Shown here piece by piece: positions 1 to 40,863 of a stretch of DNA of 40,863 nt. The notes beneath the pieces are model-generated. The model was not told the origin of the DNA. It made no database searches and saw only the letters and a list, made by a program, of their open reading frames with translations. Position 1 is the first letter of the stretch, and every line of letters starts with the position of its first letter. Made by a program: the position numbers and the translations under genes. The stretch covers positions 1 through 40,863 of the forward strand of contig QWPV01000020.1 in assembly GCA_003671055.1 (NCBI GenBank), written 5' to 3'. The stretch comes from Planctomycetota bacterium (GTDB lineage: Bacteria > Planctomycetota > Phycisphaerae > Phycisphaerales > SM1A02).

Positions 1-2
1 AC

Positions 3-1154
3 TTCAACCCGAAGCAGTCGATCGAAACTCGTTGCACGCCGACCGAAGCAAAGGACGAACTCCGCCGACTTGTACGGCGCGCTGTGGAAAAGCGACTCGA
101 GAGCGATGTTCCGCTCGGCGCGTTTCTTTCGGGCGGCGTAGATAGTTCGCTCGTCGTCGCAATCATGGCGAAGGACTTCGGGAAGAAGGTCGACACGTTC
201 TCAATGGGCTTCAACGACCCTCACGCGACCGAACATCTCTTCGCGCGAGACACCGCGCGCATGCTCGGCACAAACCATCGCGACGATGTGCTCACCCCTG
301 ATGCGATGCGAATGTTGCCGGACATCGCATCGCGTCTCGATGAACCCAATGGCGATTCCTCGTGCCTTCCCACGCTCCTGCTCTCGCGATTCACTCGGCA
401 ATTCGTGACAGTTGCACTCAGTGGCGATGGCGGCGATGAACTCTTCGGCGGCTACGGTCGCTACAAAGACACGCTCAACGAAACTGCCGCAGATGCGCGC
501 GGATTTCTTACTCGCTTGCAACTTCGTGTGCGAGGCGAGCGCGCGATGACTGTTGCGGATCGCTACCTCGGACCACGCTGGTTGATGTTTCAACCGGAGC
601 GTGTCGCGGAGTTGCTCGGCACACCAATTCCGCCGCGTGCAGCGCATGAACTCAGTAGTTGGCGCGCGATACTCGATGACAAAGGCCGCACGCCGATGCA
701 ACGCATGCGCGCACTCGACGCTCGAACCTATATGCCTGGCGCAGTCCTTCCCAAAGTTGATCGCATGAGCATGCAGTGTTCGCTCGAAGTGCGTTGCCCT
801 CTACTTGACCGAGATCTTGGGGTGTTTGCCTCATCGCTGCCAGATGCATTGCTGTGGCAACCACCACTAGGAACAAAGCAGATTTTGAAGGATCTCGCGG
901 CGGAGTATCTGCCACGCGAGTGGATGGAGCGGCGCAAGATGGGATTCGGGCTTCCTTCAGATTGTTGGTCGCAGTCTGAATTGTTAAAGCTCGCTGAGGA
1001 TTCTCTTGGAGGCGATGCTGCGCTCCGTGATCATCTTGATGGCGTTGCATTGGATCGATTCGTTCGTGAGCAACGTGATCCCAATCACTTCTCGATCTAC
1101 AGATTGTGGCCCATGCTCATTCTCGAGTTGTGGCTGCGTGCGAGACGAAAGTAA
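3..1154 (+). CDS. Asparagine synthase-type amidotransferase, C-terminal part (5' end outside window)
   Basis: This is the synthetase half of a glutamine-hydrolysing asparagine synthase, which makes a beta-aspartyl-AMP intermediate and amidates it with ammonia from glutamine. The frame is open from the first bases of the window with no start, so the gene enters from the left. A GTG at position 84 is internal: the residues before it (RRLVRRAVEKRLESDVPLG) are normal family sequence. Visible are the ATP-pyrophosphatase loop SGGVDSS, the segment LDEPNGDSS, and SGDGGDELFGGY. The N-terminal glutaminase domain with its Cys2 must lie upstream of the window and cannot be checked. It is clearly diverged from the complete paralogue that starts at 5242. 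Its place beside glycosyltransferases suggests it amidates a sugar or other polysaccharide precursor, or supplies asparagine; that role is inference. Confidence 0.9.
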   Translation, partial: FNPKQSIETRCTPTEAKDELRRLVRRAVEKRLESDVPLGAFLSGGVDSSLVVAIMAKDFGKKVDTFSMGFNDPHATEHLFARDTARMLGTNHRDDVLTPDAMRMLPDIASRLDEPNGDSSCLPTLLLSRFTRQFVTVALSGDGGDELFGGYGRYKDTLNETAADARGFLTRLQLRVRGERAMTVADRYLGPRWLMFQPERVAELLGTPIPPRAAHELSSWRAILDDKGRTPMQRMRALDARTYMPGAVLPKVDRMSMQCSLEVRCPLLDRDLGVFASSLPDALLWQPPLGTKQILKDLAAEYLPREWMERRKMGFGLPSDCWSQSELLKLAEDSLGGDAALRDHLDGVALDRFVREQRDPNHFSIYRLWPMLILELWLRARRK

Positions 1155-1459
1155 AAATCTAGACTTTGTGCGTGCATCGCACAGCCCAGTGCCTCTCAGC
1201 GTTCAGCAGCGAGCGAATCGCAACGGACCCGTGACATGAGTGCAAGCGAAAATCAGACGCTTTCCATTGAGCAGGTCTTGCAACCAAGTGCACTGGTTGA
1301 GTTTTCGGTGGCGGAGGCGGTTGAGCAGAATGAACTCGTCCGCGTGGAGCGCTCCGCCTTCGAAGCGATGCCGCGCGCATTTTCGCGGCGGAACGGTTTG
1401 GGCTTGAAGACATGGTTCGAGCGACCGACGCGCTCTATCGATGAGCCGTGACACTGTGC

Positions 1460-1475
1460 ACGCGCGATCGCGCGT
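1460..1475. repeat. 16-bp perfect palindrome containing GCGATCGC
   Basis: ACGCGCGATCGCGCGT reads the same on both strands. It lies about 70 bp before the first glycosyltransferase. It could be an operator, or simply an instance of the GCGATCGC octamer that recurs through the window. Confidence 0.5.
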
Positions 1476-1522
1476 CGATAACCACAGCGCAACTTCACGC
1501 TTCGTTCGAATGGTCCAAACTG

Positions 1523-1528
1523 TATGAT
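1523..1528 (+). promoter_or_regulatory. Possible -10 element of the glycan cluster
   Basis: TATGAT matches the sigma-70 -10 consensus at five of six positions and ends 14 nt before the ATG of the first GT4 gene, which has no Shine-Dalgarno. The -35 region is poor. If used, the leader would be only about 7 nt. Confidence 0.35.
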
Positions 1529-1542
1529 GCGCCGCCTCAATC

Positions 1543-2739
1543 ATGCGTGTTCTCCATCTCATCACCACCCTTTCTGTGGGCGGCGCGGAACAGATGCTCG
1601 TCAAGTTACTACGAGCGCTTGATCAGCGCGCGTTCGAGCCAACTGTTGTCACGCTCGTCGATGAAGGACCGCTCATCGAAGTGATTCGATCCATGGGTAT
1701 TCGCGTCGAGACGCTTGGGCTGCAACGCGGCGCGATCAGCGTGCGCGGGTTGGCGCGACTTACCCGCATCATCTCTCGCACGAAGCCGGAACTGATTCAG
1801 TCGTGGATGTACCACGCGAATCTCGCCGCGAGTCTCGCGCGACCTTGGACGCCACGCAAGACGCCCATCATCTGGAACATTCGGCAGTCGCTCTACGAAC
1901 TTTCGCGCGAGCGATTGCTCACTCGCGCAGTCGTGCACTCTGGCAAGTATTTTGCGCCGCATGTAGATGCGATCATCAACAATGCGCACTCAAGCCAACA
2001 GCAGCATGCAGCGATCGGCTATCGCAATGCTCGCAACGTTGTGATCCCCAACGGTTTTGAGATTGATCGTTTCAGACCAGATCCAACAGCGCGCGTGAGT
2101 GTGCGCAGAGAGATTGGAATTCCAGAAGACGCTGTCGTGATCGGGATGGCTGCTCGCATGCATCCACTCAAGGATCATGCGAATTTCCTTCGCGCGTCCA
2201 AGACCGCCTTGCTCGCCGACCCTCGCCTGCACTTCGTTCTCGTTGGTCGCGATACGGACACGCACGCGCTCGTGCTCGATGCTGCATCGAATGGACTTCG
2301 AGGTCGTCTGCATTCACTCGGCGAACGCGCTGACATGCCTCGGGTGTTGAATGCGTTCGATGTGCTCGTCTCCGCGAGTCGCGGCGAAGGCTGCCCCAAC
2401 GTCGTCGGCGAGGCGATGTCGTGTGGAGTTCGCGTCGTGGGCACAAATGTTGGTGACACTGCAAACGTGATTGGCAACTGCGGAGAAGTCGTTGCGCCGG
2501 AGAACTCTGCGTTGCTCGCTGATGCGATGCTTTCCGTCGCAGGGCAGTCTTCAGCAATCGGATTCACGATGAGCGACGCTGCGCGAGAACGCATCCGGAC
2601 GCACTATTCCATTGAGACGATCGCGAAGCAGTACACGGACTTGTGGGAAGGCGCGATTGCCCAGCGTGGCGGAAACCCTCCGACCCGCGACAGCGCGAGT
2701 CCGTTGCCTGAAACGCGTCAAGTGATGCACGCACGCTGA
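1543..2739 (+). CDS. Glycosyltransferase family 4
   Basis: This is a retaining GT-B glycosyltransferase of 398 residues that would add a sugar from a nucleotide donor to a lipid-linked glycan at the cytoplasmic face of the membrane. The N-terminal Rossmann half starts MRVLHLITTLSVGGAEQ, where the GGAE loop is the usual acceptor-side motif. The C-terminal donor half carries the EGCPNVVGEAMSCG segment, the family's EX7E motif, followed by GVRVVGTNVGD. Length is normal for GT4. No ribosome site precedes the ATG, but the following residues are the family's usual N-terminus. It is followed 47 bp later by a second GT4. Donor and acceptor cannot be told from sequence. Confidence 0.88.
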   Translation: MRVLHLITTLSVGGAEQMLVKLLRALDQRAFEPTVVTLVDEGPLIEVIRSMGIRVETLGLQRGAISVRGLARLTRIISRTKPELIQSWMYHANLAASLARPWTPRKTPIIWNIRQSLYELSRERLLTRAVVHSGKYFAPHVDAIINNAHSSQQQHAAIGYRNARNVVIPNGFEIDRFRPDPTARVSVRREIGIPEDAVVIGMAARMHPLKDHANFLRASKTALLADPRLHFVLVGRDTDTHALVLDAASNGLRGRLHSLGERADMPRVLNAFDVLVSASRGEGCPNVVGEAMSCGVRVVGTNVGDTANVIGNCGEVVAPENSALLADAMLSVAGQSSAIGFTMSDAARERIRTHYSIETIAKQYTDLWEGAIAQRGGNPPTRDSASPLPETRQVMHAR

Positions 2740-2774
2740 ACGCCGCGCAACACACCACGCACTCCATTCCGACT

Positions 2775-2780
2775 TACAGT
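2775..2780 (+). promoter_or_regulatory. -10-like TACAGT, leaderless promoter candidate
   Basis: TACAGT ends 6 nt before the ATG of the second GT4 gene. There is no Shine-Dalgarno between it and the start, so transcription would begin at or next to the A of the start codon. Confidence 0.45.
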
Positions 2781-2786
2781 GCATCC

Positions 2787-3938
2787 ATGGCTCGCATCTG
2801 CATCGTCACAGGCATCGGCGACACTGTCGTTCGATTCCGTGGCGCGCTTCTCACTGCACTCGTTCAAGCAGGCCACGAGGTCGTGCTTTCGACGCCGCAT
2901 GGTGAAGAAGTACGCGACGATGCGATCATGCGCGAAGTCCGCGCATGCGGCGCAGAGTGCGTGTTCAGTCCACTGCAACGAACGTCGATCAACCCTCTCA
3001 AGGATCGCGCTGCAATCACGCACTGGCGTGAACTCTTTCGTACGCGCGCGTTTGACGCAGTCCTCGCAGCAAATCCAAAGCCTGTGTTTCACGCGGTTCC
3101 AGCTGCACGCGCTGCTGGCGTTCCGCGCGTCGTCGCGATGATCACCGGCCTTGGATACGCCTTCACCGCGCGTGGCATGAAGCCTTGTGTGCTTCGACTC
3201 ATCGCCTCGCATCTCTACGCTCGTGCGCTTCACGATGCAGACTGCGTGCTGTTCCAAAATCAAGATGATCGCTGCGCGCTCGCGGCGCGTGGTGTTCGAA
3301 TTGCCGATGCGAAGTGCCTCGCCATTGGTGGCTCTGGCGTTGATCTTGGTCACTTCGCGCAACGACCTCTTCCACAAGGTGCGCCGATCGTCCTCATGGT
3401 CGCGCGACTGCTTCGAGACAAAGGCGTGAGAGAATTCGCGCACGCGGCGCGCATCGTTCGCGCAGCTCGACCTGACGTGCGCTTCCGACTTGTCGGTTGG
3501 ATCGACTCCAATCCAAGCGCAATCGCGCGCGCCGAACTTGATGGCTGGGTGCGCGAAGGCATCATTGAGTACGGCGGTCGGCTCGATGACGTTCGCGATG
3601 AACTCGCACAGTGCTCCATCTTCGCATTGCCGTCGTATCGCGAAGGGACGCCGATGAGTGTTCTCGAAGCACTCGCTGTCGGTCGGCCAATCGTGTCGAC
3701 CGATGTCCCTGGCTGCCGCGAGACCGTGTGCAGCGACGGCGGCGGCAACGGCGTGCTCGTTCCCGCGCAAAACGCCGAAGCACTCGCCGACGCGCTGCTC
3801 TCGCTGCTTGCGACGTCGACCGAACACCGCGCCGCAATGGGCAACGCAAGTCGCGCACTCGCCCAATCCCGCTTCGACGCGGACCTCGTGAATGCGATCA
3901 TCTTTCGCGCGCTGCAGATCTCAGCAAGAAGTGCATAA
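2787..3938 (+). CDS. Glycosyltransferase family 4, PglA-like
   Basis: A 383-residue GT-B enzyme. The order of segments follows Campylobacter PglA, which adds GalNAc to undecaprenyl-diphospho-bacillosamine: an RFRGALLTAL segment near the start, TSINPLKD, ITGLGYAF, the hinge segment IVLMVARLLRDKGVREF, and FALPSYREGTPMSVLEALA with the EX7E glutamates. This likeness is from memory of the family and was not aligned. A PglE-like aminotransferase lies three genes downstream, which makes a bacillosamine-type glycan plausible, but no PglC, PglD or PglF is in view. The gene has its own candidate leaderless promoter. Calling it GT4 is safe; the precise acceptor is inference. Confidence 0.85.
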   Translation: MARICIVTGIGDTVVRFRGALLTALVQAGHEVVLSTPHGEEVRDDAIMREVRACGAECVFSPLQRTSINPLKDRAAITHWRELFRTRAFDAVLAANPKPVFHAVPAARAAGVPRVVAMITGLGYAFTARGMKPCVLRLIASHLYARALHDADCVLFQNQDDRCALAARGVRIADAKCLAIGGSGVDLGHFAQRPLPQGAPIVLMVARLLRDKGVREFAHAARIVRAARPDVRFRLVGWIDSNPSAIARAELDGWVREGIIEYGGRLDDVRDELAQCSIFALPSYREGTPMSVLEALAVGRPIVSTDVPGCRETVCSDGGGNGVLVPAQNAEALADALLSLLATSTEHRAAMGNASRALAQSRFDADLVNAIIFRALQISARSA

Positions 3939-3950
3939 TCCACGCACCGC

Positions 3951-5240
3951 ATGATCGTTGATCGTTCCGCTTCCCGACCGCCAGCGTGGCCACCGACTTC
4001 GGAGGCCTTGCTCGTCTACGAACAACTGCGCCGAGGAATGCTTCGCGATCGCTTTGGACATTGGGTACAGACATTGCTCGCGTGTCTCTTCGCGTTCGCA
4101 GGCGCACTCGATCATGCGCCGCTCAACATTGCCACGGTGATGCTCGTCACATGCTTCGTCATTCGACTCCACGCATCGTGGCGCGCGATGCCAACGCTGC
4201 TGCGTGTTCCCGCGCTGCTCCCCTGCGCGCTGCTGACGCTCTGGATGCTGCTTGGCCTTGCGTGGACCTCTGGTGACGCGACAGCAATCCATGACCTCAC
4301 GATGTTGCGATGGATAGTGATCCTTCCTGCGCTCTGGCCGGTGCTTGATCACGCGCGCGAAATCGCGATCGCCTTCATCCTCGGCACAATGGTGCAGAAC
4401 GGCGCGCAGTTTCTTCAACTCGCCGAATACATTCCGCGCCCCGACGGCAACTATTGGCGCTACTCGGGGTTCATCAATCATCCTGGCGACTCTGCGCTCC
4501 GAAGCGCAATGAGCATCGTGCTCGCACTCGCGCTCGCATCCTCTACTCGAGGCACTGCGCGAGGACTCTTCCTTCTCGCATCGTGCATTGCCCTCACTGG
4601 TGTCTTCATCGCCGCAGGTCGAGGACAAATTCTCGCACTCGCGTTCGCAATTCCACTCCTTCTGCTGCTGCTGCGTCGGGGTGGCTTTCTCACCGTCCGC
4701 GCGATGTGGGTCAGTGTCGCTGCGCTGATCCTCACCGCACTTGTCGCACTTCCCACCGTCGGACGCGCGTCACTGCGCTACTTTGAAGATGTGCCGGAGC
4801 AACTCAGCAGCGCCGCGACCGGCGATGACTCGTCCTCTTCGATCGGCGTTCGAGTCGCATGGTGGAAAGACGCGAGCGCACTCTGGCTCAAACACCCAAT
4901 CGTTGGCGCTGGAATTGGAAGCTACGCATCGGAATCGCAAGCGAACAACCCTGACACCGCATCGCACACTTCGCATCCACACAACATGTACATCGGCATG
5001 TTGTGCGAAGGCGGACTCGTTGGCCTTGCGTTGCTCGCGTGGATGCTGAGCGCGTTGCTCAGGGTCGGCGCGAGAAATGCGAAGCACAGTTCGCTCGCGT
5101 GCGGCGCGGTTGCCGCAATTGTTGTATTGCTCGCATCTGGCATGACAAGCGATCCGCAATATCGCGAGATGGATGTGTCCAGCGCGATGATCATGGTCGC
5201 GCTCGGATGTCTTCCATGGGTTCGAGGCTGGAGATCCTGA
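3951..5240 (+). CDS. O-antigen ligase/polymerase family membrane protein (Wzy/WaaL type)
   Basis: A 429-residue polytopic membrane protein with many hydrophobic segments. The large periplasmic loop ends in the conserved pattern HPIVGAGIGSY ... SHPHNMYIGMLCEGGLVGLALL. The HNxY...E.G..G pattern is the Wzy_C signature of enzymes that polymerise undecaprenyl-linked repeat units or ligate finished glycan to an acceptor. It sits 12 bp after the PglA-like gene, and the next gene starts 1 bp after its stop, so the three are probably co-transcribed. CATAAT at 3934-3939 is a possible extra -10 element. Polymerase and ligase cannot be separated from sequence alone. Confidence 0.85.
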   Translation: MIVDRSASRPPAWPPTSEALLVYEQLRRGMLRDRFGHWVQTLLACLFAFAGALDHAPLNIATVMLVTCFVIRLHASWRAMPTLLRVPALLPCALLTLWMLLGLAWTSGDATAIHDLTMLRWIVILPALWPVLDHAREIAIAFILGTMVQNGAQFLQLAEYIPRPDGNYWRYSGFINHPGDSALRSAMSIVLALALASSTRGTARGLFLLASCIALTGVFIAAGRGQILALAFAIPLLLLLLRRGGFLTVRAMWVSVAALILTALVALPTVGRASLRYFEDVPEQLSSAATGDDSSSSIGVRVAWWKDASALWLKHPIVGAGIGSYASESQANNPDTASHTSHPHNMYIGMLCEGGLVGLALLAWMLSALLRVGARNAKHSSLACGAVAAIVVLLASGMTSDPQYREMDVSSAMIMVALGCLPWVRGWRS

Positions 5241-5241
5241 T

Positions 5242-7239
5242 ATGTGTGGACTCGCAGGATTCATCGATCCCGAAGGACGGTTGCGCGAACCGACGCGCGT
5301 ACTCGAGTCGATGGCGCGCTGCCTCATGCATCGCGGCCCAGATGATGAAGGCGCGCACTTCGATGAGTCCACGCGCGTTGGTCTTTCGTTTCGTCGGCTC
5401 GCGATCATCGACATCACCTCCACTGGCCATCAACCAATGCGCTCCGCGAGTGGGCGATTCGAAATCGTCTTCAACGGCGAGTGCTACGGCCATCACGCGC
5501 TGCGTCGCGAACTCACGCAGAGCGGCGCGCAGTTTCGCGGAACCAGTGATACGGAAACGCTGCTTGCTGCCTTTGAAGCGTGGGGCATTGACGCAACGCT
5601 TCCGCGACTCGAAGGCATGTTCGCGTGCGCGGTGCTGGATCGATCGAAACGCGAACTCACGCTCATCCGCGATCGCTTCGGCGTGAAGCCGATGTATTAC
5701 GCGTTTGCTGGTGGTCGCGAAGTTCCGCTCGGCGATTTCAAGAACCCTGTGGGTGCAACACTCGCGTTTGCATCGGAAATCAAAGCACTTCGCGCACTGC
5801 CAGGCATGTCGCTCACCGTCGATCGCAATGCGCTCGCGCTGTACCTGCGTCATGGCTATGTGCCAGGTCCGCTCACCATTCACGCGGAAGTTCGGAAGTT
5901 ACTTCCAGGACATCTCCTTCGATACAACCTCGACGAGCGTCACGGTTCGTGTATGCGTTGGTTCAGTTCGCGGGACATGGTTGAGCACGGCGCGCGCAAT
6001 CCATTTCGCGGAAGTGACGCCGACGCGGTGGAAGCGGTCGATCGCGCGCTACTCGAGAGTGTGCGACTTCGGATGGAAAGCGATGTGCCGCTCGGTGCGT
6101 TCCTCTCTGGCGGCACAGATTCCACTGCGGTGGTTGCGGCGATGCAATCGCTCTCAACGCAACGTGTGAAGACGTACACGATCGGCTTCGAAGGTGCGGA
6201 CTACGACGAGTCTCCGTTCGCGCGGAAGATCGCGCAGCACCTTGGCACCGAACACACTGAACGCATCGTGACGGCCGAAGAAGCGAGAGCAGTGATTCCA
6301 CGCATTCCAGAAATATGGGATGAGCCCTTCGCGGATTCATCACAGATTCCCACACTGCTTGTGAGTGAAACCGCCCGTCAAGGTGTCACTGTTGCACTCA
6401 GCGGCGATGGTGGCGATGAACTCTTCGGTGGCTACTACCGATACGCGTGGACAGAACGCATCGCGCAGCAGAACGCGCGCGTGCCACTTCCGCTTCGACA
6501 CGTTGCCGCCTATCTCCTGCGCGCGGCGCCAAGACGCGTGGGAAACGCGATCGGTCGCGCAGTCGCAGCCGCACTTCCCGCTCGACTGCAGATGGATCGC
6601 GCGGGCGATCGTGCGCACAAACTCGCTGCACTCCTCAAGCATCGCGATGGATGGAATCTCTATCTTGATCTCGTTGCGACGGATCGAGACAGTCTCGCGC
6701 TCGTGCCTGGCGCAACGCTTCCTCGCACACCACTCACAGATCCAACCGCGCTCGCTGACCCTACGATCGTCACCGACCTCTGCGCGCGCATGATGCAGGC
6801 GGACATCGTGAGTTACCTCGTCGATGACATTCTCGTCAAGGTCGATCGCGCGAGCATGTCGGCTTCTCTTGAAGCACGCGAACCGTTGCTCGACTCCAAG
6901 CTCGCACGACTCGCCTTCTCGCTTCCTTCATCGATGCGCATTCGCAACGGCGAGCGCAAGTGGATACTCAAGGAAGTCGTCGCTCGTCGCGTTCCCCGCG
7001 CGCTCACCGACCGACCGAAAATGGGTTTCGGTGTTCCGCTCGGTTCATGGCTTCGCGGACCGCTGAAGCCTTGGGCAGAATCGCTGCTTCTCGGCGAAGA
7101 TGTCGCGCGCGACGACCTCCTCGATGCAGCGCAAGTTCGGCTGCGATGGCAGCGTTTCCTCCGCGCCCGCGACGAGGGCTACGACCTCTGGAGCATTCTC
7201 ATGTTCCGAGCGTGGTCCGAATCTTGGAAATGCCGATAG
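5242..7239 (+). CDS. asnB: Asparagine synthase (glutamine-hydrolysing)
   Basis: A complete two-domain enzyme of 665 residues. The N-terminal glutaminase domain begins MCGLAGFID, so Cys2 is the nucleophile once Met is removed, and shows the RGPDDEG and FNGECYGH segments. The C-terminal synthetase domain has the PP-loop SGGTDS at residues 289-294, then YDESPFARKIAQHLGTEH, IWDEPFADSSQIPT and SGDGGDELFGGYYRY. The start is fixed by the catalytic Cys2 and by a GGAG 8 nt upstream (5230-5233). The glutaminase domain carries a small insertion (GREVPLGDFKNPVG) just before the normal LAFASEIKALR. Two divergent AsnB paralogues in one glycan locus suggest that at least one amidates a glycan component such as a uronic acid; that is inference. 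Confidence 0.93.
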   Translation: MCGLAGFIDPEGRLREPTRVLESMARCLMHRGPDDEGAHFDESTRVGLSFRRLAIIDITSTGHQPMRSASGRFEIVFNGECYGHHALRRELTQSGAQFRGTSDTETLLAAFEAWGIDATLPRLEGMFACAVLDRSKRELTLIRDRFGVKPMYYAFAGGREVPLGDFKNPVGATLAFASEIKALRALPGMSLTVDRNALALYLRHGYVPGPLTIHAEVRKLLPGHLLRYNLDERHGSCMRWFSSRDMVEHGARNPFRGSDADAVEAVDRALLESVRLRMESDVPLGAFLSGGTDSTAVVAAMQSLSTQRVKTYTIGFEGADYDESPFARKIAQHLGTEHTERIVTAEEARAVIPRIPEIWDEPFADSSQIPTLLVSETARQGVTVALSGDGGDELFGGYYRYAWTERIAQQNARVPLPLRHVAAYLLRAAPRRVGNAIGRAVAAALPARLQMDRAGDRAHKLAALLKHRDGWNLYLDLVATDRDSLALVPGATLPRTPLTDPTALADPTIVTDLCARMMQADIVSYLVDDILVKVDRASMSASLEAREPLLDSKLARLAFSLPSSMRIRNGERKWILKEVVARRVPRALTDRPKMGFGVPLGSWLRGPLKPWAESLLLGEDVARDDLLDAAQVRLRWQRFLRARDEGYDLWSILMFRAWSESWKCR

Positions 7240-7265
7240 AACCTGGGCAGAGAGTGCTTCTCTCT

Positions 7266-8486
7266 ATGCAGTCTCCAGTCGTACTCGCCATGCACCCAAC
7301 GCCCTTCCATTCTTCCAACGACGCACCGCCGATCTTCCTCTCGCCGCCGCATATGACAGGCGACGAGCAACTCTTCATCGATGAAGCGTTCCGCACAAAT
7401 TGGATCGCGCCACTCGGACCCAATGTCGATGCGTTTGAGCGCGAGTTCGGCGAAACACTTCACGCGCTCCCCTGCTGCGCGACTTCTTCTGGCACCGCTG
7501 CAATCCATCTCGGGCTCTCGCTGTTAGGGGTTGGCGCCGGCGACTTCGTCCTCTGCTCAAGTTTCACATTCGTTGCGAGCGCGAATCCGATTCGACTACT
7601 TGGTGCTGAGCCTGTGTTCGTCGATAGCGAACCAGATTCATGGAACATGTCGCCGAGTGCATTGCGACGCGCACTTGAAATACTCTCCTCCGCTGGCAAG
7701 AAACCGAAAGCAGTCCTCGTCGTCAATCTCTATGGACAGAGTGCGGACTACGGTTCGATTCGCCCAATCTGTGATGAATGGAATGTTCCGATTCTCGAAG
7801 ACGCCGCGGAAAGTCTCGGTGCAAGTTGCCTCGGAAATCCGAGCGGCACATTCGGCGATGTTGCAGCATTCAGTTTCAACGGCAACAAGATCATCACGAC
7901 CTCTGGTGGCGGAATGCTCGCCGCACCGTCCGCTGCGCAGATCACTCGCGCGCGCTTTCTCGCTACTCAGGCACGCGAAGTCGCGCCGCACTACGAGCAT
8001 CGCGAAGCGGGCTTCAACTATCGCATGTCCAACATCCTCGCTGGGGTTGGACGCGCACAACTTCGCGCGCTCGGCAGTCGTGTGGCTGCGCGTCGCGAAG
8101 TCTTCGCACGCTACGCCGACGCACTCGGCTCGATTCCTGGCGTGCGCTTCATGCCCGAACCATCATGGAGCCACTCGACGCGTTGGCTCACCGCGCTCAC
8201 CATCGATGCACGACTCGCGGGAACCACGCGCGACGCCGTACTCAGCGCGCTTACTGCACAACGCATCGAAGCACGCCCGACATGGAAGCCCATGCACCTG
8301 CAACCGCTCTTCGCAGGATGCGACTTCTTCCCGCACGAAAGCGGCGGCGCGACGCGCGACATCTCTGCACGACTCTTTGCGGACGGGCTTTGTCTTCCGA
8401 GCGGAAGCAGCTTGACTGTGACGCAACAACATCGCGTGATCACCGCCATCACCGAAGTGCTCTGCGGCAACCGCGTGCAACTCTGA
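7266..8486 (+). CDS. PglE-like PLP-dependent sugar aminotransferase (DegT/DnrJ/EryC1/StrS family)
   Basis: It converts a UDP-4-keto-6-deoxy sugar to the 4-amino sugar using PLP and glutamate. The resemblance to Campylobacter PglE is close over the whole length: FLSPPHMTGDEQ, NWIAPLGPNVD, FTFVASANPIRLLGAEPVF, DAAESLGA, then FNGNKIITTSGGGML with the PLP-binding lysine near residue 208, ATQAREVAPHYEH, and late RPTWKPMHLQPLF and LCLPSGSS. The frame is open back into asnB. I chose the ATG at 7266 because AGAGAG precedes it by 9 nt and it still leaves a normal-length protein (406 aa). An ATG at 7230, overlapping asnB, and one at 7290 are alternatives. It points to a bacillosamine-like aminosugar in the product of this locus. 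Confidence 0.88.
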   Translation: MQSPVVLAMHPTPFHSSNDAPPIFLSPPHMTGDEQLFIDEAFRTNWIAPLGPNVDAFEREFGETLHALPCCATSSGTAAIHLGLSLLGVGAGDFVLCSSFTFVASANPIRLLGAEPVFVDSEPDSWNMSPSALRRALEILSSAGKKPKAVLVVNLYGQSADYGSIRPICDEWNVPILEDAAESLGASCLGNPSGTFGDVAAFSFNGNKIITTSGGGMLAAPSAAQITRARFLATQAREVAPHYEHREAGFNYRMSNILAGVGRAQLRALGSRVAARREVFARYADALGSIPGVRFMPEPSWSHSTRWLTALTIDARLAGTTRDAVLSALTAQRIEARPTWKPMHLQPLFAGCDFFPHESGGATRDISARLFADGLCLPSGSSLTVTQQHRVITAITEVLCGNRVQL

Positions 8487-8522
8487 TCATGCCTGATCGT
8501 GCCTGATCATGGCCTGATCGCG
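8484..8522 (+). repeat. Short tandem repeat, unit TGATCrTGCC
   Basis: Three units of 10-11 bp (TGATCATGCC, TGATCGTGCC, TGATCATGGCC) and a partial fourth begin at the aminotransferase stop codon and run up to the candidate -10 box of the epimerase gene. They fill almost the whole gap between the two genes. Confidence 0.8.
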
Positions 8523-8528
8523 TAAACT
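8523..8528 (+). promoter_or_regulatory. -10-like TAAACT, near-leaderless promoter candidate
   Basis: TAAACT ends 9 nt before the epimerase ATG, which has no Shine-Dalgarno. The -35 region would fall inside the tandem repeat and does not match TTGACA. Confidence 0.4.
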
Positions 8529-8537
8529 TGCCGCCCC

Positions 8538-9545
8538 ATGGCGATCCTTGTCACCGGCGCAGCAGGTTTCATCGGCTCTCACGTCGCGCAGCGTTTGCTC
8601 GCCCGCGGCGAGACCGTTGTCGGACTCGACAACGTCAACGATTACTACGACCCGCGCATCAAAGAAGCGCGTCTTGTGAAACTCGTCGCGCAGCCGAACT
8701 TCTCCTTCCTCCGCATGGACATCGCGGATCGCTCTGCGATGGAAGCGATTTTCGCGCAGCATCGTTTCGAGCGCGTGGTACATCTTGCTGCGCAAGCGGG
8801 CGTTCGCTACTCGATCACGAATCCGCACGCATACGTGCATTCCAACATCGTGGGCTTTCAAAACATTCTTGAAGGCTGCCGCGCAGTGGAATGCCAGCAC
8901 TTGGTCTACGCGAGTTCGAGTTCCGTCTATGGCGGCAACGCGAAACTGCCGTTCTCTGTGCATGACAATGTGGATCACCCGCTTTCGCTCTATGCGGCAA
9001 GTAAGAAGGCGAACGAACTCTTCGCCCACGCGTATTCCAATCTCTTTGCGCTCCCTACTACAGGCCTCCGTTTCTTCACCGTATATGGACCGTGGGGTCG
9101 ACCAGACATGGCGCTGTTCTTGTTCACGAAGAACATTCTCGAAGGGAAACCGATTGATGTTTTCAATCACGGCAAGCATCGCCGCGACTTCACCTACATC
9201 GATGACATCGTCGAAGGCATCGTGCGCACACTCGATCGCCCCGCAACTGCGCATCCTGACTTCGACGCGATGCAGCCTGATCCAGGCACATCGAGCGTGC
9301 CGTGGCGTGTGTACAACATCGGCAATTCTCGCCCAGTCGACTTGCTCGACTACATCGGCGCCGTCGAGAAGTGTGTGGATCGCAAAGCAATCATGAATTT
9401 ATTGCCGCTTCAGCAGGGCGATGTGCCTGACACGATGGCGGATGTACAAGCGCTCGAGCAAGACATGGGCTATCGACCCGCCACCACTGTTGAAGTTGGT
9501 GTTGCGCGATTCGTCGCGTGGTACCGCGAGTACTACAAGATCTGA
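8538..9545 (+). CDS. UDP-glucuronate 4-epimerase (extended SDR family)
   Basis: It interconverts UDP-glucuronate and UDP-galacturonate with bound NAD, giving galacturonate for surface polysaccharide. The 335-residue protein starts [14 protein letters not shown] with the GxxGxxG nucleotide motif. It continues with [30 protein letters not shown], the SSSSVYGG serine region and YAASKKAN with the catalytic Tyr152/Lys156 pair. [15 protein letters not shown] and the C-terminal [16 protein letters not shown] are characteristic of the UDP-glucuronate branch (CapI/LpsL type) rather than GalE. Length is typical. It lies at the end of the glycan locus and supplies a uronic acid that the neighbouring AsnB-like enzymes could amidate; that link is speculative. 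Confidence 0.92.
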
Positions 9546-9571
9546 CATGCGTGAGAGCGTGGCGCTACGCT
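9542..9571 (+). promoter_or_regulatory. Promoter of the GH57 gene, leaderless type
   Basis: CTGACA (9542-9547, five of six to TTGACA), an 18-nt spacer and TACGCT (9566-9571). The -10 box ends 7 nt before the ATG, and there is no Shine-Dalgarno. The -35 box overlaps the stop codon of the epimerase gene. Confidence 0.55.
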
Positions 9572-9578
9572 GCCGTCT

Positions 9579-10799
9579 ATGGCAAGCGTCTGTTTCTACT
9601 TTCAATTGCATCAGCCGTGGCGATTGCGCCGCTACTCCGTCTTCGCGAACGATCCGTTTTACTTCGACGATGCGGCGAACGAACAGATCCTGCGCAAGGT
9701 TGCGGACAAGTGCTATCGACCAACCACACTGAAGATGCTCGACCTCGTGAAGCGTCACGATCGTCGCTTCCGTTGCTCCTACTCCATCACGTGCACCGCG
9801 CTCGAACAACTGCAGCGCTGGGCGCCTGATGTCGTCGACACATTGAAGGAGCTCGTCGACACCGGTGCGTGCGAACTCATCGGCGAGACCAGCCATCACT
9901 CGCCTTCGTTTCTCTTTTCGAAGAAGGAGTTCGACGCGCAAGTCACCGTGCATCAACAGAAGATGCAGGAAGTCTTCGGCGTCGTGCCAAAGATTTTCCG
10001 CAACACGGAACTCATCTACTCGAACGAACTCGCGCATCACATCGCCGCGCGCGGGCAACATAAGGCGATCATCTGCGAGGGCGTCGATCGATTGCTCGGC
10101 TTCCGCTCGCCCAACTACATCTACGTTCCGCCTGCAAGCGAAACGGATAGCGGTCCGATTGAGGATCGTCGTGTGAAGTTGCTGCTGAAGAACTACCGCC
10201 TCAGCGACGACATCGCGTTCCGATTTTCTAATCGCGCGTGGAAGGAATGGCCTCTCAGCGCCGAGCGATTCGCAGAGTGGGTCAACCAAATCAACGGCGA
10301 CGGATTCACCTGCAATCTCTTCATGGATTACGAAACCTTCGGCGAGCACCAATGGGCCGACACAGGAATTTTCCAATTCCTCGACGCGCTCCCCAAGGCC
10401 GTCTACGACATCAATCCAGGACACAATCAATTCCTCACGCCCTCGCAAGTGCTCGAATGCTCTGATCCAGTCGGCGAATACGACGCACCAAACTGGACCT
10501 CCTGGGCAGACACCGAACGCGATCTCTCCGCGTGGCTAGGCAACCCACTCCAAGACAACGCCGCAGCCGAGCTCTACCGCCTCGAAGAACCAGTACGAGA
10601 ACGCCACGCCGCCGGCGACCCCTACATCCTCGAAGACTGGCGCAAGCTCACCACCAGCGACCACCTCTACTACATGTGCACAAAGTACTGGGCCGACGGC
10701 GACGTCCACAAATACTTCTCCCCCTACAACTCGCCCTACGACGCGTACATCAACTTCATGAACGTCCTAGACAACCTGAAAATCCGCGCGGGCGCGTGA
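9579..10799 (+). CDS. Glycoside hydrolase family 57 (alpha-amylase type)
   Basis: A 406-residue GH57 enzyme acting on alpha-1,4-glucans with retention of configuration, probably in the cytoplasm since no signal peptide is present. The first conserved region is YFQLHQPWRL. The nucleophile region FRNTELIY puts the catalytic glutamate at Glu144, and FMDYETFGEHQW offers Asp250 as acid/base. By recollection these correspond to Glu145 and Asp237 of the Methanocaldococcus jannaschii GH57 amylase. Length matches the compact alpha-amylase subgroup without extra C-terminal domains. It probably works in storage-glucan turnover rather than glycan export. The gene converges with the GT2 gene, with 6 bp between the stops and no visible terminator. 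Confidence 0.9.
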   Translation: MASVCFYFQLHQPWRLRRYSVFANDPFYFDDAANEQILRKVADKCYRPTTLKMLDLVKRHDRRFRCSYSITCTALEQLQRWAPDVVDTLKELVDTGACELIGETSHHSPSFLFSKKEFDAQVTVHQQKMQEVFGVVPKIFRNTELIYSNELAHHIAARGQHKAIICEGVDRLLGFRSPNYIYVPPASETDSGPIEDRRVKLLLKNYRLSDDIAFRFSNRAWKEWPLSAERFAEWVNQINGDGFTCNLFMDYETFGEHQWADTGIFQFLDALPKAVYDINPGHNQFLTPSQVLECSDPVGEYDAPNWTSWADTERDLSAWLGNPLQDNAAAELYRLEEPVRERHAAGDPYILEDWRKLTTSDHLYYMCTKYWADGDVHKYFSPYNSPYDAYINFMNVLDNLKIRAGA

Positions 10800-10805
10800 T
10801 TGCAA

Positions 10806-11585
10806 TCAGTCTCTACGAATTGCGCCAGCGGAGGGTGGTGGTGCTTGTCCGTCTTCGATGCGCTTGGCGTACTTCAGGAATGTTTGGAGGAAGTATGCGG
10901 CGGCGATGAAGAAGCCGGCGCGGCCGTCGAGGAATCCGCGCTTGAGGATGAGGTGTTTGAAAAATTGCAGGCCGCCGTGGGTGAGTCCGCGCAGGATGCC
11001 TTTGCGGTTGCCGACTTTTGCGGTGCCTAGTGACGAGTAACGATTTGCCTTGTGCACCATCTGCGCGATGTTGGTGAAGGGAAATTGCCAGATGTCTGCG
11101 GGTAGCGTGCGAACTTGCGCACCTGCTGCGGGGATCCATCCTTCATGCACGGGCAAGAGGTCGTAGGTCATTGCGCCGCGGCGGAAGAATTGCGGTTGGC
11201 GGAAATTTGGATACCAACCGCTGTGGCGAATCCATTGACCGAGGAACCAATTTCGTCGTGGGATATTCCAGATCGATGCGCTGGCGGGATCCGAGGCGAT
11301 GCGCAGCATTGCGTCGCGTGCTTCGGGCGTGCAGCGTTCGTCTGCATCGAGCGAGAAAATCCAGTCGCCTGTCATGTGCGTGAGTGCGGCGTTGCGAAGT
11401 TTGCCGAATCCTTCAAAGGGCACTTGCACCACGCGTGCACCAAGCGCGGTCGCTGCTTCTGCTGTTCCATCGGTCGATCCTGAATCGACAAGGACAATCT
11501 CATCACACCACAGCACGGTCGACACTGCGTCGACGATTTTTTCGCGCTCGTTGTAGGCAAGGATGAAACAGCTGATCTTTGACAT
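10806..11585 (-). CDS. Glycosyltransferase family 2 (WaaE/KdtX-like)
   Basis: A 259-residue GT-A enzyme. The N-terminus MSKISCFILAYNEREKI and DEIVLVDSGSTDGT bind the nucleotide sugar, and SLDADERCTPEA holds the DxD metal site. RNWFLGQWIRHSGWYPNFRQPQFF, then VHEGW and GGLQFFKHLILKRGFLDGRAGF, are typical of the WaaE-like LPS-core beta-glucosyltransferases. A hydrophobic C-terminal stretch probably associates with the membrane. No ribosome site is visible. It begins 18 bp after the stop of a broken pyrE and is last in a - strand run with a flippase-like gene. Family assignment is firm; substrate is unknown. Confidence 0.9.
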   Translation of the reverse strand: MSKISCFILAYNEREKIVDAVSTVLWCDEIVLVDSGSTDGTAEAATALGARVVQVPFEGFGKLRNAALTHMTGDWIFSLDADERCTPEARDAMLRIASDPASASIWNIPRRNWFLGQWIRHSGWYPNFRQPQFFRRGAMTYDLLPVHEGWIPAAGAQVRTLPADIWQFPFTNIAQMVHKANRYSSLGTAKVGNRKGILRGLTHGGLQFFKHLILKRGFLDGRAGFFIAAAYFLQTFLKYAKRIEDGQAPPPSAGAIRRD

Positions 11586-11603
11586 CGGAGTGCTTTGCTC
11601 GGC

Positions 11604-11801
11604 TCACGCAATCACGCCGAGTCGCGCCAAGATTGCTGGGTCGGTCGAGAAGAGATACTTATCGAGATAGAACGTCGACTTGCGCCCGCTGCACAGTGTG
11701 AAATTTCCGCGCAACAGACTCGCTGCTACGATCCGAATGGCGAGCTCTTCACGAGAAATCGTGAGTGCTGCCTCGCGGTCAAGTGTCGTAGAAGTGGACA
11801 T
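11604..11801 (-). pseudogene. pyrE: pyrE remnant: first ~62 residues of orotate phosphoribosyltransferase
   Basis: The 65-codon frame reads like the N-terminus of a normal orotate phosphoribosyltransferase: SREELAIRIVAASLLRGNF, then TLCSGRKSTFYLDKYLFSTD and PAILARLG. It then stops after VIA. Full-length OPRT runs to roughly 180-220 residues and needs the PRPP-binding motif with two acidic residues, which is absent. The next gene starts only 18 bp beyond the stop, and I find no continuation in another frame in that gap. The fragment therefore cannot make orotidylate. Its own start and -10 box (TATGAT, 7 nt upstream) are intact, so it may still be transcribed and translated as a short peptide. 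An intact pyrE is expected elsewhere in the genome. A misassembly at this junction is the main alternative. Confidence 0.75.
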
Positions 11802-11808
11802 ACGGCTG

Positions 11809-11814
11809 ATCATA
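11809..11814 (-). promoter_or_regulatory. -10-like TATGAT, leaderless promoter of the pyrE remnant
   Basis: TATGAT ends 7 nt before the ATG of the pyrE fragment and overlaps the stop codon of the flippase-like gene. It probably now drives the GT2 gene behind the remnant. Confidence 0.5.
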
Positions 11815-12736
11815 CGGTTTCTGTTGGAGGCACTGGCGGCGCGCTTCGATGATGTCGCGCAAGCAGGAATGCGCCGAGGATTCCCGATGGAATCACGACC
11901 ACCAACTCCGCCGTTCGATTGACAAGTTCCGCGACGATGCCTGCTTCCATCGACACGCCCGCGAGGACTGGCGCAAGAAGCCCAACCACCCATTCGCGAA
12001 GTCCCAATCCGTTGGAGATGAATGGCACGAGTGTCGCGAGGCAACTCGCGGTCGCCAGCACAAGCGCGCTCTCGTATGGCACAGGTGATCCAATCAATCT
12101 GAACGCGCACCAATATCGAAGTGCCCACAGAAAAACTTCTGCGCTGCGAATCACAAAGCCGAGCGCGAGCGTGCGCCCGATCGGAAGAAATCTTCCCGCG
12201 AGTGCGAGGAGCGGCGAGAAGAACACGAGTTCGGAAGGGAGATTGAGCGCTTGGCACGCCCAGAGCAAGAGCACTGCACTGAGCGCTGCAGCGAGCGTGA
12301 GTCCCATCGCTTCGAGGACGGTGCGCAGCGACTGCACCGGCGCGATGCCATGACGCACCTTGTGATACGCGATACGCCCGAGGAGTCCGGGCTTGAGCGG
12401 AAGATAGTTCGCGAGCGTGGTCGAAGCGATGAGCGCTTGCATTTCCCACAGCGGTACGCGCGCGAATCTCGCGATCAAAATGTGGAACAACAATCCTGTC
12501 AGTGTGATCCCCGCCAACACACAGCCGAGCATGAGCGCAACGGTCTCGGGTGGAGGATCGCGAAGTTTTTCGAATGCCTCGCCAAGTTGCGCGCGTTCAC
12601 TAATCGCGAAGACCACGGCGGTCGCCATCAAGAGCAAGCCAAGCACGAGGCCGATCGGTCGCGCGAGGCGACGCACTTTCGGATCGTGGATCAACCGTTC
12701 GATGGGACGCATCACGAGCATGATGCGGGATTTCAC
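11810..12736 (-). CDS. Flippase-like integral membrane protein (lysylphosphatidylglycerol synthase TM-domain family)
   Basis: A 308-residue polytopic membrane protein with about eight hydrophobic segments. It resembles the membrane part of MprF-type lysylphosphatidylglycerol synthases (UPF0104), which flips or carries lipids. Diagnostic features are ANYLPLKPGLLGRIAYHKVRHG after the second segment, and late VPFISNGLGLREWVVGLL followed by ELVNRTAELVVVIPSG. There is no C-terminal aminoacyl-transferase domain, so it is not a complete MprF. The start codon overlaps the stop of the upstream 873-aa gene (ATGA), implying translational coupling. Together with the GT2 two genes on, it may move or build a glycolipid; that is inference. 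Confidence 0.82.
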   Translation of the reverse strand: MKSRIMLVMRPIERLIHDPKVRRLARPIGLVLGLLLMATAVVFAISERAQLGEAFEKLRDPPPETVALMLGCVLAGITLTGLLFHILIARFARVPLWEMQALIASTTLANYLPLKPGLLGRIAYHKVRHGIAPVQSLRTVLEAMGLTLAAALSAVLLLWACQALNLPSELVFFSPLLALAGRFLPIGRTLALGFVIRSAEVFLWALRYWCAFRLIGSPVPYESALVLATASCLATLVPFISNGLGLREWVVGLLAPVLAGVSMEAGIVAELVNRTAELVVVIPSGILGAFLLARHHRSAPPVPPTETV

Positions 12737-15354
12737 TTGGAAATGTTGAGCTCGTCGCGACGCTCTTCCACCACCGACTGCCCATGCGCCTGTGCAGCGC
12801 GCGCGAATGCTTGCGCTTGAGTTGGTCCGTCGCGCAGCGTGACTTCGATCAAGCCAACATCGGGTGTTTCAGGCTGCACCGCGAGTCGAGCGATGCGCAC
12901 GAGCGGATCGGGGTTCGCGTCGAGCACTGCATAGAACGCTGCGAGATTCTCGCGCTTAGCTGGTACGCATGATGCAACCCATGCCGCTTCAAGTGGCGTG
13001 AGCCTCGCAACCGCCGTGGTGAGCGCGAGCGCTACGGGCTCGAGTGCGCTTTGCGTTTCTACGGAGAGCGAATCTTTGCGCAGTTCAAGTCGTGCGAGTG
13101 CGCACGCGAGATATGCAATCGTGACGGGCGAAGGAGACTTCGAAGGATCGGAAATCTCCTTGATCGCACGAGTGACCCATGCGCTACTCAAACGCATGCC
13201 TTCGATACGCACCGTGTCCGATTCCACCTCAATTCCAAGTGGTCCTGGCTCCATGCCTTGCTGTGTCGTGCGCCAATTGAGAATGCCGTGCACATTCGCG
13301 AATCCACCGACCGTTGGATCGAGTTTGAATTGACGCGTGCCGTCACCGATGCTCGCGTCGTAGGTTACGGTCATCGCTTCACCCGACGCCAGAGCCAATC
13401 GACTCGTCAGCGCGACAGCTTCATACGGCGGAATTCGCACCGACTGTTGTCCCGCCATACTCACGGTGCACGCTGCTGTTGCAGTGTCGCGGAGCGGACC
13501 ATTGGGCGTGATCGTGATCGGCCATTCGCCGCGGTTGGTGATGACGAAATCAAATTGCACCGGCTCAAACATGTTCAGCTTCGAAACTCTTGGCTGAACA
13601 GTGAGGAGCAGCGCATCCGCAGGATTCTCGATGAGGCTTCGAAAACTCTCGGGAATAACTGCTTGCGCATCGAGTTGTGGCGCGAGAGGAAACAGTTGCG
13701 GCTTCGAGCCAAGCAACCTCCACAGTGACTCTCGCGCGTAGAGACCAACAGCACTCGCAGGCTGCGACTGCGCGATCGCGAGATACATCGGCGCCGCGTC
13801 ACGGACTCGTCCTTGCGCTTCAAGCACCATCGCGAGTCCGAGCTTTGACGCTACATCGTTCGACGCAAGTGGCGCGAACAGACCCTCCGCTTTCGCAAGG
13901 TCGCCCGCGCGAAATGCGAACCATCCATCGAATCGTGCCTGCGCATCCGCGGAGAGTGGACTCAATTGCTTCGCAACGATCAGCGCGGCGGACGCCGTCT
14001 CCACCTTGCCGCCGAGCCAGAGTGCGACGAATGCACGTTCTACCGAAACCGCAGCGATGGACTGCGGCGAAAGCTTCACCTCGGCCGCTGCATCGGCACC
14101 AATTTTGAACGCAAGGTCGGCGTTGTCCACGACCACATCTGCGCCAGGAAGTCGACGCGAGACGAGCATCGCAGCAACGTTCGTGATGAGCGCGGGCGCG
14201 GGTGGAAGTTGCAGTGCGCGCCTTCGCTCTGCGCTAATCAGCGCACCCTTCTTGATAACTTCCGAACGCAGTGCGATATCAAGTTCCTGTTGCCGACGGA
14301 CGAACACCGCCGACGCAGCGGTCGTTTGCTCGGTCCCCCAAAATGCGAGGACGAGATCCGCGAGCAATGTGTCGTACTCAATACTCGGCCGCGCCGTGTG
14401 TAAGACCGCGCATTCCACTTCGAGTACGTTCACGGCACCTTGATATGCGCCATTGTCGAGGCACAGTTGCGCGAGTGCGAGCATCGCTATTGCATCAGAG
14501 GGATTCGCGAGCGCGGCTGCGCGAAGCAATCCCGCTTCCTCGATCGGACTCACTCGAAGACGGAAATAGCCAGCGGCTTCATTTGCTGCATCGGGAAACC
14601 ATGGATCGAGTCGCGTGGATTCGAGCAGCCATTTCTCATATCCATCAAGATCGCCCGTGCGCTTGGCGAGCGTCGCTAACTCAAACACCAATCGCGATGC
14701 AACACGTGGTCCGATCTGCGCGATCGATTCAGGCGTGAGGAGTTGCAGCATTGTGGCGATGCGCCCTTCCGCTGTTTGACTCTCCGCGATCACGTCAACC
14801 AATCGACGCAAACGCACGCCTTCATCTGAAGGATCGAGTCGACTGAGTGCTTGCAACGCATCCTTCCCGAGTTTCTTGCCGAGCGGATCCCCCTCTTCAA
14901 GAACAGAGCCGAGATCAAGCGCGGTACGCCAAATGTCTTCGTTGTTGGGCGCGAGAATGACTGCCTGTTGCACAAGCTCACGCGCGGCATCGAGTGATCC
15001 GATGAAGACCTGCTGACGCTGAAGGTATTGGCGCGCCGACTGAGCGAAGTACCGTGCGAGACTGTCGCGAAACTGTTCTTCCGTAAAGATCGGATCGGCA
15101 ATCAGCTCCTCGCTCGGAGCAACTTGGACATCAGGGCTCTGGGAAGCAGGAGTCTCGCCTGGCGGATCCTGAGCCATCAGAGGCATTGTGAGACCCGCCA
15201 GTGCGAGCGCTACGTAGCCGGCGCACATCGAACCGCTCATGAACGGGCGAGGCGTGCGTGGCACGGCCAGGCAAGAAGCGTCAAAACGTGACCGTCTTGC
15301 GCCTGCAAGAGCGGAATTGGCGCTGCGTGGGGACTCGGTCGGTTGTGCGTTCAT
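12733..15354 (-). CDS. Large exported TPR-like protein of unknown function
   Basis: I recognise no specific family. The 873-residue frame contains a good signal sequence that starts at residue 39 (MSGSMCAGYVALALAGLTMP, cleavage likely after LMA). The true start is therefore probably the ATG at 15240; the longer form is kept because nothing rules it out. The mature region from about 90 to 530 is helical and alanine/leucine-rich, with TPR-like stretches such as AVILAPNNEDIWRTAL, ALANPSDAIAMLALAQL and FAPLASNDVASKLGLAMVL. Residues from about 560 on look beta-rich (FEPVQFDFVITNRGEWPITI, like an Ig-type fold). It overlaps the flippase-like gene by 4 bp. Probable role: periplasmic or surface scaffold. 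Confidence 0.75.
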   Translation of the reverse strand: MNAQPTESPRSANSALAGARRSRFDASCLAVPRTPRPFMSGSMCAGYVALALAGLTMPLMAQDPPGETPASQSPDVQVAPSEELIADPIFTEEQFRDSLARYFAQSARQYLQRQQVFIGSLDAARELVQQAVILAPNNEDIWRTALDLGSVLEEGDPLGKKLGKDALQALSRLDPSDEGVRLRRLVDVIAESQTAEGRIATMLQLLTPESIAQIGPRVASRLVFELATLAKRTGDLDGYEKWLLESTRLDPWFPDAANEAAGYFRLRVSPIEEAGLLRAAALANPSDAIAMLALAQLCLDNGAYQGAVNVLEVECAVLHTARPSIEYDTLLADLVLAFWGTEQTTAASAVFVRRQQELDIALRSEVIKKGALISAERRRALQLPPAPALITNVAAMLVSRRLPGADVVVDNADLAFKIGADAAAEVKLSPQSIAAVSVERAFVALWLGGKVETASAALIVAKQLSPLSADAQARFDGWFAFRAGDLAKAEGLFAPLASNDVASKLGLAMVLEAQGRVRDAAPMYLAIAQSQPASAVGLYARESLWRLLGSKPQLFPLAPQLDAQAVIPESFRSLIENPADALLLTVQPRVSKLNMFEPVQFDFVITNRGEWPITITPNGPLRDTATAACTVSMAGQQSVRIPPYEAVALTSRLALASGEAMTVTYDASIGDGTRQFKLDPTVGGFANVHGILNWRTTQQGMEPGPLGIEVESDTVRIEGMRLSSAWVTRAIKEISDPSKSPSPVTIAYLACALARLELRKDSLSVETQSALEPVALALTTAVARLTPLEAAWVASCVPAKRENLAAFYAVLDANPDPLVRIARLAVQPETPDVGLIEVTLRDGPTQAQAFARAAQAHGQSVVEERRDELNISK

Positions 15355-15389
15355 CTGTGCGACAAGATCGGCTCAATCACCGACTGCAA

Positions 15390-15418
15390 TTGACAGTATG
15401 CGCCATGGGAAGTAGCGT
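15390..15418 (+). promoter_or_regulatory. Sigma-70-like promoter
   Basis: A perfect TTGACA (15390-15395), a 17-nt spacer and TAGCGT (15413-15418, three of six to TATAAT). It points at the secreted 356-aa protein with a leader of about 45 nt, in the gap between divergent genes. Confidence 0.45.
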
Positions 15419-15470
15419 TACACGCTCGAACTTGCGCTTTCCGCTGCCGGTTCTGCCCAACGAATCTCCC

Positions 15471-16541
15471 ATGCGCTGCTTCCGCCCGTTCGCCGCCGTT
15501 CTTCTCTCCGCATCCGCACTTTTCGGCGCGTCGCAAGCCTGCGCCCAATCGCCAAATGCGTCGACCTCACTCGATCAATCGATCATTGCGAGTAGCGCCG
15601 TCCTCACTGAGGCCCAGAAGACTGCGATCAAGGCATTCGCCCAGACGCAGGTGCAGCTGCTTGCGACCGCGAACGATCAAGCGGAACTTGAATCGGCTCG
15701 ACGAATCCTGACCGACGCCCCACGCGACCCCGCAGCCACTGCAATTTTCCGCCGTGGCTACTCCACCGTGCTGATTCCTCTGCTCACGCCTGTGGCGAGC
15801 GGCACCGATCTTCGACGTGCAATCTTCGCGATGCAAGCGCTGCGATTCCTTCGCTCGAATGAAGCAGTCGATGCGCTGCTCAACCGCGCGTCCCTGGCCA
15901 CGGAGAAGGACGGAGCGCGCCGCCTCGTCGCTGCTGGACTTGCTGCTGATCTCCTCTCTGATGCAGATCTCTCGCCGATTCAAATGGAAGCGATCGCGAA
16001 GCGCCTCGGGATTTGCGCGCTCGCCGAGACCGACTCGTTTGCGCTTCAGCAACAACTCGAAGGATTCAACGCGCTGCTGAAGCGCTCGCAATTGCCTGCA
16101 GATACAGCGAAAACGGTGCGCAAGTCTGAGTTCGAAGCAATCGCTTTGCTTGCATCTTCCATCGCGCAGCAACCGAATGCCGATGCACGCATGAACGCTG
16201 TCTACCGCGCGCTCATCAGCGTGCGCAATCAATGGGTGGAGATGCCGACCGCTGAGAAGACCGCCGCCGCGCCGCAACTCGCACGAGGGTTGGTCGATCT
16301 CTTGAAGGCCTCCGACAAGCAGTGGACAAGTGTGCGTGCGAATGCGAATCTGTCGCCGAGCTACGCAGGCATGTGCAACAGCGCCGAAGTGCTGCTTCGG
16401 CTCGTCGATCGCTCAATGCGTCCCAATGCACCGCGCTCCACCGACGACCGCGTGCTCCCCAAGACCTGGGAAAGCGCCGACAAAGCCGCCTTCACCGCCG
16501 AAGTGAAGCGCTGGTCCGATGCTGTCGCGACGTACAAGTAA
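15471..16541 (+). CDS. Secreted helical protein of unknown function
   Basis: No family recognised. The frame is open further upstream, but the ATG used here gives a clean signal peptide (MRCFRPFAAVLLSASALFGA, then SQACA before the cut) and lies downstream of the candidate promoter. An in-frame ATG at 15405 would put 22 extra residues ahead of that signal. The mature part of about 330 residues is almost entirely helical and alanine-rich. A repeat-like middle (FAMQALRFLRSNEAVDALLNRA) resembles HEAT or armadillo-type solenoids. No cysteine motifs or catalytic signature stand out. It is divergent from the 873-aa exported protein and 56 bp ahead of the substrate-binding protein gene, which has its own start signal. 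Confidence 0.72.
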   Translation: MRCFRPFAAVLLSASALFGASQACAQSPNASTSLDQSIIASSAVLTEAQKTAIKAFAQTQVQLLATANDQAELESARRILTDAPRDPAATAIFRRGYSTVLIPLLTPVASGTDLRRAIFAMQALRFLRSNEAVDALLNRASLATEKDGARRLVAAGLAADLLSDADLSPIQMEAIAKRLGICALAETDSFALQQQLEGFNALLKRSQLPADTAKTVRKSEFEAIALLASSIAQQPNADARMNAVYRALISVRNQWVEMPTAEKTAAAPQLARGLVDLLKASDKQWTSVRANANLSPSYAGMCNSAEVLLRLVDRSMRPNAPRSTDDRVLPKTWESADKAAFTAEVKRWSDAVATYK

Positions 16542-16585
16542 GCATTGGCGCAGGGTCCGTCGCGAATACTCAAGCACGCATCCGC

Positions 16586-16591
16586 TACGCT
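16586..16591 (+). promoter_or_regulatory. -10-like TACGCT, leaderless promoter of the substrate-binding protein gene
   Basis: TACGCT ends 6 nt before a GTG start that has no Shine-Dalgarno. The octamer GCTACGCT is identical to the one in front of the GH57 gene. No good -35 is visible. Confidence 0.5.
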
Positions 16592-16597
16592 CAACGT

Positions 16598-18478
16598 GTG
16601 AAGGTTCTTGCGCCGTTTCTGCTTCTGCTGCTCGCGCTCATCGCGACGACGTATATCGATCGCCCGTTGCCGCCTGCAGAGCTTGTCATCATTGAACGAT
16701 CGGATTGCTTCACGCTTGATCCGCAGCGGATGAGCTATCAGCATGAGATTCGGCGTGGCGAAACGATTTATGAAGGGCTTGTCGCGCTCAATCCGCAAGA
16801 CTGTTCGATCAAGGCTGGCGTCGCTGAGCGTTGGACGACGAGTGCAGATGGACTCACATGGACGTTCCATCTTCGTCACAACGCGAAGTGGTCGAACGGT
16901 GATTCGGTCACGACGCGTGACTTCTTGTACGCGTGGCGCCGCGCGCTGCTTCCTGACACTGCGGCGGATTACTCAGGCTTCTTTTTCGAGATCGAAGGCG
17001 CGGAAGCGTTCTTTCAATGGCGTGCAGCGCGACTTGGTGCGTTCAAGCCCGGTGATGATGCGGACGCGCTCTGGCGTGAAACGGAGCAGCGTTTTCTCGA
17101 CGACGTGCGTGTGCATGCGAGCGATGACTTCACGCTTGAAGTTCGTCTGCGTCGACCGCTTCCGTACTTTCTTGATCTCTGCGCATTCGCGCCGTTCTCG
17201 CCTGTGCATAGCGTTTCTGTCGCGAGTTTCACGCATCTGGATGCCAACACCGGACGCATGGAGCAGTCACACGGATGGACGAAGCCAGGATTCCTCATCA
17301 CCAACGGCGCGTATGTGCCGACAGTCTGGCGCTACAAACGCGACATGCGGCTCGAGCGCAATGCAAACTACTGGGATGTTGCGCGCGTGCATGCTGCATC
17401 AATCGAAGTGCGTGTGATTGAAAATCCCAACACGCAAGTGCTTGCATTTGGCGCGGGCGGTGTGGATTGGCTTCCTGATGTTGGGCCGGAGTACAAAACT
17501 GAAATGCTCGCGCAACGGCGTTTATATGAAGCGCGGCACGCAGCGGCGATTGGTGTGGCGCATGACCGCGGCGCGGAACTTGATGAAACGATTCGCGTGT
17601 TGCCGCCGCCGGTAGCGGGCGAGCGACGCGATATCCGCGCGCTCAATGCGTACGGCACCGACTTCTTTAGTTTCAATTGTCGCCCGCAAACAACCAACGG
17701 CGCGCCGAATCCATTCAGCGATGCGCGCGTGCGTCGAGCGTTCGCGCTCGCTGTTGATAAACAAGCGTTGGTGGATCGCGTCACGCGGCTTGGTGAACGC
17801 GTTGCGACGACGCTCGTTCCACCAGGTTCTATCGGCGGCTATCCACTCGTCCAAGGACTTCCATTCGACACTGCTCGCGCGCGCGCGGAATTGACCGCTG
17901 CAGGGTGGACCGATCGCAACAACGATGGCGAGGTTGAAGATGCGCAAGGCAAGCGATTCCCCACTGTGGATCTTCTGTACTCGACAGCGAGTCCGCGCTA
18001 TCAGAACCTTGCGCTCGCGTTGCGCGACATGTGGCGACGCGAACTCGGTGTGCCCGTGGAAGTGCGCGGGAAAGATTCCAAGCTCTACAAAGAAGACGTA
18101 AAAAAGGGCAATTTCTCGATTGCGCGTGGTGGTTGGTACGGGGACTACGGTGATCCCTCGACCTTCCTCGAACTGCAACGATCGACCGATGGCAACAACG
18201 ATCGTGGCTACAAGAATCTAGCCTTTGATGCGATGCTTGACGAAGCGCAACGCGAAGCGGATCCCGCGCAGCGATTGCTCAAACTCGCAGAGTGCGAGCG
18301 ATTTCTCTTCGCGGAGGAAGTGCCGTTGCTTCCGATCTGTTCGTATGTGACGGTGTATATGTACGACCCATCGCGGCTTCAAGGCATTCGCGAACATCCG
18401 CGACTCGAACAGCACTTCGATGAATTCCAACGCATCGGCGCACCATCAGGCGCGACATCGAAGGAGCACGCGCAATGA
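16598..18478 (+). CDS. Oligopeptide ABC transporter substrate-binding protein (SBP_bac_5, OppA type)
   Basis: This 626-residue extracytoplasmic solute-binding protein belongs to the peptide/nickel family. It would capture oligopeptides in the periplasm and pass them to the membrane permease. It starts at a GTG, giving MKVLAPFLLLLLALIATTYI as signal or anchor. Family landmarks follow: TLDPQRMSYQHEIRRGETIYEGLV, VAERWTTSADGLTWTFHLR, AKWSNGDSVTTRDFLYAWRR, TNGAYVP, FSDARVRRAFALAVDKQALVDRV, and late ARGGWYGDYGDPSTFLEL. It is longer than most OppA proteins (about 540), with an extra stretch near residues 280-340. There is no lipobox, so it is probably anchored by the N-terminal helix. The stop overlaps the permease start (ATGA). 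Confidence 0.92.
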   Translation: MKVLAPFLLLLLALIATTYIDRPLPPAELVIIERSDCFTLDPQRMSYQHEIRRGETIYEGLVALNPQDCSIKAGVAERWTTSADGLTWTFHLRHNAKWSNGDSVTTRDFLYAWRRALLPDTAADYSGFFFEIEGAEAFFQWRAARLGAFKPGDDADALWRETEQRFLDDVRVHASDDFTLEVRLRRPLPYFLDLCAFAPFSPVHSVSVASFTHLDANTGRMEQSHGWTKPGFLITNGAYVPTVWRYKRDMRLERNANYWDVARVHAASIEVRVIENPNTQVLAFGAGGVDWLPDVGPEYKTEMLAQRRLYEARHAAAIGVAHDRGAELDETIRVLPPPVAGERRDIRALNAYGTDFFSFNCRPQTTNGAPNPFSDARVRRAFALAVDKQALVDRVTRLGERVATTLVPPGSIGGYPLVQGLPFDTARARAELTAAGWTDRNNDGEVEDAQGKRFPTVDLLYSTASPRYQNLALALRDMWRRELGVPVEVRGKDSKLYKEDVKKGNFSIARGGWYGDYGDPSTFLELQRSTDGNNDRGYKNLAFDAMLDEAQREADPAQRLLKLAECERFLFAEEVPLLPICSYVTVYMYDPSRLQGIREHPRLEQHFDEFQRIGAPSGATSKEHAQ

Positions 18479-19422
18479 CACGCATGCTCGTCTCGCGACT
18501 ATTGCAATTGCCGTTCATCGTGCTCGCGGTCTACACCGTCACATTCCTCCTCGCGTGGATGGTGCCCGGCAATCCGCTTGAGAATCCTGAAGGACGACGA
18601 CCACCTCCGGAAATCGTCGCCGCGATGCAGAAGCAATATCACCTCGACGATCCAGTCGCGTTCTACTTCGAGTATCTCTCGAAGGCGAGCGGTGTTGCGT
18701 GGGTCATGGGGAAGAGCGATCATCCATTCGACCTCGGACCAAGTCTCCGTCAACCAGACTGGACGGTGAACGAAATCATCGAGACTGGCGCGCCTGTGTC
18801 GATGCGCCTCGGCATCACTGCGATGATGATCGCGCTCGGGATTGGAATCTTTGCGGGCGTCGTTGGCGGCACGCGGCCAGGATCGCTTCCGGATGTCTGC
18901 ACGCAATTGATTTCGATCGCAGGGATCAGCTTGCCGAGCTTTGTGATTGGCAGCGCGCTGCTCGTGCTTTTCTCCGTGAAATTACGTGTGTTTCCGATCG
19001 GCGGCGTGAGCGGCATCGAGTCGCTCTTTCTTCCCGCGCTCACGCTTTCACTCCCCTTCGCCGCCTACATCTCACGGCTCGTTCGCTTCGGCATGATCGA
19101 ACAAATGCGCAGCGATCACGCACGCACTGCTCGCGCGAAGGGACTCTCCGAGCGACAAGTGGCGTTGCGGCACGCGCTCAAGAACGCGTTCCTTCCCGTG
19201 TTGAGTTACTTGGGTCCTGCGACTGCGGTGGCAATGACGGGATCCTTCGTCGTCGAGAAGGTCTTCGGCGTGCCTGGCATCGGTCAACACTTTGTCGAAG
19301 CCGTCCTTGCGAAAGACATCACACTCGTGATGGGCGTGGTGTTGGTCTACTCCACGCTACTCGTACTCTTTAATCTCGCCGTCGATGTGATGTACCGCTG
19401 GGTTGATCCGCGGATTGCCTGA
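18475..19422 (+). CDS. Oligopeptide ABC transporter permease (OppB/DppB type)
   Basis: A 315-residue inner-membrane permease, first of the two subunits that form the oligopeptide channel. It starts with the OppB-type N-terminus (MLVSRLLQLPFIVLAVYTVT) and the HLDDPVAFYFEYL segment. It has about six transmembrane helices and the EAA loop RTARAKGLSERQVALRHALKN, which contacts the ATPase. It overlaps the substrate-binding gene by 4 bp. Unusually, the expected oppC, oppD and oppF do not follow: the next gene is 19 bp away on the other strand. It must pair with components encoded elsewhere or be a leftover. Confidence 0.93.
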   Translation: MTRMLVSRLLQLPFIVLAVYTVTFLLAWMVPGNPLENPEGRRPPPEIVAAMQKQYHLDDPVAFYFEYLSKASGVAWVMGKSDHPFDLGPSLRQPDWTVNEIIETGAPVSMRLGITAMMIALGIGIFAGVVGGTRPGSLPDVCTQLISIAGISLPSFVIGSALLVLFSVKLRVFPIGGVSGIESLFLPALTLSLPFAAYISRLVRFGMIEQMRSDHARTARAKGLSERQVALRHALKNAFLPVLSYLGPATAVAMTGSFVVEKVFGVPGIGQHFVEAVLAKDITLVMGVVLVYSTLLVLFNLAVDVMYRWVDPRIA

Positions 19423-19441
19423 CGCGGCGCGCTCAACATCC

Positions 19442-20131
19442 TTACTTGGCGAGACGCAATTCCACTTCACGAAGCAGCGCGAGTTCAAGCCGCTCATCGC
19501 GTTCAATAGGTGTCCACAGTGATTGATCTCGCGCGACCGCGCCGTTGTCCTCCTCTGTGACATCCGTCATTCGTCCCGTCGAAGCGCGTGTCCATGTATT
19601 GCGTTGCGCGCCGGGCTGAAATCGTCGTTCAACGCTCACAACAACACGAAGCTCAAGCGCACTCTCTGTTCGCGCAAGATCGACCGCGGCAAGGCGCTCG
19701 GATCCCGCGATCACAGGTCCAGCAATCGGCGCATCAGGATTCGTCGCACTCTCTTTGAAGCCCGCTAACTGAAACTCAAACCGAAGACGACGTCGCTCAA
19801 AACTTAGCGACGCTTCCCCCACCTGCGAGAGCGTCATGTCATTCCACTCCCAAGGTTCAACAACCGAACCCATGAACGCAGGCGCCGTCTCGATGACGCC
19901 AGTCTGCCGATCCGCAGTCACCACCTTGAACCCAGCCTCCTTCGCCGTCGCGCAAACCACATCGAACGCCTGCGCGTAACTCGCTGCAGCAACCTGCGCC
20001 ACCGAAGGCCCCTGCGGCACGCTCGCGCACCCCGCAAACAGCATCCCGACCAACCCGAAGCCCGCCGCCACCAGATTTGGGACAGGCACATTTCGGAAAT
20101 TGAGGACAGGCACAATTCGGGAAAATGGCAT
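19442..20131 (-). CDS. Putative lipoprotein of unknown function with repeat-derived N-terminus
   Basis: A 229-residue protein with no recognised family. A hydrophobic stretch ends in a lipobox (MLFAGC, cysteine 35), so it is probably a lipid-anchored envelope protein. The mature part (FDVVCATAKEAGFKVVTADRQTGVIETAP) resembles small lipoproteins with an alpha/beta fold that have a conserved tryptophan patch near VVEPWEWNDM. Residues 7-22 consist of two 8-residue units (VPVLNFRN, VPVPNLVA) encoded by a 24-bp DNA repeat, which puts an unusual 20-residue lead in front of the signal sequence. The start is supported by TAGACT 6 nt upstream. The other end abuts the oppB-like gene tail to tail. Confidence 0.7.
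   Translation of the reverse strand: MPFSRIVPVLNFRNVPVPNLVAAGFGLVGMLFAGCASVPQGPSVAQVAAASYAQAFDVVCATAKEAGFKVVTADRQTGVIETAPAFMGSVVEPWEWNDMTLSQVGEASLSFERRRLRFEFQLAGFKESATNPDAPIAGPVIAGSERLAAVDLARTESALELRVVVSVERRFQPGAQRNTWTRASTGRMTDVTEEDNGAVARDQSLWTPIERDERLELALLREVELRLAK
20080..20126 (-). repeat. Direct repeat, core GGACAGGCACAnTTCGG
   Basis: Two copies, 20080-20100 and 20104-20126, start 24 bp apart and share GGACAGGCACA and TTCGG with one or two differences. They lie inside the first codons of the lipoprotein gene. From memory, GGGACAGGCAC-type repeats are widespread near REP-associated Y1 transposases in several phyla; that link is unverified and no transposase is nearby. Confidence 0.75.
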
Positions 20132-20137
20132 GCGCGG

Positions 20138-20143
20138 AGTCTA
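20138..20143 (-). promoter_or_regulatory. -10-like TAGACT, leaderless promoter of the lipoprotein gene
   Basis: TAGACT ends 6 nt before the ATG. There is no Shine-Dalgarno. This supports the long start in front of the duplicated repeat. Confidence 0.45.
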
Positions 20144-20300
20144 AGGCTTGCCAACCCCGTCCGATACCCTCCGTTTCTGTCAGATCAACGGATCTAAACC
20201 TTGTTCGCCAACGGACAGATTCTCGAACTTCCGCACTTCAAGAATCGTCTTTCATCCTTGACCCTCCCGAGTCCGAAACTACCATTGGACTTTGAGAATT

Positions 20301-20332
20301 TGGCAGTGCATGGCAGGTGCATAGCAGGTGCA
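20301..20332 (+). repeat. Tandem 10/11-bp repeat upstream of the multiheme gene
   Basis: Three units, TGGCAGTGCA, TGGCAGGTGCA and TAGCAGGTGCA, end 46 bp before the cytochrome start codon. The spacing is close to one helical turn, which would suit an operator, but no regulator is known. Confidence 0.7.
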
Positions 20333-20368
20333 TCGTCCCCCAACCGCCGCGTAAGTGCAGATCCGTTC

Positions 20369-20373
20369 AGGAG
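20369..20373 (+). promoter_or_regulatory. Ribosome binding site AGGAG
   Basis: AGGAG ends 5 nt before the ATG at 20379. It decides this start over an in-frame GTG eight codons upstream. Confidence 0.8.
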
Positions 20374-20378
20374 ACACG

Positions 20379-22340
20379 ATGTATTCACCGAGCACCATCA
20401 GCACCAAGTACCCACGCAGCCGGAACGCTTTGTATGTCCTCGCGGGCTGCGCAACGTTGCTTTCGAGCGTGGGCACCGTACTCGCGATGCGTAGCAGCGG
20501 CGGTCAAGTGCAGGTTCCGACGACCGGCGCGGACTTCTTCGAGAAGGGCACGCAGCCCAACGCAAATCCTGAGATTTTCGATCCGGTTCTCACCTCGGAC
20601 AACTGCACATTCTGCCACAGCGATTACGGCCTCGATGTTGCGCCGTACGACTCTTGGGTTGCGTCGGCTATGGGTCAGTCAGCGCGCGATCCAGTCTTTC
20701 ACGCCGCACTCGCCATCGCGAATCAAGATGCGAATCTCTCTGGAACGCTCTGCCTTCGATGTCATGCGCCAGGCGCGTTCATCGCAGAGCACACGTCCAC
20801 AGGCACCGTCGCCGATTTCACAAATGAAGACTACGACGGCGTCAATTGTAACTTCTGCCATCGCGTGGTGAATCCTGTGCTCGGCGCAGACAGTGCTGTT
20901 GAGTATCCGGGCGGTCCTGCGAATCCAGACAGCTCGATCATCGCAAGTCTCGTTGCAAGCAAGATCTTGCCTGTGGGTCCTGGCAATGCTCGATATGTCC
21001 TCGATCCAAAGGACAATCGCCGCGGTCCATTCAGCGACGTTCCCCAAAATCTACATGGATCATCTGGATCCAACAATCCAGTGAATCTCATCACGTCGCC
21101 CTTCCATGAGAAGAGCGAGTTCTGCGGCACTTGCCATGATGTGAGCAACCCTGTGTTCTCGAAAAACGGCAAGGGACAATTCGTTCTCAATGCGCTTGGC
21201 AAGCCGCATCCCACCGACAATCCTGCAGACATGATGCCGGAGCAGCGCACCTTCAGCGAGTGGTCGGTGAGCGATTACGTGAAGGGTGTCAGCTACGCAG
21301 ATCATCGCTTCGGCGGCAACGATCCTGATGGTGTTGTCTCGAGTTGCCAAGACTGCCATATGCCCAAGGTGATCGCGGGCGGCTGCGTGTTCTATCAATA
21401 CGGGGAGCCGTGGTTCGAACGACCCGACATGCCACAGCACTCGTTTGCGGGATCAAACTCGTGGATGGTTCGCGGTGTTCGCGAGCAGCTTGGTGGCGAG
21501 GAAGCCGACATGATCGGGCTCACACAAGAGCGTGTGGATGCTGCAAGTATTCGCAACGAAGTCATGGTCGCAAATGCGTCTGACATGACGCTCGCGCAAC
21601 TCGGTGGCTCGCTCAAAGTGCATCTCATCAATCAGACAGGTCACAAACTTCCAACGGGCTACGCCGAAGGTCGCCGTATCTGGATCAACGTGAAGTTCCA
21701 AAACGCCGCAGGCGTCACCCTCACTGAACATGGTCACTACGACTATCTCACTGCGACGCTCGATGAAGCATCGACGAAGGTCTACGAAGCGCGCTACGGC
21801 ATGACGAGCGCCCTGGCGAAATCAGTGAAACTTCCGCCCGGCGAGAGCTTCCACCTCGTGCTTAACAACACGATTGTGAAAGACACTCGCATTCCTCCTC
21901 GCGGTACGACGATGGCTGAACTTGCCGCAATCGGCGCACCTGTTGTGGGCGCGACGTATCTCGACGGTCAACACTGGGATGATTCGAACTTCACGATTCC
22001 CGCGGGCGCCACAACCGCGGCCGTCACGGTGTATCACCAAACAAGTTCGCGCAAATATATGGAATTCCTCCGCGATACGAATGCCACGAACGCCGCGGGT
22101 CAAAACGCGCACAATCTCTGGGTTGCAACCGGACGAAGCGCGCCTGTGGTGATGGATACCGCAACGCTCAGCCTCACATCAACGCTCCTCGGCGACCTCA
22201 ACAACGACGGCATTGTGAACGCGCAAGACCTCGCGACGCTCCTCAACAATTGGGGCAGCGCTGGTCTTGGTGACCTCGACAACAACGGTCAAGTTGATGC
22301 AGCGGATCTTTCGATCCTCCTCAACGGATGGACTGGCTAA
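20379..22340 (+). CDS. Secreted multiheme c-type cytochrome with C-terminal dockerin-like domain
   Basis: This 653-residue exported protein has an N-terminal hydrophobic helix (about residues 18-37). Five CxxCH heme-binding motifs start at cysteines 76 (CTFCH), 125 (CLRCH), 157 (CNFCH), 249 (CGTCH) and 323 (CQDCH), so five c-type hemes are expected after export. Residues from about 390 to 590 are heme-free and look beta-rich (NQTGHKLPTGYAEGRRIW is a conserved-looking patch). The last 49 residues hold two dockerin-type calcium loops, GDLNNDGIVNAQDLATLLNNW and GDLDNNGQVDAADLSILLNGW. Likely role: extracellular or periplasmic electron transfer, anchored through the tail. The redox substrate is unknown. 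It converges with rsmA, one base between the stops. Confidence 0.85.
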   Translation: MYSPSTISTKYPRSRNALYVLAGCATLLSSVGTVLAMRSSGGQVQVPTTGADFFEKGTQPNANPEIFDPVLTSDNCTFCHSDYGLDVAPYDSWVASAMGQSARDPVFHAALAIANQDANLSGTLCLRCHAPGAFIAEHTSTGTVADFTNEDYDGVNCNFCHRVVNPVLGADSAVEYPGGPANPDSSIIASLVASKILPVGPGNARYVLDPKDNRRGPFSDVPQNLHGSSGSNNPVNLITSPFHEKSEFCGTCHDVSNPVFSKNGKGQFVLNALGKPHPTDNPADMMPEQRTFSEWSVSDYVKGVSYADHRFGGNDPDGVVSSCQDCHMPKVIAGGCVFYQYGEPWFERPDMPQHSFAGSNSWMVRGVREQLGGEEADMIGLTQERVDAASIRNEVMVANASDMTLAQLGGSLKVHLINQTGHKLPTGYAEGRRIWINVKFQNAAGVTLTEHGHYDYLTATLDEASTKVYEARYGMTSALAKSVKLPPGESFHLVLNNTIVKDTRIPPRGTTMAELAAIGAPVVGATYLDGQHWDDSNFTIPAGATTAAVTVYHQTSSRKYMEFLRDTNATNAAGQNAHNLWVATGRSAPVVMDTATLSLTSTLLGDLNNDGIVNAQDLATLLNNWGSAGLGDLDNNGQVDAADLSILLNGWTG

Positions 22341-22341
22341 C

Positions 22342-23175
22342 TCAGGCGGGATGAACTTTCCAGAGCGCGAGTAGTTGTTGCACTGTGAGTTCTTCCGGGC
22401 GTTGCATTGGCGTGATTTCACACGGCCATGCATGCTCGCGCCCGAGAATGGATCCGAGTTGCTTGCGTCGCTTCGAGAACACACGTTGCAGGAACACGCT
22501 GAATGCTTGTCGTGCTGCGATGTTCGCTTCGATAAATGGAATCGCGCGCGGACGAATGGCGATCATCGCACTCGTGACTTTCGGTGGTGGCCAGAAACAG
22601 CCTGGCGGCAGCGTTGCGAGTAGTTCGACTTGCGCGCACGCGCCGATGGAAATGGTGAGTGGTCCATACTCGCCGCTCTTCGGCGACGCGAGCAATCGAT
22701 CCGCGACATCGCGCTGAATCGTCACGAATTGACCGAGGCAATGCGGCGTTTCGCACGCGAGCATCGCCATCAGTGGACTCGCAATTTGATACGGGAGATT
22801 CGCAACAAGCGTGAATGGTCGACCGCCAAGCGCGCGCAGCACGTGTGGGTTGATCGCGTGTTTCCCATCGAGGCAATCCCCTTCGATCAACTCCATTTGC
22901 GCGGCATACTTCGGCATGAGTGTCTCGCGCAACATCGCTGCGAGATCGCGATCGAGTTCGCACGCGATCACTTGCGCGCCGCTTTCCAAGATCGCTTCTG
23001 AAAGCGTGCCGGTGCCTGGTCCGATCTCGAGGACGAGCGAACCTGCACCCACACCGCTTGCAGTCACGAACTTACGCAGATGGTTGTGGTCGACCAGAAA
23101 GTTCTGCCCGAAGCGATGCTTCGGCGTCAGTCCTCGCAACGCAAGCATCGCGCGAATTTCTGTCTGGGTTTGCAC
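22342..23175 (-). CDS. rsmA: 16S rRNA (adenine1518-N6/adenine1519-N6)-dimethyltransferase
   Basis: It dimethylates two adjacent adenines in the 3' terminal hairpin of 16S rRNA during late small-subunit assembly, using S-adenosylmethionine. The 277-residue protein has the full signature: PKHRFGQNFLVDHNHL, the SAM-binding EIGPGTGTLSEAIL, ACELDRDLA, EGDCLDG, the catalytic NLPYQIASPLMAML, YGPLTISIGACAQVE, and FWPPPKVTSAMIAI. The C-terminal helical domain is present (VFSKRRKQLGS). Length is normal. The start is a GTG with no Shine-Dalgarno and a TACACT box 8 nt upstream, so the mRNA may be leaderless. The symbol ksgA is a synonym. Confidence 0.96.
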   Translation of the reverse strand: MQTQTEIRAMLALRGLTPKHRFGQNFLVDHNHLRKFVTASGVGAGSLVLEIGPGTGTLSEAILESGAQVIACELDRDLAAMLRETLMPKYAAQMELIEGDCLDGKHAINPHVLRALGGRPFTLVANLPYQIASPLMAMLACETPHCLGQFVTIQRDVADRLLASPKSGEYGPLTISIGACAQVELLATLPPGCFWPPPKVTSAMIAIRPRAIPFIEANIAARQAFSVFLQRVFSKRRKQLGSILGREHAWPCEITPMQRPEELTVQQLLALWKVHPA

Positions 23176-23183
23176 AGTCGGTG

Positions 23184-23189
23184 AGTGTA
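23184..23189 (-). promoter_or_regulatory. -10-like TACACT, leaderless promoter of rsmA
   Basis: TACACT ends 8 nt before the GTG start of rsmA; no Shine-Dalgarno. A weak TTGGTG lies 18 nt further upstream. Confidence 0.45.
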
Positions 23190-23217
23190 GAGCGATCGCA
23201 ATGCAGTCACCAATCGA

Positions 23218-24756
23218 TCACCACGAATACTGCACGGTGTACTCAATCACCTTCTTGCCCTCTGCGGGAACGTCCACCGAAAACGCGACCGTGCTCGCAT
23301 CCTTCTTGTCGAACTTCGCGCTGGCTTTCTCGATTTTCCAATTCGTCCAGCGGAACATGCGCTCGAGCACCACAACTGATTGCGTTGTGGATTTCTGATT
23401 GCGCACTTCGATGCGGAAGGTCTCGCTCATGCGTTTGGCTGCAGAATCCAATTGAAAATCAGTACGCGTGCGTTCGCCGACAACATCGAATGCTTCGCCA
23501 AGTTTGATACGCACCGTTTCATTGCGCGGCGTATGTGCGATGAGATCTTCGCCGATGAACTCGAGCGTGTCATCAGCGGGATCGATCTTGTAGACGCGCA
23601 CTTTTCCCGCAGGCATCGGCATTCCCAAGCCTTCGTCCTTCTTGTTCTCAAAGTGCACGAACACAGAAGGCTTCCCTTGCGCGCCGAACACGAACGCTCG
23701 ATCCATCATGGGCTCGGACGAAACGCCCATGCCGCCCGTAAAGTCAAAGATCATCTCCTTCACGACTTTGAAGTTTGCGACAGGCGGAAAGAGCGCGATC
23801 TGCTGCGAGGAGTTCTGCAGGACATCTGTCTTGCGCGGCAGTGTGTAGAGGTGGTACTCGAAGAAACTCTTCTCCTCGAATCCACCTTCATCCGCCATCG
23901 CCATCACCCTCGGCGCACCAAGCATGCGGCCACCGCTGCCGCCGCCTTGTGGTTCGATGCGATGCACATCACCCGCGACAAGTTTGAGATCCGCATCCAT
24001 GAAACTCGCGCCGCTGAGATTCATGAGTGTGACCCACGCGCTCATATCTGCGGCGCTGTCGGTGCCGTCAAGCACAAGGTTGTAATCCGCACGCCAGGTC
24101 ATGCCTGCGGTTTGATACGTCGTCCGTGTGAGATGCGTTCCGCCAGAAGAGTTCGCAATCTTCCAGTTGAGCGTGGGCTTTGTGAGCAGTCCACCAGGCA
24201 ATTCGCCGAGCGTGATCTGTGCACCTGTTGCGCTCACGATGTGGACGCCATCTTCCATCTGCACGACGAATTGTCCTTGCGTCGCCGACAACAGCGTCCC
24301 TTCATAGACGGAGAACGTATCCGCGATCGGACTTCGAATGACAACTTGGCGACCGAGATAGCGCTCGGTGAGTTTGGACGGACTCACAAGATCGAACTGA
24401 AAACTCTGCTCAATCACTGTGGTTTTTGGATCATCGAGATCAAGGAATGCAACCGTGGTGGGATCAATCCACGCTGCAACATCGGTGAACGAAAGCACGC
24501 CGCTACCCTTGGGCATCTCAACGCTCCGCACAACTTTCACCACGCCGTAGCCGGGAACGCCCCACACATTGTCATTGCCTTGACGCTGCTGTTGCATCCA
24601 ACGCTGCGGATCGAAACTCGCAGGGTCCGCGCTGCTGTACACCGTGAGCGCGACGCCCGCGGTTGGTTTGTCTTGGGGTTTCGCTTGCGGCGCGTCGGTC
24701 GATGCGCCTTGAAGCAGTGATGTAACAAGAGCGAGTGTGTACGAGAGAGAGATCAT
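23218..24756 (-). CDS. Exported DUF4139-domain protein
   Basis: A 512-residue protein with an N-terminal signal (MISLSYTLALVTSLLQGAST). The body matches what I remember of DUF4139 proteins: NSSGGTHLTRTTYQTAGMTW, then RADYNLVL, then AWVTLMNLSGASFMDADLKLVAGDV. The late part is also typical: MPAGKVRVYKIDPADDTLEFIGEDLIAHTPRNE, GEAFDVVGERTRTDFQ, and the ending RMFRWTNWKIEKAS ... VPAEGKKVIEYTVQYSW. No biochemical function is established for the domain. AAGGTGG 6 nt before the ATG (24763-24769) is a strong ribosome site. The gene follows the ABC-2 permease by 30 bp and is probably co-transcribed with it, so the pair may act together in envelope transport. Confidence 0.85.
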   Translation of the reverse strand: MISLSYTLALVTSLLQGASTDAPQAKPQDKPTAGVALTVYSSADPASFDPQRWMQQQRQGNDNVWGVPGYGVVKVVRSVEMPKGSGVLSFTDVAAWIDPTTVAFLDLDDPKTTVIEQSFQFDLVSPSKLTERYLGRQVVIRSPIADTFSVYEGTLLSATQGQFVVQMEDGVHIVSATGAQITLGELPGGLLTKPTLNWKIANSSGGTHLTRTTYQTAGMTWRADYNLVLDGTDSAADMSAWVTLMNLSGASFMDADLKLVAGDVHRIEPQGGGSGGRMLGAPRVMAMADEGGFEEKSFFEYHLYTLPRKTDVLQNSSQQIALFPPVANFKVVKEMIFDFTGGMGVSSEPMMDRAFVFGAQGKPSVFVHFENKKDEGLGMPMPAGKVRVYKIDPADDTLEFIGEDLIAHTPRNETVRIKLGEAFDVVGERTRTDFQLDSAAKRMSETFRIEVRNQKSTTQSVVVLERMFRWTNWKIEKASAKFDKKDASTVAFSVDVPAEGKKVIEYTVQYSW

Positions 24757-24786
24757 CGATATCCACCTTTCAAAGAAGCTGAAACA

Positions 24787-26616
24787 CTAGTTTAATCCTG
24801 CAAGACGGCGCACGGTCATCATGAAGGATCGCTTGAGTTGTGCGTGCATTGCGTAGACAGCGAATCCGTACGCGAGAATAGCGCCGATCGATCCAACCAC
24901 CAGCGAGACGCGCGCTGCGCCTTGATCGGCGAGACTTTCTGGAATCGCGGTGACTGGATCCACCGTCGCAACAAGCAGATTGATTGGGCTCAACGCAGCA
25001 AGTGCTGCGCCCACATACGGCACGGAGCGACCTGCCGCAAAGCCACACATCGCGAGAAGGAAACCGATCGAGAAGACGACGAGACTCGCGGCGATCACTG
25101 AACCAATCGTGCCCTTTGTTTTCACGGACCACTGCAAGCCGATCATCACTGTGAATGCGGATGCTGCGACCAACACAAGCGGCACAAGAATCGCGCCCTC
25201 GGGGAGCATGAGTGGCACTGCAGCCGGAGTAAGTCCAACCACCTCCATCACGACGACACCACTCGGTGCGCCGAATCCACCGCACAACACATAGACGGCG
25301 GCAATCGCAAGTGTTGCGAACGGCACGAGAATCATCGGCAGCAGGAACTGCACCAAACCCTGCAGTTTTCCCGCTAAATATGGCCCTGGTTGAATCGGCG
25401 TTGTCAGCAAGATGTCGAGCGTGCCGTCCTCGCGCTCGCGACTCACTGCGGTTGCGCTGAGGTTGAGTGCAGTGAGTAACACGACAATCATCTCCGCGCC
25501 GACAGTTGCAAGTAGACCGAGTCGAAGATCCCTTGGCGTGATCGAACCTTGATGATGCAGTCCAACTAAAACAAGTGCTGCGAGAATTCCCATCGCAAGA
25601 AAAATCCAACGCCCGACAACCCCCGCAGGACTCGCTGCGCGCAAACTTCGTTCACGCCACGCGATCGGATTGTTTCCCACGCGGCGCGACTCGCGCTCAC
25701 CACCCGTCATTCCAACCCCGAACAATTTGCTCCACCACGACGCGCTTCCTGGCGCGCGACCGAAGGAACGCACACGCAGCGTTGACCAGAGCACCATCGC
25801 AAAGGAACTCAAGATCGAGATCCAACAGAAGGTTGCCGTCGGATACGCGTGCCACGCGACAGAGATTGGATTGGTGAGTGTCTCCGCACCGCGAGGCACG
25901 TAGGTGTTCGCGGCAAGTAATGCTTCAAGCGCGAGAAATGGATTGAGTGGCGCGAAGAACGTCGTGTACGCCGCGCCAGTTCCTGCGCCAAGCGAGGTTC
26001 CGCCGCGCAGGTAGAGATCCGCGGCGTACGTGACGAAGACATACATCACGACTGCTGCGTAGAACACGAAGACCGCGCGCTTGCCGCCGGTGCGTGTCAC
26101 GCTGAGTGTCACTGCTGTCGCAGCCACGAAGAGCGCACTCGAACCAGCGACGAGGTAACTCAACACGATGGAACTTCCCGGAACGCCGCCGAAGAACTGC
26201 GTGAGGATGAAGAGTGGCAGCGTCGAGAGGATGAGCGCGAGGACGAAAAACAGTCGGCCGAAGAGATTGCCGAGCACGATCTGCAAATTGGAAAGTGGCG
26301 TAGTGAGGAGGATGTCCCAGGTGCGCGGATTCGCTTCTTGGACGATCGCGCCGGCCATGAAGACCGGTGTCAGAAGCACGATGAGCGCGACCTGCCCGAA
26401 CGAGACGACCGAGAATGCGTTTGCCCCCCGCTGCGCGAGCTGCCGCATGGTGGTGTCCGAGCCGAGCAAGTTCAAGAGAAGCACCGCGATCATGATCGCG
26501 AGGAAGCCAGCGCGCACATAGAGGTCGCGAGACCGCCGAGAGCCACCTCCAACGACGCGGATGCAGATCGGATTGGTGGGGAGGAGCCGAGAGAACCAGA
26601 GAACGATCGGAGGCAC
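24787..26616 (-). CDS. ABC-2 type transporter permease with two fused modules
   Basis: A 609-residue inner-membrane protein with two ABC-2 permease modules in tandem. The first has EANPRTWDILLTTPLSNLQIVLGNL, the second EREDGTLDILLTTPIQPGPYLAGKL. Both carry the DILLTTP coupling-helix motif that faces the ATPase, and each is followed by three or four transmembrane segments. The fusion could supply both membrane halves in one chain. No ATPase or exported substrate gene is adjacent. The GTG start has no Shine-Dalgarno but a TACGAT box 7 nt upstream. The DUF4139 gene follows in the same operon. Substrate unknown. Confidence 0.85.
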   Translation of the reverse strand: MPPIVLWFSRLLPTNPICIRVVGGGSRRSRDLYVRAGFLAIMIAVLLLNLLGSDTTMRQLAQRGANAFSVVSFGQVALIVLLTPVFMAGAIVQEANPRTWDILLTTPLSNLQIVLGNLFGRLFFVLALILSTLPLFILTQFFGGVPGSSIVLSYLVAGSSALFVAATAVTLSVTRTGGKRAVFVFYAAVVMYVFVTYAADLYLRGGTSLGAGTGAAYTTFFAPLNPFLALEALLAANTYVPRGAETLTNPISVAWHAYPTATFCWISILSSFAMVLWSTLRVRSFGRAPGSASWWSKLFGVGMTGGERESRRVGNNPIAWRERSLRAASPAGVVGRWIFLAMGILAALVLVGLHHQGSITPRDLRLGLLATVGAEMIVVLLTALNLSATAVSREREDGTLDILLTTPIQPGPYLAGKLQGLVQFLLPMILVPFATLAIAAVYVLCGGFGAPSGVVVMEVVGLTPAAVPLMLPEGAILVPLVLVAASAFTVMIGLQWSVKTKGTIGSVIAASLVVFSIGFLLAMCGFAAGRSVPYVGAALAALSPINLLVATVDPVTAIPESLADQGAARVSLVVGSIGAILAYGFAVYAMHAQLKRSFMMTVRRLAGLN

Positions 26617-26623
26617 GCGTGAA

Positions 26624-26629
26624 ATCGTA
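26624..26629 (-). promoter_or_regulatory. -10-like TACGAT, leaderless promoter of the ABC-2 permease operon
   Basis: TACGAT ends 7 nt before the GTG start; there is no Shine-Dalgarno. The -35 region is poor. Confidence 0.5.
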
Positions 26630-27085
26630 CCTTGACCCCGCGCGGGAATCGTCAGATACTCACCAATGTCTAGCCGCCGTACTTGCGCCTAGATCGGGCT
26701 TGAGCGTCCGACGTTCAACTCCGTTTCCTCCCGTGTTGCATTGGCGCTTCGCGCTTCGCGACCGTTCACAGGAGCGCTGGTCTCAACCGCCAGCACTCCC
26801 GGTCAGATCGCTGACCGATAGATCGACTGCTGCTATTGGTTCTCTTTCCCTCGGGTCTGCGTCCGAACATTTCATCTTTGATGCGTTTGAAGCACACAGC
26901 AAGGGTCCTATTGCGCGGCGTTGTGTGTTCGTATGGTGGCTCACAAAGCCTCTGTTGTTGCGTAGCACATTGATGAGTGTCAAGATGGTGTAGGCGCACG
27001 GTGAGGCAAGAGCAGTCGACTGAACGAGTCATGGAGTATGCGGAACGCTTGATGCAAGCGGGCTTCGCTTTGTTCACCCTCCATT
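26630..27085. other. Divergent intergenic region between the ABC-2 permease and rny
   Basis: No gene recognised. The region holds an 18-bp hairpin with a 7-bp stem (CGGTCAG / CTGACCG, 26800-26817), a nearby weaker one (GCTGG / CCAGC, about 26776-26794), the palindrome CAGTCGACTG (27013-27022), and competing hairpins just before the rny ribosome site. I see no convincing promoter for rny, tRNA, or known RNA family. A small untranslated RNA or a long rny leader is possible. Confidence 0.4.
27046..27070 (+). promoter_or_regulatory. Mutually exclusive hairpins in the rny leader
   Basis: CGCTTG (27046-27051) can pair with CAAGCG (27055-27060). The same middle arm can instead pair with CGCTT (27066-27070). 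The structure lies 15 nt before the rny Shine-Dalgarno. Confidence 0.3.
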
Positions 27086-27090
27086 GGAGG
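27086..27090 (+). promoter_or_regulatory. Ribosome binding site GGAGG
   Basis: GGAGG ends 5 nt before the GTG at 27096 and fixes the rny start. The in-frame TTG at 27084 overlaps the site itself and is unlikely to be used. Confidence 0.8.
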
Positions 27091-27095
27091 CCACC

Positions 27096-28736
27096 GTGCT
27101 GCAGCTCCTTCTTCAAACAACCAACGCCCCCGAGTCTTCTGTGTCTATCGGCGTGATTCTGCTTATCGGTGGCACTGCTGTCGTTGCCGGTGTCGCTGGG
27201 GTGCTCATCAGCGGGCTCGTGACTGGCCGATCGCTGAAGTCGGCGCGCACGGAAGCGGAGCGGATCGCGACGGATGCGAAGGCGCAGTCCGAACTCCATT
27301 CGGAAAAACTTCGCGCCGAGGCAGAGTCCAAGGCGCGCGGCGTCGAACTCGCTGCCGAGAAGCGCGCAACAGAGCGACGAACGACCGCCGATCGCGAAAT
27401 GCAATCGCAGCAAGCCAAACTCGACGAGAGTCTCAGTCGAGCAACAAAGCGCGAAGAAACGCTGGATCGAAAACTCGAAACGATCTCGCAGCGCGAAATG
27501 AAGATTGACTCGCGGGAGACTGAACTCAAAGAAGCGAATCTCGCCGCTGAAGCGATTGCAAAGGAAAACACGCGCATCCGGACTGATCTCCAGGGTCGCC
27601 TGTCGGTGATGAGCGGGCTCAGCCGCGAAGAGGCCACCGAAGCGTTTATGACGGAGGTTCGCGACGAATGCGCGCACGACGGCACCACGCTTCGCCAGAA
27701 GATTCTCGATGAAGCCACGCGCGATGCGAAGGCAAAGGCTCGTGAAATCACGCTCATGGCGATTCAGCGATTCGCCGCAGAGAGCGTCGCGGAATCCACC
27801 GTGCGCTCGATCAAGATTCCTAGCGAAGACATGAAGGGTCGCATCATCGGTCGCGAAGGTCGCAACATTCGCGCGATCGAAAAAGCGACCGGCGCGGACA
27901 TCCTCATCGACGACACGCCAGGCGTGATCAGCGTCAGTTGCTTCGATCGCGTGCGCCAAGCCATTGCGTCTGAAGCGCTGCAGCGGCTCGTTGCGGATGG
28001 TCGCATTCATCCTTCGCGCGTCGAAGAACTTGTCGAGCAAACGAAGCGCGACATCGAAGAACGCATTCAGAAGATGGGCAACGATGCTGCGGTGGAAGCC
28101 GACATCCGCGGTCTGCATCCAAAGGTCATCGAAGCACTCGGCAAGATGCACTTCCGCACCAGCTACGGACAGAACGTGTTGCGTCACTCGGTTGAAGTCG
28201 CGTTCCTTAGTCAGATGATCGCGGATCAACTCGGCTTCAACGGGGCGATCGCGCGTCGATGCGGGCTCCTTCATGACATCGGAAAAGCGATGGATCATGA
28301 GATGGAAGGCGGCCACCCTGCGATCGGCGCAGAGTTCCTCAAGAAGTACGGCGAGAAGAGCGAGGCTGTGCTCAACGCTGTTGCAGGCCATCACGGCGAT
28401 ATTCCCGCGACGACTGCGTACACGCCCATCATCATGGCAGCAGATGCCATCTCGGGCGCACGCCCTGGCGCACGACGCGAGTCGATGGAGCTCTACATCA
28501 AGCGCCTCGAGCAACTCGAAGCGATTGCGAAGGAGAATCCGCACATCATCGAAGCGCACGCGATTCAAGCAGGACGCGAAGTTCGCGTGATCCTCGATGC
28601 GAAGCGCGCAGATGACGCGACGGCGTTCGCTATCGCGGAAGCCATCGCCAAGCGCATCGAAGCCGAGATGACCTTCCCCGGCGAGATAAAGGTGACAGTG
28701 CTGCGCGAAGTGCGTGCTGAAGCGATCGCGCGTTAA
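27096..28736 (+). CDS. rny: Ribonuclease Y
   Basis: A membrane-anchored endoribonuclease that starts mRNA decay. The 546-residue product has the standard order of parts. An N-terminal transmembrane helix (VSIGVILLIGGTAVVAGVAG, about residues 17-36) is followed by a long charged coiled coil to about 190. The KH RNA-binding domain contains MKGRIIGREGRNIRAIEKAT, near residue 245. The HD phosphohydrolase domain starts around 360, with RHSVEVAFLSQMIA and the metal-binding LLHDIGKAMDHE near 390, then GHHGDI. Start is GTG with a strong GGAGG. The leader can form alternative hairpins. It converges with the RsbW-like gene, 15 bp apart, with no obvious terminator. Confidence 0.96.
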   Translation: MLQLLLQTTNAPESSVSIGVILLIGGTAVVAGVAGVLISGLVTGRSLKSARTEAERIATDAKAQSELHSEKLRAEAESKARGVELAAEKRATERRTTADREMQSQQAKLDESLSRATKREETLDRKLETISQREMKIDSRETELKEANLAAEAIAKENTRIRTDLQGRLSVMSGLSREEATEAFMTEVRDECAHDGTTLRQKILDEATRDAKAKAREITLMAIQRFAAESVAESTVRSIKIPSEDMKGRIIGREGRNIRAIEKATGADILIDDTPGVISVSCFDRVRQAIASEALQRLVADGRIHPSRVEELVEQTKRDIEERIQKMGNDAAVEADIRGLHPKVIEALGKMHFRTSYGQNVLRHSVEVAFLSQMIADQLGFNGAIARRCGLLHDIGKAMDHEMEGGHPAIGAEFLKKYGEKSEAVLNAVAGHHGDIPATTAYTPIIMAADAISGARPGARRESMELYIKRLEQLEAIAKENPHIIEAHAIQAGREVRVILDAKRADDATAFAIAEAIAKRIEAEMTFPGEIKVTVLREVRAEAIAR

Positions 28737-28751
28737 GCGATCAGCTCTCGC

Positions 28752-29192
28752 TCAATGCGAGTTCGGTCGCACATAGCTCATGCGCAGATGATTGCCTGGC
28801 GCGAGGTACTCGACCTCCGTCATGTATGCCTTCATGAGCATGACGCCGCGACCAGAGGGGATCTCGAGGTTTTCCTCGCGCGTGGGATCCGGCACGGCAT
28901 TCGGGTTAAACCCAGCGCCTTCATCCGTCACGTCGATGTCGATGCGATCAGCAGAGATGCAACTTCGGAAGTGCACCCGCTTCGTTTCGTCGGACTTGTT
29001 GCCGTGTCGAAAGGCGTTGACCACTGCCTCTTCAATCGCCAGTCGAATCGCAAATGTCGCCGCTTCATCAAAGCCGAATCGCAGCAGCGCGCTCGCGAAC
29101 TCATCTTGAAGTTCCTCAAGACCTGGACGCAAGCAGTGAAAAGCGCGCTCAATACGCGCGATTTCGTGTGGGATTTCGTGGGGCGCATTCAT
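28752..29192 (-). CDS. RsbW-type serine kinase / anti-sigma factor (HATPase)
   Basis: A 146-residue GHKL ATPase fold of the RsbW/SpoIIAB family, which binds a partner such as a sigma factor and phosphorylates a STAS-domain antagonist. The N box is AIEEAVVNAFRHGNK, the G1 box is DEGAGFNP and the G2 box is SGRGVMLMKAYM. The STAS gene lies 12 bp upstream on the same strand, giving the usual antagonist-kinase order. No sigma factor or PP2C phosphatase is adjacent, so what the switch controls is unknown. Confidence 0.88.
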   Translation of the reverse strand: MNAPHEIPHEIARIERAFHCLRPGLEELQDEFASALLRFGFDEAATFAIRLAIEEAVVNAFRHGNKSDETKRVHFRSCISADRIDIDVTDEGAGFNPNAVPDPTREENLEIPSGRGVMLMKAYMTEVEYLAPGNHLRMSYVRPNSH

Positions 29193-29204
29193 GTCGCGGA
29201 AACG

Positions 29205-29564
29205 TCACTTCTTCGTGAAACTACTCGCCGCTTGCTCGACGCTGTCGTGAATCGAGAAGAGACGGTTGAGTTTCGTGATCACAAACATCTCGTAGATTCG
29301 ACGGTCGATATTGGAAAGGCGTAACTCGCCGCTCTTCTTCTCGATGCTGTCCTTCAATGCCAAGAGCGTGCCAAGCGCAGCGCTCGACATGTGCTCGACA
29401 TTCTTGAAGCAGATGAGCACGCGCGGGCTCGCTTCCGTCTCGATCGCGGTGCGAATCTCCTGCTCGATCTGGTGGAGGTTCCCTTCATCGAGAATATTTT
29501 TCTCCACGAACTCAACGCGGGTGTAGCCATCGTGGCGACGAATATTCAGGAGTGAGAGAGGCAT
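29205..29564 (-). CDS. STAS-domain anti-sigma factor antagonist
   Basis: A 119-residue single STAS domain of the SpoIIAA/RsbV kind, partner of the kinase encoded 12 bp downstream. The phosphoacceptor region is NVEHMSSAALGTLLAL, with paired serines where the family has its regulatory serine. The ATG at 29564 gives MPLSLLNIRRHDG, a normal STAS beginning. An upstream GTG at 29615 would add 17 odd residues and is rejected. A promoter with TTGCCC and TACGCT lies about 64 bp upstream. It is the first gene of the two-gene module. Confidence 0.87.
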   Translation of the reverse strand: MPLSLLNIRRHDGYTRVEFVEKNILDEGNLHQIEQEIRTAIETEASPRVLICFKNVEHMSSAALGTLLALKDSIEKKSGELRLSNIDRRIYEMFVITKLNRLFSIHDSVEQAASSFTKK

Positions 29565-29627
29565 AGGTGGTTCCAGCGGTGATCGGGGGCGAACAGTCGC
29601 GCGGACATGACGCACTGCGAGGGAGGG

Positions 29628-29656
29628 AGCGTACCAACGCCCTGCATCGAGGGCAA
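29628..29656 (-). promoter_or_regulatory. Promoter of the STAS-kinase operon
   Basis: TTGCCC (29651-29656), a 17-nt spacer and TACGCT (29628-29633). The -35 box overlaps the end of the secretin terminator, so the two signals are packed together. Confidence 0.5.
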
Positions 29657-29689
29657 AAAGAACGGAGGCTCGTCGAAACGAGCCTCCGT
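29653..29689 (-). terminator. Intrinsic terminator after the secretin gene
   Basis: A perfect 11-bp stem, ACGGAGGCTCG with CGAGCCTCCGT, and a 6-nt loop, followed on the - strand by TCTTTTTG. It begins 27 bp beyond the secretin stop codon. Confidence 0.9.
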
Positions 29690-29715
29690 GAGAAACTCAG
29701 ATATTCAATCCTGCA

Positions 29716-32700
29716 TCAACCACCCATCGAGCCGATTTGCTCGGATAGGCCTGGGAAGAGTTCATCCTCGTTCTCCTGTTGGATCACGATTTCTGGACGA
29801 ATCAAGATGACGGTCGAAAGCTCTTCTTCTGAATCGATGCGATTCGTGAAGAAACGGTTCACGATTGGAATCTTCGAGAGCACTGGGATGCCAGACTCAA
29901 CTTCGAATTCCTTGAAGCGGCGTTGACCACCGAGGAGCATCGTGCCCTTATCTGGAACGCTTGCAGTCGTCGCGACCGAGGTCACGTTGATTTCTGGAAG
30001 CTGAATGACGCCTGTGAAGGTCGATGCACGACCGCCACCGATATCACCACCACCTGCCGCGCCCTGCACTGGGATGTCGCGGAACTTGAGATCATCGCTG
30101 ACGGAGAAGTTCACATTCATCGTCACGTAGCGGCGGTCTGCGGAGATCACGCCTTCGAGATCGAGCACGAAGCCGACCTGTACAACACCAACTTCGGGCT
30201 GGAACGCGCCGGACGAATCGCCGGTCACTGGAGTGAGACCTGAGATGAAGCTGACCTGCTTAGCAATCGTGATCCACGAGCGCTGCCCGTTGAACTGCGA
30301 GAGTCGTGGCGCAGACAACATGACGTTGCGCTGATCCGCTTGCGTCGCCTTGATGAGGAGATCGACTTGGATGTCATCCATGTACGACAACTGCGTAAAG
30401 CCCGCAGGTGTGAGGAGTGCTGCTTGTCCAACTGCACCGACCGCTGCGCCCGCGAGCCGCTCATCGAGAGCCAAGGAGTTCTGCGTGAAGCCGACGGGAG
30501 CCCAGCCCTCTTGACGGCGAACGGGTGCGCCTACAGGACCGTACACATACTCAATGCCGGTGCCGTCCGCAGTAGGGACACCAAACGCTGAACCAGATGC
30601 TGGCGTGTTGGAGATCTCTGGCGTGCCATCGAGGGTGCCGAAGATGACCGGATCCTTCAAGTTACCGTTGGTTGGACCTGCATTCTGGAAGAAGAAATCG
30701 CTGAGGTTGAAGTTTGGATCGGCCGCGCGCGCCTGATTCCACATGTCATCGTTCGTGTTGAAGTAGAGATCGAGATCGATGCCGACTTGTTCGAACCATT
30801 CTGTGGTCACGGAGAGAAGACGAGTCTCGTAGCTGATCTGCAGCGCGCGGATAGCGCGGAGTTGGCTCAGAAGACTTTCAATCTCGCGGTGATTGCGCGA
30901 TGTGTTCGTGATGATCAAGTTGCCGTTGAGCTCTTGAAGCTTGCCGGTGTCGCCACCTGCATCAACCCAACCTGCAGGATCAACTTCTTCTTGGATGATC
31001 GTCTTGATTTGAAGAATGAGTTCTTCGCGGGTCTTGCGCTCGGGGTCCTCCTCTGGATCTCCAATGAGACCACCGCCACCACCGCTGCCACCACCGCCGC
31101 CGCCACCCATTCCGCCACCACCACCACCACCGCCGCCGAAGCCGCCACCACCACCGCTACCGCCACCACCACCGCCACTACCACCGCTGCCACCGCCGCT
31201 GCCCTGCGAGAGCGCAGCGCCTAGGTTGAAGTCAGGAGCGTTGTTGAAGTACGGGACTTCAAACAGGAGATCGCGGATGTCGTAGACAACGAGGAAGGTC
31301 TTCTTGCGAAGTGCTTCAGCAGAACTGACGACGATGATGCCATCTTCGATCGAGAAATCTGGGTGCGAAAGATCATCGCCCATTTGCTCGAGGACACGCT
31401 TGAGCGCGACATCGCCTGGGATGTTGTTGAGCTCGAGTGTTACTGTGTCTTCTGGATTGATGCCGGAGGCTTCGAGCGCCTTCCAATCTGGGTAGAAGTC
31501 TGCGCCAGTTGTCTGCTTCATGTAATTGAAGACAGACGCAACATCGTTGTTGTTGAAGTTGACGGAGACTGGACCGCTCAGTTGATTCATCGTCTGCTGA
31601 TTCTGCGCGGTCTCTTGGAAGCCTGAGGCCTGATTGCGCTTACGCAATTCCGAGAGTTGCATCCAGTTGTCGGGATACTCAAGCACGCCCGTGAGCGATC
31701 GCCCCTTCGGCCGTGGCATGGTTGCCTTTGGTGGAACTGTTGCCGCGAGGTTGTCGATTTCGAACTGTCCGTAGGCTTCGCTGCGTCGCACCTGAATCTC
31801 TGAGTACTGACGGTACGCATTCGCAGTCTTGATCGCATCACGAAGCGCGAGCGCTGCAGGATTGTTGGGATCGAGTTGCAGCGCGGTCTCCAGCGCTTCG
31901 AGTGCTTGCGTGTAGTTGAACTCGCGTTGCAGTTGACGCACGCGGAGAAGGATCTCATTGATCTGTTGGTGACGCTGCGCGATCGCTTGGGCTTGCGCCT
32001 TCGCTGCTGCGGAGGAAGCCTCGCTGCGGACGCGATCTTCTTCCACCATCTTCTGCGCCATACGGCCATCTTGCACTTGAATGAGCAAGCGCTCGAGTTC
32101 AGTCGAGAGCTTGTTGTACTCAGTAAGTGGAAGAATGCTGCGAGCGGTGTCGAGCTTCGCGCGAGCTGCGACGATGGTCGATTCGGCCGTGTTGTAATCG
32201 CCAACGTTGACGAGCTGGTTCGCGCGTTCGATCGCGGTATCTGCAGTGACGCGTGCGCGCTGCTGCAGAAGACCGAGGTCATTCTGCGTCTGATTCAACA
32301 GCGATGCCTGATCGAGTTGCGCCTTCGCTTGCTCAATCATCTGAATCGATTGCGCGTCGCCCGGCGATGCCATTTGAACCTGCGACCACGCTGCAATTGC
32401 GTTGTTCCAATCGGACTTCGAGGTGAACGCCTGCGCGGTTGCGCGGAGTTCATCAACGGTTGGACCAGCTGGAACTGGAGGCGCTGGTGGTTCGACTGGT
32501 GTTGGCGCTGGCTCGACGGCCGGCTCTGGTGTTGGTTCGGGAGCTGGCTCGCTCGGTGCTGGCTCCGCTGGTGGATCCTGCATTGTTACGGTTGCGTTTA
32601 CTCGCGTCAGCGCGATCGTTCCCACGAGCGCGATGGCCATGAGGCTTGTGAAGGGGCGTGCTGCGAAAATTCCGCGCAAACCTGTCTCAATGATCATCGA

Positions 32701-32724
32701 CGAAACCAACTTGAATCGCTGCAT
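29716..32724 (-). CDS. Secretin (type II/III secretion or type IV pilus outer-membrane channel) with TPR region and polyglycine insert
   Basis: A 1002-residue outer-membrane secretin. In order: signal segment about 25-45 (SLMAIALVGTIALTRVNA); proline/glutamate linker 49-86; TPR and coiled-coil region about 90-330 (TQALEALETALQLDPNNPAA); a secretin N-type domain about 380-470 (VSVNFNNNDVASVFNYM); a 45-residue glycine-rich insert 508-552; a second N domain with NGNLIITNTSRNHREIESLL; then the beta-barrel core with SYETRLLSVTTEWFEQVGIDL and, near the end, VPDKGTMLLGGQRR followed by SGIPVLSKIPIVNRFF, the classic gate motif. AGGAG 6 nt upstream fixes the start. No GspE, GspF or pilin gene is adjacent. 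The 264 bp upstream up to carA hold no recognised gene or clear promoter. Confidence 0.92.
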   Translation of the reverse strand: MQRFKLVSSMIIETGLRGIFAARPFTSLMAIALVGTIALTRVNATVTMQDPPAEPAPSEPAPEPTPEPAVEPAPTPVEPPAPPVPAGPTVDELRATAQAFTSKSDWNNAIAAWSQVQMASPGDAQSIQMIEQAKAQLDQASLLNQTQNDLGLLQQRARVTADTAIERANQLVNVGDYNTAESTIVAARAKLDTARSILPLTEYNKLSTELERLLIQVQDGRMAQKMVEEDRVRSEASSAAAKAQAQAIAQRHQQINEILLRVRQLQREFNYTQALEALETALQLDPNNPAALALRDAIKTANAYRQYSEIQVRRSEAYGQFEIDNLAATVPPKATMPRPKGRSLTGVLEYPDNWMQLSELRKRNQASGFQETAQNQQTMNQLSGPVSVNFNNNDVASVFNYMKQTTGADFYPDWKALEASGINPEDTVTLELNNIPGDVALKRVLEQMGDDLSHPDFSIEDGIIVVSSAEALRKKTFLVVYDIRDLLFEVPYFNNAPDFNLGAALSQGSGGGSGGSGGGGGGSGGGGGFGGGGGGGGGMGGGGGGGSGGGGGLIGDPEEDPERKTREELILQIKTIIQEEVDPAGWVDAGGDTGKLQELNGNLIITNTSRNHREIESLLSQLRAIRALQISYETRLLSVTTEWFEQVGIDLDLYFNTNDDMWNQARAADPNFNLSDFFFQNAGPTNGNLKDPVIFGTLDGTPEISNTPASGSAFGVPTADGTGIEYVYGPVGAPVRRQEGWAPVGFTQNSLALDERLAGAAVGAVGQAALLTPAGFTQLSYMDDIQVDLLIKATQADQRNVMLSAPRLSQFNGQRSWITIAKQVSFISGLTPVTGDSSGAFQPEVGVVQVGFVLDLEGVISADRRYVTMNVNFSVSDDLKFRDIPVQGAAGGGDIGGGRASTFTGVIQLPEINVTSVATTASVPDKGTMLLGGQRRFKEFEVESGIPVLSKIPIVNRFFTNRIDSEEELSTVILIRPEIVIQQENEDELFPGLSEQIGSMGG
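31069..31203 (-). repeat. GGN-codon low-complexity tract in the secretin gene
   Basis: The tract encodes 45 residues, of which 38 are glycine, 5 serine, 1 phenylalanine and 1 methionine. The longest unbroken glycine run is nine. Near-identical GGT/GGC codons make it prone to replication slippage in steps of 3 bp. Confidence 0.9.
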
Positions 32725-32730
32725 GCAGTT

Positions 32731-32735
32731 CTCCT
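32731..32735 (-). promoter_or_regulatory. Ribosome binding site AGGAG
   Basis: AGGAG ends 6 nt before the ATG of the secretin gene. Confidence 0.75.
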
Positions 32736-32988
32736 AGTCAACAAGGTCCGTTCGATTCGCGCGCTGTTAAGACAGTTCGCGATTGACTCGGCTCGTTGAG
32801 CTCTCTACAGTCCAATGGGGGAACAACTCACTTGGAAAGCCGCAAACAGCGACCCGCCAATACGCACAGAACCACCGTTTCTTCACAATGCGCAATGAGC
32901 GCAGTGCTTCGAAGGGGGTGGCGCAAGGTACAACCGCGCTCCACGCTCCGCAAGGCAACGATTCAGTTGAAGTGTGAAACAAGTGCGC

Positions 32989-34248
32989 CTAAACCAATGC
33001 GCCGACTGCAGCGAGCGCCTCTTGCGAGCGCTCCATGTCGACGCTCGTCACAGGCTTTCGACTCTGCATGATCGCGATGAAGCAGTCAAAGAGATACGTG
33101 GAATCGTGTGGGCCCGGACTTGCTTCAGGGTGGTATTGCACGCTGAAAATAGGCTTTTCCGTGTGCCTGAAGCCAGCGCAAGTACCATCATTGAGGTGCC
33201 GATGCGTGACTTCGCCACCGACCGCGGTCAATGACGCTTCGTCCACGCAGAACCCGTGATTCTGGCTGGTGATCTCGACGCGCCCAGTGAGCAAATTTCG
33301 AACCGGTTGATTGGCGCCGCGATGACCAAACTTCAACTTCCATGTCGTTGCACCAAGCGCGAGCGCGAGGAGTTGATGGCCGAGGCAGATGCCGAAGGTT
33401 GGAACTTCGCCGGCCACTTCGCGCAGCGTTGCGATGACACTCTCGACGACCGCAGGATCGCCAGGTCCGTTGGAAATGAAGAGCCCATCAGGACTTAGCG
33501 CGCGGATCTCCGCTGCGGTTGCTGTGTGTGGAAGGAAGTGCACCGAGCACCCACGTTCGCTGAGGTGGCGATAGATGTTCCGCTTGGCGCCGCAATCGAT
33601 CGCCGCAACTTTGAATCGGGGAGTGCCGGACGCAGGCGAGATACCTCGGGGGCGCCATTCGCCCAACGATCCCTCCCACTCGCCGCCCTCGGTTGGGCTG
33701 ACTTTCGCAGCCAAGTTCGCCCCCGCCATCGACGGAATCAACTTCGCGCGCGCGACGAGTTCAAGATCGCTCAGCGTCGCGTTCGTCGTGAGAATGCCGC
33801 GCATCGCGCCACCCACTCGCAAGCGGCGCACAAGCGCGCGAGTGTCGATGCCCGTAATCGCCGGAATCTTGTGCCGCTGCAGCCACGCCGAGAGCCCTTC
33901 CACCGCGCGATAGTTCGATGGTGTCTCGATGAGTTCACGCACCACAAATCCAGCGACACACGGACGCGCGCTTTCGAGATCTGTGGCTGAAATACCGTAG
34001 TTTCCGACTTCGGGCACAGTCATCGTGAGAATCTGTCCTGTATAGGAAAGATCCGTCAACGCCTCTTGATAGCCCACCATCGATGTGTTGAAAACGACCT
34101 CGCCCGCGCCTTCCAAACCCGTCGTCGCGCTTCCATTCAACAGGCCACCAAAGCCAAAGCCGTGGAAGACCGCGCCATCTTCAAGAGCAAGGCGCGCGGC
34201 GACCGTTGGAATCTTGCCGGAAGTGGAGTCAGTACACGCAGTGGGCAT
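32989..34248 (-). CDS. carA: Carbamoyl-phosphate synthase small (glutaminase) subunit
   Basis: It releases ammonia from glutamine and channels it to the large subunit to make carbamoyl phosphate for arginine and pyrimidines. The product of 419 residues is a little longer than usual. The N-terminal domain has LALEDGAVFHGFGFG, EVVFNTSMVGYQEALTDLSY, YTGQILTMTVPEVGNYG and GIDTRALVRRLR. The class I glutaminase domain has SNGPGDP, FGICLGHQLLALALGA with catalytic Cys288, and QYHPEASPGPHDS with His373 and Glu375. The frame is open 115 codons further upstream, but family homology starts just after the chosen ATG and a TATCAT box lies 7 nt before it. carB is not adjacent. Confidence 0.95.
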   Translation of the reverse strand: MPTACTDSTSGKIPTVAARLALEDGAVFHGFGFGGLLNGSATTGLEGAGEVVFNTSMVGYQEALTDLSYTGQILTMTVPEVGNYGISATDLESARPCVAGFVVRELIETPSNYRAVEGLSAWLQRHKIPAITGIDTRALVRRLRVGGAMRGILTTNATLSDLELVARAKLIPSMAGANLAAKVSPTEGGEWEGSLGEWRPRGISPASGTPRFKVAAIDCGAKRNIYRHLSERGCSVHFLPHTATAAEIRALSPDGLFISNGPGDPAVVESVIATLREVAGEVPTFGICLGHQLLALALGATTWKLKFGHRGANQPVRNLLTGRVEITSQNHGFCVDEASLTAVGGEVTHRHLNDGTCAGFRHTEKPIFSVQYHPEASPGPHDSTYLFDCFIAIMQSRKPVTSVDMERSQEALAAVGALV

Positions 34249-34255
34249 CGCGGCG

Positions 34256-34261
34256 ATGATA
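34256..34261 (-). promoter_or_regulatory. -10-like TATCAT, leaderless promoter of carA
   Basis: TATCAT ends 7 nt before the carA ATG. A GGAGG further upstream, 19 nt from the start, is too far to act as a ribosome site. Confidence 0.5.
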
Positions 34262-34317
34262 GAGCCTCCGCGATTGGAAGTTGTCCTATCGTGGCAACTC
34301 TTTCGCACAGACTCTTG

Positions 34318-36654
34318 ATGTCGTCCTCCACTCCATCGCTTTTCGGCGCCGAACCAGCCGTGCCTCTGACCGCTGCAGGCTTCGCACTCGTTGCGGTTGA
34401 GCTCGCGGTTGATCACGCGCCCGATGGACTCACCTATCTGATACCCCCGGCGCTCGCAGGTTTGCCCGAAGGCGCGCGCGTCCTCGTTCCTCTCGGCCGC
34501 GGCAACAAGCCCACCGCGGGCTGGATCGTTCGAAAGAGCACTGATCTTGCCGAACTCGGCACGCTCGGCTTCGACGCGACCAAACTTAAACACCTACTCG
34601 CGCAAGACGAATCCGAAGCCGTGCTCCCGGGCGAATTGCTCGCGCTCGCCCGATGGATCAGCGGCTACTACGCCTGTCCCATCGGCATGACGCTCGCAGG
34701 GATTCTGCCGAGTGCCGTGCGCAAACAAGTTGGACGTGTGACGCGTGTGTTTTATGAACTCGCGACGCCCATCGCTGACGCGCCCGCTCCGAAACTCACG
34801 AAGCGTCAGCGTGAAGCACTTGACTTTATTCGCGCGATGGAGTTGCCCGCCGAACAAGCCGCAGTGCTCGAAGCCACCGGACTCTCGAGTGCTGCAACGC
34901 TCAAGCGGCTCGTCGAACTCGGCGTGCTGCTCGCAAGTAAACGCACGACTGTGGAAGCGGAGTGGAGCATGTCCGCGGTCGGTTCGGTACATGAAGTCGA
35001 ACCCACCGCAACGCAGCACGCAGTTGTCGACGCAATCGCGCAAACCCTCGGCACCTTCACGCAACATCTACTCTTCGGCGTGACAGGCTCAGGCAAGACC
35101 GAGGTCTACATCCGACTCATCCAACGCTGTTTAGCACGAGGAAAGAAGGCACTTCTGCTCGTGCCCGAAATCGCGCTCACGCCGCAGACTGCTGGACGCA
35201 TCGTCGCGCGGTTCCCCCATTCACGCGTCGCGATTCTGCATTCGGGGCTTACTGCAAGTCAGCGCAACCTCATGTGGTCGCTTGCAGCGGAAGGTGCAGC
35301 GGATGTCATCGTCGGTGCACGCAGCGCTGTGTTCGCGCCCGTGCCAGATGGAACGCTCGGGCTTGTCATCGTCGATGAAGAACACGAGACGGGATACAAA
35401 CAAGATTCCGCGCCGCGCTACCACGGTCGCGATTGCGCGATTCGTCGCGCGCAACTCGCGCAATGTCCGATCGTGCTCGGCAGCGCAACGCCTTCACTCG
35501 AGTCGTGGTGGAACGCGACGGTGCGCAAGACGTCCACGCTGCATCGACTCCCCGAGCGCGCGCCAGGCTTGCGTGTGCCGAAAGTCACCGTCGTCGATTT
35601 TGCCTCAGAACGCAGGCAATTTCGAGATCGCAAGGTTCATCTCATCGGACCGATGCTGCATCGATGCATGCAGGAGACGCTCGACGCGAAGGGTCAAGTG
35701 CTCTTGCTCCTCAATCGTCGCGGCTACGCGAACTACATCGCGTGCGCGGATCAACGTTGCGGCTGGACCGCGCAATGCTCCGAGTGCGATGCGGGCATGA
35801 TTTGCCATCAAGATCGCATCGCGAGTCTGCAGTGGGTGCGCTGTCATCACTGTCAAGCAGAGCAACAACTTCCCAAGATCTGTCCGCAGTGCGGCAAGAG
35901 CGTGACGGTGTTCGGGCTCGGCACGCAGCGCGTGGAGGAAGAGTTGCTCTCGCTGCTTCCGATGCTCGAAGAAGGCAAGAGCCTCGTGCGCGTTGATGGC
36001 GACACGATGCAGACTGCCAAACATTTCCACGACTGCCTCGCGCGCTTTGCATCAGGCGAAATCCGCGTCCTGATGGGCACGCAGATGATTGCGAAAGGCC
36101 TTGATTTCCCGAATGTTCGGCTCGTCGGCGTCATCAGTGCCGACACCGCGCTCTCGATGCCAGACTTCCGCGCCGCCGAACGAACCTTCCAACTCGTGAG
36201 TCAAGTTTCCGGTCGCTGCGGTCGCGGTGGTGATGCCGGCCGCGCCATCGTGCAAACATTCTTTCCAGACAACACTGCGATCCGCCTCGCAGCGGCGCAC
36301 GACTTCGAAACCTTCGCGAACACCGAACTCGAAGACAGACGCGCGTTTGGTTTGCCGCCCGCGCGACGACTCGCACGGCTCACGCTCAAAGACGCGAGTG
36401 AATCGAAAGCACTCGCAGATGCCGAGCAGCTCACGCGCGAGGTTCAAGCCATCGCAGCGCAAGGAAATGCTGGCGCTGAAGTACGCGGACCTCAAGCCGC
36501 ACGCATCGCGCGTGTGAACGGTTTCTATCGATTCGAAATCGAACTCCAACACGAAACCGCCGCAGAAATCTCCCGCATCCTCGCCGCCGCACGCTCACGC
36601 GGCCTCCTCCAGCTCGGCGAACATCTCGCAGTCGATGTCGACCCTGTGTCGTAA
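34318..36654 (+). CDS. priA: Primosomal protein N', replication restart helicase
   Basis: A DNA-dependent ATPase that recognises stalled forks and reloads the replicative helicase. The 778-residue product has the N-terminal DNA-binding part (VAVELAVDHAPDGLTYLIP). The helicase core has LFGVTGSGKTEVYIRLI with Walker-A Lys260, LLLVPEIALTPQ, DEEH at 353-356 and LGSATPSLESW. A zinc region from residue 476 to 525 has nine cysteines (CADQRCGW, CSECDAGMIC, CHHC, CPQCGK). The C-terminal helicase half has GTQMIAKGLDFPNVRLVGV and SGRCGRGGDAGRAIVQT. The open frame extends upstream into carA, but the ATG chosen leaves a normal length and lies outside it. Head to head with carA, 69 bp apart. Confidence 0.95.
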   Translation: MSSSTPSLFGAEPAVPLTAAGFALVAVELAVDHAPDGLTYLIPPALAGLPEGARVLVPLGRGNKPTAGWIVRKSTDLAELGTLGFDATKLKHLLAQDESEAVLPGELLALARWISGYYACPIGMTLAGILPSAVRKQVGRVTRVFYELATPIADAPAPKLTKRQREALDFIRAMELPAEQAAVLEATGLSSAATLKRLVELGVLLASKRTTVEAEWSMSAVGSVHEVEPTATQHAVVDAIAQTLGTFTQHLLFGVTGSGKTEVYIRLIQRCLARGKKALLLVPEIALTPQTAGRIVARFPHSRVAILHSGLTASQRNLMWSLAAEGAADVIVGARSAVFAPVPDGTLGLVIVDEEHETGYKQDSAPRYHGRDCAIRRAQLAQCPIVLGSATPSLESWWNATVRKTSTLHRLPERAPGLRVPKVTVVDFASERRQFRDRKVHLIGPMLHRCMQETLDAKGQVLLLLNRRGYANYIACADQRCGWTAQCSECDAGMICHQDRIASLQWVRCHHCQAEQQLPKICPQCGKSVTVFGLGTQRVEEELLSLLPMLEEGKSLVRVDGDTMQTAKHFHDCLARFASGEIRVLMGTQMIAKGLDFPNVRLVGVISADTALSMPDFRAAERTFQLVSQVSGRCGRGGDAGRAIVQTFFPDNTAIRLAAAHDFETFANTELEDRRAFGLPPARRLARLTLKDASESKALADAEQLTREVQAIAAQGNAGAEVRGPQAARIARVNGFYRFEIELQHETAAEISRILAAARSRGLLQLGEHLAVDVDPVS

Positions 36655-36721
36655 AAGTTCAGCCGGTCTATTTTTGCGGGAAAACGCGGACGCCGCGAGC
36701 GAGCGCGAAGGCGGTAGGCTC

Positions 36722-36727
36722 TACAAT
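36722..36727 (+). promoter_or_regulatory. Possible -10 element of sucA
   Basis: TACAAT matches the -10 consensus at five of six positions, 51 nt before the sucA start. No -35 match is visible at 16-18 nt spacing. Confidence 0.35.
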
Positions 36728-36769
36728 CGAGGCCCCGCGATGCATGTGTCTTGCGGGTTCATCTGCTCT

Positions 36770-36773
36770 GGAG
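36770..36773 (+). promoter_or_regulatory. Ribosome binding site GGAG
   Basis: GGAG ends 5 nt before the ATG at 36779 and favours it over an in-frame ATG 13 codons upstream. Confidence 0.65.
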
Positions 36774-36778
36774 ATTCC

Positions 36779-39610
36779 ATGTCGACGCCGTCCGAACGCT
36801 CTTCCCCTTCCGTCAATGGCTGGCAGGGCGAATATGTTGAGTCACTCTTCGCGCAATGGCAGTCCAACCCTGACTCGGTGGGCGCTGAATGGCGAGATTT
36901 TTTCCGTGGATTTGAACTCGGTCTCGCACAACCTGCGCCGACGGGCGGTGGCGAAGTCGCGCCGCGCGTGCAGAGCATCATCAGTGCTCCGACTTCCGCA
37001 GCAGGCACACCGCTTGAACGCAAAGTCGATCGACTGATCGAGCAGTACCGCAGTTGGGGACATCTCGCTGCGTCGCTTGATCCACTCGGCACCACGCGAC
37101 CATTCCCTGAGCAACTCACGCTCTCCGCCTTCGGCATCGAAGACGCTGATCTTGCGACTGCGATTTCTGTCGCGACGCTTCCGCTTCCGAATCCCTCGAC
37201 CGTGGGCGAAATCATTGCGTTCCTCGAAGAAACGTACTGCAGTTCCATCGGCGTGGAGTACACGCACATCGAATGTCCGACGCAGCGCGCGTGGCTTGAG
37301 CGTCGCATGGAAGCATGCCGCAATCAGCCGAAGCTCTCCGATGAGCAGCGCACGCGTGTGGCAAAGAAGTTGATCGAAGCAACTGCGTTCGAAGAGTTCC
37401 TCGCGACGCGCTACGTTGGCAAGAAGCGTTTCGGTGCAGAGGGCGGCGAGAGTTTGCTTCCGATGCTCGACACGATCATCGAAGCCGCGCCAGCACTCGG
37501 CATCACGGAGTTCGCGTTTGGCATGAGCCATCGCGGACGACTCAACGTCCTCATCAATGTGATGGACAAAGCGCCCGAGCGTTTGTTCACCGAGTTCGAT
37601 GAGAGTTGGGAAGAAGGCTTCCTCAATTGTGCTGGCGATGTGAAGTACCACTCGGGTCACTCCACCGATCGCGCCACGCAATCAGGGCAAAAAGTTCGAC
37701 TCACGCTTTCGCCTAATCCATCGCATCTTGCGTTCGTCGCGGCAATCGTGCTCGGTCGAACGCGCGGCAAGCAACGACTCCACAACGACACCGATCGCAA
37801 GAAAGTCGTGCCGCTCATCATGCACGGCGACGCTGCATTCGCTGGGCAAGGCGTGATTCCTGAATGTCTGAACATGATGCGACTCGACGGCTACACCGTC
37901 GGTGGCGCAATTCATCTCGTCGTGAACAACCAAGTTGGTTTCACGACCAATCAGAACGACAGTTTCAGCGGTCGCTACTGCACCGACATCGCAAAGGGAT
38001 TCAGCATCCCCGTGTTCCATGTGAATGGCGATGATCCAGATGCATGCGCGTGGGTTGCGCGACTCGCAATTGAGTGGCGACAAACCTTCGGCACCGATGC
38101 GATCATCGATCTCTGGTGCTACCGCAAGTACGGTCACAACGAAGCGGACGAACCAACCTTCACGCAACCGATGCTGTACAGCCGCGTGAAGAAGCAGAAG
38201 AGCATCTCCATCAAGTTCCGCGAGACGCTCGTCGCGCAAGGCGTCGTGGCTGCGAAAGATTTGGAGCAATTCCAAGCGGACTACATTCGTCGACTCGACG
38301 AAGCGCAAACGCGCGCGAAGCAAGAGACGATTGTGCCGATCATCGATCCGTTCCAATCCTTGTGGAGCGGTCTCACGCGCGCATACACGGACGATCCCAT
38401 CGACACCGCTGTCGACGAAAGCCGCCTTGCAGTACTCGCTGCGAAACTCGGCGCAGCACCTGAAGGCGCGAAGTTACACAAGGTGGTTCAACGCCTGCTC
38501 GAAGGCCGCACGAACGCGGTTGCGAGCGGAACGATCGACTGGCCTACTGCAGAATTGCTCGCGTACGCGACGCTCCTCACGGAAGGCCATCCGATTCGCA
38601 TCACGGGCGAGGATGTCGAACGCGGCACCTTCAGCCATCGACACGCCGTCGTGCACTGCCAAGATGCGGGCAGCAGTTTCACCGCACTCAGCGCACTCGC
38701 CGACGATCAAGCGCGATTCTGCATCCACAATTCGCCGCTCATTGAACAAGCGGTGCTCGGCTTCGAATATGGCTACTCGCTCGGCGATCCAAAGATGCTC
38801 GTCATTTGGGAAGCGCAGTTCGGCGACTTCGTCAACGGCGCGCAAGTGATCATCGATCAATTCATCGCGAGTGCGGAGAAGAAGTGGTATCGATCAAGCG
38901 GCCTCGTGCTCTTCCTGCCGCACGGCTACGAAGGTCTCGGCCCTGAGCACAGTTCATGTCGCCCCGAACGCTTCCTGCAAATGTGCGCCGATGACAACAT
39001 GATCGTCTGCCAGCCTTCCACCGCTGCGCAGATGTTTCACCTCGTGCGCCGACAAGTGAAGCAGCCGTTCCGCAAGCCACTCATCGTGCTCACACCGAAA
39101 TCGATGCTGCGCGCGAAGGCTGCAGAGAGTCGCCTCGAAGCATTCACAAAGGGACGCTTCCACACGGTGTTGCATGACCCGACGATCACCGATCCCACTG
39201 CAGTGCAGCGCGTCATGCTCTGCGCGGGCAACATGTGGCATCAACTCGCACTGCAACGCGAGAAGAGTGGACAAACCGGCGCCGCACTCGTGCGTGTTGA
39301 GCAGTTCTATCCGTTCCCAGAAACTGCAATGCAGAAAACGCTCGCGCTGTATCCCAATGCGAAGCGATTCATTTGGGTGCAAGAAGAGCCACGCAACAAC
39401 GGTGCGTATCGATTCATCGAAACGATCTTCCGCGAGCACATGTCCATCAAGCTCGAGTTCATCGGACGCGGCGATTCGCCAACACCTTCGGGTGGTTCGC
39501 ATCGCATGCACATGATTGAACAAGAGAAGATCCTCATCGAAGCAGTGGGCGCAGCCAAGAGCGGCGCACCGAATACTTCAAGCAGCAGCACGACCGGTCA
39601 TTCGCACTAA
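36779..39610 (+). CDS. sucA: 2-oxoglutarate dehydrogenase E1 component
   Basis: The thiamine-diphosphate enzyme that decarboxylates 2-oxoglutarate and passes the succinyl group to the lipoyl arm of E2 in the TCA cycle. The 943-residue product has normal length. The N-terminal E2-contact segment is [20 protein letters not shown]. The active-site segments are [18 protein letters not shown] (about residue 245), [17 protein letters not shown] (about 348) and [11 protein letters not shown] for the cofactor, then [20 protein letters not shown] (about 450). The C-terminal part has [12 protein letters not shown] and [22 protein letters not shown]. Its stop overlaps the sucB start by one base (TAATG). 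Confidence 0.97.
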
Positions 39611-40854
39611 TGGTCCGCGAGACACTTCCCATGACTGTTGACATCACTATTCCTTCTCCTGGCGAATCCATCACCGAAGTCACCCTTGGTGCGTGGAAGA
39701 AACAAGACGGCGCGTGGATCGAGAAAGACGACCTCCTCGCCGAAATCGAAAGCGATAAGGCAACGCTCGAATTGCGCGCGCCTGCATCGGGCGCACTCAA
39801 GATTCTTCAACTCGAAGGCGACACCGTAAAGGTCGGCGCTGCAGTTGCTGCGGTTGATACAAACGCGTCGCGTCCTGCGGGAAGTGCAGCGACTCAATCG
39901 AGTGCGCCAGCGCCCGTTGCTGCAACTGCTAGCGCCAGTGACAGCGTTCGCGCATCCGGCGTTGCAAAGAAAGTCGCCGCAGAAAAGGGTGTTGATCTTG
40001 CTGCAGTGCACGGATCCGGAACCGCAGGTCGCGTGATGAAGAACGATGTTCTCGCAGCAAGTGCGAGTTCAACGACGGAAGCAAAGCCGTCATCGAAGCC
40101 CGCAGCGACTGCTCTCGCCGCACCAACTCCAGCACTTGCGGGCGCGCGCAACTCGCGCCGCGAAAAGATGCCAAAGATCCGCGTGAAGATCGCAGAGCGC
40201 TTACTTCAAAGCCAACAGTCCACCGCGACTCTGACGACCTTCAACGAAATCGACATGACAGAAGTCATGCAACTCCGCACGAACAACAAAGAAGCATTCG
40301 AGAAGACGCATCACGTCTCGCTCGGCTTCATGAGTTTCTTCGTGAAAGCAGCCGTCAGCGCGTTGCAAAAGTATCCGCGCGTGAACGCCTACATCATCGG
40401 CGATGAATTCGAATACCACGACTTCTGCGATGTCTCCGTCGCCGTCGGCACAGACCGAGGCCTCGTCGTGCCAGTCCTTCGCAATGCGGAAGCAATGACC
40501 TTCGCAAACATCGAAGGCGCCATCCGAGATTTCGCCACACGCGCGCGCGACAACAAACTCACCGTCGACGAAATGACCGGTGGCACCTTCACCGTGAGTA
40601 ACGGCGGCGTCTACGGCTCACTCATGGCCACGCCAATCCTGAACCCACCGCAATCCGCAATCCTCGGCATGCACGGCATCAAGAAGCGCGCAGTAGAAGA
40701 CCCAAACAACCCCGGCCAAATCGCCCTGCGCCCGATGATGTACATCGCCCTCAGCTACGACCACCGCATCATCGACGGCGCCGAAAGCGTCGGCTTCCTC
40801 AAACACATCAAAGACTGCATCGAACACCCCGAGCGCTTGCTCCTCGGCTTGTGA
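39610..40854 (+). CDS. sucB: 2-oxoglutarate dehydrogenase E2 (dihydrolipoyllysine succinyltransferase)
   Basis: It transfers the succinyl group from E1 to CoA through a swinging lipoyl arm and forms the complex core. The 414-residue protein has one lipoyl domain with the modified Lys50 in [11 protein letters not shown], an alanine-rich linker, the peripheral-subunit binding domain ([32 protein letters not shown]), a second flexible linker, and the catalytic domain ending [16 protein letters not shown] with His385 and Asp389. The start used overlaps the sucA stop (TAATG). An internal ATG at codon 7 gives the more family-like beginning [13 protein letters not shown], so either is possible; coupling to sucA favours the first. 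The E3 gene is not in the window, which ends 9 bp after the stop. Confidence 0.96.
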
Positions 40855-40863
40855 GTGTGGGCA

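Follow-up and report, generated by a model that had tools for sequence, protein, structure and literature searches.

We found that the window, a stretch of 40,863 nucleotides from an uncultured, probably lake-dwelling planctomycete, carries a pyrE gene reduced to 69 codons. The explanation we favour, to which we assign a probability of about 80%, is that this remnant is a pseudogene produced by one in-frame internal deletion, that it represents one of two independent losses of pyrE, and that the host most likely lives on pyrimidines taken up from outside. The two losses occur among only four genomes of one genus: that of the window (G000), the congeners G001 and G002, and the congener G003, in which pyrE is intact. 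Repeated loss of pyrE within a single Phycisphaerales genus, with a presumed reliance on scavenged pyrimidines, is thus the best reading of the data, and suggests that this group repeatedly gives up its own pyrimidine synthesis. A deletion of this type is an event of a known and ordinary kind; what is unusual is the occurrence of two independent in-frame internal deletions in the same gene within one genus.

The pyrE remnant and its probable deletion joint

In the window, pyrE is the third gene, and not the head, of a tight run composed of a gene for a protein of 873 residues, a flippase-like gene, pyrE and a glycosyltransferase family 2 (GT2) gene (Table 1). The stop codon of the flippase gene and the start codon of pyrE overlap as ATGA. 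Counted from this overlapping ATG the remnant comprises 69 codons, and from a second ATG at 11801 it comprises 65; its translation is MISRMSTSTTLDREAALTISREELAIRIVAASLLRGNFTLCSGRKSTFYLDKYLFSTDPAILARLGVIA (open reading frame from 11813 down to 11604, minus strand). Residues 32-64 of this product match profile positions 8-40 of the 173 in the OPRT model TIGR00336 with an E-value of 1.7e-5, although the score of 24.6 bits does not reach the curated cut-off of 106.8. A match to TIGR01367 (E = 0.0019) is also far below the cut-off of that model, and a Pfam search of the remnant returned no match at E ≤ 1.

Relative to an OPRT of the PyrE type (TIGR00336), the remnant shares the N-terminal 66 codons and presumably the last few, but it is approximately 123 codons shorter than the G003 gene, and the PRPP loop is among the part that was lost. 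This loop, which is VTIVEDVATTGG in G003 PyrE, is missing from the remnant translation, and a product that lacks it should be inactive as an OPRT. The first-pass annotation had described pyrE as truncated, devoid of the PRPP motif and ending 18 nt ahead of the GT2 gene, and all three observations hold, with the GT2 start at 11585. The stop codon that it considered new instead corresponds, in the alignment to G003, to the C-terminus and stop codon of pyrE itself, with the reading frame kept.

Table 1. Positions of features in the pyrE gene run and in the facing plus-strand run of the window.
Feature	Position	Strand	Basis
Gene at the head of the run, 873 aa, overlaps the flippase start	12733..15354	-	no Pfam or NCBIfam match
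Upstream flippase-like membrane protein, LPG_synthase_TM (PF03706), intact	11810..12736	-	Pfam
pyrE remnant, 69 codons versus 192 in intact congener G003	11604..11813	-	translation, TIGR00336 match, G003 comparison
Two possible remnant starts, ATG 11813-11811 (in the ATGA overlap) and ATG 11801-11799	11799..11813	-	
Putative deletion joint, CTCGGC (codons 65-66, Leu-Gly), then V-I-A and stop	11607..11621	-	codon listing, alignment to G003
Downstream glycosyltransferase family 2 (PF00535), intact, final gene of the run	10806..11585	-	Pfam
Asparagine synthase	5242	+	Pfam
Epimerase	8538	+	Pfam
GH57	9579	+	Pfam

The window joint reads ...GCG CGA CTC GGC GTG ATT GCG TGA. In G003, the string CTCGG occurs at both of the sites that match the joint, namely at codons 65-66 (codons 63-67 read ...GCG AGG CTC GGA GAG...) and near the C-terminus, where the gene ends ...CGC GAC CTC GGT GTT GCG CCC TGA. 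From this comparison, the remnant is best read as pyrE codons 1-66 (...ARLG) fused in frame, at the common CTCGG, to the native final codons of the gene, the parent sequence of the window's downstream half being presumed to resemble that of G003. A single deletion within pyrE, about 369 bp long (123 codons, with G003 as the yardstick), would account for this structure while leaving the frame and the two gene ends undisturbed, and its probable route is slippage between two copies of CTCGG(C) encoding Leu-Gly. No direct repeat of at least 9 nt was listed at the joint, and a tRNA scan of the whole window, the base composition of positions 9000-15500 and the repeats gave nothing bearing on the deletion.

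Since pyrE was already the third gene in a tight run, a deletion lying wholly within it would have moved no promoter and no gene, and because the deletion is in frame, translation would not be cut off early ahead of GT2. We regard it as a probable ordinary loss-of-function deletion, most likely tolerated because pyrimidines can be scavenged.

Intact and deleted pyrE in relatives

We surveyed 61 genomes, consisting of the window's own genome and 60 relatives, using the remnant as the query (E ≤ 0.001). Matches were obtained in 53 of the 61, at one place in each. Over 66 residues, the remnant is 82% identical to G003 and 85% identical to G001, while identities in the other 50 matching genomes range from 44 to 69%. 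Comparison with relatives, as proposed in the first-pass annotation, did uncover an intact pyrE between flippase-like and GT2 genes: G003 encodes a protein of 192 residues that scores 133.3 bits against TIGR00336 (cut-off 106.8) and lies between the same flippase and GT2. This intact ortholog at the same place is one of our grounds for calling the remnant a pseudogene. The window and G003 are collinear over about 8 kb, from the epimerase gene (8.5 kb) to a gene at 15.3-16.5 kb, with only partial coverage at the ends of the G003 stretch, where the epimerase gene and a gene from 16.3 kb lie. A homolog of the 873-residue gene sits at the same place in G003, and the window flippase is 76-80% identical to those of the three congeners.

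Each of the 28 loci L004-L031, one of which is that of G003, has an open frame aligning to at least residue 190 of G003 PyrE; in the remaining matching genomes pyrE was judged by open-frame length only. In G001 the contig ends within pyrE at codon 98 (L003 1-296, minus strand, G001:C39), either by chance or through strain variation at the gene, and GT2 was not found in this genome at E ≤ 1e-10.

Eight genomes gave no match to the remnant (G019, G027, G030, G035, G058, G002, G017 and G026). The first five carry remote OPRTs that were recovered by a search with the G003 protein and that score over NCBIfam cut-offs, whereas G017 and G026 (72% and 80% complete) yielded only weak matches to the G003 protein. 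The genomes with these remote OPRTs (L042-L046) have no match to the N-terminal part of the common pyrE, which looks as though replacement of pyrE had happened more than once in the order.

The congener G002 also failed to match the window remnant in this survey, yet it has a frame of 49 codons between flippase and GT2 genes, MSTSTTLDRNSALPSVAAIDRMGGTRKTIEGAGLRWNGMSAVRDLGVAP (L047 1498-1647, minus strand, G002:C1). This frame consists of the first approximately 13 codons of pyrE, counted from the second ATG, joined to the last approximately 34, with breakpoints that differ from those of the window, and by itself it matches no NCBIfam family. Its neighbours are well conserved, the flippase and GT2 of G002 being 78% and 86% identical to those of the window. 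As the window and G002 remnants each keep codons that the other has lost, neither derives from the other and the two losses are independent.

The two remnants also differ in their state of preservation. The last 34 residues of the G002 remnant are identical to G003 at 19 positions, while in the same part 28 intact orthologs from other genera are identical to G003 at 21-29 of 32-34 positions (29 rows, as L018 and L039 are one genome; the remote OPRTs L042-L046 and two G003 rows were left out). Over these 34 codons, dN/dS between the G002 remnant and G003 is 0.24, whereas the flippase genes of these two genomes give 0.076. Because its 19 of 34 identities fall below those of all 28 intact orthologs compared and its dN/dS is raised relative to the flippase, we conclude that the G002 remnant has decayed. 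In the window remnant, dN/dS to G001 is 0.066 versus 0.061 between G001 and G003, values that are to be read with synonymous sites near saturation, and fully saturated to G003. Within residues 18-66 (49 positions), the window remnant matches G003 at 43 and G001 at 44, and G001 and G003 match each other at 47. The window remnant thus appears uneroded, and may be either young or still constrained.

Continued constraint would be expected if selection kept the remnant as a small relay cistron that hands ribosomes on from flippase to GT2 by translational coupling, in which case deletions would persist only when in frame. The low dN/dS of the window remnant, the frame kept in both deletions, the ATGA shared with the flippase gene and the stop-to-GT2 gap, which is 18 nt in both the window and G002 compared with 30 nt in G003, are all consistent with such a role. 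We nevertheless give it only a small chance, given that chance alone would leave two deletions both in frame in one case out of nine, that in G002 the ATG of the overlap and that of the remnant are out of register by a 1-bp shift, and that the C-terminal part of the G002 remnant has eroded at the protein level. The broader proposal that the genus loses pyrE time and again, and exclusively through internal deletions that preserve the frame, with the two ends of the cistron required as a ribosome relay between flippase and GT2 and the enzyme dispensable, we likewise consider unlikely. For a pseudogene, which we prefer, the frame may have been kept by chance, with the same odds of 1 in 9, or since loss of frame would be detrimental to the GT2 gene that follows, in which case avoidance of polarity would be the reason for the kept frame. 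In the E. coli K-12 rph-pyrE operon, damage to one gene affects the next through translation and transcription links (PMC2784333); in that operon pyrE lies downstream and is the gene that is harmed, whereas in the window the damage is in pyrE itself and its frame is kept.

We also considered whether the deletion could be an assembly artefact or the product of a strain mixture, in which the population has an intact pyrE whose middle was dropped from the consensus. The window comes from a draft assembly of 100 contigs, the G001 contig breaks inside pyrE and the window remnant is not eroded, each of which is compatible with such an error. However, the joint shares only 5-6 bases, and usual assembly word lengths are far above this. 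The reading frame is preserved at the joint, the neighbouring genes are collinear with G003, and G002 has a different and eroded deletion. On balance we judge an artefact or mixture to be quite improbable, and a genuine deletion remains our preferred reading.

Search for another OPRT and pyrimidine metabolism

The first-pass annotation had also pointed to a second, complete pyrE as something to look for elsewhere in the genome. The assembly G000 comprises 100 contigs and is 95.77% complete with 1.15% contamination, which leaves about 4% estimated to be missing. Within it, no second complete pyrE or other OPRT was found with the remnant, the family model or the full G003 protein as queries. TIGR00336 identified six places, none over its cut-off, which correspond to the remnant, APRT, a ComF-like protein, PRPP synthetase, HPRT and Upp; the ComF-like protein, at 59 bits, is below the ComF cut-off. 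With full-length G003 PyrE as the query, G000 gave just two places, the remnant and APRT, and G002 gave its remnant plus two weak places (E-values of 0.01 and 0.09).

Other steps of the pathway are present. Aspartate carbamoyltransferase (pyrB) scored over cut-off in all eight genomes tested, G000 included, and all eight have a DHO_dh-family match, which in G000 and G002 is a true PyrD according to NCBIfam. We identified pyrF with TIGR02127 in seven of the eight genomes, among them G000, and found it missing only in G002; the alternative model TIGR01740 describes a type of pyrF that does not suit these bacteria, with weak matches in 3 of 61 genomes and none over cut-off. G002 is also without two neighbours of pyrF, a solute-binding protein and a CinA-like protein, named by eye. 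We had considered the absence of pyrF from G002 as support for auxotrophy and dropped it, as these two flanking genes are also missing and an unbinned contig is an equally likely cause.

The retention of pyrB, pyrD and pyrF in G000 is odd for an old auxotroph. It would be expected if pyrE had been replaced by an OPRT that we did not recognise, and five relatives do use remote OPRTs in place of the usual pyrE. Yet no candidate in G000 is over cut-off, and the search with the G003 protein would have caught an OPRT of the same remoteness as in those five genomes, which makes a replacement of this kind very doubtful. We retain the loss of the pyrE step, and the window organism is most likely a pyrimidine auxotroph.

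Genes for the use of external pyrimidines are found in G000, which has upp, with Upp over cut-off. In both G000 and G002, PreA and dihydropyrimidinase genes are clustered and are over cut-off (L128 3889-7514 and L129 4044-7693, respectively). An oxidoreductase frame precedes PreA in this pyrimidine-degradation cluster, and a scan of L128 returned no match to the PreT model. At L129 there is, in addition, a nitrilase-like frame of 296 residues that is below all cut-offs.

Lake Phycisphaerae with reduced genomes have been described by Andrei et al. 2019 (PMC6461901), whose section 10 attributes to the lake family Nemodlikiaceae the uptake of nucleosides, the degradation of pyrimidines and auxotrophy for several amino acids. 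The genus studied here, which need not belong to that family, resembles these bacteria in small genomes and pyrimidine degradation. The main text of that paper does not mention pyrE, and its section 10 names no pyrimidine auxotrophy. Among the literature matches listed, no title concerned pyrE loss in Planctomycetes, and a paper on gene expression in S. aureus (PMC12880543) has no bearing on the deletion.

If real, these events offer a snapshot of the parallel loss of one pyrimidine step in one planctomycete genus at three stages, with one species intact, one freshly cut, and one cut and eroded. The predicted need for uracil could aid cultivation, and the two in-frame deletions would allow a test of whether dead cistrons in tight operons stay in frame as a protection for the next gene.

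Gene order around pyrE

GT2 orthologs lie directly behind pyrE in G003 and directly behind the pyrE remnant in G002, the only two of the 37 loci searched (the window not included) in which GT2 adjoins pyrE. The first-pass annotation had invoked a deletion or insertion that newly placed the glycosyltransferase behind a pyrE promoter, with the remnant acting as an upstream reading frame. A deletion does appear to underlie the truncation, but it is internal to the gene by comparison with G003, and the proposed new junction with the glycosyltransferase is contradicted by the order flippase-pyrE-GT2 around the intact G003 gene. Promoter capture is, despite the short open reading frame and the 18-nt gap ahead of GT2, highly improbable, as GT2 already follows an intact pyrE in G003 and another remnant in G002, pyrE does not head its run, and the supposed TATGAT promoter box is the stop/start overlap of flippase and pyrE. 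This overlap is present in G003 and G002 as well, and a scan for promoters of the sigma-70-like type across positions 10750-12900 found 0 sites versus 0.4 expected.

Other associations of pyrE were noted in the course of this comparison. Of the 27 loci from other genera (L005-L031), 15 have a flippase homolog (LPG_synthase_TM) in the vicinity of pyrE, in differing arrangements, the neighbourhood covered being about 1.5 kb on each side where the contig allows. On the plus strand of the window, the pyrE run is faced by a run at positions 84-10799 that looks like a polysaccharide cluster; along with the plus-strand genes in Table 1, it contains frames that by eye are glycosyltransferase-like and DegT-like.
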